This document shows, one piece after another, positions 1 to 64,000 of a stretch of DNA of 64,000 bases. Both the position numbers and the translations under genes were made by a program. This stretch comes from Kitasatospora sp. NBC_00374 (lineage in GTDB: Bacteria; Actinomycetota; Actinomycetes; Streptomycetales; Streptomycetaceae). Numbering within the stretch: the first letter of the stretch is position 1; each line of letters begins with the position of its first letter. The notes beneath the pieces were generated by a model. It was given only the letters and a program-made list of their open reading frames with translations. It did not search any database and was not told the DNA's origin. The stretch lies in NCBI RefSeq assembly GCF_041434935.1, contig NZ_CP107964.1, forward strand, positions 7,423,001-7,487,000. The letters are read 5' to 3'.

Positions 1-414
1 GTAGGTGAGGTGCGCGGGGAACGGCTCGTCGCTGAACCGGCGGAAGGTCAGCACCCGCTCGATCCGTGCGGTGAACCCGCCCGAGATGGGTTCCCAGACG
101 CGGTCCTCGCCGTTGCCGGTCTGGGTGACCCGGTCGAGCCGGGCCGGGTACTCGGTGACGGAACCGTCGCCGATCGGCGGCAGCAGCATGTCCTGCGTGT
201 TGCGGACGGCATGCCAGCTCGCGGGGTGGTCCGCCCGGTCCTTGAGGTAGATGTCGGCGATGTCCGTGGGCAGGTCGTACTTGAGCACGACCTGGTAGCG
301 GTGCTCGGCCATACCGAACATGGCCAGGTGGTAGCCGAAGATCGCGTCCCGACCGGACAGGATGAAGGAGTGGACGGAGGGGTCCTCGTGATCGTGGTCG
401 TGCCGGGTGGTCAT
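1..414 (-). CDS. Unrecognised protein coupled to LodA/LodB (3' end outside window)
   Basis: The gene starts with ATG at 414-412 and runs off the left edge, leaving about 138 N-terminal residues. It begins MTTRHDHDHEDPSVHSF and continues as a soluble sequence with no signal peptide or membrane segment (for example SGRDAIFGYHLAMFGMAEH). Its ATG overlaps the stop of the LodB-like gene as ATGA (414-411), so it is the third, translationally coupled cistron of the lodA-lodB operon. I do not recognise the family. The position suggests an accessory role in the quinoprotein system, for example maturation, but that is inference only. Confidence 0.8.
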   Translation of the reverse strand, partial: MTTRHDHDHEDPSVHSFILSGRDAIFGYHLAMFGMAEHRYQVVLKYDLPTDIADIYLKDRADHPASWHAVRNTQDMLLPPIGDGSVTEYPARLDRVTQTGNGEDRVWEPISGGFTARIERVLTFRRFSDEPFPAHLTY

Positions 415-1565
415 ACGGATTCCTTCCGAAGGGTGTCGTGCGGGTGCGGAGTGCGGCGGCGCTGCCAGAAGGGCCGGCTCTGCCAGCGGTCCTCCAGCGC
501 GTACACCGCGCGGTGGTTACGTCGGTAAGCGGTGAGGATCCCGGCCACGGTCGTGTGGTACGACGCGAGGGCGGCGGTGTCACCGTCGAGGCGGGCGACG
601 AGCGCGCGGGCTCCCGTCATACCGGTGAACAGGGCGGTGAGGATCCCCTGGGAGGAGACCGGGTCGAAGGCGGCGGCCGCGTCTCCGACCGCGATCCAGC
701 CGCTCCCGGAAGGCAGGTCGAGGTGGGCCGAGTGGGCGGGGGCCCGCCTGGGCAGCGCGTCTCCGAGCACCGGGTGCGCCTCGGCCCGGGCCGCGACGTG
801 CCGGGTCCGGCTCAGCAGCCGGCCGAAGCCTTCGCGGCTGCGCAGGGCCGGCGCGGCAAGGTCGGCGTCGGTGAAGTAGGCCACCAGGCGGCGGCCCGTG
901 GGCAGCAGCGCGGTGTACCACCAGCCGTCCTGATCGGATTCGACCAGCGAGGAGGTCTCGCCCGTCCGCTCGGTCGGGTCCGGTGCCAGTTCCAGGCAGG
1001 TGGCGACCAGGCGGTCCGTCCGCCGACGGGAGGCGCGTGCCGAGGAGGCGATCGCGTGGCTGCGGCCGCTGGCGTCCACCAGCCAGGCGCACCGTACCTC
1101 CCGCGGGGCGCCCTGCCCTCGGAGCACGACCGACCAACCGCCGTCGGGCTGCCTGGCTCCGGGGCGGACCGTGGTGCGCTCCGCCACCTCGGCACCGGCC
1201 GTACGGGCGGCCTCCCGCAGACCCCGGTCGAAGCGTGCGCGATCGAGGTGCCAGCCGGGGCCGTTGGGGTCGTTGATGAAGTCGGTGCGGCCGAGGACGG
1301 AGGCTCCCCAGGAGGAGAGATTGGCGTAGCAGGGCAGATGGCCGGCCGAGAGCGGCAGTCGGCCCGCTCCCAGCTCGTCCAGCAGGGTGCGGGCCGACGA
1401 CGGCAGGGCCTCCCCGATCTTGGGGGCTCCGCCTCCGGAGTCGGCCAGCAGGACGGTGCGGCCCGCCCGGGCGAGGGTCAGGGCGGCGGCCGCTCCGGCC
1501 GGGCCGCCGCCCGCGACCACCACGTCGTAGTGACCGACGCGGCCGGAGTGCCGCTCGGCCGTCAA
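411..1565 (-). CDS. LodB-like FAD-dependent oxidoreductase, quinoprotein maturation partner
   Basis: 384-residue flavoprotein of the tryptophan-halogenase/geranylgeranyl-reductase superfamily. A Rossmann FAD motif GGGPAGAA lies at residues 19-26, and a second FAD-binding segment (GDAAAAFDPVSSQG) lies near the C-terminus. In LodA/GoxA systems the LodB partner is required to build the cysteine tryptophylquinone cofactor of LodA. Here it lies directly downstream of a LodA homologue, which supports the same role. No ATG or GTG lies in the right place. The best start is TTG at 1565, overlapping the lodA stop as TTGA, so translation is probably coupled. The ORF stays open upstream inside lodA, but that part is lodA read in another frame. 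Confidence 0.85.
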   Translation of the reverse strand: MTAERHSGRVGHYDVVVAGGGPAGAAAALTLARAGRTVLLADSGGGAPKIGEALPSSARTLLDELGAGRLPLSAGHLPCYANLSSWGASVLGRTDFINDPNGPGWHLDRARFDRGLREAARTAGAEVAERTTVRPGARQPDGGWSVVLRGQGAPREVRCAWLVDASGRSHAIASSARASRRRTDRLVATCLELAPDPTERTGETSSLVESDQDGWWYTALLPTGRRLVAYFTDADLAAPALRSREGFGRLLSRTRHVAARAEAHPVLGDALPRRAPAHSAHLDLPSGSGWIAVGDAAAAFDPVSSQGILTALFTGMTGARALVARLDGDTAALASYHTTVAGILTAYRRNHRAVYALEDRWQSRPFWQRRRTPHPHDTLRKESV

Positions 1566-3502
1566 ACGCCGTCGCGGAACGGCGCGACCTTGTCGATGAA
1601 GCCGGCCGTGACCTCCTCCGCGGTGTAGCCGCTGACCGCGATCGCCTGGCTGATCGCGACCGACGCGATGGCCGGGTCCGCGGCCTGGGGCACGTGCAGC
1701 GTGACGAGGTTCTGGGTGCGCGGCACGCCCTCCAGGTCGATCGACGGCCGGGACTCCACCTGGATCCGGTCGGGGAAGTCCTTGGCACCGGCGCGGACTT
1801 CGATGACGCCGAGCCGGTACCAGTCGTCGATCATCTGGTTGAGCTGCTCGGTGTTCTGCCCGCGGAGCCCTCGCAGCCACACGGCCCGCCGTTCGAAGGC
1901 CTCGGTGCGCTCGGTCAGCGGGAGGCTCTCGTCGGCGACGATCCGGTAGTCGTCCTCGGTGAGCACGTGGTTGGGGACCCGGGCGGGCCAGAACGTCGGC
2001 AGGTACGGGTCGTGGACGGGGCCGAGCGACAGCTCGTACCCGGACCGGCAGCTGGCCGTGTCGGCCTGCCACGGCACGGCCATCCAGCGGGACAGGTCGC
2101 CCGGCCCCTGCGCGTACAGCGGCCCGTTCGGGGACAGTGCGACCTCGGGGGTGAGGACCGTCCCGTACGAGGGTTCGGGCTGGTCGGGGGCGCGGTGCCG
2201 GATGCGGAACGGCGCCATGTACATCGACGGGTGGCGGATGGGCCAGGTGACCTCGCAGCCGGGGTGGAAGGCGTCGGCGAGGCAGAAGTCCAACGCGGCG
2301 CGGTCGAGGGCGGCGGGCCGGTCGGCGAGGGGGAAGTCGGCGAGGCGGCGGGGTGGCGGTGTGGCGCCGAGGGTCGTCCAGTCGTCGTCGAAGTCGCCGT
2401 CGGCCCAGGACTGGAACATCCGGTACTGGGTCGGGGAGAGCGCCATGTGCTGCAGCTGGGTGCGGGGCGGGATGGCCATTCCGTCGCCGTACAGCCACGG
2501 CCAGGGGACGGGTGAGGCGCCGTCGCGGCCGAAGTTGCGCAGCGCGTTGAACACCTGGCGGCGCAGTGCCCGGCGGGTCGTGGCCCGGTCGCTGAGCCGG
2601 CCCAGCAGCTCGGGGGTGAAGGAGGGGCCGGTGCCGTTGTGCCCGTAGGAGCCGGCGAAGCCCTGGTTGACCCACTGGTGGTCGCAGAAGCGCTGCAGGA
2701 CCGGTGCGATGTCGCGGGTGAAGGAGACCCGCGCCGGGAACGGAAGCGAACCGTTGCAGACGAAGACGTCGTACAGCAGGTCGTAGAGGGTGCGGATGCC
2801 CTTCTGGGCAGGGGCGTAGTTCGGCGGGCCGACCACCACCCAGGCCGGGTCCACCGGCAGCTCACGGCCTCCGACGGAGACCGTGGCCGTGACCGGGCCG
2901 TCGCCGATGTCGTCGTGCCAGCCGTCGTTGTTGGCGTAGGTGGTCACCGGCTTGCCGTTGTGGGGGGCGGAGGCGCCGAAACCGCCGAACACCAGCAGTC
3001 GGCCGTCCTCGTCGGTCCGCAGCTCGCCGAGGTACACCTCCTTCCCCATGAACTTGCCGTCACGGAAGTGGAAGTCGGCGCCGGAGGTGTTCTTCCCGCT
3101 GATCCCGAGCGGGCCCGGGTCGATCACCAGGTCCTTGCGGAGGTCTCCGGTGATCTCCTTGTTGCGCAGCTCGGACGCCCTGGCGAGGGACGCGTCCGGG
3201 ATGTCCAGCGCCAGCTGGAACTGGTACCACGCCGACTTCTTGTTCACCAGGTGGGCGGTCCACCGGATATCGGCGTTGTCGGCCGTCAGTTCGGCCACGA
3301 CCTCACCGGTCGCGTTGTACCCGTAGACCCGGAAACGCGCCACCTCGCGTTTGACCGCGCCGGCGGGGTCCTTGTAGAAACCGGGCTCCTGCGGCTCGGG
3401 GTCGGGTACTTCGGGCGCGATGAAGTACTCCGCCGGCGCGTTCCCGACCCGGGCGATCCCGATGGCGGGATGGATTGCGGCGCGGACGATTTCGTCGAGC
3501 AT
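1562..3502 (-). CDS. LodA/GoxA-family CTQ-dependent amino acid oxidase
   Basis: 646 residues, close to the size of LodA (L-lysine 6-oxidase) and GoxA (glycine oxidase). The N-terminus carries the family signature around IHPAIGIARVGNAP. The two residues expected to form cysteine tryptophylquinone are visible: Cys416 in GCEVTWP and Trp478 in VPWQAD, 62 residues apart (65 in LodA). These enzymes oxidatively deaminate amino acids and release H2O2, which can be antibacterial; the substrate here cannot be read from sequence. There is no obvious signal peptide, as is common in this family. A GGAGGA ribosome site precedes the ATG at 3502. It is the first gene of a lodA-lodB-unknown operon. Confidence 0.9.
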   Translation of the reverse strand: MLDEIVRAAIHPAIGIARVGNAPAEYFIAPEVPDPEPQEPGFYKDPAGAVKREVARFRVYGYNATGEVVAELTADNADIRWTAHLVNKKSAWYQFQLALDIPDASLARASELRNKEITGDLRKDLVIDPGPLGISGKNTSGADFHFRDGKFMGKEVYLGELRTDEDGRLLVFGGFGASAPHNGKPVTTYANNDGWHDDIGDGPVTATVSVGGRELPVDPAWVVVGPPNYAPAQKGIRTLYDLLYDVFVCNGSLPFPARVSFTRDIAPVLQRFCDHQWVNQGFAGSYGHNGTGPSFTPELLGRLSDRATTRRALRRQVFNALRNFGRDGASPVPWPWLYGDGMAIPPRTQLQHMALSPTQYRMFQSWADGDFDDDWTTLGATPPPRRLADFPLADRPAALDRAALDFCLADAFHPGCEVTWPIRHPSMYMAPFRIRHRAPDQPEPSYGTVLTPEVALSPNGPLYAQGPGDLSRWMAVPWQADTASCRSGYELSLGPVHDPYLPTFWPARVPNHVLTEDDYRIVADESLPLTERTEAFERRAVWLRGLRGQNTEQLNQMIDDWYRLGVIEVRAGAKDFPDRIQVESRPSIDLEGVPRTQNLVTLHVPQAADPAIASVAISQAIAVSGYTAEEVTAGFIDKVAPFRDGV

Positions 3503-3670
3503 CTGACTCGATTCCTCCGGTGACGTCGATCCGAACTCAACAGGAAGGTTCGCTGACGAACACTAGGAGGGGTCGGCCCGTTGTGACCGGTCGGACACGG
3601 ATTGCCACCCGGACGAGTGAACCGGACGGCCCGGCCGGCCGGGCCTGTCATGCCACCTCGTACGCCACGC

Positions 3671-4081
3671 CTACGCGGGCAGGTTGAGCTGCCAGGAGAC
3701 GCCGAAACGATCGTTCACCCAGCCGAACCTGGCGCTGAAGCCGTAGGACCCCAACGGCATGAGCTCCGAGCCCTGTTCGGCGAGGGCCCCGTACAGGCGG
3801 TCCAGCTCGGCCTCGTTCTCGCACTGCACGTACAGCGACATCGCCGGGGTGAAGCCGAAGTCGTGCGTCACGTAGCTGTCGATGCACATGAGCCGCTGCC
3901 CGGCGAGCGAGAACGTGGCGAGCCGAACGGTTCCCTCCTTCCCCGGTCCGTCGGGGCCGTAGCGGGTGATGTCGATGACCTCGGCGTCGTCGAACAGCGA
4001 GAGGTAGTACGTGATCGCTTCCTCTGCCCGGCCCTCGAACATCAGGAACGTGGTGATCTTCTGCGGAGCCGCGGTTGCCAT
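3671..4081 (-). CDS. VOC superfamily PhnB-like protein
   Basis: 136-residue protein of the vicinal oxygen chelate fold, PhnB/3-demethylubiquinone-methyltransferase-like branch. It shows the characteristic FLMFEGRAEEAITYYLSLF opening, a SLYVQC strand and an FGWVNDRFGVSWQL ending. Members of this branch often lack the canonical metal ligands and have no agreed function. I chose the ATG at 4081 because AGGAG lies just upstream and homology begins at MATAAPQKITTFL; a longer reading to 4144 lacks support. It is a single gene on the minus strand, between the lodA operon promoter region and a membrane protein gene. Confidence 0.85.
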   Translation of the reverse strand: MATAAPQKITTFLMFEGRAEEAITYYLSLFDDAEVIDITRYGPDGPGKEGTVRLATFSLAGQRLMCIDSYVTHDFGFTPAMSLYVQCENEAELDRLYGALAEQGSELMPLGSYGFSARFGWVNDRFGVSWQLNLPA

Positions 4082-4205
4082 CCTGGTGGTTCTCCTGGGA
4101 GTCGTGCGCCCTCGGTCACCGCCACGGCACCTCGGCGGGTGCACGGCCGCCCCCGCTGGTCGGGCCGGGGGCGGGTCGGCGGCAGGGGGCCGTGAGGTCG
4201 AGGGG

Positions 4206-4607
4206 TCAGGTGAGGATCTTGGCCTTGGCCTTGGCGAACTCCTCGTCCGTGATCTGGCCGGTGGTGCGCAGCTCGGTGAGTTTGGCCAGTTGATCGGCGG
4301 TGGAGGTCTGGCCCGAGGTGGCGGTCTCGCGCACGTACGCGCGGAACTGCTCCTCGTTCTTCTGCGCCTTGCTCATCTCGCGCTCGCCCATGCCGCGTCC
4401 GCGGGCGATGAGGTAGATGAAGACGCCCAGGAAGGGCAGCAGGATGAGGAACACGGCCCAGCCGGCCTTGGCCCAGCCGCTCAGTGAGTCGTCGTGGAAG
4501 ACGTCGATGAGGATCCGGAACAGCAGCATGAACCAGAGGATCCACAGGAAGAACCAGCACATGGTCCAGAAGACGTTCAGCAGCGGGTAGTCGGCCGCGA
4601 GGTTCAT
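4206..4607 (-). CDS. Membrane protein with PLDc_N-like segments and SHOCT domain
   Basis: 133 residues with two predicted membrane helices (about 10-32 and 45-68, the second GWAVFLILLPFLGVFIYLIARGRGM). A cytoplasmic tail ends in a SHOCT motif (LTELRTTGQITDEEFAKAKAKIL). SHOCT is a short oligomerisation or partner-binding motif at protein ends. Actinobacteria carry several such small proteins, none with a well-defined role. The ATG at 4607 overlaps the stop of the upstream 93-residue ORF (ATGA), making a two-gene unit. Confidence 0.85.
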   Translation of the reverse strand: MNLAADYPLLNVFWTMCWFFLWILWFMLLFRILIDVFHDDSLSGWAKAGWAVFLILLPFLGVFIYLIARGRGMGEREMSKAQKNEEQFRAYVRETATSGQTSTADQLAKLTELRTTGQITDEEFAKAKAKILT

Positions 4608-4885
4608 GGCTCTGATCTCCCGTCCCGGAACGGCCTGGGCCGGCCCGAGTCGTGGGTGGGCTTGAGGGTGTGGTCGGCGGTGGAGCGGACGGTGGGGGTG
4701 TCGCAGACGTCGGGCTCGAACGTGTTCCCCGCGGAATCTGCCGGCTGCTCCTGGACGAGGGCGTCGAGCAGTCCGTCCGCCGTTCCGGGGTCCGGGATCC
4801 CGTCGGTGAAGCTCAACGAGCCGATCGTGGCGGCCGCCGCATCGGGCGTCGTCGCCGAGGGCGGCACGGGTGTGCGCTCACTCAT
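4604..4885 (-). CDS. Hypothetical 93-residue protein coupled to the SHOCT membrane protein
   Basis: Small soluble acidic protein (MSERTPVPPSATTPDAAA...). It has no membrane segment, signal peptide or motif I recognise, and its N-terminus is rich in Pro/Ala/Thr. Its stop overlaps the ATG of the downstream SHOCT gene, a typical coupled arrangement, and this is the main support that it is real. Without that coupling I would treat it as an unproven ORF. Confidence 0.55.
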   Translation of the reverse strand: MSERTPVPPSATTPDAAAATIGSLSFTDGIPDPGTADGLLDALVQEQPADSAGNTFEPDVCDTPTVRSTADHTLKPTHDSGRPRPFRDGRSEP

Positions 4886-5230
4886 GCCCTCATGCTGCGC
4901 GCGGTGCCCGGTTCACGCATCCGATCGGGTCCGGCGGGGTTACGGCCACGGCCGTCGGTGCCACCTCCGAAGACCGCCGAGGTGCGGGCCGGCGCGTCCT
5001 CCGGCAGGCCGTGAACGGCGGTCGGCAGGGCGGCGGAACCCCGGCCGCAAGCATCGAGAGCCAGGTCGAGCGGTGCGGGCCGGCCAGGTTCGAGGTGGCG
5101 GCGGGCACCCGGGTGTGAGGGAGTCGCGCCGCGCGCGGCCGTCGCTGGATTCACTCGTTCGGCCGACAGGGTGCCGTAGGAGGTTTCGGGCCGCGGGCTT
5201 GGCTCCCGGGTGGCCGACCTGGACGGCGGA
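4886..5230. other. Non-coding spacer, divergent intergenic region
   Basis: The spacer lies between the start of the 93-residue ORF (minus) and the promoter of the secreted esterase (plus). It contains only GC-rich open frames without ribosome sites or recognisable protein. I see no RNA gene. The regulatory part is at its right edge and is listed separately. Confidence 0.5.
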
Positions 5231-5232
5231 CT

Positions 5233-5263
5233 TCATCGGGATGTCATCGACCGCTGCCACTGT
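5233..5263 (+). promoter_or_regulatory. SARP-type direct-repeat operator with -10, upstream of secreted esterase
   Basis: Heptamers TCATCGG (5233-5239) and TCATCGA (5244-5250) form a direct repeat with an 11-bp period. Seven bases separate the second repeat from a -10-like CACTGT (5258-5263). SARP proteins bind direct heptamer repeats of 11-bp period about 8 bp before the -10, so the geometry fits. The same 19-bp string CTTCATCGGGATGTCATCG recurs at 6198-6216 with the same spacing. A LuxR-SARP regulator is encoded 5 kb away. Confidence 0.55.
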
Positions 5264-5337
5264 CGTCCGGTGACCTTGGCCGACCGCGTTTCGCATCGCA
5301 GAGCGGACGCGTGGGCCAACTGCGTGGGGAGGATCGA

Positions 5338-6006
5338 ATGCGAGCACGAAGGATCGCGGCCGCGTCAGCCGGACTCCTGCTGACTGTCGGGCTTACAGCG
5401 GCACAGGGGGCCACGGCACAGGGGGCCACCGCACGTGTGGCCGCTCCGTGCGAGGGCACCTACACGATCGTTGTCGGGGGCACCGGCAGCTCGTGGAACA
5501 ACGACGGTTTCTACGGCAACATCCAGCAGCACGTCGGGTATCCCACCCAGATTCCCAACGGTGCGAGCACGCGGGCCGGCGTCAACGAGCTCAACCGGCT
5601 GGTCCGCGACCAACGCGCCGCGTGCCCGGGCCAGCACGTCAAGATGGCCGGGTACTCCTTGGGAGCCGGGGTGGTGCACGTCTGGGTCACCGAGAACTGG
5701 CAGACGTTCGACAACGTCAACGCCATCCTCGTCGCGGACCCCAAGCGCCAGGGTCCTCCCGGCGCCAATGGCGGAGCCGTGCCGTTCGGCGGCATCATCG
5801 GCGCTCCGCTCGCCGGTGCCGACAGGTTCTTCGGCAACGTGCCGGTCAAGACGATCTGCCACTGGGACTACGTCTGCGACGAGTCCGCCGGTATCTGGAC
5901 CTACCCGAACAACCACGTCAGGAACTACCCCGAAGACTTCAACATGGATCACCACAACGACAGCGCCAACGAGCAGTGGTACAACGGCGCCTGGTATCCC
6001 GCGTAG
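5338..6006 (+). CDS. Secreted PE-PPE/cutinase-like serine esterase
   Basis: 222 residues with a Sec signal peptide (about residues 1-35: RRIAAASAGLLLTVGLTAA). An alpha/beta-hydrolase of the cutinase/PE-PPE type follows. The nucleophile elbow GYSLGAG puts the catalytic Ser at residue 107, and a downstream Asp-Val-Cys segment (HWDYVCDESAG) and a His-rich segment (MDHHND) fit the remaining triad residues. It probably cleaves ester bonds of lipids, cutin-like polymers or cell-envelope lipids outside the cell; the substrate is unknown. The start at 5338 follows GGGGAGG. A strong hairpin at 6046-6097 ends transcription and a SARP-like promoter precedes it. Confidence 0.85.
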   Translation: MRARRIAAASAGLLLTVGLTAAQGATAQGATARVAAPCEGTYTIVVGGTGSSWNNDGFYGNIQQHVGYPTQIPNGASTRAGVNELNRLVRDQRAACPGQHVKMAGYSLGAGVVHVWVTENWQTFDNVNAILVADPKRQGPPGANGGAVPFGGIIGAPLAGADRFFGNVPVKTICHWDYVCDESAGIWTYPNNHVRNYPEDFNMDHHNDSANEQWYNGAWYPA

Positions 6007-6045
6007 TCACGGAACGCTCGTCGGCTGAGTCCGCAGCCGAAATCC

Positions 6046-6097
6046 ATCACCACCTGTCAGTGGCCGGGAACATCTCCGGCCACCGGCAGGTGGTGAT
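6046..6097 (+). terminator. Rho-independent-type hairpin after the secreted esterase
   Basis: Long near-perfect inverted repeat. ATCACCACCTG (6046-6056) pairs with CAGGTGGTGAT (6087-6097), and inside it TGGCCGG (6061-6067) pairs with CCGGCCA (6076-6082) around an 8-nt loop. As is usual in Streptomyces, there is no T tract. Confidence 0.7.
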
Positions 6098-6199
6098 CTG
6101 TCTGTGCCGGCTCGGGGACGACGTGGGAGTGCGTCCCGGACGGACCGTACCCGTCCGGCAGATCACCGGGCGGCTCCGGCGCCCCGGGGCGCGGCCTCT

Positions 6200-6230
6200 T
6201 CATCGGGATGTCATCGGTCCTCCCTAACGT
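6200..6230 (+). promoter_or_regulatory. SARP-type direct-repeat operator with -10, upstream of acylase
   Basis: Two exact TCATCGG heptamers (6200-6206 and 6211-6217) have an 11-bp period, followed after 7 bp by the -10-like TAACGT (6225-6230). The site begins inside a 19-bp string identical to 5231-5249. An upstream in-frame ATG at 6208 lies inside this promoter, which argues that the acylase gene starts at 6277. Confidence 0.6.
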
Positions 6231-6276
6231 GGCCGCGTTCAGACGGACGCCCGGACCAACAGGGGAGGACGGTTCG

Positions 6277-8739
6277 ATGGCACGGAGGAGACTCAAGGCG
6301 AGGCTGCCGATGGCGGTCATGGCCGCGGTGGCGTTGATGAGCACGGTGGCGGCCACCGGGTCACCGGCCGCCGGACAGGGGCCGGACAGACCGACGATCC
6401 GCTACACCGAGTACGGGATCCCGCACATCATCGCCTCGAACTGGGAGGGGCTGGGAGCGGGTTACGGATACGCCGCGGCCAAGGACAACATCTGCACCCT
6501 GGCCGACACCTACCTGATGGTCAATGCGCGGAGATCCCGTTATCTGGGGGCCGACGGCAAGGCGAGCCCTGGCGAGCACCAGAACACCACCACCAATCTC
6601 AACAGCGACCTGTACTTCCAGCGGATCAACGACAACCGGGTGGTGGAGCGGCTGATCGACCAGCCCGTCCCCAACGGGCCGGAGCCGGAGGTCAAAGAGG
6701 CCATCCGCGGCTACGTCCAGGGGTACAACAGGTACCTGGCCGAGACCGGCGTGAACAACATCTCCGACCCGTCCTGCCGCGGCGCGGCCTGGGTGCGGCC
6801 GATCACGGAGCTGGACGTCTACCGGCACGCGCACGCCGAGATCATCATGGGCAGCGCCGATCCGCTGCTGGACGGCGAGGTGAACGCCGCACCGCCGGGG
6901 GCGTCGGTCGCCGCCCCGTCGGCCGCCCCGCCGCCGGCGCTCTCGGCCGAGGAGACCGCGACGAAGATCCGCGACGCGATGGCCGTCACCCGTCAACTGG
7001 GCGGCATGGGCAGCAACGCCCTGGCGGTCGGTTCGCAGGGCGTGTCCGGGGGCACCGGCATGTTGCTGGCCAACCCGCACTTCCCGTGGCAGGGCAAGAA
7101 CCGGATGTGGCAGAGCCAGCTGACGATCCCGGGAAAGATCGATGTCTCCGGGGCCAGCCTGCTCGGACTCCCCGCGGTGAACATCGGGCACACCAACGAC
7201 GTCGCCTGGAGCCACACGGTCGCCACGGTGTCCCCGTTCGGGCTGTTCGACGTGCAGGTGGACCCGCTGCACCCGACCAACTACCTGGTGGACGGCGCCT
7301 GGCAGCAGATGACCTCGCAGCAGGTCGGTGTCGACGTGCTGAACCAGGACGGCTCCACCGGCAGGGTCACCAGGACGTTGTGGTCCACCCGCTACGGCCC
7401 GATCACCACATCGATGCAGGGCGTCCCGCTGCCCTGGGTGGTGAGCGCGCACGCGGTGCGCGACGTGAACATGGACAACCTTCGGGCGTTGAACACCTGG
7501 TTCCACCTCGACCGGGCCAAGGACGTCAACGACGTGGTGAACGCCCTGGAGACCACCCAGGGCGTGCCCTTCTTCAACACCGTCGCCTCCGACCGCAAGG
7601 GCAACGCGCTGTACGCGGACATCCAGGCCACCCCGAACATCACCGACGCGCACGCGCAGTCGTGCCTCACCCTGACCGGCCAGCTGCTGTTCAACCAGGG
7701 GCTGCGGCTGTCCAACGTGCCGCCGATCTCCGTCTTCGACGGCAAACGCAGCGAGTGCGACTGGCCCGACGACCCGAACGCGGTCGCGCCGGGACTGCTG
7801 GACCCGCACAAGCAGCCACGCCTGATCCGGTCCGACTTCGTCGGCAACGCCAACGACAGCGCCTGGCTGGCCAACCCCGAGCAGCCGCTGTCCTACCCCA
7901 GGGTGATGGGCGACACGGCGGCGCCCCGGTCGCTGCGCACCCAGGAGTTGATCCTGACCGCGCAGAACCGGATCAACGGCACCGATGGCCTGCCGGGCAG
8001 GGGTTTCACACCGGAGACCATGCAGAAGTTGCTGTTCGCCGACAACAGCAGGGCGGCCGACCTGGCCCTCAACGCCACGGTGAGCATGTGCCAGAGCCTC
8101 CCCTTCGGGCTGATTCTGGTGGACGGCAACCTGGTCAACGTGAGCGAGGCCTGCCCGATCCTGGCCGCCTGGAAGGACCACAAGTACACCGCGGACAGCC
8201 GGGGGTCATGGCTGTTCGAGAACTACTGGGCCTTCCTGACCAATGGACAGCCGATCGAGAAGCTGCCGTGGCGGGTGCCCTTCGACCCCAAGGACCCGGT
8301 GCACACGCCCAACTCGCTGGACTCCGGAAGCTCCGCCGTCCGCGACGCGTTCGGCCGGGCGGTCCTCGCGCTGCGCAACGCGGGCATCGCGTTGAACGCG
8401 CCGCTGTCGGACATCCAGAAGATCACCCGCAACGGTGAGCAGATGCCGATCCACGGGTCGATCCACGAACTGGGCGTGCTGAACGTGGTCACTCCCGGCA
8501 TGGTCGACGGCAGGCTGGACATCGTCTTCGGGTCCAGTTTCATCCAGCAGGTGCGGTTCACCGCCGACGGCCCGCCACAGGCCTCCTCGGTGCTGGCCTA
8601 CTCCCAGTCGGCCAACCCGAACTCGCCGCACTACGCCGACCAGACCAAGCTGTTCTCGGCGGGCCGGTGGGTGACCGAACGCTTCACCGAGGACCAGATC
8701 GCGGCCTCACCGGCCTTGGAGGTCAAGGTCCTGGACTGA
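6277..8739 (+). CDS. Secreted penicillin acylase-family N-terminal nucleophile hydrolase (aculeacin/AHL acylase type)
   Basis: 820-residue pre-pro-enzyme. Residues 1-32 form a signal peptide, the alpha chain runs to about 245, and the autocatalytic site is GSNALAVG with Ser246 as the new N-terminal nucleophile of the beta chain. The segments [21 protein letters not shown] and [13 protein letters not shown] are typical of the branch that contains aculeacin A acylase, Streptomyces AhlM and PvdQ. That branch cleaves long-chain acyl amides of lipopeptides or acyl-homoserine lactones, so lipopeptide deacylation or quorum quenching is plausible but not proven. The start at 6277 follows GGGGAGG. It is a monocistronic gene between a SARP-like promoter and a hairpin at 8751-8790. 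Confidence 0.9.
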
Positions 8740-8750
8740 GGCCGACGTAC

Positions 8751-8790
8751 GGGCACGCCGGAACTCCGACAACGGGTCTCCGGCGTGCCC
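8751..8790 (+). terminator. Hairpin after acylase gene
   Basis: A perfect 12-bp stem, GGGCACGCCGGA (8751-8762) with TCCGGCGTGCCC (8779-8790), has a 16-nt loop and starts 12 nt after the acylase stop codon. It lies immediately before the possible third SARP-like site. Confidence 0.7.
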
Positions 8791-8792
8791 CT

Positions 8793-8823
8793 CCACCGGG
8801 ATCCCGCGGCCTCCCGACAGGTT
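8793..8823 (+). promoter_or_regulatory. Degenerate SARP-like site upstream of esterase-D-like gene
   Basis: CTCCACCGGGAT (8791-8802) matches the first 12 bases of the two upstream SARP-like sites at 10 of 12 positions. A -10-like CAGGTT (8818-8823) falls at exactly the same offset as in those copies. The second heptamer is poorly conserved, so this is a weaker call. Confidence 0.3.
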
Positions 8824-8862
8824 CCGCGCCGCGCAACGACAGGACTCACGAGGGGGAACACC

Positions 8863-9942
8863 GTGACGAGGACATCGAGTCGGTGGCGAGTGGTGGTGGC
8901 CCTGGTGGCCGCCATCGTGGGACTGGCCACGACAACGGGTACGGCACAGGCTGCCGGCGGCACCGGGTCGCCGCCGCGGATGGCGGACGGGTTCGGCCTG
9001 ACCCAGGTCGACACGGCCGTGGGCGGTCCCACCAACTTCTCCATCACCGTGACCACACCCGAGGTCACGGGCAAGCACCACATCAAGATCATCCTGCCGA
9101 GCGGCTACGACGACGACCCGGCCAGGCGCTACCCGGTGCTGTACTTCCTGCACGGTTCACCCGACGACCCCGTCCAGCAGACCTATCCGGCGCTGACCAC
9201 CTCGAACTCGATGATCACCGTCATCCCGGACGGCGGCGTTCGGGGCTGGTATGCCAACTGGCTCAACCAGAAAACCCAGCTCGGAGCCCAGAACTGGGAG
9301 AACTTCCACCTCAAGCAGGTGATCCCGTTCATCGACGCGAACCTGCGGACCATCGCCACCAAGAAGGCCAGGGCCATCGCCGGTGTCTCCATGGGCGGGT
9401 TCGGGGCCTTCCACTACGCCCAGGACCATCCCGAACTGTTCAGCCAGACCGCGTCCCTGTCGGGAGACATCGATCTGTCGGCCGACTCCATGGACCTGCG
9501 GCTGGCCGTCGTCGCCTCCCTCATCGACGCACAGGGCGTGATCTGCGGCTCGTCATCCGGTGCCTGCGACCCCACGAACGACCCCTACAAGCCCGGCGTG
9601 GACAGTGACGCCCTGTTCGGTACGCCCTACCCGGTGTTCGACTTGGACTGGCGGTGGAACGCGGCCGACCCGTCACAGCACATGGACAGGCTCGCCGGAG
9701 TCGGGGTCTCCATCTACGTGGGCAACGGACGCGGCTCCGCCACCGACGCCGAGTTCTGGCTCGAAGGCGCGTCCAAACACGTCAAGGACCGCATGGACGC
9801 CCTGGGCATGTCCTACTACTACGTCGACTACGGCGATGGTTCCGCCTGGGGCACCCAGTGCAACGGCGGCCACAACGGCGGCTGCTGGGAACAGGATCTC
9901 CGGGACCTGATCCCCCGGCTGGAGAGGGCCTTCGCCTCCTGA
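8863..9942 (+). CDS. Secreted esterase-D/antigen-85-like alpha/beta hydrolase
   Basis: 359 residues with an N-terminal Sec signal (about 1-30, ending near GTAQAAG). The catalytic domain follows the esterase D (Fes/antigen 85) pattern: PVLYFLHG, then the nucleophile elbow GVSMGG with Ser176, and a C-terminal His in the HNGGCWEQDL region. Such enzymes hydrolyse or transfer acyl groups of feruloyl esters, trehalose esters or siderophores; the substrate is not evident. The GTG start at 8863 has GAGGGGG upstream. It faces the SARP gene across a shared terminator. Confidence 0.85.
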   Translation: MTRTSSRWRVVVALVAAIVGLATTTGTAQAAGGTGSPPRMADGFGLTQVDTAVGGPTNFSITVTTPEVTGKHHIKIILPSGYDDDPARRYPVLYFLHGSPDDPVQQTYPALTTSNSMITVIPDGGVRGWYANWLNQKTQLGAQNWENFHLKQVIPFIDANLRTIATKKARAIAGVSMGGFGAFHYAQDHPELFSQTASLSGDIDLSADSMDLRLAVVASLIDAQGVICGSSSGACDPTNDPYKPGVDSDALFGTPYPVFDLDWRWNAADPSQHMDRLAGVGVSIYVGNGRGSATDAEFWLEGASKHVKDRMDALGMSYYYVDYGDGSAWGTQCNGGHNGGCWEQDLRDLIPRLERAFAS

Positions 9943-9986
9943 TCAGGGTCGCGGATCCGGCCCGGTCGAAGGCCCGGGCGACGACG

Positions 9987-10013
9987 CCGGCCAGGGCACC
10001 GAGCCCTGGCCGG
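9987..10013. terminator. Bidirectional terminator between convergent hydrolase and SARP genes
   Basis: A perfect 11-bp stem, CCGGCCAGGGC (9987-9997) with GCCCTGGCCGG (10003-10013), has the 5-nt loop ACCGA. It lies between two convergent stop codons at 9942 and 10085. Confidence 0.75.
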
Positions 10014-10084
10014 TCAGCCGTTGACCGGGCGGTTCACCTTCGAGCAGCTCGCGGCCGCGCCGCGCCTACCCGGTGTCGGGCCGG

Positions 10085-11155
10085 TCACCGCGTGGCTCCG
10101 GTGAGGCCGAGGCCGGCCTCGTCCCCGCGCAGAATCATCTGGCACGTCCGCCGCAGCATCCGGCTCGGAGGAACCCCCAGGTCGTCGGCCAGGCGGCGAC
10201 GGGTGCGGTCGAACACGGCCAACGCGTCGGCCTGTCGGCCGCTGCGGTACAGCGCACGCATCAGCATCGCGGCCACCCACTCGTTCAGGGGGTGCTCCGC
10301 GGACAAGGCGAACAGCTCGGCGATCGCCTCGGAGTACTGGCCCAGCCGCAGCTGCCACTCCAGCTTCCGCTGTGCGACGGCGATCCTGCGCTCGGCGAGC
10401 CGCAGCCGCTCCAGCTCGGCGAGCGGGCCGGGCAGACCGGCCAGCAGCTCCCCGCGAAACAGGTCCAGCGCCCGGGAACAGAGGCGGACCGCCTCGGTCG
10501 GGTCGCCCGCCCGGTGGGCCGTCCCGGCGTCGGTGACCAGGTTCTCCATGCGTGCCAGGTCCACTTCGACCGCGCCGGAGACCAGACGGTAGCCACACCG
10601 GTCGTGCTCGATCACCGAGTCCGGGCTGTCCCCGATGCGCAGGGTCTTGCGGAGCCGGTAGATGTGGACCGGCACCACGTTCGTGACCGGCGGCTCCGAC
10701 CCCCATACCCCGTCGAGCAGTTCCTGCTGACTGACCGTCCGCCCCCCGTGCAGCGCCAGCGCCGCCAGTACGGCTTGCTGGCGCAGATGCCCCAGATCCA
10801 GGGACCGCCCGTCCTGCCAGGCCCGCAGCGGTCCGAGCACGGAGATCTGCACCTTCCGTCCGGCCGCCCGGCCGGCGGCGCTCCGCGGCACCGGGCTGGC
10901 CACCTGCGTGCGGGGGCCGCGGCCAGGGGCGACCAGTCCGCAGTCGAAGGCGTGGACGATGGCGGCGGCCCGGTCGCGCAGCCCGAGTTTCACGAGGATC
11001 CGCGCGAGGTGTCCGGTCACGGCGTCCTCGGAGACGGCAAGGGCGGCGGCGATCTCGTCGTCCCTCAGGCCGCAGCCGACCGCGTGGAGCACCTTGCGCT
11101 CCTGATGCCCGAGCACGGCGGCGATCGGCCGGCTGGTGGTGGCGGTCGTCGGCAT
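10085..11155 (-). CDS. LuxR-HTH / SARP fusion transcriptional regulator
   Basis: 356 residues with an unusual order. A LuxR/GerE helix-turn-helix (about 13-75, GLRDDEIAAALAVSEDAVTGHL and KLGLRDRAAAI) is followed by a linker, an OmpR-type winged helix (about 101-192, ISVLGPLRAWQDGRSLDLG and HIYRLRKTL) and a BTAD domain (about 198-345). The last two make up a SARP activator; the first is an extra DNA-binding domain. SARPs usually activate secondary-metabolite or exoenzyme genes by binding direct repeats. Sites of that geometry lie before the nearby hydrolase genes, making it their likely activator. The ATG at 11155 follows GGGAGCAGCG. Confidence 0.9.
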   Translation of the reverse strand: MPTTATTSRPIAAVLGHQERKVLHAVGCGLRDDEIAAALAVSEDAVTGHLARILVKLGLRDRAAAIVHAFDCGLVAPGRGPRTQVASPVPRSAAGRAAGRKVQISVLGPLRAWQDGRSLDLGHLRQQAVLAALALHGGRTVSQQELLDGVWGSEPPVTNVVPVHIYRLRKTLRIGDSPDSVIEHDRCGYRLVSGAVEVDLARMENLVTDAGTAHRAGDPTEAVRLCSRALDLFRGELLAGLPGPLAELERLRLAERRIAVAQRKLEWQLRLGQYSEAIAELFALSAEHPLNEWVAAMLMRALYRSGRQADALAVFDRTRRRLADDLGVPPSRMLRRTCQMILRGDEAGLGLTGATR

Positions 11156-11202
11156 CGCTGCTCCCTGGACTCTGGCCGGCCGGTCTGGCGGACGCCGTCG
11201 CC

Positions 11203-11256
11203 AAGCTAGTGGGGCGAGTGCCGGGCAGAGAATCCGGAACGATCCGGAGTAACACG
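11203..11256 (-). promoter_or_regulatory. SARP-gene promoter with 28-bp element shared with the lectin-hydrolase operon
   Basis: On the minus strand a 10-bp-period direct repeat TCCGGAT-N3-TCCGGAT (within 11229-11256) precedes a -10-like TAGCTT (11208-11203) by 20 nt. The 28-base element matches 18814-18841 at 22 of 28 positions, where an equivalent TACCGT follows after 19 nt. It may be an autoregulatory operator or a special promoter. Confidence 0.45.
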
Positions 11257-11277
11257 CGTGACGGTCCCCGGTGGTGG

Positions 11278-12639
11278 TCAGGGGCAGTCGAGGAGGGTGG
11301 GGCGGTCCCTGGTGCGGACGGCGGGGAGCCAGGCGGTGGTGGGGCCGGGGAGGCGGATGCGGTACCAGAGCGTGGAGGTGAGGTCTTCCTCGTCGATGAC
11401 GGGGAGGCCGGTGGGGAGTTGGCAGTCGGCGTCGAGGGTGTCGTTGTGCCAGACGCGCGTGGGGATGACGTTCTCGGCGGTGTAGGGGCGCAGGGGGTTG
11501 ACGGCGAGACCGAGGCTGCACTGGGGGTCGCGGTCGGTGCGGTCCTGGCAGCCGCGTTCGGCGTTGAAGACCCGGACGCGGGCGGGGTGTGCGGCCGGGC
11601 CGGGGTGCGGCCAGAGAGCGGTGGCGGCGACGGCTGCCGTGGCGCAGGTGGCTAGGGCGAGCAGGGCGGTGCGCGGCCGTGGGCGGCGAGGGCGGCGGCC
11701 GGACCGGTGGGCGCGGATGCGGGTGAGCAGGCTTTCGGCGGTGTGCGGGGCGCGGGCGGCGTGGGTGGGGGCGAGGCAGTCGGCGACGAGGGCGCGCCAG
11801 AACGGGGGGACCGCGGGGGCCAGACGCAGGGCGGCGCGGCCTTCGGCGTACTGCTGGGCGGCGGCGCTGCGGGCGGTGGGGGTGGCGCCGGGGAAGGGCG
11901 GGAGGCCGGCGGCGAACACCTCGTGGATCACGATGCCGAGCGCCCAGATGTCGGCGGTGGTACGGGTTTTGACGCCGTGTTCGCCGAGTGGTTCCTTCCA
12001 GCGTTCCGGCGGCAGGTAGTCGGGGGTGCCCATGGGGGCGGAGTGGCCGTGGGTGCCGGTGAGTTCGATGGCGAGGCCGAAGTCGGAGAGGCGGACCTCG
12101 CCGTCCCGGCCGATGAGGACGTTCTCGGGTTTGAGGTCGGTGTGGACCCAGCCGGAGCGGTGCAGGTGGGCCAGGCCCTCGCAGATGCCAGCGACGATCC
12201 GGCCGGCCCGGGCCTCGTCGACGCCGGTGGCGATCAGGTCGCGCAGGGTGCCCTGGGCGCGTTCCATGACCAGGACGATCGCGCCGTCGAGCGCGGGGTG
12301 GTCGGGGGCGGCCAGGGCGAGGGTGTCGAGCAGGCGGACCAGCCGCGGGTGCGGCGCGGTGCGGGCCAACTCCGCTTCGCGGCGGGCGGATTCGGCGAGG
12401 TGGCGGGCCTGGCGGGGGGCGAGTCCGGCGGTCGGCAGCACCTTGAGGGCGACCGTGGCGTCCACCCCGCCCGCGCTGTCCGAGCCGTCCGGACCAGCAG
12501 GGTCCTCGGCCCGGCGGGCGGCATAGACGGTCGCCCAGCCGCCTTCGCCGATGGGCCCGGTGACGGTCCACTCGCCCACCCGGTGGCCGGGTGGCAGCAG
12601 CTCCTCGCGGTCCCCGCAGAAGGCCACGTCGCGCGCCAT
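11278..12639 (-). CDS. Membrane Ser/Thr protein kinase, PknB type
   Basis: 453 residues. The N-terminal kinase domain (about 20-310) has a glycine loop (IGEGGWATVY), Lys66 in VALK, a catalytic loop H166-T-D168-LKPEN and DFG at 186-188. A basic stretch leads to one membrane helix near 320-345 (TALLALATCATAAVAATAL). The external C-terminal domain of about 105 residues is Cys-containing and unknown. The catalytic loop is HTD rather than HRD, a non-RD-like variant also seen in some plant and bacterial kinases. It lies 12 nt after the FHA gene, which probably supplies its phosphothreonine-binding partner. Confidence 0.9.
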   Translation of the reverse strand: MARDVAFCGDREELLPPGHRVGEWTVTGPIGEGGWATVYAARRAEDPAGPDGSDSAGGVDATVALKVLPTAGLAPRQARHLAESARREAELARTAPHPRLVRLLDTLALAAPDHPALDGAIVLVMERAQGTLRDLIATGVDEARAGRIVAGICEGLAHLHRSGWVHTDLKPENVLIGRDGEVRLSDFGLAIELTGTHGHSAPMGTPDYLPPERWKEPLGEHGVKTRTTADIWALGIVIHEVFAAGLPPFPGATPTARSAAAQQYAEGRAALRLAPAVPPFWRALVADCLAPTHAARAPHTAESLLTRIRAHRSGRRPRRPRPRTALLALATCATAAVAATALWPHPGPAAHPARVRVFNAERGCQDRTDRDPQCSLGLAVNPLRPYTAENVIPTRVWHNDTLDADCQLPTGLPVIDEEDLTSTLWYRIRLPGPTTAWLPAVRTRDRPTLLDCP

Positions 12640-12651
12640 CGGCGCCCCTCC

Positions 12652-13416
12652 CTACCGTCCGGGCTCGGCGGCTTCGGGGCGCGGCAGGAGCGCGAGGTGC
12701 TCCTCGCGAACGATGCCGAACTTCAGGGCGAGTCCCACGACGGCCTCGCGTTTGCCGTTGCGGCGGTCCGCGCGGCCCGCGCCGTCGGGCATGTCGATGC
12801 GGAGTTTCTCGTCGGCGAGGTAGTCGAGGTGCGAGCTGACCGCCCGGGCGGTGAGCCGGGCGCAGGCGGGGTGGCCGCGCAGCCGCGCGACCACCTGGGG
12901 GGTGGTGGGCACGGCGGCGGGGGAGCGGTCGCGCAGCCACGGTTCGCAGAGCGCGACCAGGACCAGGAAGTAGGTGGCGGTCTCGTCCAGCGAGTACGCC
13001 GTCATGGTGCGGCTCTCCCAGGAGCCGCCGTGGGCGTGCGAGTCCAGGTAGACGTGGTCGGGCGCGAACACCTGGAAGGACAGCGGGGTTTCACGCCGCG
13101 AGGGCAGCACCACCCGGGCGAACTCGAACGGGATCGGCGCGCCGATCCGCCGCGGCGGCACCCGCAGGTACTCGCCGGCGCCCTCCGGGTTCTCCACCAG
13201 GTAGGCGTGGGTGTTACTGAGGTTGCTCAACTGCCAGTGGTCGTCGGTCGCGTGGATCTCGCCGGCGAGCCGGGAGACCGTCTCGTCGCCGAGTCGGAGC
13301 TCCACCGGCGTGCCGGCGGAGCCGCGGCCGAAGCGCGCCCGCTCTCCCGGACCGAGCCGCAAGGTCACCGCGTCGTCGCCGTTCCCCTCCGGCAGGTGGA
13401 CGAGAATCCCGCTCAC
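12652..13416 (-). CDS. FHA-domain protein with winged-helix-like C-terminus
   Basis: 254 residues. An N-terminal FHA domain (about 20-105) shows FGRG, the VSRLAGEIH core and WQLSNLSNTHAY, so phosphothreonine binding is likely. The C-terminal part (about 145-245), with TPQVVARLRGHPACARLTARAVSSHLDYL, looks like a helical winged-helix module. It is encoded first in a two-gene operon with a Ser/Thr kinase, so it is probably a kinase substrate or reader that passes the signal on. The GTG start at 13416 follows GGAGGAAC. Confidence 0.85.
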   Translation of the reverse strand: MSGILVHLPEGNGDDAVTLRLGPGERARFGRGSAGTPVELRLGDETVSRLAGEIHATDDHWQLSNLSNTHAYLVENPEGAGEYLRVPPRRIGAPIPFEFARVVLPSRRETPLSFQVFAPDHVYLDSHAHGGSWESRTMTAYSLDETATYFLVLVALCEPWLRDRSPAAVPTTPQVVARLRGHPACARLTARAVSSHLDYLADEKLRIDMPDGAGRADRRNGKREAVVGLALKFGIVREEHLALLPRPEAAEPGR

Positions 13417-13559
13417 CGTTCCTCCGTCCCGCGCACCGCTCCCCCGTCCGGCGTACCGACCGTTGCCAGACGAACGTTACCTCTTTGCGCATGACGATAA
13501 ACCGTATGGTGGCGCAGGCCACTTGACGGGGAGATCGGGAAGCGGGCAGGACCGGGGGG

Positions 13560-15608
13560 TCAGAGCATCGGCGCCCCCGAGCGCAGCGGCGCCACCGGGC
13601 GGTCGCCGAAGGCGGCCCACGGCCGCCAGCCGCCGCCGGGTCGGTCCTGGACACGGGTGCGCAGCCGGCCGTCCTCGGCCACCGCGAAGACGTGCAGCCG
13701 TCCGGTGGGGTCGGCCGCGGCCGAGGGCGGCGCGGCGAGTACCAGGCCCGGTTCGCCGAAGTCCTCGCCGAGCACGCCGTCCGGTGCCCAGGCTCCGGCG
13801 GGCGCCGACTGCCAGCGGTGGGCGAGCCGGTCGCCGCCGGGGGCGAGGGTGAGCGCCTCCAGCCGGCCGTCCGCGCCGGGGATCGGCAGCGGCGAGGCGG
13901 TGGACCAGCCCAGCAGCGGGTGCCAGTCGTCCCAGCCCCCGCTGGGCACCGACTGGCGGCGCTGGAAGGCCGCCGTGCCGGACGGGGCGATCGCGGTGAC
14001 GTTCAGCCGCCCGGTGCCGTCGCGGGCGACCCGCGGCGCGGCGCCGGCAGGCGTGCCGAAGCGCTCCCAGGCGGACCAGCCGCCGCCGGGCGAGGTCTGC
14101 CAGCGGTGCAGCAGCGCCGTGCCGCCGGGCGCGAGCACGAACACCTCCAGCCGGCCGTCGGCGTTGGCGGCGACGCCCGGCGGTGCGCCCACCGGGCCGC
14201 CGAAGCCCGCGTCCCAGGCGTCCCAGGTGAGCGAGCCGGGCGACCACTGGCGGCGGCGGGCGATCAGGGCGCCGCCCGGGCCGAGCGCGAAGACCTCCAG
14301 GCGGCCGTCGGCGTCGCGGGCGACGGCGGGGGCGGCGCCGGCCGGGCCGCCGAACACCTCCCAGTCCGACCAGGTGCCGTCCGTCCGCTGGACCCGGTGG
14401 TGCAGGTAGGCGCCGCCGGGGGCGAGCGAGAACACCTCCAGCCGGCCGTCGGTGTTGCGGCCCAGCGCGGGCACCGCGCCGGCCGGGCCGCCGAACGCCT
14501 CCCAGTCCGACCAGCTGTCGGCGTCCGGGTCGAGCTGGACCCGGCGCAGCATCGACCGGTCGGCCGCGTCGAGGGCGAACACGTTCAGCCGGCCCTGTAC
14601 GTCCAGGGAGGCGACCGGGTTGTCCGGGCTCTGCCAGGGCGGCGGGGCGGACTGCCAGCTCAGCGGGGCCAGGTACAGGCCGTGCCGGAACCAGCCGGCG
14701 GCGCTCGCCCACCACTGCTGCCCGTCGGTGACCACCTCCACCGCGTGGCCCGGCACATGGCCGGCGTAGCCGTCGAGGGTGAAGTGGAACGGGTCCTGGG
14801 AGGCGAGGACGTCGGTGCCCTCGTAACCGTTCCGCGGCCCGATGAACAGGTAGTACCAGCCGTCCCGGGCCACCACGAAGGGCGACTCGGTGACCGAGAC
14901 GCCGTCCGCGGAAGTGGCCGAGTCGGTGAAGGCGGCGCCGGGAGCGCCCCAGGTCAGCAGGTCGGTGGAGCGCCGGTAGCAGACCTGGTGCCGGCCGTCG
15001 ACGGCGGACAGCTCGGTGTAGTACATCACCCACTCGACGCCGATCCGCAGCACCATCGGGTCGCGGGCGGCGTTCCCGCGGAACAGCGGCCCGGACGGCA
15101 GCCTGGTCCAGGTGGACAGGTCGGTGGAGGTGGCGGCGTTGATCGCCGCCCCGGCGCGCCCGCCCGCCGCGTAGAACATCCAGTGGACGCCGCCCGACTC
15201 GATGACGTGCGGGGCCCACAGGTGCTCCTCCCCGAAGTAGGAGGTGTCGACGGTCAGCGCGTCCGGGTGGCCGGTCCACGGCCCGGACGGGTCCGGCGCC
15301 GAGGCGTGCGCGAGCGAGACCTCCGCCGAACTGTCGGGGGCCTGCCCGGGCGGCGCACTGTTGCCGACGATGCTGAACAGGTGCCAGCGCCCGCCGGCCT
15401 GGATCAGCGTGTGGTCGTTGAGGTAGCGGCGGCGTGTGGTCGACGGGTCGTGGACCTGGCCGAACGGGCCGGCGCCGACCCACAGGTGGGGCGTGGCTGC
15501 GCCGGCCGTGGTGGCGGGCGACGCGGTGGCGGTACGGCCCGCGAGCGGGAGCACGAGTGCTCCCGCTCCGGCCGCCCGTAGCAGGCCGCGCCTGCTGACA
15601 GGGGACAT
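13560..15608 (-). CDS. Tat-exported GH43-like propeller protein with PLL-type lectin domain
   Basis: 682 residues. A Tat signal (SRRGLLRAAGAGALVLPLAG) is followed by a five-bladed propeller resembling glycoside hydrolase families 43/32/117 (LNDHTLIQAGGRWHLFSIVG, HLWAPHVIE, ARDPMVLRIG, TESPFVV). The C-terminal half (about 335-680) has seven repeats built on DGRLEVFxLxPGG and WSxWExFGGPAG, as in the seven-bladed PLL lectins. It is the last gene of an operon of three lectin-tagged exported enzymes, 30 nt after the lysozyme-like gene. Its lectin repeats are clearly divergent from those of the other two, so they were not part of the recent duplication. The sugar substrate is unknown. Confidence 0.85.
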   Translation of the reverse strand: MSPVSRRGLLRAAGAGALVLPLAGRTATASPATTAGAATPHLWVGAGPFGQVHDPSTTRRRYLNDHTLIQAGGRWHLFSIVGNSAPPGQAPDSSAEVSLAHASAPDPSGPWTGHPDALTVDTSYFGEEHLWAPHVIESGGVHWMFYAAGGRAGAAINAATSTDLSTWTRLPSGPLFRGNAARDPMVLRIGVEWVMYYTELSAVDGRHQVCYRRSTDLLTWGAPGAAFTDSATSADGVSVTESPFVVARDGWYYLFIGPRNGYEGTDVLASQDPFHFTLDGYAGHVPGHAVEVVTDGQQWWASAAGWFRHGLYLAPLSWQSAPPPWQSPDNPVASLDVQGRLNVFALDAADRSMLRRVQLDPDADSWSDWEAFGGPAGAVPALGRNTDGRLEVFSLAPGGAYLHHRVQRTDGTWSDWEVFGGPAGAAPAVARDADGRLEVFALGPGGALIARRRQWSPGSLTWDAWDAGFGGPVGAPPGVAANADGRLEVFVLAPGGTALLHRWQTSPGGGWSAWERFGTPAGAAPRVARDGTGRLNVTAIAPSGTAAFQRRQSVPSGGWDDWHPLLGWSTASPLPIPGADGRLEALTLAPGGDRLAHRWQSAPAGAWAPDGVLGEDFGEPGLVLAAPPSAAADPTGRLHVFAVAEDGRLRTRVQDRPGGGWRPWAAFGDRPVAPLRSGAPML

Positions 15609-15638
15609 GGCTGTGCTCCAGGAGGGCTACCGGTGTGG

Positions 15639-17105
15639 TCAGGGGAGGGCGGGTCCGGCGGTGGTGTTGAGCCAGGCCCAGTCGGACCAGGTGGAGAATC
15701 CGGTCTGCCACCTGTGGTAGACGCCGGCGCTGCTGGTGCCGAACACCTCGATCCGGCCGTCGGCGTTGGCCGTCGCGACGATCTCGGTACCGGCGCCGCC
15801 GAAGGTGTCCCACTGGTTGTAGGGCGCGTTGACGCCGGTCTGCCAGGTGTGCTGTGCGGTACCGCCGTTGATGGCGAACACCTCGACGCGGCCGTCCGGC
15901 GAACGCTCACTGGTCAGCCGGGAGTCGGCGGGGCCGCCGGCGGCTTCCCAGTCGGACCAGGTGGTGGGGTTGGTCTGGTACTTGTGGAAGACGCCGGCCG
16001 GGCCGGAGGCGAAGACTTCGAGGCGGCCGTCCTGGTTGTGGTCGACGGTGAGGTCGTGGCCGCCGCCGCCGAAGTTCTCCCATGGCGACCAGCCGCCGTT
16101 GACGGCGGTCTGCCACTGGTGCTGGAAGGTGCTGCCGTTGAGGGCGAAGACTTCGAGTCGGCCGTCGGGGGCCTTGCCGAGTCCGATCTCGCTGTTGGCG
16201 GGGCCGCCGCCGGTCGGCTCCCAGTCGGACCAACTGGCTGGTCTGGTCTGGTACTTGTGGAAGACGCCGGCCGGACCGGAGGCGAGGACTTCGAGGCGGC
16301 CGTCCTGGTTGGAGCCGACGGCGATGTCGTGGCCGCCGCCGCCGAAGTTCTCCCAGTTCGACCAGCCGCCGGAGGGCTGGAGTTGGTAACGGTGCTGGAA
16401 GGTGCTGCCGTTGATGGCGAACATCTCCAGGCGGCCGTCCGCGTTGGGGCCGATCGCCAGCTCCGCGCCGCCCGGGCCACCCAGGGACTCCCAGTCCGAC
16501 CAGGCGCCGCTCACGGCCGTCTGCCAGGCGTGCGAGACGCCGTTCGCACCGGCCGCGAACACCTCCAGTCGGCCGTCCGCCGAACGCGCGGACACCACCC
16601 GGCCGGACTGCGCCGGATACACCAGCGGGGCCGGTCCGGGGTCGTGGTGGCCGAGCCGGTCCGCGGCGGCCCGCGCCTCGCCCAGGTACCGCAGGTGCGC
16701 GCCCTGGTTGTAGGTCGACCAGGGCTGCCAGTCGGTGCCTTCGTTGGAGATGCGGTAGGCCGCGTTGGCGTTGCACTGGGCGTCGTAGGCGCAGGCGTCG
16801 TCGACCTCGGGGTGCCAGTAGTTGTTGATCTCCCACAGGCCGCGGTCGGTGGACGGCGGCGTGTTGTTCTGGACGTTGGACGCCAGCGGGTTGCAGCTGG
16901 ACTCGGCGAGGCCGACGGCGATCGCGGTCACCAGGGCGTCGCCCCGGAAACCGGCGTTGTAGCCGACCTCGGCGCACAGATCGCTGCCGGTGGCGGCCGG
17001 CGCGGGCGTGGCGCCGACCGTCAGGCCTGCCGCCACGCCCAGCGAGACGAGTGCGGACAGCAGGACGCGGTACGGCGCCCGGCGGGCGCGTTGCGTGCTG
17101 GTCAC
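15639..17105 (-). CDS. Secreted lysozyme/transglycosylase-like protein with PLL-type lectin domain
   Basis: 488 residues. A signal peptide (about 1-38) is followed by a small lysozyme-fold domain (about 40-150) with the transglycosylase-style segment LVTAIAVGLAESSCNP, Glu68 being the likely catalytic acid, and DRGLWEINNYWHPEV. The rest (about 165-488) is a seven-repeat PLL-type propeller with blades marked by DGRLEVFA and WSDWE. It should cut peptidoglycan while the lectin anchors it to glycans. The GTG at 17105 follows GAGGAG, 11 nt after the stop of the M23 gene. The lectin part is almost identical in DNA to that of the M23 gene. Confidence 0.85.
   Translation of the reverse strand: MTSTQRARRAPYRVLLSALVSLGVAAGLTVGATPAPAATGSDLCAEVGYNAGFRGDALVTAIAVGLAESSCNPLASNVQNNTPPSTDRGLWEINNYWHPEVDDACAYDAQCNANAAYRISNEGTDWQPWSTYNQGAHLRYLGEARAAADRLGHHDPGPAPLVYPAQSGRVVSARSADGRLEVFAAGANGVSHAWQTAVSGAWSDWESLGGPGGAELAIGPNADGRLEMFAINGSTFQHRYQLQPSGGWSNWENFGGGGHDIAVGSNQDGRLEVLASGPAGVFHKYQTRPASWSDWEPTGGGPANSEIGLGKAPDGRLEVFALNGSTFQHQWQTAVNGGWSPWENFGGGGHDLTVDHNQDGRLEVFASGPAGVFHKYQTNPTTWSDWEAAGGPADSRLTSERSPDGRVEVFAINGGTAQHTWQTGVNAPYNQWDTFGGAGTEIVATANADGRIEVFGTSSAGVYHRWQTGFSTWSDWAWLNTTAGPALP
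15648..16630 (-). repeat. PLL lectin-domain repeat, copy 1 of two near-identical 0.98-kb direct repeats
   Basis: This stretch aligns with 17126-18108 at a constant offset of 1478 bp and no net indel. By eye only scattered patches differ, for example the codons for GGTAQH versus GSTAQH and GGWSPW versus GSWSAW. It encodes the seven-bladed lectin domain shared by the lysozyme-like and M23 proteins. Confidence 0.9.
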
Positions 17106-17116
17106 GTGATGGCTCC

Positions 17117-18634
17117 TCAACTGACGGCGGGTCCGGCGGTGGTGTTGAGCCAGGCCCAGTCGGACCAGGTGGAGAATCCGGTCTGCCACCTGTGGTAGAC
17201 GCCGGCGCTGCTGGTGCCGAACACCTCGATCCGGCCGTCGGCGTTGGCCGTCGCGACGATCTCGGTGCCGGCGCCGCCGAAGGTGTCCCACTGGTTGTAG
17301 GGGGCGTTCAGATTTGTCTGCCAGGTGTGCTGTGCGGTGCTGCCGTTGATGGCGAACACCTCGACGCGGCCGTCCGCGGTCGGCTGGCTGGTGAGCCGGG
17401 AGTCGGCGGGGCCGCCGGCGGCTTCCCAGTCGGACCAGGTGGTGGGGTTGGTCTGGTACTTGTGGAAGACGCCGGCCGGGCCGGAGGCGAAGACTTCGAG
17501 GCGGCCGTCCTGGTTGTGGTCGACGGTGAGGTCGTGGCCGCCGCCGCCGAAGGTCTCCCATGCCGACCAGCTGCCGTTGACGGCGGTCTGCCACTGGTGC
17601 TGGAAGGTGCTGCCGTTGAGGGCGAAGACTTCGAGTCGGCCGTCGGGGGCCTTGCCGAGTCCGATCTCGCTGTTGGCGGGGCCGCCGCCGGTCGGCTCCC
17701 AGTCGGACCAACTGGCTGGGCTGGTCTGGTACTTGTGGAAGACGCCGGCCGGACCGGAGGCGAGGACTTCGAGGCGGCCGTCCTGGTTGGAGCCGACGGC
17801 GATGTCGTGGCCGCCGCCGCCGAAGTTCTCCCAGTTCGACCAGCCGCCGGAGGGCTGGAGCTGGTAGCGGTGCTGGAAGGTGCTGCCGTTGATGGCGAAC
17901 ATCTCCAGGCGGCCGTCCGCGTTCGGACCGATCGCCAACTCCGCGCCGCCCGGTCCGCCCAGGGACTCCCAGTCCGACCAGGCGCCGCTCACGGCCGTCT
18001 GCCAGGCGTGCGAGACGCCGTTCGCACCGGCCGCGAACACCTCCAGCCGGCCGTCCGCCGAACGCGCGGACACCACCCGGCCGGACTGCGCCGGATACAC
18101 CAGCGGGGCGGGACGGGGGCCGGTTCCCGGAGTACAGGGCATGGCGATGCCGCGCTCCGCGAGGTAGGGGATCGGGTCGGTGCGCACGGTCGCGTCCGAG
18201 TCGGCCCATACCCGCAGGTGCAGGTGCGGGCCGCTGGAGGTGCCCTCGCTTCCCATCTGCGCGATCAGTTGACCGGCCGTCACCTGGTCGCCGGTGGCCA
18301 CGTCCCGTTCGCGCATGTGCCCGTACTCGGTGATGGTCCCGTCCGGGTGCAGGATGCGGATCCACTGGCCGTAGCCCTGCGCCGGGCCGGAGACCAGCAC
18401 CTGGCCGTCGCCGACCGCGTAGATCGGGGTGCCGTAGTCGTTGGCGATGTCGATGCCGTTGTGCTCCGGGGTGTAGCCCTGGGAGATGTAACCGGCGGCC
18501 GGGCAGGACGCCGTGAACCCGGTGGCCGCGGCGGGGGCGGCCGGGACGGTGACCGGCAGCAGCAGGGCGACCGCGGCCAGGGCCAGGCGCGAGGCGCGGC
18601 GGGAGAAGGAGGGGAACACCGGAGCGCCCCTCAC
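17117..18634 (-). CDS. Secreted M23 metallopeptidase with PLL-type lectin domain
   Basis: 505 residues. A signal peptide (about 1-38) is followed by an M23/LytM domain with Zn ligands His58 and Asp62 (HNGIDIAND), His106 (YGHM) and the HLH motif at 137-139 (GPHLHL). A seven-repeat PLL-type propeller then runs from about 185 to 505. It is a likely peptidoglycan cross-bridge endopeptidase targeted by the lectin. The start is GTG at 18634, overlapping the stop of a 31-codon ORF as GTGA, so translation should be coupled. It forms one operon with the lysozyme-like and GH43-like genes. Confidence 0.88.
   Translation of the reverse strand: MRGAPVFPSFSRRASRLALAAVALLLPVTVPAAPAAATGFTASCPAAGYISQGYTPEHNGIDIANDYGTPIYAVGDGQVLVSGPAQGYGQWIRILHPDGTITEYGHMRERDVATGDQVTAGQLIAQMGSEGTSSGPHLHLRVWADSDATVRTDPIPYLAERGIAMPCTPGTGPRPAPLVYPAQSGRVVSARSADGRLEVFAAGANGVSHAWQTAVSGAWSDWESLGGPGGAELAIGPNADGRLEMFAINGSTFQHRYQLQPSGGWSNWENFGGGGHDIAVGSNQDGRLEVLASGPAGVFHKYQTSPASWSDWEPTGGGPANSEIGLGKAPDGRLEVFALNGSTFQHQWQTAVNGSWSAWETFGGGGHDLTVDHNQDGRLEVFASGPAGVFHKYQTNPTTWSDWEAAGGPADSRLTSQPTADGRVEVFAINGSTAQHTWQTNLNAPYNQWDTFGGAGTEIVATANADGRIEVFGTSSAGVYHRWQTGFSTWSDWAWLNTTAGPAVS
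17126..18108 (-). repeat. PLL lectin-domain repeat, copy 2 of two near-identical 0.98-kb direct repeats
   Basis: Partner of 15648-16630 in the same orientation. The boundaries coincide with the lectin domain: just inside the stop codon at one end and at the SARSADGRLEVF blade at the other. The catalytic domains on either side are unrelated. Confidence 0.9.
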
Positions 18635-18726
18635 GCCTTCGAGCCCGCGGCGCCCAGCGCCAGCGCGACGCCGAGCCCGCCGTCGGACTCGAGGATGCTC
18701 CTACGGGTGGGGTGGTGCGCGGTCAA
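18631..18726 (-). CDS. 31-residue leader ORF coupled to M23 peptidase gene
   Basis: TTG start at 18726, 5 nt after a near-perfect AGGAGG ribosome site, then 31 codons and TGA overlapping the GTG start of the M23 gene (GTGA). The peptide is rich in Gly/Ala and carries TRRSILESDGGLGVALALG, which resembles a Tat-type signal cut short. It could be a translational-coupling leader, a remnant of an older exported gene, or a small peptide. No peptide-modification genes lie nearby. The strong ribosome site and exact overlap make it more than chance. Confidence 0.5.
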   Translation of the reverse strand: MTAHHPTRRSILESDGGLGVALALGAAGSKA

Positions 18727-18788
18727 CGTGACCTCCTGAGGGCGCGTGGCGGCGGCCCGTCCGGACCGCCGGGTGTCGAGCGGTTGGG

Positions 18789-18841
18789 ACGGTAGTCACC
18801 CACCGCGCGGCGCAGAACCCGGAACCATACGGACTGACAGG
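18789..18841 (-). promoter_or_regulatory. Promoter of lectin-hydrolase operon with 28-bp element shared with SARP gene
   Basis: On the minus strand TCCGTAT-N3-TCCGGGT (within 18814-18841) precedes a -10-like TACCGT (18794-18789) by 19 nt. The 28-base element matches the one upstream of the SARP gene (11229-11256) at 22 of 28 positions. The first codon of the operon (18726) lies about 60 nt downstream of the -10. Confidence 0.45.
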
Positions 18842-18912
18842 AGCGGACCAACCGCCGAGACTGTTGACGCGCTCTCCGGCCTCGGCCTCGTGCCGGTGAC
18901 CGTCCGGCAGTC

Positions 18913-18936
18913 GTTGGGCCACCCGGTCGGCCCAAC
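18913..18936. promoter_or_regulatory. Perfect 8-8-8 inverted repeat, operator candidate
   Basis: GTTGGGCC (18913-18920) and GGCCCAAC (18929-18936) are separated by 8 bases. The repeat lies in the divergent spacer between the lectin-hydrolase operon and the VOC gene, about 50 nt before the VOC start. It could be a dimeric repressor site or a hairpin. Confidence 0.35.
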
Positions 18937-18975
18937 CGCAGCGCGGCACCTCGCGGACCGGTCCGGGTCCGGCCC

Positions 18976-18981
18976 TACCCT
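18976..18981 (+). promoter_or_regulatory. Possible -10 box for leaderless VOC mRNA
   Basis: TACCCT ends 6 nt before the ATG at 18988, and no ribosome site precedes that ATG. A start point at or next to the A of ATG would give a leaderless transcript, common in actinobacteria. Confidence 0.35.
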
Positions 18982-18987
18982 GGCGGC

Positions 18988-19338
18988 ATGATCAACGGTG
19001 CGCACGTCATCATCTACAGCCGCGACGCCGAAGTGGACCGGGCGTTCTTCCGGGACACGCTGGAGTGTCCGAACGTCGATGCGGGCGGCGGCTGGCTGAT
19101 CTTCGAGCTGCCGCCGGCCGAGCTCGCCGTGCATCCCGCGGACGGCCCGGAGACGCAGGAGCTCTACCTGATGTGCGATGACATCGACGCCACCGTGAGC
19201 GACCTGGCGGCCAAGGGCGTGGAGTTCACCCAGCCGGTCACCGACGCCCGCTGGGGACGGCTGACCAGGTTCCGCCTGCCGGGTGGCAGCGAGGTGGGCA
19301 TGTACGAGCCCCGCCACGAGCGACCCAGCGGTCGGTAG
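18988..19338 (+). CDS. VOC superfamily glyoxalase-like protein
   Basis: 116 residues, a single glyoxalase/bleomycin-resistance fold. It has an INGAHVIIYSRDAEVDRAFFRDTL opening, an ELAVHPAD strand with His, an ELYLMCDDID linker, and an RFRLPGGSEVGMYEPRH ending with a Glu-position metal-ligand-like pattern. It could be an antibiotic-binding or small-molecule lyase-type protein; the function is not predictable. It is a single gene on the plus strand, probably leaderless, convergent with the SWIM gene. Confidence 0.85.
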   Translation: MINGAHVIIYSRDAEVDRAFFRDTLECPNVDAGGGWLIFELPPAELAVHPADGPETQELYLMCDDIDATVSDLAAKGVEFTQPVTDARWGRLTRFRLPGGSEVGMYEPRHERPSGR

Positions 19339-19454
19339 CAGCGACGCCGCGGCGGTCCGCGCCCCGCTGCCGGCTCCGGGCGATGTCGAGCGCCGGCAGG
19401 TCCGACTCGCGGCCTTCCCCGCTCTGCGTGCCGCACGGTGCACGGGGTTGTCGC

Positions 19455-21482
19455 TCAGGGGTAGTCGGAGGTCCCCCGGTGCGCCTCGATGGTGACGGCG
19501 ACCCGGACGACTGAGTCCGACCACGCACGGGCGGCGGCGTCCGGGTGGCCTGCGCGCATGGCGTGGGCGAGGGCTCGCAGGAGCTCGGCGGTGGTGGCCA
19601 GGCCGCCTCGGTTCAGCCGGGCGGCGGCGCGGTCCAGGCGGGTGAGAGTGGGGCCGTCCGGGTGGCGCAGGCCCCGGTGGGCGGTGTCGGCGAGAGCCGC
19701 GAGCGCCTCGGCGAGGTCGGCGGCAACGAGGCCGGCCGACGGCGGCGCGGCGGGGGTGAGGGCGGTGGACCCGGGGCCCGGGGCGAGGTCGGGGACCACG
19801 ACGGTGTCGCCCGCGAGGAGCGCGGCGGGTTCCAGGACGGTGCGGCCCGCGGCGCTCCGGACGGTGGCGCTGACGTGGGTGACGGTGCCCGTCCCGAGCG
19901 CCGCGGCGAGGGCGTCGAGGGCGCCGGGGCAGGCCGGGTCGTGGGTGGCGGCGAGGGTGGCACGGTTGCCGACCGCGTCGCGGACGGCAGCCTCCAGGCG
20001 CTGCTCGGCCGCGTCGTACCGGATCCCCTCGACGGCGGAGAGGCGCACCACGTGCAGGGACTCGGCGGCGATGCGGGGCCGGATCAGCCGCGGTGGCCGG
20101 CCCTCCAGGGTGCGCAGGTGGGCGTCGAGGTCGGTGAGCAGCAGCGGGGCGGGCAGGTCGGTCCAGGAGCTGCCGACCGGGGTGACGGTGGTGGCGGTGG
20201 TCCGGCCGCGGCCGAGGCGGAGCTCACGGGCGGCGCTGCGGACCGCGCTTTCGCTGACCACGTTGCCGCCGGCGAGGGCGTCGAGGCGGTGCCCGGCGAT
20301 CCGGCGGGCGCCCAGCGCGTGCCCGGTAGGCGGACGGCCGTCGGCTGGGACGTCCCAGCTGCGGCGGAGCACCAGGACGGTCCCGGCGGCGGGGTGGGCG
20401 AGGTAGACCTCGGCGGACCGGGTCGTTGCGGTGCCGCGGATCCGGCAGCCCAGCGCGGTCAGGCGGACCCGGCGCAGCAGGGTCTCGGCGGCCTCCCGGA
20501 CACCTAGCACCTCGGACCGCGACGCGCCCGGGTGGGCGGCGGCGCGGTGACGGGCGTGCAGTTCGGCCAGGAGCAGTGCCAGCTCCTCGGGCCGGTGGTC
20601 GGCGGCCCGGGTCGCGTACGCGTCGAGCTGGCCGATCAGGTCGGCGACCAGGTCGGCCGGCCAGTGCAGGGAACGGTCGGCGAGCTCGCCGCGCACCCGG
20701 TGGAAATCGGCGGTGAGGACCGGTCCGGCGTGCACGGCGCCGTCGAGCACGAGCTCGCGGGCGAGATCGAGGGCGGCGTCCAGGACCGGCGGGATGCCCG
20801 ACTCGGGCTCGGAACGGTCGCCGAGCGTGACGGTCGGGCGGCCGTCGGCAGCCCGGAAGGCCCAGACCGCGAGGGCGATCATCTCGCCGCGGCGGTCCTG
20901 CGCGGCGTCGGTGACCGCGAAGCCCAGCTCGCCGGGGACGGGGAACCGGACCGTGCAGGCGGCGAGTTCGGCGACCGGCTGTGGATCGTCCGGGCGCGCG
21001 TGGTGCAGCCGCGCGGTATAGCCGCGCTCCAGCGTCCGGCGGGCGGCGGCCACGGCGCGGGCACCGACGGCGGCGGTCAGCGCCTCGTCGTCCAGCGTGC
21101 CGGGGGACCAGGCGGGGGCGGGCGCGGGGGTGTCGGGCGTGCGGGGGGTATCGGAAGTGGCGGGGCCGGGGTGAGGACCCGGTGGGGCGGGGGCATCGGC
21201 GGCGGCACGCTGGTGGGCGAGGACCAGCGCGATCCGGTGGCGGCACACGCCCGGGGCGCCGCAGGTGCAGCTGCCGCCGTCCAGCCCGGTGCCCGGCGGC
21301 AGCACGACGGTGTTGCCGTCGGGACAGGTGCCGCGCAGCGTGCCGTCCGGGTCGAGGCCGGGCACCGGCCCGTCGCCCGCGGCGACCTCGCGGGCGGCGC
21401 GCTTCACCAGGCCGCGGTTGGCGAGTGCGGCGAGCGTGTCGGTGTCCAGGGCGAGCAGATCGGCCCGCGTCGCGGCGGTCAT
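19455..21482 (-). CDS. SWIM zinc-finger protein, last gene of YehI-YehQ-like operon
   Basis: 675 residues. The N-terminal region has a SWIM zinc finger with ligands Cys72, Cys74, Cys80 and His82 (CTCGAPGVCRH). The long remainder is Ala/Arg/Leu-rich and mostly helical, without a known catalytic motif. SWIM fingers bind DNA or protein. It corresponds to E. coli YehQ, which is also linked to a VWA protein and a MoxR ATPase. Its ATG (21482) overlaps the stop of the VWA gene as ATGA, making it the distal cistron of the five-gene operon. Confidence 0.88.
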   Translation of the reverse strand: MTAATRADLLALDTDTLAALANRGLVKRAAREVAAGDGPVPGLDPDGTLRGTCPDGNTVVLPPGTGLDGGSCTCGAPGVCRHRIALVLAHQRAAADAPAPPGPHPGPATSDTPRTPDTPAPAPAWSPGTLDDEALTAAVGARAVAAARRTLERGYTARLHHARPDDPQPVAELAACTVRFPVPGELGFAVTDAAQDRRGEMIALAVWAFRAADGRPTVTLGDRSEPESGIPPVLDAALDLARELVLDGAVHAGPVLTADFHRVRGELADRSLHWPADLVADLIGQLDAYATRAADHRPEELALLLAELHARHRAAAHPGASRSEVLGVREAAETLLRRVRLTALGCRIRGTATTRSAEVYLAHPAAGTVLVLRRSWDVPADGRPPTGHALGARRIAGHRLDALAGGNVVSESAVRSAARELRLGRGRTTATTVTPVGSSWTDLPAPLLLTDLDAHLRTLEGRPPRLIRPRIAAESLHVVRLSAVEGIRYDAAEQRLEAAVRDAVGNRATLAATHDPACPGALDALAAALGTGTVTHVSATVRSAAGRTVLEPAALLAGDTVVVPDLAPGPGSTALTPAAPPSAGLVAADLAEALAALADTAHRGLRHPDGPTLTRLDRAAARLNRGGLATTAELLRALAHAMRAGHPDAAARAWSDSVVRVAVTIEAHRGTSDYP

Positions 21483-22621
21483 CGGCCGAGCCTCTCGGCG
21501 ACGAAGTCGGCGAGCATCCCCGGCGTCATCGCACCCACGTGCGCGCCGGCGTCCGCGAGCTGCCCGGCCAGCTCGCGGTCGTACGCCGGGGCGGCTTCCT
21601 CGTCCAGCGCGGCGAGACCGAGCACGGTGGCGCCCTGCCCGGTCAGCGAGCGGACGGTCCGTAGCAGCCGGTACCGGTCGCCGCCCTCATAGAAGTCGCT
21701 GATCACTGCGAGGATCGTGCGCCGCGGATTCTCCACCAGCCCGGCTGCGTAGTCGACCGCGCGGGCGATGTCGGTGCCGCCGCCGAGCTGGACCCGCATC
21801 AGCAGCTCCACCGGGTCGGTGACGTCGGACGTGAGGTCCACCACCTGGGTGTCGAAGGCGACCAGATGGGTCTTCAGCCCGGGAAGGCTCCACAGGCAGG
21901 CCGCGGTCACCGCGGAGTGGATCACCGAGCCCACCATCGAACCGGACTGGTCGACGAGCAGGATCAACTGCCACTGCTCCAGATGCCGGCGGGTGCGGGA
22001 GCGGAAGTGCGGACGCTCGATCAGGATCCGCCGCTCGGCGGGACTGTAGCGGCCGAGATTGGCCCGGACGGTGCGGCGGAAGTCGAAGTCGCGGGCCAGC
22101 GGGCGCCGGCTCGGGCGCGCCGACCGGGCACCCGTGAACGCCTGGCGCAGCTCCGGGGTGAGGCGTTCCATCAGCTGCCGGACCACCGCGGCCACGATCC
22201 GGCGGGCCTGGCCGAGCAACTGCTCGTTCATCAGGTGCTTGGTGCGGAGCACCGCGCGCAGCAGGGCGGCGCTCGGCTCGACCCGCTCCAGCACGGTCGG
22301 GTCGGTGACGATCTCCTCGATCCCGTAGTGCTCGACGGCGTCACGCTCCAGACGCTCGATCGTCTCGCGGGGGAAGAGACGGTGGATGTCGTCCAGCCAG
22401 TCGACTGCGGTGACCCGGGACGGCTCCAGGCCGGCGCTGCGGACGCCGCGGCGGCCGAGGTCCTCGTCGCGGCCGTACAGCCACTCCAGGGCGGCGTCCC
22501 GGGCGGCGCCGTCGGCGCTCGGGCGGCCGGTCCACGGCTCGGCGGGGGAACCGAGGACCAGGCGCCAGCGCTCCAGGGCGGGGTCGGGTGCCGTTCTGGG
22601 GGCCGGCTCGGGCGAGGTCAC
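21479..22621 (-). CDS. VWA (CoxE-like) domain protein of YehP type
   Basis: 380 residues. The C-terminal half is a von Willebrand A domain with an intact MIDAS motif D224-Q-S226-G-S228 and a downstream Thr/Asp (GGGTDIARAVDYA). The N-terminal half is helical. VWA proteins of this kind work with MoxR AAA ATPases, as in CO dehydrogenase maturation (CoxD/CoxE) or the VWA-MoxR pairs. The start is GTG at 22621, overlapping the DUF5682 stop (GTGA). The frame stays open far upstream, but that part is DUF5682 read in another frame. Confidence 0.9.
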   Translation of the reverse strand: MTSPEPAPRTAPDPALERWRLVLGSPAEPWTGRPSADGAARDAALEWLYGRDEDLGRRGVRSAGLEPSRVTAVDWLDDIHRLFPRETIERLERDAVEHYGIEEIVTDPTVLERVEPSAALLRAVLRTKHLMNEQLLGQARRIVAAVVRQLMERLTPELRQAFTGARSARPSRRPLARDFDFRRTVRANLGRYSPAERRILIERPHFRSRTRRHLEQWQLILLVDQSGSMVGSVIHSAVTAACLWSLPGLKTHLVAFDTQVVDLTSDVTDPVELLMRVQLGGGTDIARAVDYAAGLVENPRRTILAVISDFYEGGDRYRLLRTVRSLTGQGATVLGLAALDEEAAPAYDRELAGQLADAGAHVGAMTPGMLADFVAERLGR

Positions 22622-24903
22622 CGGGCGCTCCGCAGGCCGTGGCGGTCGAGCAGGGCGGTCACGTTCTCCTCCAGGGCGCGGGCGGCGGCCAGGTGCAAGG
22701 GGTCGGCGGTGGTGCGGAGCAGGGCGCGGGCGGAGCCGCGCAGACCGCGGCGCTCGATCAGACGGCGGGCGATCCGCTCGCGCTCGCGCGGCGGGAACCA
22801 GGCGAAGGCCTGGCGCAGGGCCGGGAGGGCGATGAGGAACTCGGCGTCGGTGAGGTCGGCGAGGACGGAGTCCACGGCGGCCAGCAGGGAGCCGTCGCCC
22901 GAGTCGGCGGTGACCTCCTCCCGGGCGAGGGCGAACAGGCCGCCCAGCCAGTCGCCGAGCGTCCGGGGGTCGTCCGTGGCGTGGAGGGCGTCGGCGAGGT
23001 CGGGGGTGGTGGCCTCGGTCGGGGCGAGGGTGAGGTGGAGGCCGTGGGCGGCGCCGCGGAGGTCGGCGGGGGCGTGGGGGTCGCGGGTGATGCGGAGGGC
23101 GAGGGCGGCGGTGTCCCCGGGGGTGACGGTGAGGTGGTCGGGGGCGTGGCGGAGGGCGTCGCGGACGGCGGCGAGGGCGGTGAGGCGGGCGGGGTCGGTG
23201 CCGGAGCGGCCGTGGACGCCCTCGACCAGCCACAGGACGCGGCTGACCGCGCCGTCGATGACGGCGGCCAGCAGTGGGCTGCGGGCGGTGCCGTACACGC
23301 GGTCGTGCCGCCAGAGGCCGAGAGCGGTGGAGAGGACGGCGCCGAGGGCGCCGGGGTCGGGGTGGCGGGTGAGGGTGGCGGTGAGCGTGGTGAGGAGGCG
23401 GTCGGTGAGGGCGGTCGCGCCGCACAGGACGGTGTCGAAGAGCAGGGTGGCGAGTTGAGCGTCGGTGGGCCCGGTCGTGCGGGCGCGTTCGGCGAGGACG
23501 GTGGCGGCGGCCTCGTCGAGGGTGGCGCCGTACGCGCCCGCCTCGATCAGGGCGGCGTCGCGGCCGGTGTCCGGTCCGGCGTCCCAGCGTTCGGTGGTGA
23601 CCGGGTCGGCGCCGTGGGCAGGTCCGGCGGTGCGGTGGCGGCCTGGCACGCCGAGGACGCGCAGCCGGTGCAGGGTCCGGCTCGCCGTCAGGCCCTCCTC
23701 GGTGGTGAGATCGCAGGTCAGCGGGCGGGTGCCGGTGGCGCCGATCGCGGCGAGCCGGGCGGCGCTGTCGTGGACCAGCGGCGGGGCCGGCGTGTCCGGG
23801 TGCAGCCGCCCGGTGCGGGTGCCGCTGCACGCAGCGACCATCTCGACCACCACCGGATGGCTGCCCGGCGCCAGCGGGGCGCGCTCGGACCAGGGCAGCG
23901 GCTGGCTCAGGTCGTCCTTGATCAGGGCGCCGGCCAAACCGTCCAGCACGTCGGTACGGGCCGGCACCGCATGGCCGCGCAGGGCGGCGAGGCCGCCGGT
24001 GAGTGTGGCGGCGGCGACCAGGTCGGCGGTGGAGACCGGGTGGCGGCGGACGCGCAGGCGTGAGACCACGGACTGCCGCAGGTGGTCGGCGGCGGCCTCG
24101 GGGCCGTCCTCCCACAGCCGCTGGTAGTAGGCGGGCGAGGGCATGCCGGACTGGTAGCCGGCGAAGGCGTCGAGCTGCCGGAACGAGTACGGCACCAGGT
24201 AGCTCCCGGAGACGGCGCCGGGCGGCGGCGCGGGCAGCCCGGGCCGGCCGGGCGCCTGGGCCGGCTGCGCGGCGAGGGCGCGCAGGGTGGGGGTGTGGAA
24301 GCCGCCGCCCACCACCAGCACGGTCGCGGTCCCCGCCTCGGCGAGGACGGCGCGGACCCAGTCCGCCATGTACGCCTCGCGGGCCTGGTCGTCCTCGTCC
24401 GCCTCGGCGTCGCCGCGGACCAGGTCGAAGTAGGCGTCCAGGCGTTCGGCGAGCCCGTCCGCCGGCGCCACCTCGAAGAGGCCGTCCCACAGGGCGTCCA
24501 CCGAGCCGGCGCCGAACCGCTCGCAGAGACGGGCGGTGGCCTCGGCGTACCGGGCCTCCGCGTCGGCGTACCGGTTGGCGCGCAGCTCGAACGCCGGGTG
24601 CCAGGACGGCAGGTCGACGAAGAGCACCTCCGCGCCGGCCGCCCGCCCCTCCTGCAGCGCCACCCACTCGGGCGAGTAGTCGCACAGCGGCGCCCAGGTG
24701 GTCGCGGTGCGCTCGGCGTCGCGGTAGTGGCTGAACACGGCGATCGGCAGCTCGTGGCCGAGGGCCAACTCGTCCAGCCGGCCGTTGAGGTCGGCCGGGC
24801 CCTCGACGAGCACATACGCGGGCCGCAGCCGCCGGACGGTGTCCGCCACCAGGCGGGCGCAGGCGGGGGAGTGGTGACGGACCCCGAGGAAGACCGCGGG
24901 CAT
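22618..24903 (-). CDS. DUF5682 family protein (YehM-like)
   Basis: 761 residues. The N-terminus matches DUF5682 (GVRHHSPACARLVADTV, then VLVEGPADLN and ELPIAVFSHY), a region that looks like a Rossmann-type or TraB/EreA-like module (LFVDLPSWHPAF). The rest is alpha-helical with no motif I can assign. It is part of the conserved yehM position between the MoxR ATPase and the VWA gene. Its ATG shares a base with the upstream stop (TGATG at 24905-24901), so the proteins are probably made in fixed ratio. The function is unknown. Confidence 0.85.
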   Translation of the reverse strand: MPAVFLGVRHHSPACARLVADTVRRLRPAYVLVEGPADLNGRLDELALGHELPIAVFSHYRDAERTATTWAPLCDYSPEWVALQEGRAAGAEVLFVDLPSWHPAFELRANRYADAEARYAEATARLCERFGAGSVDALWDGLFEVAPADGLAERLDAYFDLVRGDAEADEDDQAREAYMADWVRAVLAEAGTATVLVVGGGFHTPTLRALAAQPAQAPGRPGLPAPPPGAVSGSYLVPYSFRQLDAFAGYQSGMPSPAYYQRLWEDGPEAAADHLRQSVVSRLRVRRHPVSTADLVAAATLTGGLAALRGHAVPARTDVLDGLAGALIKDDLSQPLPWSERAPLAPGSHPVVVEMVAACSGTRTGRLHPDTPAPPLVHDSAARLAAIGATGTRPLTCDLTTEEGLTASRTLHRLRVLGVPGRHRTAGPAHGADPVTTERWDAGPDTGRDAALIEAGAYGATLDEAAATVLAERARTTGPTDAQLATLLFDTVLCGATALTDRLLTTLTATLTRHPDPGALGAVLSTALGLWRHDRVYGTARSPLLAAVIDGAVSRVLWLVEGVHGRSGTDPARLTALAAVRDALRHAPDHLTVTPGDTAALALRITRDPHAPADLRGAAHGLHLTLAPTEATTPDLADALHATDDPRTLGDWLGGLFALAREEVTADSGDGSLLAAVDSVLADLTDAEFLIALPALRQAFAWFPPRERERIARRLIERRGLRGSARALLRTTADPLHLAAARALEENVTALLDRHGLRSAR

Positions 24904-25985
24904 CAGCCGGCCAGCAGGTGGCGGGCGTCGTGCACGGCCTGCCAGTGCGGGCCGCGCCGCCGCGGGACCCGCTGCTCCAGGTAGCGGCGCAGCCGGGCCA
25001 GGTCCTCCGGGCTGTCCTTGGCCGCGGTGCCGGCCAGGCTGGCGACCAGGTCGGCCGCGTTGCCGGCCTCGCTGCGTAGGTACCAGCCGCGCAGCCCGAC
25101 CGCGTGGGCGACCGAGACCGCCTCGGCGGTGCTCATCACCGCGGACGGGCGGTCGCCGCCCTCGCCGGCCCGCAGCTCGCGGAAGGCGGTGACCAGCACC
25201 TCCAGCAGGTCCCGGTCGGGCGCCGCGGTCACCCCCGACCGGCGTAGCAGGTTCCCGGACTCGGCCTCGACCAGGGCGAGTTCGGTGTCCAGGTCGGGGA
25301 TCGGGAAGACGGTCTCGAAGTTGAACCGGCGCTTGAGCGCCGAGCTCATCTCGTTCACCCCGCGGTCGCGGGTGTTGGCGGTGGCGATCACGTTGAAGCC
25401 CTGCTTGGCGAAGACCATGCCCTCCGGCCCGTCAAGCTCGGGGATCGCCACCACCCGCTCCGAGAGCAGGGACAGCAGTGAGTCCTGCACCTCCAGCGGG
25501 CAGCGGGTGATCTCCTCGAACCGGACCACCCGGCCCTCGGCCATGCCGCGCAGCATCGGCGCGGGCACCAGCGAGCGGGTGGAGGGGCCCTCCGACACCA
25601 GCAGGGCGTAGTTCCACGAGTACTTGATCTGGTCCTCGGTGGTCGCCGCGCCGCCCTGCACGGTCAGCCGGGAGGTGCCGCTGACCGCCGCCGCGATCAG
25701 CTCCGACAGCAGCGACTTCGCGGTGCCCGGCTCGCCGACCAGCAGCAGGCCGCGGTTGGTGGCCAGGGTCACCAGGGCACGCTCGACCAGCGCCGGATCG
25801 CCCACGAACTTGCGGGCGATGCCGGCCGCCTCGTCGCCGACGATGAACCGGCGGGCCGCGCGCAGGCTCAGCTCCCAGCCCGGCGGGCGGTGGTCGCGGT
25901 CCTCGGCGTGCAGCGCCGCCAGCTCCTCGGCGTACCGGACCTCGGCGGGCGGCCGTTGGAGGTGCTCCTCGGCGGTGGTGGTCAT
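24903..25985 (-). CDS. MoxR-family AAA+ ATPase (YehL-like)
   Basis: 360 residues. Walker A is GEPGTAKS at 84-91, Walker B includes RFEEI at about 155-159, sensor 1 is NVIATANTRDRG, and an arginine-finger region (ALKRRFNFE) follows. MoxR ATPases act as chaperones that remodel or load cofactors onto partners, usually with a VWA protein. I chose the ATG at 25985 because GGGAGGG precedes it. A GTG at 26039 overlapping the WGR/DUF4132 stop (GTGA) would add 18 residues and is a real alternative. It is the second gene of the operon. Confidence 0.9.
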   Translation of the reverse strand: MTTTAEEHLQRPPAEVRYAEELAALHAEDRDHRPPGWELSLRAARRFIVGDEAAGIARKFVGDPALVERALVTLATNRGLLLVGEPGTAKSLLSELIAAAVSGTSRLTVQGGAATTEDQIKYSWNYALLVSEGPSTRSLVPAPMLRGMAEGRVVRFEEITRCPLEVQDSLLSLLSERVVAIPELDGPEGMVFAKQGFNVIATANTRDRGVNEMSSALKRRFNFETVFPIPDLDTELALVEAESGNLLRRSGVTAAPDRDLLEVLVTAFRELRAGEGGDRPSAVMSTAEAVSVAHAVGLRGWYLRSEAGNAADLVASLAGTAAKDSPEDLARLRRYLEQRVPRRRGPHWQAVHDARHLLAG

Positions 25986-26035
25986 GGCGGCCCTCCCGGG
26001 GTGGTCCGTGCGGCTGTCGGTGGGGTGGCTCGTCG

Positions 26036-29000
26036 TCACGGCGTGGTCAGCTCGGTGAGGTCGGCGATCACCTCGGAGGCGGTCACCGGGTCGAGCTCGG
26101 CGAAGGTCGGGAAGGTCCGGTTGTGAGTCCAGTAGTCGCCCGGGCGGATGTCGAGCCACACCGTCTCCACCCGCTGCTCGGGATACACGTCGTGCATACC
26201 GACCGCGATGCCGTGCTCCGGGGCGAGCACCACATAGCGGTCGGGTCCGACCCGGCGGGACAGCCAGCGCTCCACGCCCGCGTCCTGCGGCGCGCCGCGC
26301 TGCCAGCCGCGCCGCTCCATGCCGACCAGCCGGGCGGTGGGCAGCGCCGGACCGTTCTCGAAGCGGGTCAGGCGGTGGCCGGCCCGCTCCTCGTCGGTCA
26401 GCGCGTACACCGGGCGGCCGAGCTGACGGAACGGCTGCAGGATCTCGTAGTCGGCGAACAGCTCCGACCAGGCGGCGAGGTCGTCGCAGAGGAGCAGCGG
26501 GTGGGCCAGTCGGACAGTCGCCCCGGCGGGCAGCGCGAACACCTCGTCATGGACGTCCGCCAGGGTCCGATCCTCGGCGACCCGGAACGCGGTCGCCGTG
26601 CCGTCCGCCTCGGCCAGCCACACCAGCCGGCGCACCAGGTGCCACAGCAGCGGATGCCCCACGAAGAGCTGGTCGAACTCCTCCGCCGTCCACGACCGCC
26701 GGGCGACCATCGCGTCCTCCAGACGGCGGATCTGGTCCCCCGCCACCGTGCGGACGTCCTTCTTCAGCGCGGCGAAGCGCTTGCGCTCGGCCGGCGCCAG
26801 CTCGGCGTCGTCCCGCGCCCCCGGGGCCGGCAGGTCCTTGCGGCGGGCGCCGTCCGAGTCCAGCACGTACGGCTTGAGCTGCTCGTCGAAGCCCACCGTG
26901 AAGGTCCGGGTGCCGTAGTCGACGACGGTGGTCCCGTCGGCGTCCAGCCCGAAGTCCGGCACCAGACGGTCCGAGAGCTGCTCCCCGGACAGGCCGAGCC
27001 CGGCCGCCACCTCGGCGATCTTCTCCTGCGCCCGCGCCTTGAGCGCCTTGAACTTCACCCGCTGCGCGATACCGTGCAGGTGCAGCAGCGCGACGTCGCT
27101 GCCGATCGCGGCCAGCACCTCCAGGCCGTCCACCGCGCGGTGGTGCGCCCCCTCGCCCGGCCACGCCCGGAGCACCGGCGTCAGTCGGCGGACCGTCTCG
27201 TCGTCCCCGAGCCGGCCGAGCGCGTGCAGCGCCCACCCGTCCTGGGACGGCATGCCGGCCATCCGCCACTGCTCGAACACCGCCCAGCCGAGGTCAGTCA
27301 GCGACTGCGGCTCGCACACCTCGGCCACCTGGTCGAGGCCCGGGTAGAACGCCCCGGGCTTGGACAGCGCGAGCATCGTGAGCACGTGCCGCACCATCTC
27401 GGCGGGCAGCGCGCCCTCGCCGCCGCGAACCAGCAGCTGCGGCAGCATCATCGGCTCCGCCCAGTCACCGAGCTGGGGCAACTTCGCCGGCAGCACATTC
27501 ACCAGCGGGTCGGCCGAGAGCAGCGCGCCCACCACCTCATCCGCCTCCGGTCCGTACTCGCCGGCCACCGCACGCACCGCCGCGACGCCCTGCGCCGCAC
27601 AGATCAACCGGAGGGCGTGCTCGGCGCTTCGCCGGGCCACGCCCGCCTTCCCGACCGCGGCAGGAACCAGCAGCCGGGCCGCGTCCAGCCCGTGCCGGGC
27701 GAACCATGAGCGCGCGGTGTCCCCGGCCGACTTGAGCCGGATCAGCCAGTCCGCCATCATCTCGGCCACCCGGACGTCCAGGTACGGCAGCAGCAGCGCC
27801 GCGTGCGCGGCCGGGTTCTGCAGCGCGGCGGCCCGCATCGGCTCGAGCGCGTCCGGCCCGAAGCGGGCGGCGACCCGGCGCAGCGCGCCCATGGCGTCCC
27901 AGATGTACTCGCCGCCCCGCCACTGCGAGATCAGCGGCCGGCCCAGCTCCTCGTCGCCGTACGCGAACAGCGCCAGCTCCTCGTGCCGGTTGGAGTGGCG
28001 CCGCGCGTCGCCGGACCGCCCGTTCGTGGCCCGGATCGTGCCGGCGATCCGCTGCCAGTCGGCGTCCGACCAGCGCGCGTACCAGGACTCGGAGACCGCC
28101 CACGCCTCCCGCTCACCCGGCAGCCAACGCAGCTGCGGCCCTTCCGGCGCGGTGAGGCCGGTCAGCACGCGGGGCTTGGCGGTGGAGCGCGGCCGGGTCC
28201 ACGGCGGGCTGGTGAACAGCTCCGGCAGCGAGTCGGGACGGACATCCGACACCCGGTCGCCCGGATCGGTGAGCGGCTCGACCACGGCCGCCTGTTCCGG
28301 CGTCAGCTCCGGCAGCAGCTCGAGCGCGGTCGCGCGGTGGGCGGCGACATGGGCGGTGAGGAGCTGGCGGGCGAGCCGCTGCGCGGCCGCATCGGCGGAC
28401 GCCGCCGCAGCCTCCGCGAGGAGGCGCAGAGCACGCCGGGGGAAGCGGCGCATGGCTGCCACCAGGGCGCCGCGGGCCGCCTTGCCGTTCTCCTGATGGG
28501 TCAGCAGCCCCCGAAAGCCCTCGTCGGAGGGAAGCTCGGCTATCGCGTTGAGCAGCTGCTTCTGCTTGTCGCTGTAGAGGTAGTTGTTGGCCAAGGCATG
28601 CAGCCACAGCGGCGCGGCGCCGCCTTGGAGTCCCTCCGCCACGGTCGCGATGATCTCGGCGGACCAGCCGTCCCAGCCCAGGTCCGGCGGTTGGGGGAGC
28701 TTCTCCAGCGGCTCGGCCGAGGAGAGCGAGCACAGCAGCATCGACCACTCGGCCGAGCCCAGCCGCGCGGCCGACTTCGCGCACTCCTCGGCCCAGTCGG
28801 ACTCGGACGGCACCAAGTACGCCGTCACCACCAGGCGGGACAGGTCGGTCCGGCATCCGGCCAGGGCCTCGACCACCGCGCGGTGGGTCTCCTCGTCGCA
28901 CGCCGCCAGCAGCGACCGGACGCGATCCGCGGCGGGGCGGTACGCCGCGGGCGTCCGGCCGGTCGCGGCGTACCGGACGCGCGGGTGGACAGCGCGTGAG

Positions 29001-29662
29001 CCGTTCCAGTCGGTCTCGACGGCCACGGTGAACAGCTCGACGGTGGCCCTGGCCGCGAACGGCAGGCCGAACTCCGCGACCCAGGCGTCCACGGCCATCC
29101 GGATCCTGCTGTCGGTGGAGACCGCGAACGCCGCGGTCAGCACCGCCGCACCGAGCGGGTTCTGACTGCCGGAGTGGTGAGCACGGGCAGCCGCGACCAG
29201 GTCCGTCTCGCTGCGGTCCGAGGTGAGCGCCTGCTCCAGCCAGGCGTCCACCTGCCTCAGCGTGGCGTGGTACCCGTCCACCGCGTTCCTCACCGGCGCG
29301 GCCGGCGGGCGGGGGACGCCGCCCCGGCGGGGGATCAGGACCCGCCGCCAGGCCTCCGGCAGGACGAAGGTGTCCTCGTCGACCGGGGCGTCCACGGGCT
29401 CGGGGGCGGCGGCCGGCGAGGTCGCCGCGACGGGCCGCGGGGTGGGTGCAGAGCCGGTGCCGGTCTCGCGGTAGCCCTTGCGCTCCTTCTCGGCGACCGT
29501 CCTGGCGAAGTGTGCCTGCGCCGCCTCCGAGGTCGGGAACTCCTTGCTCTGCTCCCGCCCGTCGGTGCCGGACCGGCCGTAGCGCACGGTCACCACGGCA
29601 CCGTCGACCGCGGCCTCCCAGAACTTGTCCGAGCCGCCCTCGGTGAACTCCCAGCGCCGCAC
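26036..29662 (-). CDS. WGR-DUF4132 protein (YehI/MolR-like), first gene of MoxR operon
   Basis: 1208 residues. The N-terminal WGR domain (about 1-75, RRWEFTEGGSDKFWEAAVDG and VRYGRSGTDG) is a nucleic-acid or PARP-type binding module. A long helical HEAT-like middle follows, and a C-terminal DUF4132 region (about 880-1110: DGTTVVDYGTRTFTVGFDEQLKPYV; WTAEEFDQLFVGHPLLWHLVRRLVW) ends in HPLLLCD. E. coli MolR/YehI have this architecture and also sit next to a MoxR ATPase. The GTG start at 29662 follows GGCGGAG. It is probably the promoter-proximal cistron, with 504 bp of non-coding DNA upstream. Confidence 0.9.
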   Translation of the reverse strand: MRRWEFTEGGSDKFWEAAVDGAVVTVRYGRSGTDGREQSKEFPTSEAAQAHFARTVAEKERKGYRETGTGSAPTPRPVAATSPAAAPEPVDAPVDEDTFVLPEAWRRVLIPRRGGVPRPPAAPVRNAVDGYHATLRQVDAWLEQALTSDRSETDLVAAARAHHSGSQNPLGAAVLTAAFAVSTDSRIRMAVDAWVAEFGLPFAARATVELFTVAVETDWNGSRAVHPRVRYAATGRTPAAYRPAADRVRSLLAACDEETHRAVVEALAGCRTDLSRLVVTAYLVPSESDWAEECAKSAARLGSAEWSMLLCSLSSAEPLEKLPQPPDLGWDGWSAEIIATVAEGLQGGAAPLWLHALANNYLYSDKQKQLLNAIAELPSDEGFRGLLTHQENGKAARGALVAAMRRFPRRALRLLAEAAAASADAAAQRLARQLLTAHVAAHRATALELLPELTPEQAAVVEPLTDPGDRVSDVRPDSLPELFTSPPWTRPRSTAKPRVLTGLTAPEGPQLRWLPGEREAWAVSESWYARWSDADWQRIAGTIRATNGRSGDARRHSNRHEELALFAYGDEELGRPLISQWRGGEYIWDAMGALRRVAARFGPDALEPMRAAALQNPAAHAALLLPYLDVRVAEMMADWLIRLKSAGDTARSWFARHGLDAARLLVPAAVGKAGVARRSAEHALRLICAAQGVAAVRAVAGEYGPEADEVVGALLSADPLVNVLPAKLPQLGDWAEPMMLPQLLVRGGEGALPAEMVRHVLTMLALSKPGAFYPGLDQVAEVCEPQSLTDLGWAVFEQWRMAGMPSQDGWALHALGRLGDDETVRRLTPVLRAWPGEGAHHRAVDGLEVLAAIGSDVALLHLHGIAQRVKFKALKARAQEKIAEVAAGLGLSGEQLSDRLVPDFGLDADGTTVVDYGTRTFTVGFDEQLKPYVLDSDGARRKDLPAPGARDDAELAPAERKRFAALKKDVRTVAGDQIRRLEDAMVARRSWTAEEFDQLFVGHPLLWHLVRRLVWLAEADGTATAFRVAEDRTLADVHDEVFALPAGATVRLAHPLLLCDDLAAWSELFADYEILQPFRQLGRPVYALTDEERAGHRLTRFENGPALPTARLVGMERRGWQRGAPQDAGVERWLSRRVGPDRYVVLAPEHGIAVGMHDVYPEQRVETVWLDIRPGDYWTHNRTFPTFAELDPVTASEVIADLTELTTP

Positions 29663-30166
29663 AGCTCCGCCCCTCTCCTCGAACGGTTGATCAGGTGAGG
29701 AACAGTAGCGAGGCCTACCGACAGGCCGACCTCCGGACCGCCCGCGTCGCGGCCCGGACCGCCGGCGCGATCAGCCCCACCAGAGGAACCAGCTGTGTAC
29801 GTCGACCAGTGACTCTGCGTACTCGGCGAGGCTGCAGGCCTCCTGGAAGACGTTGTCCGGACGGGCGGCCGCGTCGCAGGAGTACACGGTGACCAGGTCG
29901 CGCCATTTGCTATCCGGACCTGGGCGGCTCGGATGCTCCTGCGGATCACGGATCACGGAACTCCGGGCGCTGGCAGGAATGGCGCTGTCCCCACCATGCG
30001 GTTCACTTCTGAGGGCTGAGCCCACCGCCCGTCTTGCCGCGATCGGGAACCTGCTGGCCGAGTCGTCTCCGGCGCACGAAATGGCTCAGATGAGACAGGG
30101 CACTGAGGTCGCAGTCGTCACCGCCGTCCTCTTGATGCTGATCAACTGTCCGCTTTGGCAGTCGAG
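29663..30166. other. 504-bp spacer upstream of MoxR operon
   Basis: No convincing gene is present. A minus-strand frame at 29771-30025 (84 codons, with WRDLVTVYSCDAAARPDN and ending VDVHSWFLWWG) has no good ribosome site and no family I know; it could be a small gene or a relic. A tandem GGATCAC repeat sits at 29943-29956. The promoter of the WGR/DUF4132 operon should lie in the left part. Confidence 0.4.
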
Positions 30167-30967
30167 TTATCCGCGATCGAAGACCGCCGTGACGGGCGCG
30201 TGGTCGGACCAGCGCTCGGCGTGGGAGGCGGCGCGCTCGACGTACGCCTCGACGCACCTGGCCGCGAGGCCCGGACTCGACATCTGGTAGTCGATCCGCC
30301 AGCCGGCGTCGTTGTCGAAGGCGCGGCCGCGGTAGGACCACCACGAGTACGGGCCGGGCTGGTCGGGGTGCAGGGCGCGGACCACGTCGACGTAGCCTGT
30401 CTCGTCGAGGACGCGGGTGAGCCAGGCGCGCTCCTCGGGGAGGAAGCCGGCGTTCTTCTGGTTGGTCTTCCAGTTCTTGAGGTCGTCCTCGCGGTGGGCG
30501 ATGTTCCAGTCGCCGCAGACCAGGACCTCGCGGCCCTCGGCGGCGGCGCTGGTGCGGAGCCGGTCGAGGTGGGCGATGAACTCCGCCATGAAGCGTTCCT
30601 TCTCGTCCTGGCGGTCGGTGCCGACCTCGCCGGACGGGAGGTAGAGGCTGGCGACGGTCAGGCCCGGCAGGTCGATCTCGACGTATCTGCCCGAATTGTC
30701 GAATTCCTCCGAGCCGAACCCGATCACGCTGCGCTCGGGCGGCCGCCGGGAGAGCACCGCCACCCCGGCCCGGCCCTTGGCCGCGGCCGGCGCCCAGACC
30801 GCGTGCCAGCCCTCCAGCTCCAGCAGCTCCGCGGGGATCTGCCCGGCCTCGGCCCGTACCTCCTGCAGGCAGACCACGTCTGCCTTGGTGGCGGCCAGCC
30901 ACTCGACCAGGCCCTTCTTGGCGGCGGCCCGGATGCCGTTCACGTTCACTGTCGATACCACGATCAC
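30167..30967 (-). CDS. xthA: Exodeoxyribonuclease III, AP endonuclease family
   Basis: 266 residues of the ExoIII fold. Metal-binding and catalytic motifs are visible: NVNGIRAA near the N-terminus, CLQEVRAE (metal Glu), a SLYLPSGEVG strand, CGDWNIAHREDDLKN (catalytic Asp/Asn) and a C-terminal SDHAPVTAVF (active-site His-Asp). It removes AP sites and 3' blocking groups in base excision repair. The GTG at 30967 starts the usual VIVVSTVNVNGIR opening. The ribosome site is weak (GCGGGG). It is monocistronic. Confidence 0.9.
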   Translation of the reverse strand: MIVVSTVNVNGIRAAAKKGLVEWLAATKADVVCLQEVRAEAGQIPAELLELEGWHAVWAPAAAKGRAGVAVLSRRPPERSVIGFGSEEFDNSGRYVEIDLPGLTVASLYLPSGEVGTDRQDEKERFMAEFIAHLDRLRTSAAAEGREVLVCGDWNIAHREDDLKNWKTNQKNAGFLPEERAWLTRVLDETGYVDVVRALHPDQPGPYSWWSYRGRAFDNDAGWRIDYQMSSPGLAARCVEAYVERAASHAERWSDHAPVTAVFDRG

Positions 30968-31096
30968 CCCGCGAGGGTACCGGACCGGGGCGAACGACCC
31001 GGGCCGCTTCCGGGGTGTGGACCGCCGCCCGCCTGGCGCCGTCATTGGTCTTGACCATCTCGCGGAGCAAGCCCTAGGGTCGCTTACTGCAAAGAC

Positions 31097-31107
31097 CTTT
31101 AATAAAG
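31097..31107. promoter_or_regulatory. AT-rich palindrome upstream of GntR gene
   Basis: CTTTA-A-TAAAG (31097-31107) sits in a conspicuously AT-rich stretch (about 31085-31120) of otherwise GC-rich DNA, 82 nt before the GntR start. It is a candidate self-operator or promoter. Confidence 0.35.
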
Positions 31108-31188
31108 AAGGACGGATAAAGCCCGCCCTCCCCACCTGCCGAAACACCGGGGAGGCCGTGGCGGCGCTCCTTCAGGGTGGAGGACACG

Positions 31189-31989
31189 GTGGCTCAAGCG
31201 GTGGCTCAAGGACAGCTCGCGGCGGTGCCGGAGCCGAAGTACTGGCACCTGCGGACGGTGCTGGTCCGCACCATCGACGCGGAGTTCTCCACCGGCCAGA
31301 TCCTGCCCAACGAGCGCGAGCTCGCCGCCCGCTTCGGCGTGGCCCGGGCGACCCTGCGTCAGGCGCTCGACCAGCTGGAGCTGGAGGGCCGGCTGGTCCG
31401 CCGCCGGGGGATCGGCACGCTGATCGCCGCTCCGCGCGTCGGCGTCCCGGTCAACAGCCGCGAGGAGGGCTGGCCGGGCACCGCCCGCAGCCAGGCCTGG
31501 CGGGTGATCGACTGCGTCAGCTCCCCGGCCGGTGCGCAGCTGGCGGGGGCGCTCGGCATCGCCGAGGGCGCCACCGTGCACACCGTGCGCCGGGTGCGGA
31601 TGGTCCAGGGCGTCGCCGTCGCCACCGAGTCGCTGCACGTCCCGGACTCCGCCGTACCGCGGCTGCCCGCCATGCCGCACCTGGTCGGCGCCGACGGCCA
31701 GGCCGACCGCGCCCGCTCGGTGCTCCGGCAGCTGGAGCGGCTCGGGGTCGACGGCGAGTCCCGCTCGGTCGAGCTGGGTGTCGCCGAGGCCGAGCAGGCC
31801 TCCCTGCTGCAGCGCCCGCCGGGCACCCCCGTGCTGGTCGTCACCGCCCAGTACGCCGCCGCCGGCCGCCTGGTCGCGCTGGCCATCTCCACCTACCGCG
31901 CCGACACCTGCAAGCTCACCTTCGGCGAGACGGGCCTGGTCGAGGTCACTCCCGTCCAGGCCGGGGCACCGGCCCGCTCCGCCTCCTGA
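31189..31989 (+). CDS. GntR/HutC-family transcriptional regulator
   Basis: 266 residues. The N-terminal winged helix (about 18-82) includes ILPNERELAARFGVARATLRQALDQLELEGRLVRRRG, typical of GntR. The C-terminal effector domain is UTRA-like (VHTVRRVRMVQGVAVATESLHVP and PVLVVTAQYAAAGRLVALA). It is probably a repressor sensing a sugar or small metabolite. I chose the GTG at 31189, six bases after GGAGGA; a GTG at 31177 lies upstream in frame. It is convergent with the ROK gene across a strong shared terminator. Confidence 0.88.
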   Translation: MAQAVAQGQLAAVPEPKYWHLRTVLVRTIDAEFSTGQILPNERELAARFGVARATLRQALDQLELEGRLVRRRGIGTLIAAPRVGVPVNSREEGWPGTARSQAWRVIDCVSSPAGAQLAGALGIAEGATVHTVRRVRMVQGVAVATESLHVPDSAVPRLPAMPHLVGADGQADRARSVLRQLERLGVDGESRSVELGVAEAEQASLLQRPPGTPVLVVTAQYAAAGRLVALAISTYRADTCKLTFGETGLVEVTPVQAGAPARSAS

Positions 31990-32058
31990 GGCCTCCCGGC
32001 TTCTAGCCAGGCCTCCTGAGCCGAGCCGTACCGCACCACCGAGAAACACGCTGCCGAC

Positions 32059-32092
32059 CGGGCGGCGGCCCCCCTCGGGAGGCCGCCGCCCG
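32059..32092. terminator. Bidirectional terminator between GntR and ROK genes
   Basis: A 12-bp perfect stem, CGGGCGGCGGCC (32059-32070) with GGCCGCCGCCCG (32081-32092), has a 10-nt loop between convergent stops at 31989 and 32149. Confidence 0.75.
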
Positions 32093-32148
32093 AGTCGTCT
32101 CTCGCGACCGCCGACCCCGCCCGACCACCCGACCCCACCCGGGCGCCG

Positions 32149-33309
32149 TCAGCGGCCCGGCGCCGCCGGCGGGTCGAGCGCGAACAACTGCTCCTCGACG
32201 TGGTCGAGCGCCACCCGCAGCGCGCCCATCGCGACCACCTCCGAGCCCAGCGCGGCCGGCGCCACCTCCGGGGCCCGCAGCGTGAACAGGGCCAGCTGCT
32301 CGCGCAGCGGCTCCAGCACGCCGTCCAGCCCGGCGGCCCAGCCGCCGACCACCACCAGCTGCGGGTCGAGTGCCAGCACCAGCGCGGCGACGTCGTGCAC
32401 CAGCCGCTGCAGGAAGCGGTCGGTGGCCACCCGCGCCACCTCGTCGCCCTCCCGGGCCAGCCGCAGCACCCGGGCGACCGCTGCCTCGTCCAGCGGGTCC
32501 AGCGGCTTGCCGGTGGTCGACAGCAGCCGTTCCGGCGTCGCCTGTTGGCCGAGCAGGTGCAGCGCGCCGATCTCTCCGGCCGCGCCGCCGAAGCCGCGGT
32601 GCAGCCGGCCGCCGATCAGCGAACCGGCGCCGGGGCTCAGCCCGGCCATCACGAAGACCACGTCGCCCTTGCCGACGGCCGCGCCCTTCCAGTGCTCGGC
32701 GATGGCGGCCAGGTTGGCGTCGTTCTCGATCACCACGGGGCAGCGGAACGAGCGGCGCAGCCGCGCGCCGATGTCCAGACCCGTCCAGCCGGGCATCGCC
32801 GTGCCGAGCTGCACGGTGCCCTCGCGGTCCACGATGCCGGGGGTGCCGACGGCCACCGCCCACAGGCTGTCGCGCGAGATGCCGGCCTTGCGCAGCACCT
32901 CGGCCACCATCGACCGGACCAGGCCGAGGCGCTCCTCGGCCTCCAGCGTCTCGCCGACCGGCCGGGAGTGGGTGCCGACCAGTTCGCCGGCGAGGTCGGC
33001 GAGGACGATCCGGATGTCGTGGACGCCGATCTCGACGCCGAGCACGTGTCCGGCCTCGGCGCGGAACCGGAACCAGCGGGCCGGGCGTCCGCGCTGACGG
33101 CCGCTCTCCTGACTGTGGTCCACCTCGGCCACCAGACCGGACTCCAGCAGCCCCTCGATCACGCCCTCGACCGTCGGCCGGGACAGGCCGGTGTCGCCGA
33201 CGAGCTGGGTGAGGGTGACCGACTGCCCGTCACGCAACGCCCGCAGGGTGACCGCCGCGTTGATCCGACGCAGCAGCGAGGAGTCCCCTCCGGTGAGCCG
33301 ATCCGCCAA
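32149..33309 (-). CDS. ROK-family transcriptional regulator/sugar kinase-like protein
   Basis: About 386 residues. The N-terminal MarR-like winged helix (SSLLRRINAAVTLRALRDGQSVTLTQL with DTGLSRPTVEGVIE) is followed by a ROK domain with GVEIGVHDIRIVL, VGTPGIVDREG, IENDANLAAIAEH and GFGGAAGEIGALHL. The usual ROK zinc-cysteine cluster is missing after the GEIGALHL segment, so zinc binding is doubtful. The start is uncertain. TTG at 33309 follows GGAAGGG and gives MADRLTGGDSSLL; an ATG at 33444 is possible but adds an unlikely Arg-rich tail. It is probably a sugar-responsive repressor. Confidence 0.8.
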   Translation of the reverse strand: MADRLTGGDSSLLRRINAAVTLRALRDGQSVTLTQLVGDTGLSRPTVEGVIEGLLESGLVAEVDHSQESGRQRGRPARWFRFRAEAGHVLGVEIGVHDIRIVLADLAGELVGTHSRPVGETLEAEERLGLVRSMVAEVLRKAGISRDSLWAVAVGTPGIVDREGTVQLGTAMPGWTGLDIGARLRRSFRCPVVIENDANLAAIAEHWKGAAVGKGDVVFVMAGLSPGAGSLIGGRLHRGFGGAAGEIGALHLLGQQATPERLLSTTGKPLDPLDEAAVARVLRLAREGDEVARVATDRFLQRLVHDVAALVLALDPQLVVVGGWAAGLDGVLEPLREQLALFTLRAPEVAPAALGSEVVAMGALRVALDHVEEQLFALDPPAAPGR

Positions 33310-33627
33310 GTCGCTGCCCTTCCGCTTCGCGCGACAGCCCTGGCGCGCGGTGCCGAGTGCGCGGCCCGCCCCACAGCGGTGGTGTCGCTGCCGGGGCTGC
33401 CGCCGGAGTCCGCCCCCGAATGCCACGGCACGGCGGCGCGACACACCCGGAGGCTCAGCCGGAGCCTACTCGGCCGTCCCCGCACCCCGCGAGCATTTCC
33501 GCAGCTCATAACGGCTTCGGTATCGAAACGGTAGGTATCCCGTGATCGCACCGTGAGGTCCGCGGGACTCAGCGTGAACGGCGAGCGGCGAGCGGCGTGC
33601 GGCGAGGGCGGGGCCGGTGGCCCGAGG

Positions 33628-34284
33628 TCAGCTCAGCTGCCAGACCACCGAGGTCTTCACCGCGCTGTCCTCCAGGTCCGCGATCACCGGCACCCGGTAC
33701 GAGGCGATCTCGGTGAACCGCTCGCGCGGCAGGTAGGCCCGGCCGGGGTCACCCACCAGTACCAGGGCTCCGCGCTCCCGGGCCCGCTGAAGGAACGGCA
33801 GGACGCGCTGCGCCATGCCCCGTTCGTAGAAGACGTCCCCGGCGAGCACCACCTCGGCGGGGGCTCCGTCGCCGTCCAGCAGGTCGGCGCAGCGCGCGTC
33901 GACGGTGACATCGTTGGCCGCCGCGTTGAGGGCGATCGCGGTGACCGCGTACTCGTCGATCTCGGCGGCGGTGACCGAGGCGGCGCCGCTCAGGGCGGCG
34001 GCGATCGAGACCAGGCCGGAGCCGGCGGCCAGGTCGAGGACCCGGCGGCCGGCCACCGTGCCCGGCTGGTCGAGCACGTAGCGGGCGACGGCCTGGCCGC
34101 CGGCCCAGGCGAAGGCCCAGAACGGCGGTGGCAGCCCGATCTCGCCCTTCTCGGACTCGGTGCGCTCCCACAGGGCGATGGCCTCGTCCGCGAGGTGCAG
34201 CCGCACCTCGGGGACGAAGGGGACGGTGGCGAGGCGGGTCTGCGATGCGATGAACTCCGCGACCGATGCGGTGGTGGCCGACAC
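33628..34284 (-). CDS. SAM-dependent methyltransferase (ETFB-KMT/nicotinamide methylase-like)
   Basis: 218 residues. The SAM motif is VLDLAAGSGLVSIAAALSGA, followed by an acidic strand AAEIDEYAVTAIALNAAAN and VVLAGDVFYERGMA. The N-terminal FPPFWAFAWAGGQ-like segment (LPPPFWAFAWAGGQAVARYVLD) is characteristic of the class I branch containing the ETFB lysine methyltransferase and NNT1-like proteins, so a protein or small-amine substrate is likely. The GTG at 34284 has GAGGAGG upstream. It is a single gene. Confidence 0.85.
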   Translation of the reverse strand: MSATTASVAEFIASQTRLATVPFVPEVRLHLADEAIALWERTESEKGEIGLPPPFWAFAWAGGQAVARYVLDQPGTVAGRRVLDLAAGSGLVSIAAALSGAASVTAAEIDEYAVTAIALNAAANDVTVDARCADLLDGDGAPAEVVLAGDVFYERGMAQRVLPFLQRARERGALVLVGDPGRAYLPRERFTEIASYRVPVIADLEDSAVKTSVVWQLS

Positions 34285-34423
34285 GGTGCTCCTCCTCGGG
34301 ACGTACGGCACGGGCGAGCCGGTCCGGCAGACTCTATGCGACCTGACGATCCGTCAGCCACCGTCCGTCCCGGCTGCCGAAATCCCGCGGACGCGGATCG
34401 TCGCTGCTGGTAGACAGGCCGGT

Positions 34424-34846
34424 ATGACCGATATGAAGATCCGTACCGCCGTTTCCGGTGATGTTCCCGCGCTGCTGGCCTTCTGGGGCCGGGCGGCCGA
34501 GGGCACCAGTATCACCGACGACCCGGCCGGGGTCGCCGGGCTGATCGCCCGGGATCCCGGGGCGCTGCTGATCGCGGAGAGCGAGGGCGCGGTGGTGGGC
34601 ACGGTGATCGCCGGGTTCGACGGCTGGCGCTGCCACCTCTACCGCCTGGCCGTGGAGCCGCGGCGGCGCCGCCGGGGCATCGCGGCGGCGCTGCTCGCGG
34701 CGGCCGAGGCCCGCTTCGAGTCCCTGGGCGGGCGGCGGGCCGACGCGATGGTGCTGGACGACAACGAGCTCGGCCGGCACGCCTGGCGCAGCGCGGGCTA
34801 CGGCCCCGAGGAGCGGTGGAGCCGCTGGGTCAAGCCGCTGCGCTGA
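34424..34846 (+). CDS. GNAT-family N-acetyltransferase
   Basis: 140 residues. The acetyl-CoA-binding motif is LAVEPRRRRRGIAAALLAAAE (R-x-x-G-x-A type), with an N-terminal IRTAVSGDVPALLAFW and a C-terminal RHAWRSAGYGPEERWSRWVKPL. It is compact and complete. The substrate is unknown. No ribosome site precedes the ATG at 34424, so it may be leaderless. It ends 24 bp from a convergent gene. Confidence 0.85.
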   Translation: MTDMKIRTAVSGDVPALLAFWGRAAEGTSITDDPAGVAGLIARDPGALLIAESEGAVVGTVIAGFDGWRCHLYRLAVEPRRRRRGIAAALLAAAEARFESLGGRRADAMVLDDNELGRHAWRSAGYGPEERWSRWVKPLR

Positions 34847-34869
34847 GGCGGTGACGGGCGGTGGAGGTG

Positions 34870-35343
34870 TCACTGCACGATGAGGATGCCCTGCATGTTC
34901 GGGTGGATGGTGCAGATGTACTCGTAGCTGGCCGGCTGGTTCGGGGCGGTGATGGTGGCGGACTGGCCGGGGCTGAGGGTCCCGGTGTTGAAGGCGCCCG
35001 GGGTGGAGGAGGTCAGGGTGTGCGAGGTGCTGTCCTGATTGGTCACCGTGATCTTGGTGCCGGGGGCGACGGTGAGCGGGGTGGGGTTGAAGGCGAAGTC
35101 CTTGATGGTGATGGACACCGCCGCACCGGACGCCGAGGCGGACTCCGAGGCCGAGGCCGACGGGGACTCAGCTCCGCCGGAGCTCGCGCTCCCGGACGGG
35201 GAGGGGCTCGCCGAGGGCGTCGCCGTGGTGGTGGTCACCGACCCGCTCGTGCTGCTGGAGCAGGCGGCCAGCAGCAGGGTGGCGGCCGCGCTGCCGGCGC
35301 CGAACAGCACGCGCCGCCGGGTGGGGAGCAGTTCCTCGTTCAT
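34870..35343 (-). CDS. Cupredoxin (plastocyanin-like) lipoprotein
   Basis: 157 residues. A Tat-type signal (TRRRVLFGAGSAAATLLLAAC) has a lipobox with Cys28 as the lipid anchor, followed by a Ser/Thr/Pro/Ala-rich tether (about 29-75). The type I copper domain has ligands His108, Cys144, His147 and Met150 (CTIHPNM). It is a likely membrane-anchored electron carrier, typical of streptomycete copper-dependent respiration or oxidases; the partner is not encoded nearby. The ATG at 35343 was chosen since it starts just before the twin-Arg signal. Confidence 0.88.
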   Translation of the reverse strand: MNEELLPTRRRVLFGAGSAAATLLLAACSSSTSGSVTTTTATPSASPSPSGSASSGGAESPSASASESASASGAAVSITIKDFAFNPTPLTVAPGTKITVTNQDSTSHTLTSSTPGAFNTGTLSPGQSATITAPNQPASYEYICTIHPNMQGILIVQ

Positions 35344-35445
35344 CAGGCCTCGTCTCGTCCGGCCGCCCGACCGGAACGGGCGGCAGACGGCCAGCGTCGG
35401 CCAGGACGGGCCCCGGAGTCCGCCGTACACACCCGGCGGGCCCGA

Positions 35446-35476
35446 CGGGTCACCGGGACGGCCGAGCGGTGACCCG
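35446..35476 (-). terminator. Terminator of bioBAD operon
   Basis: CGGGTCACC (35446-35454) and GGTGACCCG (35468-35476) form a perfect 9-bp stem with a 13-nt loop, 30 nt after the bioD stop at 35506. Confidence 0.6.
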
Positions 35477-35505
35477 CCCGGCCGCACCGTGGCGCCGGGC
35501 TGGAG

Positions 35506-36240
35506 CTACGGCAGCGGCGGGCTGAACCGGGCGGTGAAGGCGGCCGCGTCCCAGTCGCCGCCGAGCGCCGGGGCCAGCGAGGCCCGGGCCAGGGCGTGGA
35601 AGGCGTCGCCGCCCTCGGCCGCCGCGCCCTGCGGCAGGACGCCGAGCAGCGGGGCGCCGGCCACGGCCGGCAGGTCGGCCAGGTTGCAGCGGGCCGCGAG
35701 GTCCGGTTCGGCGGGCCAGGCGCCGACCACCACCCCGCGCAGGGCGAGGCCGCGGGCGCGCAGGGCCTCCGCGGTGAGCGCGGTGGTGTTGAGGGTCCCG
35801 AGGCCGGCGGTGACGACCACCAGGATCTCCACGTCCAGCCCGAGTGCGGCGGTGGCCAGCGCCATGTCGGCGAGGGTGTGCCCGTCCTCGTCGTAGCGGA
35901 CCAGCAGGCCGCCCGCGCCCTCGACCAGGACGGGGTGGTGGTCCGCGGCCAGCGCGGCGACGGCCTCGGCGACCTGGCCGGGGGTCAGGGTCGGCCGGCC
36001 CGAGCGGCGGGCGGCGGTGTCGGGTGCCAGCGGCTCGGGGTAGCGGGCCAGTTCACGGGTGGTGACCGCGGGGCCGGCCAGCCGGAGCACCTCGGCGGCG
36101 TCGCCGGGCTCGCCGGGCGCGACCCCGGTCTGACCGGGCTTCAGGACGGCGACCCGGCGGCCGGCGAGGGCCGCGACGGCGGCGGTGGCGACGGTCTTGC
36201 CGACCTCGGTGCCGGTGCCGGTGACGAACAGGACGCTCAT
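35506..36240 (-). CDS. bioD: Dethiobiotin synthetase
   Basis: 244 residues. The P-loop GTGTEVGKT (8-16), the [10 protein letters not shown] segment, [11 protein letters not shown] and [12 protein letters not shown] are all BioD hallmarks. It closes the ureido ring of dethiobiotin from DAPA, CO2 and ATP. Its ATG (36240) overlaps the bioA stop as ATGA, and it is the last cistron of bioB-bioA-bioD. Confidence 0.93.
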
Positions 36241-37532
36241 CCGGCCACCGCCGCGGCCGTGACGGCGGCCGTGATCCGGGCCAGGTCGGCGTCGTCCGTG
36301 ACGAACGGCGGCATGGTGTAGATCAGGTCGCGGAACGGCCGCAGCCACACGCCCTCGCGGGCGGCCGCCTCGGTGGCGGCCCGCATGTCGACCGGGTGGT
36401 CGAGCTGGACGACGCCGATCGCGCCGAGCACCCGGACGTCCCGGACGCCCGGGGCGCCGGCGGCGCCGGCCAGTCCGGCGGTCAGCCCCGCCTCGATCCG
36501 CTTGACCTCGACCCGCCAGTCCTGGCCGAGCAGCAGGTCGACGGAGGCGTTGGCCACGGCGGCGGCCAGCGGGTTGCCCATGAAGGTCGGGCCGTGCGCC
36601 AGCACCGGCATCTCGCCGCGGCTGATGCCGTCGGCGACCCGGCCGGTGCACAGGGCGGCGGCCATCGTCAGGTAGCCGCCGGTGAGCGCCTTGCCCAGGC
36701 ACAGCACGTCCGGCGAGACCTGGGCGTGGTCGGCGGCGAACAGTTCGCCGGTGCGGCCGAAGCCGGTGGCGATCTCGTCGAAGACCAGCAGGACGTCGTG
36801 GCGGTCGCACAGCTCGCGCAGCAGCCGCAGGTAGGCGGGGGAGTGGAAGCGCATCCCGCCGGCGCCCTGCACCACCGGCTCGACGATGACGGCGGCCAGC
36901 TCCCCGGCGTGACGCTCGACGAGCTCGGCGAGCCCGTCGGCGTACGCCTGGTCCAGCGGTGCGTCGAAGCCGGCCGGCGGCTCGCCCGCGAAGAGCTGGC
37001 CGGGCAGCACGCCGCCCCACAGGTGGTGCATCCCGCCCTCGGGGTCGCAGACCGACATCGGGTGGAAGGTGTCGCCGTGGTAGCCGCCGCGCCAGGTGAG
37101 CAGCCGGCGCTTGGCCGGCCGGCCGAGCGACTGCCAGTACTGCAGGCACATCTTCATGGCCACCTCGACGGCCACCGAACCGGAGTCGGCGAGGAAGACG
37201 TGCTGCAGCGGCTCCGGGGTGATCTCCACCAGCCGGGCGGCGAGCCGGACGGCGGGCTCGTGGGTGAGCCCGCCGAACATCACGTGGCTCATCCGGCCGA
37301 GCTGGTCACGCACGGCCTCGTCCAGCACCGGGTGCCGGTAGCCGTGGATGGCCGCCCACCAGGAGGACATCCCGTCGATCAGCTCCCGCTGCCCGCAGAC
37401 CTCCTCGGCCAGCCGCAGCCGGACGCCCGAGGCGGACTCCACCAGGTACGGGGTGCTGGTGCCCGGCATCGGCCCGTACGGGTGCCAGACGTGCGCGCGG
37501 TCGAGGCCGAGCAGGTGCTGTGCGTGTGTCAC
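36237..37532 (-). CDS. bioA: Adenosylmethionine-8-amino-7-oxononanoate aminotransferase
   Basis: 431 residues, a class III PLP aminotransferase. WHPYGPM near the N-terminus, [25 protein letters not shown] and the PLP lysine in [10 protein letters not shown] identify BioA. It converts KAPA to DAPA with SAM as amino donor. The GTG at 37532 lies 11 nt after the bioB stop, and the 3' end overlaps bioD. No bioF is present in this window. Confidence 0.93.
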
Positions 37533-37543
37533 GGGTGCGGACC

Positions 37544-38758
37544 TCAGGCGTTCGGGGCCAGCTCGGTGCCCGCGCCGCGGCGGCGGACCTTCACCAGGTC
37601 GCTGCGCAGCTCGTCGTTGTCGGCCGGCTCCCGGGCCGTGTCCGCGACCGGCTCCGGAGCCTGCTCGCCGTGTCCGCCGCAGGGGCCGCAGCCGCCGCCC
37701 GAGCCGCAGGCGTCGGCGGCCGCCGGGGCCGAGCCGCAGCCGGCGGTGACGTGCGCGCGGTGCTGCGGCAGGGTCACCTCCTCGGCGCCCTCGACGGTGA
37801 AACCGGCATCCTTGATCATCTCCAGGTCGGCCTGACCGGCCTGGCCCTCGCTGGTCAGGTAGTCGCCGAGGAAGATCGAGTTGGCGATGTGCAGGCCGAG
37901 CGGCTGCATCGTGCGCAGGTGCACCTCGCGGCCGCCGGCGATCCGCACCTCGATGTCGGGGCAGACGAACCGGACCATCGCCAGGATCCGCAGGCAGCGC
38001 TGCGGGGTGAGGTGCCACTCCTTGGCCAGCGGGGTGCCCTCGAACGGGATCAGGAAGTTGACCGGCACCGAGTCCGGGTCCAGCTCGCGCAGCGCGAAGA
38101 CCACGTCGACCAGGTCCTCGTCGCTCTCGCCCATGCCCGCGATCAGGCCGGAGCAGGCGGACAGGCCCGCGCCGTGCGCCTTGTTCACGGTGTCCACCCG
38201 GTCCGCGTAGGTGTGGGTGGTGGTGATGTCGCCGTAGGTGCCCTCGGAGGTGTTGAGGTTGTGGTTGTACGCGTCGGCGCCGGCCGCGCGCAGCCGCTCG
38301 GCCTGGTTGTCGGAGAGCAGGCCGAGGCAGGCGCAGATCTCGACGTTCTCGTGGGCGTCCTTGATGGCCGAGATGGTGTCGGCGACCCGCTCGACGTCCC
38401 GGTCGGTCGGGCCGCGGCCGCTGGCGACCAGGCAGACCCGCTTGGCGCCGCCGGCCAGGCCCGCGGCCGCGGCCTCGGCGGCCTGGTCGGGCTTCAGCCA
38501 GGTGTACTTGAGGATCTCGGCCTTGGAGCCGAGCCGCTGCGAGCAGTAGGAACAGTCCTCGGGGCAGAGACCGCTCTTGAGGTTCACCAGGTAGTTGAGC
38601 TTGACCCGGCGGCCGAACCACTGCCGGCGGACCCGCCCGGCGGCCGCGACCACGTCCATCAGCTCGTCGTCGGTGGTGGCGAGAACGGCCAGGGCTTCCT
38701 CGCGGGTGGGGAGTTCCCGGCGCAGGCCCTTGGCGGTGAGGGTGTCGAGCAGATCCAT
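37544..38758 (-). CDS. bioB: Biotin synthase with Cys-rich C-terminal extension
   Basis: 404 residues, longer than E. coli BioB (346). The radical-SAM cluster motif is Cys65-x3-Cys69-x2-Cys72 ([10 protein letters not shown]), followed by [21 protein letters not shown] and the [2Fe-2S] ligand region, as expected for sulfur insertion into dethiobiotin. The C-terminal 64 residues form an extension with Cys341, Cys351, Cys357 and Cys360 in a Gly-rich stretch ([14 protein letters not shown]), then an acidic and basic tail. It is the first gene of the bio operon. The 223-bp upstream spacer has no repressor box I can name. Confidence 0.93.
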
Positions 38759-38968
38759 GCGCCTGATCCTGCCTGGGGGAGCTCGCGTTTCGCCAGAGGG
38801 AACCCGCCAGAAGATCCGCTCCGAGGTGTGCGAGTTGTCACAGTGCGGACGCCGCGGGTAGTGGCGCGGGTCACGCCCCCCCCCGGCGCACGGCGCAGGC
38901 GGAGGGCGCGCGGAGGGCGTCTGCGCGGCCAATCCGGGCCCATGATCGGACCGATACGACGGGCTGCT

Positions 38969-38974
38969 TAGAAT
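38969..38974 (+). promoter_or_regulatory. Possible -10 box for leaderless transcript
   Basis: TAGAAT ends 7 nt before the ATG at 38982, and there is no ribosome site. A start point at the first base of the gene would make the mRNA leaderless. Confidence 0.4.
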
Positions 38975-38981
38975 CTCCGCC

Positions 38982-39743
38982 ATGACCACGCAGGGGGAGC
39001 GCACCTCGTCACCGGCCGACCACCAGCACCACGCGGCACCCGCCCGAAGCCGGGGACGCCGGGTGACCGGTGGCCGGGTCGCCCTGTGGGCGGTGCTGGC
39101 CGGCACCGCCGTCGCCGTCGGCTGGGTGGTCACCCGCCCCAACCCCGGCGACCTGCTCCCCGGCCTCGGCCCGACCAGCGACAAGCCCGCCGTGGGTACC
39201 CCCGCGCCCGGCGTCGCCCCGGCGCAGCCCATGACGGAGGCCCAGGCCTTCCTCGCCGAGCGGTACTTCCCCGCCCAGCGCGGCATCGACCAGGACGGCT
39301 ACAAGGGACGGCGCACCGGCGCCCGCCAGGGCTCGGACTGCGCCGAGATCCTCCAGGACCGCGCCCACGACCCGCTGCACGACGCCGGCTGCCAGGGCTA
39401 CCTCGGAGTCTCCTTCACCCGGCTCGACCAGCAGGTCCAGAGCAGCGTGACGGTGCTCCGCTTCGCCGACGACGCGAGCGCCCTCAAGGCCGAGGAGGCG
39501 CTGCGCGAGGCCACGCCCGCGCTGCTCTTCGTCCAGCCCGAGGGCGTCGCCGCCCCGACCGCGCCGCCGGCCGGCAAGCCGCCGCTGACCACCCACCGGG
39601 TCGCCGCGGTCGGCCACTACCTGACCGTCACCGTCTCGCGCTTCGCCGACCTGCGCAGCACGGCGCCCGACACCGAGCACGGCCTCGACGACGCCACCCG
39701 GGTCCTCGCCAACGTGGCCGGCCTGCCGTTCATCTGGATGTGA
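38982..39743 (+). CDS. Membrane-anchored hypothetical protein
   Basis: 253 residues. A basic N-terminus is followed by one membrane helix (about 32-50, [18 protein letters not shown]) and an extracytoplasmic domain of about 190 residues with two Cys (DCAEIL and AGCQGYLG) that could form a disulphide. The pattern [37 protein letters not shown] resembles streptomycete exported proteins of unknown function. A bidirectional hairpin separates it from the helicase gene. Confidence 0.8.
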
Positions 39744-39744
39744 C

Positions 39745-39796
39745 CCGGCCTGCCCGACCTGCCCGGCCCACCGGACCGGTGGGACGGGCAGGCCGG
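39745..39796. terminator. Bidirectional terminator between membrane protein and helicase genes
   Basis: The outer stem is CCGGCCTGCCCG (39745-39756) with CGGGCAGGCCGG (39785-39796), a perfect 12 bp. An inner stem-like CCCACCGG-A-CCGGTGGG extends it. It lies between convergent stops at 39743 and 39799. Confidence 0.75.
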
Positions 39797-39798
39797 CC

Positions 39799-42315
39799 TC
39801 AGCCGTCGAGCCGGTTGACCGCGGTGACCCGCAGGACCGCGCGGCCCTCCTCGTCCGAGCCGTAGAGGTCGACCTCCGCGCTGATGCCCCAGTCCTGGTG
39901 CCCCTCGGGGTCGTGGAAGATCTGCCGGACCCGCCAGGAGCCCTCCTCCTCGTCCTCCTCGATGAGCAGCATCTTCGGCCCGCGCGCGTCCGGCCCGGTG
40001 CCCAGGTCGTCGAACTCCTCCCAGTACGCGTCCATGGCGTCCGCCCAGCGGTCCGCGTCCCAGCCGTACTCGCCGTCCAGCTCGCCGAGCTCCCGGTAGT
40101 TCTCCAGTGCGGCGAGCTCGACCCGGCGGAACATCTCGTTGCGCACCAGCACCCGGAAGGCCCGCGCGTTCGCGGTGACCGGCGCCGGCTTGTCGTCGAG
40201 ACGCACCTCGGGGGCCTGCGGGTCGGTCGGGTTGGCCAGCTGCTCCCACTCGTCCAGCAGGCTGGAGTCGACCTGGCGGACCAGCTCGCCGAGCCAGGCG
40301 ATGACGTCCTTCAGGTCGTCCGTCTTGATGTCCTCGGGGACGGTCTGCTCCAGCGCCTTGAACGCGCCGGCCAGGTAGCGCAGCACGATGCCCTCGGTGC
40401 GCGCCAGGTCGTAGTGGCCGACGTAGTCGCTGAAGGTCATCGCCCGCTCGTACAGGTCGCGGACCACGGACTTCGGCTGCAGCGGGTGGTCGCCGATCCA
40501 CGGGTGCGCGCGCCGGTAGACGTCGTACGCGTGGGTGAGCAGCTCCTCCTGCGGCTTCGGGTAGGTGATCTCCTGGAGCCGTTCCATCCGCTCCTCGTAC
40601 TCGATGCCGTCGCGCTTCATCTCGCCGATCGCCTCGCCGCGGGCCTTGTTCTGCTGCGAGGCGAGGATCTGCCGCGGGTCGTCGAGGGTCGCCTCGACCA
40701 CCGAGATCACGTCCATCGCGTACGAGGGCGAGGTCGGGTCGAGCAGTTCGAAGGCGGCCAGGGCGAAGGTGGACAGGGCCTGGTTGAGCGCGAAGTTCTC
40801 CTGCAGGTCCATGGTGAGGCGGACGATCCGGCCCTCGGCGTCCGGCTCGGGCAGCCGCTCGACCACGCCGCCGTCCAGCAGCGAGCGGTAGATCGCGATC
40901 GCGTTGCGGATGTGGCGGCGCTGGGCCGGGCGCTCCTCGTGGTTGTCGGTGAGCAGCTTGCGCATCGCCTCGAAGGCGTTGCCCGGGCGGCCGATCACCG
41001 AGAGCAGCATCGCGTGGCTGACCTTGAAGCGGGAGACCAGCGGCTCCGGGTCGGCGGCGATGAGCTTCTCGAAGCCCTCCTCCGTCCATCCGACGAAACC
41101 TTCCGGCGCCTTCTTCCGGACCACCTTGCGCTTCTTCTTGGGGTCGTCCCCGGCCTTGGCGACGGCCCTCTCGTTCTCGATCACGTGCTCCGGCGCCTGC
41201 GCGACCACCTGGCCCACGGTGTCGAAGCCGGCCCGGCCCGCGCGCCCGGCGATCTGGTGGAACTCCCGCGCCCGCAGGGTGCGCACCCGGATGCCGTCGT
41301 ACTTGGAGAGCGCGGTGAACAGCACCGTGCGGATCGGCACGTTGACGCCGACGCCCAGGGTGTCCGTCCCGCAGATCACCTTGAGCAGTCCGGCCTGCGC
41401 GAGCCGCTCGACCAGGCGGCGGTACTTCGGCAGCATGCCGGCGTGGTGCACGCCGATGCCGTGCCGCACGTACCGGGAGAGGTTGCGGCCGAACTTGGTG
41501 GTGAAGCGGAACCCGCCGATCAGGTCGGCGATGGCGTCCTTCTCCGCCTTCGAGCACATGTTGATGCTCATCAGCGACTGCGCCCGCTCCACCGCCTCCT
41601 TCTGCGTGAAGTGCACGACGTAGACCGGCGCCTGACCGGTCTTCAGCAGCTCCTCCAGGGTGTCGTGCATGGTGGTGCGGCGGTACTCGTAGAACAGCGG
41701 CACCGGGCGGGTGGCCGAGCGGACCACCGTGGTCGGGCGGCCGGTGCGGCGGGTGAGGTCATCCTCGAAGCGGCGGACGTCGCCGAGGGTGGCCGACATC
41801 AGCAGGAACTGCACGTGCGGCAGCTCCAGGATCGGGATCTGCCACGCCCAGCCGCGGTCCGGCTCCGCGTAGAAGTGGAACTCGTCCATCACCACCTGGC
41901 CGACGTCGGCCCGGTCGCCGTCGCGCAGGGCGATGTTGGCCAGCACCTCGGCGGTGCAGCAGATGATCGGCGCGGTCGGGTTGACGCTGGCGTCACCCGT
42001 CATCATGCCGACCTGCTCGGTGCCGAAGATCTTGCACAGGTCGAAGAACTTCTCCGAGACCAGGGCCTTGATCGGCGCGGTGTAGAAGGTCCGCTTGCCC
42101 TCGGCGAGCGCGGCGAAGTGCGCGCCGGCCGCCACCAGGCTCTTGCCCGAGCCGGTCGGGGTCGCCAGGATGACGTTGTTCCCGGAGACCAGCTCGATCA
42201 GGGCCTCCTCCTGGGCCGGGTACAGCGTGATACCGCGCTCGGCCGTCCATTCGGCGAAGGTCTCGTAGAGGGCGTCGGGCGTGGCGGGCTTCGGCATCAG
42301 GTCCAGGAGGGTCAC
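39799..42315 (-). CDS. DEAD/DEAH-box RNA helicase, Ski2-like (DUF3516)
   Basis: 838 residues. The superfamily 2 motifs are Walker A ATPTGSGKS (51-59), DEFH (144-147), SAT (LMSATLGD) and, in the C-terminal RecA domain, VHHAGMLPKYRRLVERLAQ and QIAGRAGRAG. The C-terminal third matches DUF3516, found in actinobacterial Ski2/Mtr4-like helicases thought to act in RNA turnover or ribosome-associated processes. The GTG at 42315 gives the family-typical MTLLDLMPKPATPDALYE start; a longer ATG start at 42351 is less likely. Confidence 0.9.
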   Translation of the reverse strand: MTLLDLMPKPATPDALYETFAEWTAERGITLYPAQEEALIELVSGNNVILATPTGSGKSLVAAGAHFAALAEGKRTFYTAPIKALVSEKFFDLCKIFGTEQVGMMTGDASVNPTAPIICCTAEVLANIALRDGDRADVGQVVMDEFHFYAEPDRGWAWQIPILELPHVQFLLMSATLGDVRRFEDDLTRRTGRPTTVVRSATRPVPLFYEYRRTTMHDTLEELLKTGQAPVYVVHFTQKEAVERAQSLMSINMCSKAEKDAIADLIGGFRFTTKFGRNLSRYVRHGIGVHHAGMLPKYRRLVERLAQAGLLKVICGTDTLGVGVNVPIRTVLFTALSKYDGIRVRTLRAREFHQIAGRAGRAGFDTVGQVVAQAPEHVIENERAVAKAGDDPKKKRKVVRKKAPEGFVGWTEEGFEKLIAADPEPLVSRFKVSHAMLLSVIGRPGNAFEAMRKLLTDNHEERPAQRRHIRNAIAIYRSLLDGGVVERLPEPDAEGRIVRLTMDLQENFALNQALSTFALAAFELLDPTSPSYAMDVISVVEATLDDPRQILASQQNKARGEAIGEMKRDGIEYEERMERLQEITYPKPQEELLTHAYDVYRRAHPWIGDHPLQPKSVVRDLYERAMTFSDYVGHYDLARTEGIVLRYLAGAFKALEQTVPEDIKTDDLKDVIAWLGELVRQVDSSLLDEWEQLANPTDPQAPEVRLDDKPAPVTANARAFRVLVRNEMFRRVELAALENYRELGELDGEYGWDADRWADAMDAYWEEFDDLGTGPDARGPKMLLIEEDEEEGSWRVRQIFHDPEGHQDWGISAEVDLYGSDEEGRAVLRVTAVNRLDG

Positions 42316-42417
42316 CGGCCTATCTTGCCTGCTCGGGATCACCCCGGGCAAAGGCGTGTACGGCGGGCACCGGGCGCCGCCCCCGCCGGGGGCGGCGCCC
42401 GGCGGGCCCGGACCGGC

Positions 42418-43821
42418 TCAGAACGCCTGCCAGCCCTTCGGGTCGACGCCGCCCGGCACCGCGTCGGCGGGCCCGTACGGCTCCCGCGTCAGCACGAACG
42501 AGCCCAGGTCCAGGTGCCCGACCGAGCCGTCGGGCGCCCGGACCACCCGCAGGCTCTCGCCGGCGTAGTACCCGTCCAGGCCGGTCCAGCTGCCGTCCGC
42601 CTCGGCCCGGAACCGCGAGACCCGGCCGCCCGGCGGGCCCAGCGGCGCGAGCTCCAGCGCCCGTCCGTCCCGCAGCCGCAGCGCGAAGGCCTGGGCTCCC
42701 CAGTACCAGGGCCCGGTCAGGGCCAGCAGCGCCTGGTCCAGGTCGGCCAGCGGGCGCCAGGGCCGGGGCAGCCGGGGTTCGTGCTCGGCCACGATCCGGA
42801 CCAGGTCCGCGGCGACCGTCGCGGGGCTCGGCGTGCCCGAGGTCGAGTTGGCGAGCGCGACCCCCGCGACCCCCTCGCTCTCGCAGACCCACAGGCCGGC
42901 CCGGAAGCCCGGCATCGAGCCGGTGTGCCCGTACAGCAGCCGGCCGTCGTGGCGCAGCAACTGGAGGCCGAGGCCGTAGCCGGCCGACCAGTCCTCGCCC
43001 TCCGGGACGGCCGCGGGCCGGCGCATCTCGGCGAGCGTCTGCGGCGCCAGCACCTTCCCGTCGCCGGCGGCCAGGAACGCGGCCCAGCGGGCCAGGTCGG
43101 CCGCCGTGGACCAGAGCTGACCGGCCGCTGCCATCCGGCCGGTGTCGGTCAGCGGCTCGGGCAGCATGGCGTCCGCCCACGGGTGGACGGCGAAGCCACC
43201 CGCGTGCGGGGCCTCGGGCAGCAGCGTGGTGCGGGTCATACCGAGGGGCTCCAGCACCTCCCGGCGCAGCACCTGCCCCCACTCCTCGCCGCGCAGCCGT
43301 TCCACCAGCGCGCCCAGCAGCGCGTAGCCGGGATTCGAGTAGTGGAAGCGCCGCCCGGCGGGGTGCCGCAGCGGCTGTCCGTGCAGCACGTCGGCCAGCT
43401 CCGGGCGCAGCGCGCCGTCGGTCCGTTCCCACCAGGGCCCGGGAGTCTCGGCGGCCAGGCCCGAGGTGTGCGAGAGCAGTTGGGCCACGGTCGCCGCGCC
43501 GGCCACGGTCCCCGGCAGATGGCGCTCGATCGGGTCGGCCAGGTCGAGCAGCCCCTCGTCGCGCAGCCTGAGCACCAGCACGGCGGCGAAGGTCTTGGTG
43601 AGGGAGCCGATCCGGTACTGCACGTCGTCGGTGGGGGCGTGGCCGTCCAGCATGCTCCGGGCGCCTGCCCAGACCGGCCGGCCGTCCCGCACCACGGCGC
43701 CCAGCATCGACGGCGTACGGCCCTCGGCCTGCGCGGTGGCGAGGCGGTGCAGCAGGGCGCGGCGGGTGCCGGGCAGCAGCTCCCGGTCGGGCTGGTCGAG
43801 CTGGTCGGGCTGGTCGGGCAT
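42418..43821 (-). CDS. Beta-lactamase-family serine hydrolase
   Basis: 467 residues. The penicillin-binding-like catalytic motifs are Ser73-x-x-Lys76 (SLTK), Tyr161-Ser-Asn163 (YSN) and His299-Thr-Gly301 (HTG). The last replaces KTG and places it in the class C/esterase branch. There is no signal peptide, and a Pro/Asp/Gln-rich N-terminal stretch (MPDQPDQLDQPDRE) precedes the domain. A C-terminal region of about 110 residues may be a beta domain. It is probably a cytoplasmic esterase or peptidase; true beta-lactam hydrolysis is unlikely. Confidence 0.88.
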   Translation of the reverse strand: MPDQPDQLDQPDRELLPGTRRALLHRLATAQAEGRTPSMLGAVVRDGRPVWAGARSMLDGHAPTDDVQYRIGSLTKTFAAVLVLRLRDEGLLDLADPIERHLPGTVAGAATVAQLLSHTSGLAAETPGPWWERTDGALRPELADVLHGQPLRHPAGRRFHYSNPGYALLGALVERLRGEEWGQVLRREVLEPLGMTRTTLLPEAPHAGGFAVHPWADAMLPEPLTDTGRMAAAGQLWSTAADLARWAAFLAAGDGKVLAPQTLAEMRRPAAVPEGEDWSAGYGLGLQLLRHDGRLLYGHTGSMPGFRAGLWVCESEGVAGVALANSTSGTPSPATVAADLVRIVAEHEPRLPRPWRPLADLDQALLALTGPWYWGAQAFALRLRDGRALELAPLGPPGGRVSRFRAEADGSWTGLDGYYAGESLRVVRAPDGSVGHLDLGSFVLTREPYGPADAVPGGVDPKGWQAF

Positions 43822-44213
43822 GCGGATCCCCCGGGTCGGTCGGCTGCGGCCCCGGTCCCGGGGCGGGCGACGCCAACCTAGCGCGGTCACCGGCGCGGTT
43901 CACCGGGTTTGTGCCACGCTCCGCCGCCGGGCCCTGGGGTGGACGCCGCCGTCCGCCCGCCGCACACCCGTGGGCCTGGTGCTCGGCGGTGTCGCCGATC
44001 TGGCCGGGACGGTGACGGCTCCTTTTCCCTGCCGGAATGTCACGGAAACCCCGTCGCCATGGATATCCGCTAGGGAAAGTCCGATGATCCGGTGGACACC
44101 CTTTCGCCGCGCAACGAATTGGCCCGCGTGGCGTTACAGCGTGGCACTGCACAGGACGCCCGGGAACTTCTACGCTCGACGGTCTACAGCGCCTTCGTCG
44201 AAGGAGAAGACCG
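43822..44213. other. Divergent spacer upstream of pyrimidine catabolism operon
   Basis: There is no gene. The spacer holds the promoters of the serine hydrolase (minus) and the amidohydrolase operon (plus). A TTTCCCT/AGGGAAA inverted repeat (44024-44030 and 44072-44078) and a TACGCT box (44171-44176) are the only candidate signals. Confidence 0.5.
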
Positions 44214-45056
44214 ATGAGTCGAGTGGTGCGCGCCGCCCTGTTCCAGACCGCGTGGACGGGTGACAAGGAGACGATGATCGCGGCCCACGAGCGGGCCGCC
44301 CGGGCGGCGGCCGCCGACGGAGCGCAGATCATCGGCTTCCAGGAGGTCTTCAACGCCCCGTACTTCTGCCAGGTGCAGGAGCCGGAGCACTACGCCTGGG
44401 CGGAGCCGGTACCGGACGGGCCGACCGTCCGGCGGATGCAGAGCCTGGCCCGGGAACTGGGCATGGTGATCGTCGTACCGGTGTACGAGATCGAGCAGTC
44501 CGGTTTCTACTACAACACCGCCGCCGTGATCGACGCCGACGGGTCGTACCTCGGCAAATACCGCAAGCACCACATCCCGCAGGTGAAGGGATTCTGGGAA
44601 AAGTACTACTTCAAGCCCGGAAACCTCGGCTGGCCGGTCTTCGACACCGCCGTCGGCAAGGTCGGCGTCTACATCTGCTACGACCGGCACTTCCCCGAGG
44701 GCTGGCGCGCCCTCGGCCTGGCCGGCGCCGAGATCGTCTACAACCCCTCGGCCACCAGCCGCGGCCTGTCCGCCTACCTGTGGCAGTTGGAGCAGCCGGC
44801 CGCCGCCGTCGCCAACGAGTACTACATCGCCGCGATCAACCGGGTCGGCGTCGAGGAGTACGGGGACAACGACTTCTACGGCACCTCCTACTTCGTCGAC
44901 CCGCGCGGGCAGTTCGTCGGCGAGCCGGCCTCCGACAAGGACGAGGAACTGGTCGTCCGCGACCTCGACCTCGACCGGATCGAGGAGGTCCGCCAGCAGT
45001 GGGCCTTCTACCGCGACCGCCGCCCCGACGCCTACGGCCCGCTCACCGGAGCCTGA
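44214..45056 (+). CDS. Nitrilase-superfamily carbamoyl-amidase (beta-ureidopropionase-like)
   Basis: 280 residues with the Glu44-Lys118-Cys155 triad (FQEVFN, YRKHHIP and YICYDRHFPE). The family converts N-carbamoyl-beta-alanine or N-carbamoyl amino acids to the amine, CO2 and NH3. The neighbouring dihydropyrimidinase makes such N-carbamoyl products, so it should be the third step of reductive uracil/thymine breakdown, or hydantoin breakdown. The ribosome site AAGGAG lies within a small hairpin (CCTTCG-T-CGAAGG, 44192-44204) that could lower translation. It is the first gene of a plus-strand operon. Confidence 0.9.
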   Translation: MSRVVRAALFQTAWTGDKETMIAAHERAARAAAADGAQIIGFQEVFNAPYFCQVQEPEHYAWAEPVPDGPTVRRMQSLARELGMVIVVPVYEIEQSGFYYNTAAVIDADGSYLGKYRKHHIPQVKGFWEKYYFKPGNLGWPVFDTAVGKVGVYICYDRHFPEGWRALGLAGAEIVYNPSATSRGLSAYLWQLEQPAAAVANEYYIAAINRVGVEEYGDNDFYGTSYFVDPRGQFVGEPASDKDEELVVRDLDLDRIEEVRQQWAFYRDRRPDAYGPLTGA

Positions 45057-45067
45057 GAGGAACCGCC

Positions 45068-46468
45068 ATGACCCGTACCGTGATCCACGGCGGCCTGGTG
45101 GTCACCGCCGCCGAGGAACTGCGCGCCGACGTGCTGATCGAGGGCGAGCAGGTGGTCGCGCTCGCCGCCACCGGCAGCTCCGTCGCCGACGGCTGGACGG
45201 CCGACCGCACCATCGACGCCACCGGGATGTACGTCATCCCGGGCGGCGTCGACGCGCACACCCACATGGAGCTGCCGTTCGGCGGCACCGCCGCCTCCGA
45301 CACCTTCGAGACCGGCACCCGGGCCGCGGCCTGGGGCGGCACCACCACCATCGTCGACTTCGCCGTCCAGTCCGTCGGTGCCCCCCTGCGGGCCGGCCTG
45401 GACACCTGGCACGACAAGGCCGAGGGCCGCTGCTCGATCGACTACGCGTTCCACATGATCATGTCCGACGTCAACGAGTCCACCCTGAAGGAGATGGACC
45501 TGCTCGTCGAGGAGGGCATCACCTCCTTCAAGCTCTTCATGGCCTACCCCGGCGTCTTCTACAGCGACGACGGCCGCATCCTGCGCGCCATGCAGCGCGG
45601 CGCCGACAACGGCGGCCTGATCATGATGCACGCCGAGAACGGCATCGCCATCGACGTCCTGGTCGAACAGGCGCTGGCCGCCGGTAAGACCGACCCCCGC
45701 TACCACGGCGAGGTCCGCCGCGAACTGCTGGAGGCCGAGGCCACCCACCGTGCCATCAAGCTCGCCCAGGTGGCCGGCTCCCCGCTGTACGTCGTCCACG
45801 TCTCCGCCGCCTCGGCCGTCGCCGAACTCGCCGCCGCCCGCGGCCAGGGCCTCCCGGTCTTCGGCGAGACCTGCCCGCAGTACCTGTTCCTGTCCACCGA
45901 CAACCTGGCCGAACCGGACTTCGAGGGCGCCAAGTACGTCTGCTCGACCCCGCTGCGCCCGCGCGAGCACCAGGCGGCACTCTGGCGCGGCCTGCGCACC
46001 GACGACCTCCAGGTGGTCTCCACCGACCACTGCCCGTTCTGCTTCGTCGGCCAGAAGGAGCTCGGCCGCGGCGACTTCTCCAAGATCCCCAACGGCCTGC
46101 CCGGCGTCGAGAACCGGATGGACCTGCTCCACCAGGCCGTGGTCGACGGACACCTCACCCGCCGCCGCTGGATCGAGATCGCCTGCGCCGCCCCCGCCCG
46201 GATGTTCGGCCTCTACCCCCGCAAGGGGACCATCGCCCCCGGCGCCGACGCCGACGTGGTCGTCTACGACCCCACCGCCCGCCAGACCATCTCCGCGGCC
46301 ACCCACCACATGAACGTCGACTACTCGGCGTACGAGGGCCGCGAGATCACCGGGAAGGTCCGGACCGTGCTCTCCCGGGGCACCGTCGTGCTGGACGGCG
46401 ACGCCTGGCTCGGCCGGGTCGGCCACGGCCGCTTCCAGCCCCGCGCCACCTGCCAATACCTCAGCTGA
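45068..46468 (+). CDS. Dihydropyrimidinase/hydantoinase
   Basis: 466 residues, a cyclic amidohydrolase with His64-x-His66 (DAHTHMELPFGG), the carboxylated Lys155 (SFKLFM) and metal His/Asp in VVHVSAASAV and STDHCPF. It hydrolyses dihydrouracil, dihydrothymine or hydantoins to N-carbamoyl amino acids. GAGAGGAAC precedes the ATG. The spacing to the amidohydrolase is 11 nt and to the LLM gene 19 nt, so the four genes probably form one operon. Confidence 0.92.
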   Translation: MTRTVIHGGLVVTAAEELRADVLIEGEQVVALAATGSSVADGWTADRTIDATGMYVIPGGVDAHTHMELPFGGTAASDTFETGTRAAAWGGTTTIVDFAVQSVGAPLRAGLDTWHDKAEGRCSIDYAFHMIMSDVNESTLKEMDLLVEEGITSFKLFMAYPGVFYSDDGRILRAMQRGADNGGLIMMHAENGIAIDVLVEQALAAGKTDPRYHGEVRRELLEAEATHRAIKLAQVAGSPLYVVHVSAASAVAELAAARGQGLPVFGETCPQYLFLSTDNLAEPDFEGAKYVCSTPLRPREHQAALWRGLRTDDLQVVSTDHCPFCFVGQKELGRGDFSKIPNGLPGVENRMDLLHQAVVDGHLTRRRWIEIACAAPARMFGLYPRKGTIAPGADADVVVYDPTARQTISAATHHMNVDYSAYEGREITGKVRTVLSRGTVVLDGDAWLGRVGHGRFQPRATCQYLS

Positions 46469-46487
46469 CAACCCCAGGAGGAGAAGA

Positions 46488-47504
46488 GTGGACATCGGCC
46501 TTGTCCTTCAGACGGACCCGCCCGCACGGCTGCTGATCGACCGGATGAAGCGCGCCGAGGCGGCCGGCTTCACCCACGGCTGGACCTTCGACTCGGCGGT
46601 GCTCTGGCAGGAGCCCTTCGTCATCTACAGCCGCATCCTCGCCGAGACCGAACGGCTCACCGTCGGCCCGATGGTGACCAACCCTTCCACCCGTACCTGG
46701 GAGGTGACCGCCTCCCTGTTCGCCACCCTCAACGACATGTACGGCAACCGCACCGTCTGCGGCATCGGCCGCGGCGACTCCGCGATGCGGGTGGCCGGCC
46801 GCAGCCCCGCCACCCTGGCCCGGCTCAGCCAGGCGATGCACGCCATCAAGGAACTCGCCGAGGGGCGCACGGTCGAGGTCGACGGCACCGACATGCACAT
46901 CCCCTGGATCCGCCCCGGCGCCTCGCTGCCGATCTGGATGGGCGCGTACGGGCCCAAGGCGCTCGCCCTGACCGGCCGCCAGGCCGACGGCTTCATCCTG
47001 CAGCTCGCCGACCCGTTCCTGACGGAGTGGATGGTCAAGGCCGTCCGCGCCGCCGCCGCCGAGGCCGGCCGCGACCCGGCGAAGGTCACCATCTGCGTCG
47101 CCGCCCCCGCGTACGTCACCGCCGACGACTCGCCGCAGGCCCTCGCCCACGCCCGCGAACAGTGCCGCTGGTTCGGCGGCATGGTCGGCAACCACGTCGC
47201 CGACCTGGTCTCCCGCTACGGCGAGCACTCCGGCATGGTCCCCGAGGAGCTCACCGCCTACATCAAGGAGCGCCACGGCTACGACTACAGCCACCACGGC
47301 CGCGCCGGAAACCCCGACACCACCTTCGTCCCCGACGACATCGTGGACCGCTTCTGCCTGATCGGCCCGGCCGAGGCCCAGCGCGCCAAGCTCGCCCACC
47401 TGCGCGAGCTGGGCGTCGACCACTTCGCCGTCTACGCCATGCACGACGCGGTGGAGAGCACCATCGACGCCTACGGCGAGCAGATCATCCCGACCCTGCC
47501 CTGA
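46488..47504 (+). CDS. F420-dependent LLM-class oxidoreductase (TIGR03842-like)
   Basis: 338 residues of the luciferase-like monooxygenase fold. It shows MDIGLVLQTDPPA, GFTHGWTFDS, TVGPMVTNPSTR and RTVCGIGRGDSAMRVAGR, as in the CPS_4043/TIGR03842 F420-linked group. The phosphate-contact region of the cofactor, GIGRGDSAM, is intact. The enzyme's substrate is not known. It sits between dihydropyrimidinase and the transporter, where a dihydropyrimidine dehydrogenase would be expected, and could handle the missing redox step. The GTG at 46488 follows AGGAGGAG. Confidence 0.88.
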   Translation: MDIGLVLQTDPPARLLIDRMKRAEAAGFTHGWTFDSAVLWQEPFVIYSRILAETERLTVGPMVTNPSTRTWEVTASLFATLNDMYGNRTVCGIGRGDSAMRVAGRSPATLARLSQAMHAIKELAEGRTVEVDGTDMHIPWIRPGASLPIWMGAYGPKALALTGRQADGFILQLADPFLTEWMVKAVRAAAAEAGRDPAKVTICVAAPAYVTADDSPQALAHAREQCRWFGGMVGNHVADLVSRYGEHSGMVPEELTAYIKERHGYDYSHHGRAGNPDTTFVPDDIVDRFCLIGPAEAQRAKLAHLRELGVDHFAVYAMHDAVESTIDAYGEQIIPTLP

Positions 47505-47521
47505 TCCCCGACTTCCTCCCC

Positions 47522-47577
47522 GGCGGCCACCCCCACGGTGGGGTGGCCGCCACCCCCACACCCGGAGGCGGCCACCC
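47522..47577 (+). promoter_or_regulatory. Alternative-hairpin leader before NCS1 transporter gene
   Basis: The segment GGCGGCCACCC occurs at 47522-47532 and again at 47567-47577, directly against the ATG. Its complement GGGTGGCCGCC sits between them at 47541-47551. The middle copy can pair with the upstream copy (stem of 11-12 bp) or with the downstream copy, which contains part of the ribosome site (GGAGG at 47564-47568). The two pairings exclude each other, so the leader can be open or closed. Confidence 0.5.
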
Positions 47578-49098
<1,521 letters not shown>

Positions 49099-49114
49099 AT
49101 TCCGGAACCCACGC

Positions 49115-50257
49115 CTATCTGCCCCAGATGCTCCGGTACGCCTCGCGGTAGCCCGGCGGGTCCCAGGCCGTGGCCCCACGGCTATTGGCGGCTGTGGCGA
49201 TGTGGACCGGTGCGACGTATCCGCTGGCGGAGTCGCCGGAGAAGGCACGGTTGAACTCGTCGACGATCTGCCAGCCCTGCTCGGAGAGTGGCTCGGGAAC
49301 GGTGGCGGCCTGGAACTGCCTGCTGTTGATGCGCTGGAAGGCCGAGGGGTCGCCGTCGCCCGCACCGATGTTGAACGGGGGGCCGTCGCCTTGCTTGCCG
49401 GCCGCGCGCAGGGCCGGTGCGGCATCGGCGAAGTACAGGTCGTTGATGGCGACGGAGTGCGTCCACTGGCCCTGGAAGCGGGCGAGAAGGGAGGAGACCG
49501 CCTGAGGAGTGCGACTGCTGGCGTCCGGGATCGGGATGTTCTCGGAGGCCAGCAGGTTCACGCTGGGGCAGGTGGCGAGTTCGCTTTTGATCAGGTCGGA
49601 CTTGTTCTTGGCGAACGGGATCGAATCGTCGGTGAAAACGACGACTCCGGCACTGCCGTCGGATTCCGCGATGATCCAGTCCGCGCTGATCTTCGCGACG
49701 TCCCCGACGTTGGTGGTGATGTTGCTGAAGAGCAGGGGGTTCTCGCTGGGGCCGGAGGAGGCGACCGCGTGCCAGCCGATGAGCGGGATGTGCGCCGCGT
49801 TGGCCTGCGCGACCTGCTGCGCTGTCAGAGCCGGGTCGAAGCCGCCGATGACGACGCCCGAGGGCTTGAGGTCGATCGCCTGACCGAGTGCCGCCTGGAT
49901 GCCTGTGGGCGTGCCTTGTCCGTCGATCACCCGGACGCTCCAGCCGATGACCTTCGCGGCTTCGATGACGCCCTGCGCGGCCCCTGCCACGCCGGGGTTG
50001 GTCATGGTCTGGGCGACATAGACGATGGTCTTGCCGGAAGTCGCCGTGGGGCCGCTGGTGGGGCCGTTCCAGGGGGCGTCGGCCTTCTCCGCCTGCCGGA
50101 CGTTCCCCTCGGCCTTGGCGAGGGTGTCCGGGCAACCGGCCGTCGACGGCCCCGCGAAGGCGGACCCGGTGCTGGTCGACGAGCCGCGCTCGCAGCCGAC
50201 CACGACGGTGACGGATGCTGCCAGCAGAGCTGCGACTCCGAGGGCGGTGCGGCTCAT
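49115..50257 (-). CDS. ABC transporter substrate-binding lipoprotein, ribose type
   Basis: 380 residues. A lipoprotein signal with Cys22 in the lipobox (VVVGC) is followed by a short linker and a periplasmic-binding protein type 1 fold (TIVYVAQTMTNPGVAGAAQGVIEAAK, GVVIGGFDPA and FTDDSIPFAKNKSDLI). Such proteins bind sugars, autoinducers or nucleosides; the ligand is not readable. Its start overlaps the permease stop (ATGA), so it is the last of three coupled genes. It is odd that the binding protein is distal, since it is usually made in excess. Confidence 0.9.
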   Translation of the reverse strand: MSRTALGVAALLAASVTVVVGCERGSSTSTGSAFAGPSTAGCPDTLAKAEGNVRQAEKADAPWNGPTSGPTATSGKTIVYVAQTMTNPGVAGAAQGVIEAAKVIGWSVRVIDGQGTPTGIQAALGQAIDLKPSGVVIGGFDPALTAQQVAQANAAHIPLIGWHAVASSGPSENPLLFSNITTNVGDVAKISADWIIAESDGSAGVVVFTDDSIPFAKNKSDLIKSELATCPSVNLLASENIPIPDASSRTPQAVSSLLARFQGQWTHSVAINDLYFADAAPALRAAGKQGDGPPFNIGAGDGDPSAFQRINSRQFQAATVPEPLSEQGWQIVDEFNRAFSGDSASGYVAPVHIATAANSRGATAWDPPGYREAYRSIWGR

Positions 50258-51330
50258 GGCGTGTCCTGGGGAGGAGGGCCGTCCGTCGGCGGCGCGGCCG
50301 ACGGCTTCGCGAGTGAACGGCGGGGTTCGGTGGCGCCGACGCGTAGTCGGCGGCGTGCGGAGTAGCCGGCCAGGCCGACGGCGAGGAGCAGGGTCGCGCC
50401 GTTGAACAGCGGGATGACCCAGAATGCGGCGCCGAGCTGGCCGATACCGGCCAGGCCGACGGCGAGGACGGCGACGGCGACGACGGTACCCAGGGCGTTG
50501 GCCCGTCCGGGCTTGATCGTCGTGGAGCCGAGCAGCGCGCCGACGAAGGCGGGCAGGAGGTAGTCGATGCCGACGCTCGGGTTGCCGATCTGCTGTTGCG
50601 CGGCGAGCAGGACACCGGCGAACCCGACGACCAGGCCCGATCCGGCGAAGGCGTGGACACTATATCGGCGGGTGGGGATGCCGACGAGTTCGGCGGCGCG
50701 GGTGTTGGAGCCGATGACGTACATGTACCGGCCGAGTGGCAGCCGCTCCAGCAGCAGCCACAGGACGACGGTGAGAGCGAGCACGTAGTACGCGGAGACC
50801 GGAAGGCCGAGGAACTTGGAGTCGTAGAGGTCGGTGAAGGCAGCCGGCAGGCCGCCCGCACCGGGGACGATCCGAGCGCCGCCGGTGATCCAGCCGGTGA
50901 AGGCGTACAGGATGCTGCCGGTGCCGAGCGTGGCGATGAAGGAGTCGATCCGCCCGAACTCGACGATGACACCGTTGAGGGTCCCGAAGGCCGCTCCGCC
51001 GAGGACCACCACGAGGCAGGCGAGGGGCCAGGGCCAGCCACCGTCGACGATGAGCTGCAGCACCACGACGTGGGCCAGGCCGAGACCGAAGCCGATGGAC
51101 AGGTCGAACTTGCCGGTGACGATGGGGATCGTCGCGCCGAGCGCGAGGATTGCGGGGATCGACTGGTTGGACAGGATCGAAGAGATGTTGTCGAGGGTGG
51201 GAAAGGTGTTCGGCAGGGCGAGCGAGAAGATCAGGAACAGCAGGCCAGTGAGGGCCAGCAGGCCGTAGGTGCCGACGAGGTGCCCGCCCAGGCGGCCCGG
51301 CCGGGACCGGCGGGAGGGGGGTGTGGTCAT
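50254..51330 (-). CDS. ABC transporter permease, RbsC type
   Basis: 358 residues with eight to ten membrane segments. Typical RbsC-like segments are present: LATLGTGSILYAFTGWI and the cytoplasmic-loop motif GSNTRAAELVGIPTRRYS. It forms the membrane channel for the neighbouring binding protein. It is coupled on both sides by ATGA overlaps, to the ATPase at 51327 and to the binding protein at 50257. Confidence 0.9.
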   Translation of the reverse strand: MTTPPSRRSRPGRLGGHLVGTYGLLALTGLLFLIFSLALPNTFPTLDNISSILSNQSIPAILALGATIPIVTGKFDLSIGFGLGLAHVVVLQLIVDGGWPWPLACLVVVLGGAAFGTLNGVIVEFGRIDSFIATLGTGSILYAFTGWITGGARIVPGAGGLPAAFTDLYDSKFLGLPVSAYYVLALTVVLWLLLERLPLGRYMYVIGSNTRAAELVGIPTRRYSVHAFAGSGLVVGFAGVLLAAQQQIGNPSVGIDYLLPAFVGALLGSTTIKPGRANALGTVVAVAVLAVGLAGIGQLGAAFWVIPLFNGATLLLAVGLAGYSARRRLRVGATEPRRSLAKPSAAPPTDGPPPQDTP

Positions 51331-52889
51331 CGGTCCGTCGCACTTCGGTCGGTGTCACCGCCGGTGACGCCAGGCATGGCCGACGCGGCGCGGGTGAGTT
51401 CGGTGACGGTGAGGGCCTCGCCGGTCAGCTCGGCTGTCACGCTCCCACGGACGAACACCAGGGCGCGGTGGCACACGGTGGCGACCTCCTCGAAGTCGGT
51501 GGAGACGAGCAGCGCCGCGAGGCCGGCGGCCAGCGCCTCGTCGAGCAGCCGGTAGATCTCGGCTTTGGCGCCGACGTCCACGCTGGCGGTCGGCTCCTCG
51601 AGGATCAACAGCCGCCGCTCCACCCCGAGCCACCGGCCGATCATGACCTTCTGCTGATTCCCGCCGGACAGGGTGGCGATCGGCGCCTCGCTGTCGCGGG
51701 GGTGCACCGAGAACCGCTCGATCAGGGCGGTGGCCTCGGTGCGCTCGCGTCGAGGGCTGATCCAGTGCAGCGCCGGCAGACCGCCTGCCCTGGGGTTGGC
51801 CAGGAAGTTCTCACGTACCGTCAGTTCCTGGGCGCAGCCCTCATCCTGACGATTTCCGGTCACGAGACCGACGCCCGAGGCGACCGCCGAGGCGACCGTG
51901 TGCGGGGTGTACGGCCGGCCGTGGAGCAGGGCCCGCCCGGCGAGGATCGGCCGGGAGCCGGCGAGCGCGCGGCCCAGGTCGAGGTGGCCTGCGCCGGTGA
52001 GGCCCACCATGGCGAGGATCTCGCCGGCCTGCAGCTCCAGGCTCACCGGTCCGGCGTTCTCGGCCCGAACGCCGTCGAGGCTCAGCACGGCCGGCCCGTC
52101 GGCGGGGCTGGCGGGCCGCCGTCCGTTCGGGCGACCGGTCGGTTCGCGGCCCGCGATGTCGCGCACCAGGTCCCCGGGGCTGTGGCCGGCGAGCGGGCCG
52201 GAGCTGGAGAGGCGGCCGTCGCGCAGGACGGCGAAGGTGTCGGCGACCTCGTACACCTCGTCGAGTCGGTGGGTGACGTAGACGATGCCGTGCCCTCGGC
52301 CGCGCAGGGTGTGCAGCACGTCGAAGAGCCGGGCGCAGTCCGCTGCGGGGAGGCTGGCGGTCGGCTCGTCCAGGACGATGAGCTCCGCCCGCGTCGCGGT
52401 GGCGCGGGCGATGGCGACCAGCGAGCGCTCGGCGGGGGCGAGGTCGGCGATTCGCGTATCGGCGTCAAGATGTCCGGCGACCGTCCTGAGAGCCTCGGCG
52501 CAGCGCTCCCGGGCCTGCCGCCAGGAGATCAGCCCGCGACGGCGCGGGTAACCGGTGACCAGTGCGATGTTCTCAGCGACCGTCATCCACTCGACGAGAC
52601 CGAGATCCTGATGGATGAAGGACATGCCCCGGGAGGCGGCGTCGGTGCCGAGCGGGTGCCCGGCCACCGTCACCTCACCCTCGTCTGCGTGGTAGATCCC
52701 GGCGAGTGTCTTGATGAGGGTGGACTTTCCGGCGCCGTTCGGACCGAGAAGGGCCAGGATGCTGCCGCTGTGGATGTCGAGGTCGACACCGGCCAGCGCG
52801 AGAGTGCCGCCGAACCGCTTGCTCAGACCGCGGATGCGGACGAGCGGGCGCGCTGGTGAGCCCACTGACGTGTCGGGAGCGTCATGCAT
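51327..52889 (-). CDS. ABC transporter ATP-binding protein, RbsA type (two ATPase domains)
   Basis: 520 residues with tandem nucleotide-binding domains. The N-terminal domain has Walker A GPNGAGKST. The C-terminal domain has only a degenerate Walker A (MVGLTGAGHLDLG) but a clear LSGGNQQK signature (ATLSGGNQQKVMIGRW) and Walker B LILEEPTAS, the usual pattern of RbsA/MglA. The ATG at 52889 follows GGAGAGG. It heads the three-gene importer operon; 179 bp of spacer separates it from the SpoIIE-type gene. Confidence 0.92.
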   Translation of the reverse strand: MHDAPDTSVGSPARPLVRIRGLSKRFGGTLALAGVDLDIHSGSILALLGPNGAGKSTLIKTLAGIYHADEGEVTVAGHPLGTDAASRGMSFIHQDLGLVEWMTVAENIALVTGYPRRRGLISWRQARERCAEALRTVAGHLDADTRIADLAPAERSLVAIARATATRAELIVLDEPTASLPAADCARLFDVLHTLRGRGHGIVYVTHRLDEVYEVADTFAVLRDGRLSSSGPLAGHSPGDLVRDIAGREPTGRPNGRRPASPADGPAVLSLDGVRAENAGPVSLELQAGEILAMVGLTGAGHLDLGRALAGSRPILAGRALLHGRPYTPHTVASAVASGVGLVTGNRQDEGCAQELTVRENFLANPRAGGLPALHWISPRRERTEATALIERFSVHPRDSEAPIATLSGGNQQKVMIGRWLGVERRLLILEEPTASVDVGAKAEIYRLLDEALAAGLAALLVSTDFEEVATVCHRALVFVRGSVTAELTGEALTVTELTRAASAMPGVTGGDTDRSATDR

Positions 52890-53068
52890 GGACCTCTCCA
52901 GGGATTGGCCACCGAGTCCTTCCCGACCTGCGGGGGGAGCACTACTGGGCGCCCGGCGGTGCGATTTCTCCGCATTGCGCCTTCTCGCGGTGCACCGTTC
53001 GTACCATCCGAGCCGGGCCGCCGCATTTCTGACACGCTACGGCCCTTTGATTCTCGAAAGGTGAGGTA

Positions 53069-55996
53069 TTAGATGGCAGGAATATCCTCCAGATAACTCC
53101 CGGATATGCCGGTGACACGGTCAGGCGCCTCCAGGGCGCACTCGGCCCAGATGGCCTTGCCGCGGGCGTTGTAGCGCGTGCCCCAGGCCTGGGCGAGCTG
53201 CGCGACGAGGAACAGGCCGCGGCCACCCTCGTCGGTGGTGGCCGCGTGGCGCAGGTGCGGGGCGGTGCTGCTGGCGTCGGAGACCTCGCAGATCAGGGTG
53301 CGATCGTGGATCAGGCGTACCTGGATGGGCTCGGTGCCGTAGCGGATGGCGTTGGTGACCAGTTCGCTGAGCACCAGTTCGGTGGCGAACGCGACCTCGT
53401 CCAGCCCCCAGTCGCTCAGCTTTCGGGAGGCGGCGGCGCGCACGTCGGAGACGCGGGCCGGGTCGGCGGGCAGGTCCCAGGTGGCGATCCGGTGGGGGTG
53501 CAGGGCGTGGGTGCGGGCGACGAGCAGCGTGACGTCGTCGACGGGGTGGTCGGGCACCACGGCGTCCATGACCGCGCGGCAGGTGTCCTCGGGCGAGCGG
53601 TCCGGGTGGGCCAGGCTGCGGCACAGCTGATCGAGGGCCGTGTCGATGTCGCGCTCGCGGTCCTCGATGAGACCGTCGGAGTAGAGGACCAGCTGGCTGC
53701 CCTCGGGAAGGTGGAGCTCGGCGGTTTCGAAGGGGAGGCCGCCCAGGCCGAGCGGGGGCCCGGCGGGCAGGTCGGCGAGGGCAGCCGTGCCGTCGGGGCG
53801 GACCACAGCGGGCGGGGGGTGGCCGGCGCGGGCCACTGTGCAGCGCTGCGAGGTCGGGTCGTAGACGGCGTACAGGCAGGTGGCGCCGATGATGCCGGTG
53901 CTGCCGGCGACGGGCCCCTCGCTGCTCTCCTCCGCGTCGAGGCGCCCCACGAGATTGTCCAGGTGGGTGAGGAGTTCGTCGGGGGAGAGGTCCAGTTCGG
54001 AGAAGTTGTGTACGGCGGTGCGCAGGCGGCCCATGGTGGCGGCGGCGTGCAGTCCGTGGCCGACGACATCGCCGACGACCAGGGCGACGCGGGCGCCGGA
54101 CAGGGGGATGACGTCGAACCAGTCTCCGCCCACGCCGGACTCGGCGGGCAGATAGCGGTGGGCGACCTCGACGGCGTTCTGCTCGGGCAGGCCGCGCGGG
54201 AGCAGGCTGCGCTGCAGAGCCAGGACCATGGCGTGTTCGCGGGTGTACCGGCGGGCGTTGTCGATGCAGATGGCGGCGCGGGTGGCGAGCTCCTGGGCCA
54301 GCGAGCGGTCGTCGTCCCCGAAGGGGGCGGGGTCCTGCGAGCGGTAGAAGCTGGCGATGCCCAGCACGACGCCGCGCGCGAGCAGGGGGACCGTGATGAG
54401 GGAGTGGAGGTCGTGCGCGAGGAGGCGCTCGGTGTGCTCGGGGTCCTGGGAAAGCCAGCCGGCGGCCGTCCTCAGGTCGGGTTCCAGCACCGCCCGCCCG
54501 CTGGCCAGGCACCGGAGATGGGGCGTGGTGGGGCGAAGGTCGACCCGCTCGCCGACCGGGTAGAAGGGGTATTCGTCGCGGATACCGTGGACCACCGTGC
54601 GGTACAGGTCGTTGCGGGGGTCGGCGGACTCCTCGCCGCGCAGTACGGCCTCGGGCAGGTCGATGGTGACGAAGTCGGCCAGGCGCGGGACGGCCATCTC
54701 GGCGAGTTCCTCGGCGGTACGGGTCACGTCCAGGGTGGTGCCGATGCGGGTGCTGGCCTCGGACAGCAGGTCCAGACGGCGGCGTGCCGCGACGGCGTAC
54801 TTCCCCACTCCCGGTTCGCCCACGAGCAGGAGCCCGGTGGCCACGCCGCCCGCGGTGTCACCGGTGGTGCCGGATGCGCCGGACGGGCCGGTCGTCGTGG
54901 CGAATGGACCGGGAACGGCGCCAGGAAGGTGCCGGGGCGGCGTGCCGGCGGAGGTGGTCGAATGCACCGCGAGCCCGAGCGGCGCGCCGACGTGAGCGGG
55001 GGCGGCGAGTTGCTGCGGCGAGTCGCCGTGGAGGACCGCCTCGATGGCGACGCCTTCGACCCCGGACGTACTCGTCACCGGACGGCTCAGGAGGGTGACC
55101 CGTCGGCCGCGGGACAGGGTCACCTCGACGGCGGCCCGCTGAGCCGAGGAGATCAGCTCGACGGCCTGCTCCGCGAGGATCATCTGATCACTCCGGTCCA
55201 GGTCGCTCTGGGCCATCTCGCCCACCGCGATCAGCCGCCCGTTCCCGGTCGCGTCCCCGGTCCGCACGTGGTGTCCGGCATCGAGATAGGCGTGCAGCAA
55301 GGAGCGCTCGCGCGCCGAGCTCTGCTCCAGCAGCCGGCGTTCGATGGCAGCGGCCGCCCTGCATATCACGGCGTCCAGCGCAGGGTCCGCGTCGGTGCGC
55401 GGAAAGCCGAAGCAGAGGACGCCCTCGATGCGCCCGCTGAGCGGGTCGCGAACGGGAATCGCCGCGCAGGCGCTCGACTGGGAGCGCTCGGCGAAGTGTT
55501 CGGCTCCGTAGACGTGACAGAGCTGCCTGTCCGCAAGTGCGAGACCGATACCGTTCGTCCCACCGAACTGCTCGGCGAACACGAAGCCCGGGACGCTCTG
55601 GATCGCGGGGAGTCGCTTCACCATGGACATCTCGCCGAAACGACGTTGAAGAACTGTCCCGCACCCGTCGGCGAGGGCCACGTTCATCCGACTGCCCGCG
55701 AACCTGGATTCCAGCCGGTCCAGCACGGGTCCGGCAGCCCGGACGAGACGGCCGTCCAGATCCAGATCGTGCCGATACGGGAGGTCGGCCTGGTCCGGTG
55801 AGAGCCCCAGCGACCGACAGCGCTGCCACGAGCTCAAGATCGGACCTCTCGCCCCTCCCTCGGCCGATCCGCCCCCGAGGAACCGCTCACGAGCCCGTGC
55901 GGGGCCCACGCCCTCCCCATCGGAACCTGCCAGGATGGCCACGGCACACACCTCGATGATTTGCACCCTTTGGGGCAATATTAGGACTTTGTCCAT
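53069..55996 (-). CDS. AcoR-GAF / GAF / SpoIIE phosphatase / HATPase fusion protein
   Basis: About 975 residues. The N-terminal domain resembles the sensory GAF of AcoR-type activators (SSWQRCRSLGLSPD, GFVFAEQFGGTNGIGLAL). A Walker-A-like GEPGVGK at 393-399 is left in the linker. A second GAF domain (RLDLLSEASTRIGTTLDVTRTAEELAEMA) is followed by a SpoIIE PP2C phosphatase (GGDWFDVI, GDVVGHGLHAAATM) and a C-terminal HATPase (SELVTNAIRYG). It is a likely anti-sigma-factor-antagonist phosphatase/switch kinase driven by a small ligand. The start is uncertain: ATG 55996 lacks a ribosome site, and GTG codons follow within 90 nt. Confidence 0.85.
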   Translation of the reverse strand: MDKVLILPQRVQIIEVCAVAILAGSDGEGVGPARARERFLGGGSAEGGARGPILSSWQRCRSLGLSPDQADLPYRHDLDLDGRLVRAAGPVLDRLESRFAGSRMNVALADGCGTVLQRRFGEMSMVKRLPAIQSVPGFVFAEQFGGTNGIGLALADRQLCHVYGAEHFAERSQSSACAAIPVRDPLSGRIEGVLCFGFPRTDADPALDAVICRAAAAIERRLLEQSSARERSLLHAYLDAGHHVRTGDATGNGRLIAVGEMAQSDLDRSDQMILAEQAVELISSAQRAAVEVTLSRGRRVTLLSRPVTSTSGVEGVAIEAVLHGDSPQQLAAPAHVGAPLGLAVHSTTSAGTPPRHLPGAVPGPFATTTGPSGASGTTGDTAGGVATGLLLVGEPGVGKYAVAARRRLDLLSEASTRIGTTLDVTRTAEELAEMAVPRLADFVTIDLPEAVLRGEESADPRNDLYRTVVHGIRDEYPFYPVGERVDLRPTTPHLRCLASGRAVLEPDLRTAAGWLSQDPEHTERLLAHDLHSLITVPLLARGVVLGIASFYRSQDPAPFGDDDRSLAQELATRAAICIDNARRYTREHAMVLALQRSLLPRGLPEQNAVEVAHRYLPAESGVGGDWFDVIPLSGARVALVVGDVVGHGLHAAATMGRLRTAVHNFSELDLSPDELLTHLDNLVGRLDAEESSEGPVAGSTGIIGATCLYAVYDPTSQRCTVARAGHPPPAVVRPDGTAALADLPAGPPLGLGGLPFETAELHLPEGSQLVLYSDGLIEDRERDIDTALDQLCRSLAHPDRSPEDTCRAVMDAVVPDHPVDDVTLLVARTHALHPHRIATWDLPADPARVSDVRAAASRKLSDWGLDEVAFATELVLSELVTNAIRYGTEPIQVRLIHDRTLICEVSDASSTAPHLRHAATTDEGGRGLFLVAQLAQAWGTRYNARGKAIWAECALEAPDRVTGISGSYLEDIPAI

Positions 55997-56138
55997 AGTC
56001 GGGCGCCTGTCATCCGGTCCCACAGATCGCCGCGGCCGTCCGGCCTCGCGTCCGAGCGGCGCCGGCACCGCTCCTCGCGGAGCGGACGTCCAGGCCTACC
56101 GCCTCGGGTGCCGACGCCTCTCGGCTCCCGTCCACCCA

Positions 56139-56168
56139 CTGCGGTGGCAGCACCCCGATCGCCACCGC
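56139..56168 (+). promoter_or_regulatory. 9-bp inverted repeat upstream of cyclase-family gene
   Basis: TGCGGTGGC (56139-56147) and GCCACCGCA (56160-56168) are perfect inverted copies separated by 12 nt, ending 39 nt before the start at 56208. A second hairpin, CCGCTCC/GGAGCGG (56068-56085), lies further up. Either could be an operator for the divergent pair. Confidence 0.4.
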
Positions 56169-56207
56169 ATCATCGACTGTGCGGGGGAAGCGGGGGCGAG
56201 GAGCGCG

Positions 56208-57161
56208 ATGAGTGGTTCTGCCTTCCCACCCGAGCGGCGTGCCGCGGGCCGCACGTCGCCCGCAGGCGGACCGGCGATGACCCACGACGAGTTCGACGCA
56301 CTCTTCGATCGGCTGCGCCGCGACCGTCTCCCCGCTCCGGTCGAAACGACACGGCGTGTGGCAGCTGCGGGCTTGGTGCGTACCGGTGAGGTCGTCGCCA
56401 TGGGGCGGCCGTGGGACAGCGTTCCAGGGCCCGACAACCCCAAGCCGGCGCTGCACCAGATGACCGAACTGGCGGACGTCACGGCGCCGGAACCGACCGT
56501 ACACAAGGACTTCATCGCCTCCGACTACCACGGCAAGGCGCAGACGCACCTGGACGCGCTCTGTCACGTCGCGTACCGCGGACTGCTCTTCGCGGGAGTG
56601 CGGGCGCGGAAGGTCCTCTCGTCGCAAGGTGCCTCCTACGGTGCGGTGACCGACCTGCTGCCCGGGCTGGTGGGGCGTGGTGTCCTGCTGGATGTGGCAC
56701 GCCTGCGCGGCCGTGACTGGCTGGAGCCGGGGGACGCGGTCGGCGGCCCGGAGCTGCTCCGCTGCGCCGAGGAACAGGGCAGCTGGCTCAGGTGCGGGGA
56801 CGTGCTCCTCGTCCGCACGGGCCACCTTGCCAGACGGCGGCGGCTGGGCGCGTGGGACGCGGACGACCTCAGCGCGGGACTTCATCCCAGCGCGATGTGC
56901 GTTCTGAACACGTCGCAGGCCTCTGCGCTGGGCGGCGACGGAGACAGCGACGTGCGTCCGAGCCCCGTCCATGGCGTCCACTCGCCGATCCACGTGCTGG
57001 CCATCACCGCCATGGGGCTGCCTCTGATCGACAACATGGACCTGGAGGCCCTGGCCGAGACGTGCGCGCGCACCTCTCGGTGGGAGTTCCTCTTCGTCAC
57101 GGCGCCCCTGAACATCCCTCGGGGCACCGGTTCCCCGGTCAACCCGCTTGCGGTCTTCTGA
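56208..57161 (+). CDS. Cyclase-family (kynurenine formamidase-like) hydrolase
   Basis: 317 residues of the PF04199 family. The metal-binding motif is His108-x5-His114-x-Asp116-x3-His120 (YHGKAQTHLDALCH), and the later part shows GDVLLVRTGH, HPSAMCVLNTSQASALGGDGD and VHGVHSPIHVLAITAMG. Members hydrolyse formyl-kynurenine, cyclic imides, isatin or similar amides; the substrate here is unknown. The ATG at 56208 has GAGGAG four bases upstream; an internal ATG at 56277 is an alternative. It is divergent from the SpoIIE-type sensor. Confidence 0.88.
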   Translation: MSGSAFPPERRAAGRTSPAGGPAMTHDEFDALFDRLRRDRLPAPVETTRRVAAAGLVRTGEVVAMGRPWDSVPGPDNPKPALHQMTELADVTAPEPTVHKDFIASDYHGKAQTHLDALCHVAYRGLLFAGVRARKVLSSQGASYGAVTDLLPGLVGRGVLLDVARLRGRDWLEPGDAVGGPELLRCAEEQGSWLRCGDVLLVRTGHLARRRRLGAWDADDLSAGLHPSAMCVLNTSQASALGGDGDSDVRPSPVHGVHSPIHVLAITAMGLPLIDNMDLEALAETCARTSRWEFLFVTAPLNIPRGTGSPVNPLAVF

Positions 57162-57191
57162 GCCCGGACCACCCCGGTTGCCGGTGGTTCT

Positions 57192-57225
57192 GTATACGTA
57201 TGCAGAGTGTGGCATACTTAAACGC
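57192..57225 (+). promoter_or_regulatory. AT-rich promoter and palindrome for zinc-ribbon miniprotein
   Basis: CATACT (57213-57218) ends 7 nt before the ATG at 57226, and no ribosome site is present, so the mRNA is probably leaderless. GTATGC (57198-57203) and GCATAC (57212-57217) form a perfect inverted repeat with an 8-nt spacer over the -10, extendable to 9 of 11 matches. A bound protein would block transcription. Confidence 0.45.
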
Positions 57226-57408
57226 ATGCAGAACTCTACCGAGATGCATCAGAACGAGACCCGCGGAGCCCACCCCTACGCTCCTGCCCGGGCCCCCCGT
57301 GCGAACGTCGTTGCCGCTCGCGGCTGCCAGGAGTGCCGCGCCTGGGGCACCGTCGTCACGATCGAGGGCCGCCTCGAACTCTGCCCGGCCTGCCAGGTCC
57401 CCGGATGA
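57226..57408 (+). CDS. Zinc-ribbon miniprotein
   Basis: 60 residues with two CxxC knuckles (CQECRAWGTVVTIEG and ELCPACQ), which should bind one zinc. The N-terminus (MQNSTEMHQNETRGAH) is polar and probably flexible. Short streptomycete proteins of this type are conserved but not characterised; they could be RNA- or protein-binding. A second ATG at 57244 is possible. It is convergent with the peptidoglycan-binding-like gene. Confidence 0.75.
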   Translation: MQNSTEMHQNETRGAHPYAPARAPRANVVAARGCQECRAWGTVVTIEGRLELCPACQVPG

Positions 57409-57454
57409 AGCCGCGCCGTCGCGTCTGTGGGCCGTCGGGCAGCCGTCCGGCGGC

Positions 57455-58333
57455 TCAGCGGCAGTCGAACCTGCTCTCGGCCTCCAGCGTCGCCTTGGTG
57501 TGCGGGCCGTAGACGCCCAGCGCGCCGTCGTTGACCTTGCGCGCGGTCTGGTACCTGATGATCAGATCCCTGGTCGCGGGGTCGAAGCTGTCGGTACTGG
57601 TCACGTCGACGCAGCCGATGCGCTGCAGCAGCTTCTTCATCCGCTGCACGGCGGGGCCGCGGGTGCCCGGTTGCAGGAGGGTCGGCGGAGGGCTGGTGAC
57701 CGGGGTGGGCGAGGTCGAGGGCGGGGGCGGTTCGGTCTGGGTGGGGCTCGCGGGCGCCGGATCGGTGGCCGGGGGCGGGCTCGGGTCGAGGGTCGGTTCG
57801 GTGGGGGAGCTGTCGGTCGGTCCGATGGCCGGCGAACCGGTCGGCGCCGGCCTGGCCGGCTTCCCGGAGGGGGATCTCTGCGGGGTCGGTGCGGTCGGCG
57901 GGGCCGGGGAGGCGGTCGGCGCCGCATCCAGGCGTTCGACGGGCGGCGCGGGAAGTGCGCGGTCCACCTGGCCCTCGGGGGTGGCGGAGAGCGCGAACAT
58001 CAGGCCGCCGCCCAGGACGGCGAGACCCGTGCTCGCCAGCAGGGCGCTGCGGCGGGCCCGCTGCAGCCGCGGGTGGCGGACCCGGCGGTGGCTGCCGCGG
58101 GTGCGGTGGGGCCGGAGGGTGAACGTGCCGAGGTCCGGTGCCCGGGTCGCGGTCGGGGCCGGGATCGGGGTCGGTGCCGGTGCCGGTGCGGCGGTGAACC
58201 GGGAGTGGGCCGTCGCCGACGGCGGGGTCGGGCGCGGGGTGGCTGGCGGTGCGACGTCGGTGCGGCCCAGGTTCTCGTGACAGGCGGTGGAGGCCCGGAG
58301 CGAGCCGCACGTCGGGCAGTACCGTCCCGGCAT
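57455..58333 (-). CDS. Peptidoglycan-binding-like membrane protein with N-terminal zinc knuckle
   Basis: 292 residues. The N-terminus carries a CxxC knuckle (RYCPTCG) plus a further Cys, followed by a Pro/Ala/Thr-rich region and a membrane helix near 92-114 (SALLASTGLAVLGGGLMFALSA). A long Pro/Ser/Thr/Ala-rich extracytoplasmic linker leads to a C-terminal PG_binding_1-like domain (about 220-290: GPAVQRMKKLLQRIG, RDLIIRYQTARKVNDGALGVYGPHTKATLE). It may tether something to the cell wall. The ATG at 58333 has GAGGAGG upstream. Confidence 0.85.
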   Translation of the reverse strand: MPGRYCPTCGSLRASTACHENLGRTDVAPPATPRPTPPSATAHSRFTAAPAPAPTPIPAPTATRAPDLGTFTLRPHRTRGSHRRVRHPRLQRARRSALLASTGLAVLGGGLMFALSATPEGQVDRALPAPPVERLDAAPTASPAPPTAPTPQRSPSGKPARPAPTGSPAIGPTDSSPTEPTLDPSPPPATDPAPASPTQTEPPPPSTSPTPVTSPPPTLLQPGTRGPAVQRMKKLLQRIGCVDVTSTDSFDPATRDLIIRYQTARKVNDGALGVYGPHTKATLEAESRFDCR

Positions 58334-58726
58334 ACGTTGACCTCCTCGATCGGCGGCGCGTGGACTCGTCGGTGCGGGGCGTGCGGGCCGCCGCCGGGGC
58401 GGGCCGGAAGGGGCGGGTGCGGACGGCCTCGGTGCTGCGACGGAGTGTCGCCGGTCGCTCACCTCGGCGCCAGCGGCGTCAGCGGGGCGTCGGGGGTGGA
58501 GCGGGCCGGGGTCGTGCGGACGTCACGGCGGGCGCACAGGTATGCCCTGTGCCCCGGACGTTGGCTGCTGGTGCGCGCTGATGCTACTCAGCGGCCTGAG
58601 GGGGGTCAATGCGGTGCGGGGCAGTCCGGAAGGGGGCGGCCCGAGCATGCCGGGGGAGGCGGCCCGTGGTGTTGACGTACCGTCAACAAGCCGTGGAGGG
58701 AGGCTCCGTGGCGACCGGTGCGGCGG
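58334..58726. other. 393-bp spacer between peptidoglycan-binding-like gene and TROVE gene
   Basis: No gene or RNA gene is visible. It contains the promoter of the minus-strand gene at 58333 and, near its other end, a perfect palindrome listed separately. The plus-strand open frames here lack ribosome sites. Confidence 0.5.
58671..58687. promoter_or_regulatory. Perfect palindrome GTTGACG-N3-CGTCAAC
   Basis: Two 7-bp inverted arms (58671-58677 and 58681-58687) are separated by TAC, 40 nt past the stop of the TROVE gene. It looks like a TetR- or LacI-type operator. No gene start lies near enough to explain it. Confidence 0.35.
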
Positions 58727-60394
58727 TCATTCCCAGGGCCAGCCGGTGGCCCTGCCGGACTCCACGAAGGGGATCAGTCGGAAGGCGGCGTCGCTCAGGC
58801 CGCCGAAGGTGTGGCGGAGGGGGCCGGCGGGGGTGTGGCCGGTGCCGTAGCCGGCGAGGTTCCAGGTGTAGACGGGAATGTGGTCGGGAACGGCGCCGAA
58901 CGGATCGTTGCCGGGGGTCGGGTACGCCTGCTCGTCGGTGATGACGACCAACCGGTCGTGCTCGCGGTAGTGCCGGGTGACCGCCGCGGCGGTCTCGGTA
59001 CCGCCCATGTTGTGGAACCGGTCCACGGTGCGGAGCACCGACTCGCCGGGGGCGGCGTCGATGTGCAGGCTGCCGCTGCCGAACTCGACCAGGTCGGCCT
59101 GCTCGGCCCGGACCGCGAGTGCGGCGCCGAAGACGGCGGCGGCGTCCGCTCGGCTGAGCCGGGTGTGCTCGCTGGGAAGGTCGAACATCGAACCGGAGCG
59201 GTCCACCAGGACCAGGGTCCGGCCGGGCAGGGCGGGCACGTTGGCGAGGGAGTGCCCGAGGGCCGTCTCCAGCGCCTGCGCCCAGCGCGGGGAGGCGACG
59301 CTGCGGTGGGCGGCGAGGTAGCGGAACGGGAACTGGCGGGAGCGGGCGACCTCGGCCGGGTCGCTGATCCGGGCGGCGACCTCGGCGGCCGCCCGGTCGC
59401 CGACGCCGGCCAGGTCGAAGTTGCGCAGGTTGCGGACCAGCGCCATCGGCCCCATGGAAGGGATCACGGCCTCCCAGACCGCGGCGTCCAGCGGTCCCTG
59501 CAGCCACCCCGCCAGGGCCTCCCAGGTCATTCCGGCCTCCGCCAGCCGCTCGGCCCCGCCCGGTCCGGTCACCAGGGCGTAGCGGTCCTCGACCGGGACG
59601 GCCGTCAGCGCCTGGTGCGCGGTGAGCAGTGGCTCGCCGGCGGGAGGTACGGCGTGGTCCGGCCGGTGCCGGCGGTCGAGGGCGTACCGGAACAGTGCCC
59701 CCTGCCACGGCCGGTCGGGCGCCGGTGCGGGATGGGTCAACTCCAGGACGTCGCCGAAGCGGTAGCCCTTGGAGGGGGTGTCGTACTTGAGCAGTGCGCG
59801 GCCGGTGTACAGCCGCCGGACGGCGTCGGCGATCCCGCGCTTGACCGGCTGGGGCAGCCGACGGCCGTACCGGGCGGTCCAGTAGGCCAGGAACTCGCCC
59901 GGCTCGTCAGGGCGTTGCAGCACCGACGCGACGGCCTGCCGGGACAGCCCGCACGCTCCGGCGTCCAGCCGGGCCCGGGCGAACTCGGCCGCGCCGACCA
60001 GGGACGCGGTCCGCATCCCGCCCTCGGTGCGCAGCCAGCGGAGCAGACCCAGGGTCCACTGCGGTGCGCCGACCGCCAGTTCGCGCACCAGTCGGACGTA
60101 GCGTTCGTCGCGGGATCCGGTGCTCTCGTAGAAGCTGCGCTGTCCGACCAGGTGGGAGACGGCGAGCAGGAAGAGCTCGGCCTTCGGCTCCCGGACGTAT
60201 CCGGCCCCGCCCGCCTGGTTGGTGATCAGCTGTGAGGCGGAGACCACGCGCCGGAACCGGTGCGGGGGCTGCGGTGTCCACCGTCCGTAGAGGGAGAGCG
60301 GCGAAGTCGCTCCGCCGGCGGTCAGGCCCGGTACTTCCGTCTGGATCTCTGCTCTGGTCTCGCCTTTGGTCCGTTGACGGTTGAACCGGGTCAT
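58727..60394 (-). CDS. TROVE-domain Ro60/Rsr-like RNA-binding protein
   Basis: 555 residues. The N-terminal TROVE ring domain (about 40-370; helical HEAT-like repeats, SLYGRWTPQPP and a central ELTHPAPAP) is followed by a VWA domain with the MIDAS motif D398-R-S400-G-S402 and a downstream GGTETA Thr. Bacterial Ro proteins bind Y RNAs and misfolded RNAs and can link them to PNPase. The ATG at 60394 gives the expected MTRFNRQRTKGETRA start. A structured region lies just upstream. No RtcA or RtcB gene is visible in this window. Confidence 0.9.
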   Translation of the reverse strand: MTRFNRQRTKGETRAEIQTEVPGLTAGGATSPLSLYGRWTPQPPHRFRRVVSASQLITNQAGGAGYVREPKAELFLLAVSHLVGQRSFYESTGSRDERYVRLVRELAVGAPQWTLGLLRWLRTEGGMRTASLVGAAEFARARLDAGACGLSRQAVASVLQRPDEPGEFLAYWTARYGRRLPQPVKRGIADAVRRLYTGRALLKYDTPSKGYRFGDVLELTHPAPAPDRPWQGALFRYALDRRHRPDHAVPPAGEPLLTAHQALTAVPVEDRYALVTGPGGAERLAEAGMTWEALAGWLQGPLDAAVWEAVIPSMGPMALVRNLRNFDLAGVGDRAAAEVAARISDPAEVARSRQFPFRYLAAHRSVASPRWAQALETALGHSLANVPALPGRTLVLVDRSGSMFDLPSEHTRLSRADAAAVFGAALAVRAEQADLVEFGSGSLHIDAAPGESVLRTVDRFHNMGGTETAAAVTRHYREHDRLVVITDEQAYPTPGNDPFGAVPDHIPVYTWNLAGYGTGHTPAGPLRHTFGGLSDAAFRLIPFVESGRATGWPWE

Positions 60395-60470
60395 GCAGAG
60401 GTCCCCCTGGTGGATGGCCGGAAAGCGGGCGCGGAGCCGGCGTCGAGGCCGGTCGGGGCGCGCGGAAGTG

Positions 60471-60545
60471 ACGCCTCCCGAGATCGGGAAGTGGGAACCG
60501 GTGTGTTGTCAGGAAGTAACCGGGGCCCGGCGCATCGGGAGGCGT
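60471..60545. ncRNA. Structured intergenic region next to TROVE gene, possible Y RNA
   Basis: ACGCCTCCCGA (60471-60481) and TCGGGAGGCGT (60535-60545) are perfect 11-bp inverted arms separated by 53 nt, so a transcript would close with a long end-to-end stem. Inside, on the minus strand, CCGGT and ACCGG can form a second stem with a 16-nt loop. Bacterial Y RNAs are encoded next to Ro genes and have such a closing stem. I do not see the conserved Ro-binding bulge or a clear tRNA-like module. Alternatively it is a 5' leader structure of the TROVE mRNA. Confidence 0.3.
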
Positions 60546-60743
60546 GCGACGGGACGTTACCCGCAACCGGCGGTCCCGGCACCTGAATTAACGCCGTCTC
60601 GGTGCGGTGGCGTTGCCCTCGGCGGGGGTGGTGGGCGACCGAGCCTTGTGGCGGAGTGAGGGTATGTATGAAGATCGTGTCGGCTCACCGCCATGATCCA
60701 TCCTGCTCCGGGCTTCACCGGAATGCACACCACGGGGGTACAG

Positions 60744-62102
60744 ATGTCCACACACGCACAGCGGCCGGGCGACGGCCGAGCGGACGGCGGCACCGGGCGC
60801 GGGCCCGGCCGCCGCGCACTGCTCGCGGGGCTCACCGGGGCGGGCGCCCTCGCGGGCAGCGTCGTCCTCGGTGGCGGCAGCGCCTCGGCGGCGACCACGG
60901 GCGTGGACGCGTACGTCGTCGACGTCGTCGCCAAGGGCGCCGACCCGACGGGCCAGACGCCGAGCGACACCGCGTTCCGGGCCGCCGCAGCGGAGCTCCT
61001 CGGCTCCTTCCAGCAGGGTCCCGTCTCGGGCGCCATCCCGAAGAAGGTGCTGCTCGTCCCGCCGGGCAACTACCTGCTGACGCAGCCGGATTCGCTGCTT
61101 CCGGGCGAGGACGGCGTCGGGCACGGCGGTATCGTCGACGGTATCTCGATCACCGGCTACGGCAAGCGGCTGTCCCGCATCACGTACGCGCCGACGGCCC
61201 GGAACACCACGCTGTGGACCAACCGTCAGCGGTACAAGAACATCCGCATCAGCGGCCTCACCTTCGAGAGCCAGGACGCCACCTCGACCTTCAACTACGC
61301 GTACTCCTCGGACGCCGGCGGCGTGCAGGACACCTGGTACACGGACGTCGAGTGGCGCGGTGCGTGGAAGGTCGGCATCGGCCTCGACGGCCCCGCCTCC
61401 ACCTCCGACCTCAACAGCGAGATGGGCTGGGACCACTGCCAGATCGGCGGCTCCTACACGGACGCCTTCCTGGTGATCGGCATGACGCCGGCGGAGCCGC
61501 AGCAGGACCAGTTCCTGAACTACTGGTTCCGTGACTGCAAGGTGGAGTTCAAGTCCGGCTCGTTCGTGCGCAACGAGCGCGGCGGCTCGATGAACTTCGT
61601 CGGCGGCTCGTACATCCTCACCGACGCGGCCTCCACCGGGACCTTCTTCCAGCTCGGCTCCGCCGCGAGCGGCCGCGCCGACTCGACCATGCGCCTGTAC
61701 GCACAGGGCATCCGCTTCGAGCTGCGCGGCGCGGGCCACAAGGTCATCGACTCGGGCTGGTACAAGGGCTCGATCACCTTCGTGTCCTGTGACGACACCG
61801 CGCTCTCCTTCCAGGCCTGGGGGGCGAACGCCGTCACCCACGCGTACCGCTTCGACGCCGTCAACCCCTCGCGCGGTCCGATGGTGCGCTACCAGGACTG
61901 CGCGCTCATGGGCTCCCACCAGGTGTCGGCGAGCACCGCCACCACGGCGGGCAAGCTGCTCTACGACGGTTGCCGCTTCAGCAGCGTGACCGCGGGGACC
62001 GGTGCCGCCGGCTTCCTCCGCTGGCCGGGCACCGCCCCCTGGTACGAGTTCCGCGACTGCCTGACCAAGGCCGGCAGGCTCGCCGACGCCAAGGTGTCCT
62101 GA
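60744..62102 (+). CDS. Secreted right-handed beta-helix protein
   Basis: 452 residues. A Tat-type or Sec signal (GRRALLAGLTGAGALAGSVVLGGGSASA) is followed by a beta-helix fold of the pectate lyase/glycoside hydrolase 28-like kind (VVAKGADPTGQTPSDTAFRAAA near the N-terminus and VLLVPPGNYLL). Repeats of Asn/Asp-rich turns run through the body. The catalytic residues are not obvious, so it may be a sugar-binding structural protein, a phage-tail-spike-like depolymerase or a hydrolase. The ATG at 60744 follows GGGGGTAC. A strong hairpin ends it. Confidence 0.8.
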   Translation: MSTHAQRPGDGRADGGTGRGPGRRALLAGLTGAGALAGSVVLGGGSASAATTGVDAYVVDVVAKGADPTGQTPSDTAFRAAAAELLGSFQQGPVSGAIPKKVLLVPPGNYLLTQPDSLLPGEDGVGHGGIVDGISITGYGKRLSRITYAPTARNTTLWTNRQRYKNIRISGLTFESQDATSTFNYAYSSDAGGVQDTWYTDVEWRGAWKVGIGLDGPASTSDLNSEMGWDHCQIGGSYTDAFLVIGMTPAEPQQDQFLNYWFRDCKVEFKSGSFVRNERGGSMNFVGGSYILTDAASTGTFFQLGSAASGRADSTMRLYAQGIRFELRGAGHKVIDSGWYKGSITFVSCDDTALSFQAWGANAVTHAYRFDAVNPSRGPMVRYQDCALMGSHQVSASTATTAGKLLYDGCRFSSVTAGTGAAGFLRWPGTAPWYEFRDCLTKAGRLADAKVS

Positions 62103-62118
62103 CCCCCGGGCGACGACA

Positions 62119-62148
62119 GCCGCGCCCGCCCACCCGGGCGGGCGCGGC
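62119..62148 (+). terminator. Strong hairpin after beta-helix gene
   Basis: GCCGCGCCCGCCC (62119-62131) pairs perfectly with GGGCGGGCGCGGC (62136-62148) around a 4-nt loop, 17 nt after the stop codon at 62102. Confidence 0.8.
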
Positions 62149-62234
62149 ACCCTCCCCGGCCCCGGCCGGTACTGGTGGAGACCGGCCCGCCCCCGTCATC
62201 ATGAACGCTCGGGCACCATCCGGGGGAGGCCGAC

Positions 62235-63236
62235 GTGGGTCACGAGGAACTGGTCACCGACGCGGTCCGGGCCCGCGCCGCCGCCGAATCCGCCGCCTGG
62301 CTGCGGGCCGGGCGGTCCACCGGGCGCTGCGACCGGCCGGCGGCCGAGGCGGCCGTCGCCGCCGTGTACCGGGCCCACGGCCTGGCCGTGCCGCGGACCG
62401 TCGTGTGGATGGACTCACCACTGGGCGGCGCACTGGCGTCCTGGGTGCTGCGGCACCGTCAGGAACACCGGCTCGACGGCACCCTGCTCACCGACACCGA
62501 GGCGGGGCCGCCCCTGCGCGTATCGGAGGAGTTCGCCCGGCGGGCGGAGGAGCGGATCCGCGAGCAGCTCCCGGCCGGCGGAGCCGGGCGGCGAGCGGCC
62601 GACGGTGCGGTACGACGGCGGCTGGCCGGTACGTTCCTGGACACCGCAGGGGCGAAGCGGCTGCTGGTGCAGGCCCTCGGCGAGCCGCTGTACGAACCGC
62701 TCGACTTCGACTGGGCCGAGGCGGAGCCCGGCGCCTTCGAGCTGGAGCAGGCGATGGGGGAGCTCCTCCACCCCTTGACCAACCATGAACTGGTGGCCTT
62801 CTGCCTGCTGGTGTACCGGCACCTGCAGGGCAGGGTCGCGGGCCTCGTCCCCGACCACGTCGCGCGACCGGCCCGGGTGATGGACGTGGTGACCCCGCCA
62901 CCGCCGCCGAGCCGGGAGGCGATCTGGTTCCAGGACCGCTTCGGCGGCTTCCTGGAGCCCTGGGCGGACCCGGCGCGGCTGATCCACTGGCGCTGCCTGC
63001 TGGGTGCCGCCGGGCTGCCGACGGTACCCGCACTGGAGGCGGTCCAGGCGGCGCTGTACCGGGTCGGCTGGTGGTGGCCCCTGGACGACGCCGTCGTGCT
63101 GACCGAGCGGCCCGTCACCCTGCACCACACGCCGGCGCCGCCCGGCGACATCCACCCGTCGGGCGTGCTGATCGGCTACGCGGACGGCTACCGGGTCGAG
63201 CAGCAGGACGCGCCCCGGGACGGGGCCGGCGGGTGA
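62235..63236 (+). CDS. Hypothetical DUF6745-like protein
   Basis: 333 residues, soluble. The segment AVYRAHGLAVPRTVVWMDSPLGGALAS, later VRARAAAESAAWL and the C-terminal HRVGWWWP-like YRVGWWWPLDDAVVLTERPVTLH are typical of the large actinobacterial DUF6745/DUF6331-like group, often found with leucine-rich-repeat proteins; none is seen here. The function is unknown. The GTG at 62235 has GGGGAGG upstream. Convergent with the membrane protein gene. Confidence 0.75.
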   Translation: MGHEELVTDAVRARAAAESAAWLRAGRSTGRCDRPAAEAAVAAVYRAHGLAVPRTVVWMDSPLGGALASWVLRHRQEHRLDGTLLTDTEAGPPLRVSEEFARRAEERIREQLPAGGAGRRAADGAVRRRLAGTFLDTAGAKRLLVQALGEPLYEPLDFDWAEAEPGAFELEQAMGELLHPLTNHELVAFCLLVYRHLQGRVAGLVPDHVARPARVMDVVTPPPPPSREAIWFQDRFGGFLEPWADPARLIHWRCLLGAAGLPTVPALEAVQAALYRVGWWWPLDDAVVLTERPVTLHHTPAPPGDIHPSGVLIGYADGYRVEQQDAPRDGAGG

Positions 63237-63269
63237 GGCCGGAGCCCCACGGCCCCAGGGCGAGCCGGG

Positions 63270-63722
63270 TCAGCCGCCCGAGCGCATGCACTCCTCGTTG
63301 CCGCCGCCGCTGCGGCACACACCGGCGCCGGGAACGGCCGGCTCGGAGGAGACCCCGGGAGTGGGGGCCGGCTGCCGGGCCTGGATGTTGGGGAAGGCGA
63401 CGGCCAGCGCCAGGAAGCCCACCAGGATCGCGACCAGCGCCTGGCTGACCGCGGTGACCGGGCGGCTCGCCCGCCGCAGCAGGTTGAAGGCCACCAGCGC
63501 GGCGGCCGCCGCGACCAGGCCGAGGACGAGGGCGTGGCCGACCGGCGGGGGCGCGGGCTCCGACGCCTCGGGCTGCGCCGCCCACTGCGTCAGGACGGCC
63601 GAGACGCCGACGGCAGCCACGACCAGCGCCTCCGGCAGCAGGACGGCACAGGCCAGCAGGAGGTCGACGAGCACGGAACCCGAGGTCGAACGCCGCCGCT
63701 CGGGAGTGGAAACCGGTGTCAT
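63270..63722 (-). CDS. Small membrane protein
   Basis: 150 residues with three or four membrane helices (about 16-40, 58-80 and 92-110: VLVDLLLACAVLLPEALVVAAVGVS, GHALVLGLVAAAAALVAF and ALVAILVGFLALAVAF). The C-terminal tail is Cys-rich (GVCRSGGGNEECMRSGG) and probably extracytoplasmic. There is no family I recognise. The ATG at 63722 was chosen for the clean start of the basic N-terminus. Confidence 0.75.
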   Translation of the reverse strand: MTPVSTPERRRSTSGSVLVDLLLACAVLLPEALVVAAVGVSAVLTQWAAQPEASEPAPPPVGHALVLGLVAAAAALVAFNLLRRASRPVTAVSQALVAILVGFLALAVAFPNIQARQPAPTPGVSSEPAVPGAGVCRSGGGNEECMRSGG

Positions 63723-63822
63723 GGCCGACAGTCTTGCCGATCTTGGTCGGCGGACGCCTGAGTACGCGTACTCAGCGCCCACGGCGGATCGGCTCAGGCC
63801 GCCCCGGCGGGCCGCGGAGCGC

Positions 63823-64000
63823 TCACCGTTTGGCGCCGACGACCACCACCTCGCGGCCGGACTGCCCGCAGGCCGAGCAGTGCCAGGCCATCGTCTCCTG
63901 GAAGTGCAGGTGGAACGTCGGGTCCGGGCGCTCGGCGGTGGGTGCGGTGGTGGTTTCGATCGTCCGCCAGTCGCTCCACACGACCTTCTCGGGGTCCTTG
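63823..64000 (-). CDS. C-terminal fragment of unknown zinc-knuckle protein (start outside window)
   Basis: The last 58 codons and the stop of a minus-strand gene that enters from the right edge. It contains one CxxC pair (WHCSACGQSGREVVVVGAKR) after a FHLHFQETMAW strand, suggesting a zinc-binding tail. The start and family cannot be judged from this fragment. Confidence 0.7.
   Translation of the reverse strand, partial: KDPEKVVWSDWRTIETTTAPTAERPDPTFHLHFQETMAWHCSACGQSGREVVVVGAKR

What the first reader, a model, noticed from the sequence alone, without database searches (positions are those of the whole stretch)
19455..29662. Actinobacterial YehI-YehL-YehM-YehP-YehQ operon: a five-part MoxR/VWA machine of unknown function
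Seen: five minus-strand genes in the order WGR-DUF4132, MoxR AAA ATPase, DUF5682, VWA (intact MIDAS) and SWIM zinc finger, joined by stop-start overlaps (TGATG, GTGA, ATGA) and one 50-nt gap with an alternative GTGA overlap. Known: MoxR ATPases and VWA proteins act together as chaperones, and E. coli carries an equivalent gene set around yehI-yehQ whose role is not settled. Inference: a nucleic-acid-sensing (WGR, SWIM) remodelling complex, possibly in stress response or conflict biology.
Basis: partly seen in the sequence, partly recalled or inferred. Interest (0 to 1): 0.75.

Follow-up and report, generated by a model that had tools for sequence, protein, structure and literature searches.

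The report
Five-gene MoxR machine with Tiki-fold domain
Soil actinomycetes and E. coli share a five-gene ATP-driven protein machine of unknown job, and one of its unexplained proteins turns out to carry a domain built like the Tiki/ChaN/erythromycin-esterase group of hydrolases, which gives the machine a testable chemical activity.

Summary
Confirmed: window 29662-19455 (minus) is an operon of WGR/DUF4132, MoxR ATPase, DUF5682, CoxE-type VWA and SWIM proteins, orthologous in order to E. coli yehI-L-M-P-Q (30/63/37/58/28% identity). In 60 yeh-type loci, MoxR lay just upstream of DUF5682 in 59 of 59 testable, VWA followed in 58 of 58, SWIM in 57 of 57. The addition concerns DUF5682. Its first 250 residues fold confidently (pLDDT 92). 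In the second-look aligner the 12 best PDB rows are a Tetrahymena subunit of unconfirmed family (three rows), then ChaN, HopBA1, erythromycin-esterase-like proteins and RRSP, the TIKI group. It shares with most TraB proteins the pattern G..H / E / R / G..H. It is therefore probably a hydrolase, or a former one, gated by MoxR-VWA. A sister operon swaps DUF4132 for DUF5691, and DUF5682 and VWA share one frame in nine loci. WGR is missing from 45 of 78 judgeable YehI copies, E. coli's included, so nucleic-acid sensing is not the core. YehI is the part that multiplies. yehM is found in 5284 of 5426 E. coli genomes, unlike an ordinary accessory defence system. Activity and substrate are untested.

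The parts
26036..29662 (-). YehI-type protein, 1208 aa: N-terminal WGR, long middle part, C-terminal DUF4132; proposed recognition/adaptor part
   Evidence: Pfam WGR 3.8e-15 and DUF4132 4.9e-62; 30% identical to E. coli YehI over the C-terminal two thirds
29459..29650 (-). WGR domain (residues 5-68), variable: present in 33, absent in 45, unjudgeable in 15 of 93 YehI copies
   Evidence: relaxing the threshold added none at a YehI start; solved protein 2ra8 matches residues 4-68 at 1.4e-7
26303..26851 (-). DUF4132 domain (residues 938-1120)
   Evidence: second DUF4132 elsewhere in the genome, C1:798562
24903..25985 (-). YehL-type MoxR AAA+ ATPase, 360 aa; Walker A GEPGTAKS, Walker B with Glu-Glu (RFEEITR) where Asp-Glu is usual (recalled)
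   Evidence: AAA_5 2.9e-36; 63% identical to E. coli YehL; R-x-E-E invariant in 99 of 99 rows
22618..24903 (-). YehM-type DUF5682 protein, 761 aa
   Evidence: DUF5682 3.5e-94; 37% identical to E. coli YehM; AlphaFold model pLDDT 91.9, pTM 0.88
24154..24903 (-). TIKI/ChaN/Ere-type domain (residues 1-250) with conserved G7..H10, E34, E144, R175, G200..H203
   Evidence: domain model pLDDT 91.7, pTM 0.90; PDB matches; conservation
22654..23766 (-). C-terminal helical-repeat (HEAT/importin-like) half of DUF5682, residues about 380-750
   Evidence: structure comparison rows spanning 383-750
21479..22621 (-). YehP-type VWA protein (CoxE-like), 380 aa, MIDAS intact
   Evidence: VWA_CoxE 8.3e-55; 58% identical to E. 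coli YehP; MIDAS in 92 of 92
19455..21482 (-). YehQ-type SWIM zinc-finger protein, 675 aa
   Evidence: 28% identical to E. coli YehQ; alignment of 20 chosen sequences
21237..21269 (-). SWIM ligands C72, C74, C80, H82
   Evidence: invariant in 20 of 20

Best explanation
The operon encodes an ATP-driven protein-remodelling machine built around a probable hydrolase. SHOWN: five co-transcribable genes, orthologous to yehI-L-M-P-Q and kept together across phyla; a MoxR ATPase with intact Walker A; a VWA protein with intact MIDAS; and a DUF5682 protein whose N-terminal domain is predicted, with high confidence, to have the TIKI/ChaN/Ere fold with a conserved His/Glu/Arg/His set, on a helical-repeat scaffold. 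INFERRED: (1) the YehI part (WGR-DUF4132, often several divergent copies), with the SWIM protein, recognises or tethers the target; (2) the VWA protein grips a peptide or acidic residue of the target through its MIDAS metal, or clamps DUF5682; (3) MoxR ATP hydrolysis remodels the VWA-DUF5682-target assembly; (4) the TIKI-type site of DUF5682 then cuts a peptide or ester bond, so that the MoxR-VWA pair acts as the ATP-dependent gate of a hydrolase. My estimates: fold assignment about 0.9; DUF5682 still catalytic about 0.55; the full gating scheme about 0.4.
For: Operon and orthology. Linkage in 60 yeh-type loci: MoxR within 1.5 kb upstream 59/59 testable, VWA after DUF5682 58/58 (55 within 1.5 kb, 3 later), SWIM after VWA 57/57, YehI present 54/58. 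Fold: domain model pLDDT 91.7. Its 12 best VIA-align rows are a Tetrahymena complex IV subunit (three entries, Z 10.0, 9.8, 9.2), ChaN 2g5g (8.7), HopBA1 5t09 (8.2), EreC 6xcs (6.8), three RRSP-numbered chains (6.8, 6.2, 6.0) and the Bacillus proteins 2qgm, 3b55 and 2rad (6.7, 6.5, 6.4); the next row is 4.9. PMC6254334 (abstract, passages and section 7 read) names PMT, HopBA1, BcR135 (3b55) and ChaN as TIKI superfamily and shows 2His/2Glu plus an Arg to be essential in RRSP; that 2qgm and 2rad belong with BcR135 rests on their titles and on recall. Motif: G, H, E, R, G, H are invariant in 14 TraB rows and match DUF5682 G7, H10, E34, R175, G200, H203, invariant in 55 rows, with R-to-G 25 and R-to-H 28 in both; 0 of 200,000 in each of two nulls. 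In the 22 DUF5682 sequences not gathered by the motif: H10 22/22, E34 22/22, R175, G200 and H203 21/21 with letters, G7 18/22. Coupling: DUF5682 and VWA share one open frame in nine distinct loci among 128 locus records scanned: system B of seven genomes, L069 and L122. YehI: 25 of 65 loci hold two or three C-terminal halves.
Against: No activity is known. ChaN binds haem (entry title) and PMT lacks the motif, so a TIKI fold does not prove catalysis. RRSP's fourth residue, a Glu two before the first His, has no counterpart in DUF5682, though the TraB consensus lacks it too. Profile-profile comparison is weak: DUF5682 against TraB 5.7-13.5% probability, E 0.002-0.007, against Ere 3.4%; unrelated controls reach 1.0%, and TraB against Ere, both accepted members (recalled), only 0.1%. 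Plain Foldseek has no row at E below 0.001. The top three rows are a Tetrahymena subunit whose family I could not confirm by sequence. The 14 TraB rows were a choice among 23 loci; over all 22 usable rows the first His and the Glu hold in 18, and L172-L174, left out of the 14, lack the first His. The motif null was framed after seeing the alignments, and 54 of the 55 DUF5682 rows were collected with a pattern holding G..RHH.
Confidence: 0.45

Rival explanations
1. A maturation chaperone in the manner of RavA-ViaA, NorQ-NorD or CbbQ-CbbO: MoxR and VWA activate or load a cofactor into a client, and DUF5682 is a non-catalytic scaffold or cofactor carrier like ChaN.
For: The passages read of PMC3893208 say that MoxR proteins, as far as known, help specific protein complexes to mature or become active. 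NorQ is among the MoxR matches in solved structures (0.0027) and midasin is the strongest (3.6e-12). ChaN, a haem binder by its entry title, is the best named match of the domain.
Against: The conserved set includes the Glu and Arg that are needed for RRSP hydrolysis. No client gene stood out among conserved flanking frames of 101 loci, but these were clusters of stop-to-stop frames judged by eye, not annotated, so this is weak.
Confidence: 0.27
2. An anti-phage or inter-microbial conflict system, a cousin of the MoxR-vWA ternary systems, in which YehI senses the invader and DUF5682 is the effector.
For: Same MoxR-VWA core as the ternary systems of PMC7159879 (passages), whose third component often carries a peptidase (PMC10907252, passages). 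YehI is duplicated and divergent. E. coli yehI alleles vary more than yehM: 2054 of 5285 records at 90-95% identity against 52 of 5286.
Against: Near-core in E. coli: yehM in 5284 of 5426 genomes (5166 with 80% or more of the gene), against 5374 (5374) for the neighbour btsS. No PADLOC match except the WGR stretch. No VMAP-C in the five proteins, although the same genome has three VMAP-C matches elsewhere. No defence neighbour was recognised among flanking clusters, by eye only.
Confidence: 0.15
3. A DNA-damage or nucleic-acid-linked stress machine: WGR and SWIM place the remodeller on nucleic acid.
For: In Deinococcus radiodurans a DUF4132 gene and a WGR gene belong to the DdrO DNA-damage regulon and their products rise with mitomycin C (PMC8533742, passages). 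An endonuclease/exonuclease/phosphatase-family gene lies directly upstream in the window.
Against: WGR absent from E. coli YehI and from 45 of 78 judgeable copies. Second SWIM motif lacking in 7 of 7 actinomycete rows. Whether the Deinococcus genes belong to a MoxR operon was not tested. No relative of the upstream exonuclease-type gene was found in 100 loci with flanks of up to 10 kb (tblastn, E 1e-5).
Confidence: 0.13

Closest known systems
Escherichia coli yehI-yehK-yehL-yehM-yehP-yehQ
   Same: All five proteins orthologous and in the same order and strand; E. coli K-12 even has a second, broken YehI relative (yehH) upstream.
   Different: E. coli YehI has no WGR, YehQ has two SWIM motifs instead of one, and yehK lies between.
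YehL subfamily of MoxR ATPases (one of seven listed in PMC3893208, passages)
   Same: MoxR is 63% identical to YehL itself.
   Different: No function is assigned to that subfamily in the passages read; here its partners and a Glu-Glu Walker B signature in 99 of 99 rows are documented.
MoxR-vWA ternary conflict systems (Kaur et al. 2020, PMC7159879, passages)
   Same: MoxR plus VWA plus a third, larger, often hydrolase-bearing protein.
   Different: No VMAP-C in the five proteins; third part is DUF5682 with a TIKI-type fold; near-core in E. coli. The paper's main text holds none of YehL, YehM, WGR, SWIM, TIKI or DUF5682; its supplements were not searched.
TIKI/TraB/ChaN/erythromycin-esterase superfamily
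   Same: Predicted fold and conserved His/Glu/Arg/His set of the DUF5682 N-terminal domain.
   Different: Joined to a helical-repeat scaffold and linked to a MoxR-VWA pair; no activity known.
Sister operon SWIM-DUF5691-MoxR-DUF5682-VWA (found here; Pfam names only)
   Same: MoxR, DUF5682, VWA and a SWIM protein.
   Different: DUF5691 in place of WGR-DUF4132, and a different SWIM protein family; 30 of 102 loci (one of them also with a DUF4132), none of which holds YehQ.
RavA-ViaA, NorQ-NorD, CbbQ-CbbO, midasin
   Same: MoxR-type AAA+ working with a MIDAS/VWA part (recalled, and PMC3893208 for RavA-ViaA).
   Different: No DUF5682, SWIM or DUF4132 partner (recalled); midasin is the strongest sequence match among solved structures (3.6e-12).

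Membership tests
Yeh-type five-gene operon (E. coli yehI-L-M-P-Q) | All five orthologues, same strand and order | tested here: met
Yeh-type five-gene operon (E. coli yehI-L-M-P-Q) | DUF5682 groups with the E. coli-type clade rather than with the other two DUF5682 copies of the same genome | tested here: met
   tree of 84 rows: window within a 60-row clade (100) that holds E. coli; L039 and L040 (own genome) outside
MoxR AAA+ ATPase | Walker A, sensor Asn and arginine-finger motifs | tested here: met
   invariant or nearly so in 99 rows; Walker B reads Glu-Glu, not the usual Asp-Glu (usual form recalled)
VWA/CoxE protein | MIDAS DxSxS...T...D | tested here: met
   92 of 92 rows
TIKI superfamily (DUF5682 N-terminal domain) | Shared core fold | tested here: met
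   predicted model only; of the 12 best rows, 9 are ChaN, HopBA1, Ere-like or RRSP chains with Z 6.0-8.7, the other 3 an unconfirmed Tetrahymena subunit; next row 4.9
TIKI superfamily (DUF5682 N-terminal domain) | Conserved GxxH / E / R / GxxH residues | tested here: met
   G7 is Pro in 4 of 22 independently gathered sequences, and the extra Glu of RRSP is lacking
TIKI superfamily (DUF5682 N-terminal domain) | Detectable sequence homology | tested here: inconclusive
   hhalign probability 5.7-13.5% against TraB, 3.4% against Ere; controls up to 1.0%, TraB against Ere 0.1%
TIKI superfamily (DUF5682 N-terminal domain) | Hydrolase or protease activity | not testable with these tools
   needs purified protein
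MoxR-vWA ternary conflict systems, VMAP class | A VMAP-C protein as third component | tested here: not met
   Pfam scan of all five proteins shows none; the model PF20028 is held and has three matches elsewhere in the same genome, none at the DUF5682 loci
MoxR-vWA ternary conflict systems, beta-propeller class | bpMoxR-type MoxR over the curated cut-off | tested here: not met
   21.5 bits against a cut-off of 27
MoxR-vWA ternary conflict systems, iSTAND and FtsH classes | iSTAND or FtsH component | tested here: inconclusive
   no such name in the Pfam scan of the five proteins; whether an iSTAND model is in the library was not checked
Known anti-phage systems (PADLOC-DB 2.0.0) | Match of the core components to a defence model | tested here: not met
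   only the WGR stretch of YehI matches WGR_XIII, 30.7 bits over 77 residues; none for DUF5682, SWIM, DUF5691 or E. coli YehI up to E 1

The most novel reading that the evidence does not exclude
A previously undescribed class of ATP-dependent hydrolase: a MoxR ring and a VWA adaptor gate a TIKI-fold enzyme carried on a helical-repeat scaffold (DUF5682). Exchangeable, multiplying recognition proteins (WGR-DUF4132 or DUF5691), together with a SWIM protein, choose what is cut. In its several forms it occurs in at least six bacterial phyla and in most E. coli, yet its substrate is unknown.
Probability: 0.3. Interest if true: 0.85.

Novelty: new variant of a known kind. Interest (0 to 1): 0.62.

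Why it matters
The YehL branch is one of seven MoxR subfamilies and, in the passages seen, has no function. Giving its central partner a hydrolase-type fold with four named residues turns 'function unknown' into a mutational test in E. coli K-12. It also means that TIKI-type domains, known from Wnt control, haem binding, antibiotic inactivation and bacterial effectors, may work under ATP-driven control inside ordinary bacteria.

Tried and rejected
Considered and rejected: (a) a chance run of neighbours, rejected by the linkage counts. (b) A mobile or phage-borne island. One weak phage hit to DUF5682 was found. 40 of 72,556 plasmid records carry a relative of the MoxR, and several of the 15 listed are chromosome-sized. 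In the DUF5682 tree the Streptomycetaceae and Glycomycetaceae rows of the yeh-type clade each form one group while Pseudonocardiaceae are split, so descent with some transfer is possible. Five PHROG families match YehI, YehM (two), YehP and YehQ strongly; which records they come from was not followed. (c) WGR as the defining feature, rejected (the WGR profile was built from the same 33 copies it then found, but a relaxed search added none at a YehI start). (d) Molybdate regulation through the old molR name: only the remark in PMC8533742 was seen; not tested.

Led nowhere: profile searches of DUF5682 and YehQ against solved structures gave only helical chance matches or nothing. Foldseek with the full-length model put the Tetrahymena subunit first (E 0.075) and otherwise mostly HEAT-type and other helical proteins, so the domain was folded alone. 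No sigma-70-like promoter or terminator was found in 18300-30400 (actinomycete promoters are poorly covered). System B of this genome (L040) has a 5-kb stretch between DUF4132 and MoxR with no Pfam match but that of the MoxR itself. A hhalign run in global mode was set aside for the local runs; it gave 16% for DUF5682 against TraB, 0.05% against Ere, and under 0.4% for the controls. A broad paper search on TIKI terms held 124,077 papers, mostly noise, and 20 were listed. PMC10652928 (passage) lists the whole yeh region as deleted in a genome-reduced E. coli; PMC12795559 (passage) reports loss of a stretch with yehM and yehL in Shigella sonnei lineages.

Not in print, as far as searched: DUF5682 and DUF5691 are in 0 papers of the held library. 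Searches on yeh gene names, DUF4132, MoxR terms and TIKI terms listed no paper that, by title, counts or start of abstract, links YehM to the TIKI group; some searches listed only part of their matches (20 of 124,077, 20 of 38, 12 of 28, 40 of 693). Snider and Houry 2006 (DOI recalled) and the two TIKI superfamily papers of 2013 were looked up and are not held, so an earlier notice there cannot be excluded.

Rows left out before counts: A3 holds 58 of the 80 fetched loci (17 near-duplicates or weak rows skipped, 5 not full length); A5 drops four more (L089, L108, L112, L115); A4 holds 20 chosen YehQ sequences; A6 holds 14 of 23 TraB loci, without L153, L157, L159, L169, L171-L175; MoxR and VWA motif counts use the 99 and 92 of 102 loci with 85% profile coverage.

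Full report
What is there. Five minus-strand genes run from 29662 to 19455: WGR-DUF4132 (1208 aa), MoxR (360 aa), DUF5682 (761 aa), CoxE-type VWA (380 aa) and a SWIM protein (675 aa). The MoxR alignment to E. coli YehL begins at residue 6 of the ATG form, which favours the ATG start. The SWIM match is under Pfam's cut-off in this protein, but its ligands are invariant in the 20 relatives aligned.

Kinship. Every protein has an E. coli K-12 counterpart in the same order, yehI, yehL, yehM, yehP, yehQ, with 30, 63, 37, 58 and 28% identity; YehI aligns over its C-terminal two thirds only, the others over nearly their whole length. Of the 60 yeh-type loci among them, MoxR lies within 1.5 kb upstream of DUF5682 in 59 of 59 testable, VWA follows in 58 of 58, SWIM follows VWA in 57 of 57, and YehI is present in 54 of 58. 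These loci were picked by likeness to the window's DUF5682, so the counts describe this clade, not all DUF5682 genes. They come from Actinomycetota, Pseudomonadota, Myxococcota and Acidobacteriota; the sister forms add Bacteroidota and Chloroflexota. Pairwise distances of MoxR, DUF5682, VWA and SWIM proteins are closely correlated over 47 loci (Spearman 0.86-0.94), and YehI less so (0.80-0.81); no unrelated control gene was run, so shared species history may explain much of this. In a tree of 84 DUF5682 rows, the 36 named actinomycete rows of the E. coli-type clade form one group with the window, which sits beside a Kitasatospora at 90% identity; L049, an actinomycete locus that also holds all five genes, falls in a sister group. 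In an even sample of 296 genomes of the phylum, DUF5682 of any type occurs in 21 and DUF4132 in 15. By comparing coordinates in those two calls, 11 of the 19 DUF4132 hits lie within 20 kb of a DUF5682, one cannot be placed because its genome is fragmented, and seven lie apart, so DUF4132 also lives alone.

Three forms in one genome. The own genome holds three MoxR-DUF5682 loci: the window; a form at C1:0.79 Mb in which DUF5682 and VWA are one open frame, with a short DUF4132 gene nearby; and a form at C1:3.63 Mb with a SWIM-type and a DUF5691-type protein upstream of MoxR on the opposite strand, matched by the profiles of the sister operon (Pfam names DUF5691 and SWIM in two other loci). Over all 102 loci examined by profile, 56 hold I-L-M-P-Q, 30 hold SWIM-DUF5691-L-M-P (one of these also a DUF4132), 4 hold L-M-P-Q, 7 hold L-M-P only and 5 are partial; none holds both kinds of SWIM protein. 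So a DUF4132 or DUF5691 protein and a SWIM protein usually accompany a constant MoxR-DUF5682-VWA core. DUF5682 and VWA share one open frame in nine distinct loci, including a yeh-type Kitasatospora (L069), which points to physical contact.

The new point: DUF5682. The full-length AlphaFold model is confident (pLDDT 91.9, pTM 0.88) and has an alpha/beta domain followed by helical repeats. The first 250 residues folded alone (pLDDT 91.7, pTM 0.90) match, in the second-look aligner, a Tetrahymena complex IV subunit (Z 10.0), ChaN (8.7, 156 residues, 5.1 A), HopBA1 (8.2, 145 residues, 3.7 A), EreC (6.8), RRSP (6.8) and Bacillus Ere-like proteins (6.4-6.7). The first row outside these is at 4.9. 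ChaN, HopBA1, BcR135 and RRSP are TIKI superfamily according to PMC6254334. I could not confirm the Tetrahymena subunit's family by sequence. Plain Foldseek alone would not have settled it (best E 0.007). As an independent check, 14 diverse TraB/GumN proteins (A6) have G16, H19, E45, E145, R218, G243, H246 and L257 invariant. DUF5682 has G7, H10, E34, E144, R175, G200 and H203 invariant in 55 rows, with G-to-H 3, R-to-G 25 and R-to-H 28 in both families and H-to-E 24 against 26. The constellation appeared in 0 of 200,000 label permutations and 0 of 200,000 random placements. Three cautions apply. The test was framed after the fact. The G..RHH part was a selection pattern for 54 of the 55 rows. 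And the 14 TraB rows were a choice: over the 22 usable rows the first His and the Glu hold in 18, the Arg in 19, the last His in 18, and the divergent rows L172-L174 lack the first His. In the 22 DUF5682 sequences gathered without the pattern, H10 and E34 hold in 22, R175, G200 and H203 in 21 of 21 with letters, and G7 in 18. Profile-profile scores stay weak (5.7-13.5% against TraB, 3.4% against Ere; controls up to 1.0%; TraB against Ere 0.1%). The Pfam model PF18934 matches only from residue 17-20 on, so it leaves out the GxRHH motif, which may explain why the kinship was not seen.

The other parts. MoxR of this branch has R-x-E-E in Walker B in 99 of 99 rows. Its strongest match among solved structures is midasin (3.6e-12), ahead of NorQ (0.0027). 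YehI is the variable part: 25 of 65 loci hold two or three C-terminal halves, mostly in tandem but in a few loci apart or on the other strand, and the best identity of a copy to a sibling copy of its locus ranges from 36 to 84%. WGR is found in 33 of 93 copies, absent in 45, and cannot be judged in 15. In E. coli, yehI alleles are more diverse than yehM. YehQ carries a second SWIM motif in 13 of 13 non-actinomycete rows and in 0 of 7 actinomycete rows (read by eye).

Function. The likeliest reading is a MoxR-VWA gate on a TIKI-type hydrolase with exchangeable recognition proteins. The gene set, linkage, predicted fold and residue conservation are shown; catalysis, substrate and gating are inferred. 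Near-core status in E. coli (yehM 5284 and yehI 5283 of 5426 genomes, 5166 and 5177 with at least 80% of the gene; neighbour btsS 5374 in both counts), no PADLOC model beyond WGR and the lack of VMAP-C, which the same genome has elsewhere, speak against an ordinary accessory defence system. Flanking genes were compared only as clusters of open frames judged by eye. Some E. coli and Shigella lines do without the genes. A DNA-damage link rests on Deinococcus genes carrying DUF4132 and WGR domains (PMC8533742).

Known or new. The E. coli operon and the YehL subfamily are known (PMC3893208, passages). The DUF5682 fold assignment, the sister DUF5691 operon, the shared DUF5682-VWA frames and the variability of YehI and WGR were not met in the searches made, several of which listed only part of their matches, and key subscription papers were not available.

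Noticed in passing
window 15639-18634 (minus): Two adjacent secreted-looking proteins with different heads (M23 peptidase; lysozyme-like SLT_3) and almost identical C-terminal FG-GAP-like halves (82% identity over 404 columns overall), which suggests recent duplication or gene conversion of the tail.
   Followed up: partly
G000 C1:2822384, C1:4829197, C1:1229656: Three VMAP-C matches elsewhere in the genome, so the species probably has MoxR-vWA ternary conflict systems besides its three DUF5682 systems.
   Followed up: no
L003:113-2261 (E. coli K-12 yehH pseudogene): The pseudogene upstream of yehI is a second YehI relative read in two frame pieces, so E. coli also had a tandem pair.
   Followed up: no
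L040 (own genome C1:781001-801000): A system with DUF5682 and VWA in one frame and about 5 kb between DUF4132 and MoxR without any Pfam match on the frames scanned.
   Followed up: partly
L051, L052, L053: A fourth arrangement with VWA before MoxR and a diverged DUF5682 last.
   Followed up: no
Pfam PF18934: The curated DUF5682 model starts matching at residue 17-20 and so omits the conserved GxRHH motif.
   Followed up: yes
window 24903-25985: The MoxR Walker B motif carries Glu-Glu in all 99 rows examined, where Asp-Glu is usual (recalled); possible effect on ATP hydrolysis rate.
   Followed up: partly
PHROG 20839, 30700, 33984, 31592, 29006: Five families of the phage library match YehI, YehM (two), YehP and YehQ strongly, so some record counted as viral may hold this operon; annotated phage records gave only one weak match to YehM.
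   Followed up: partly
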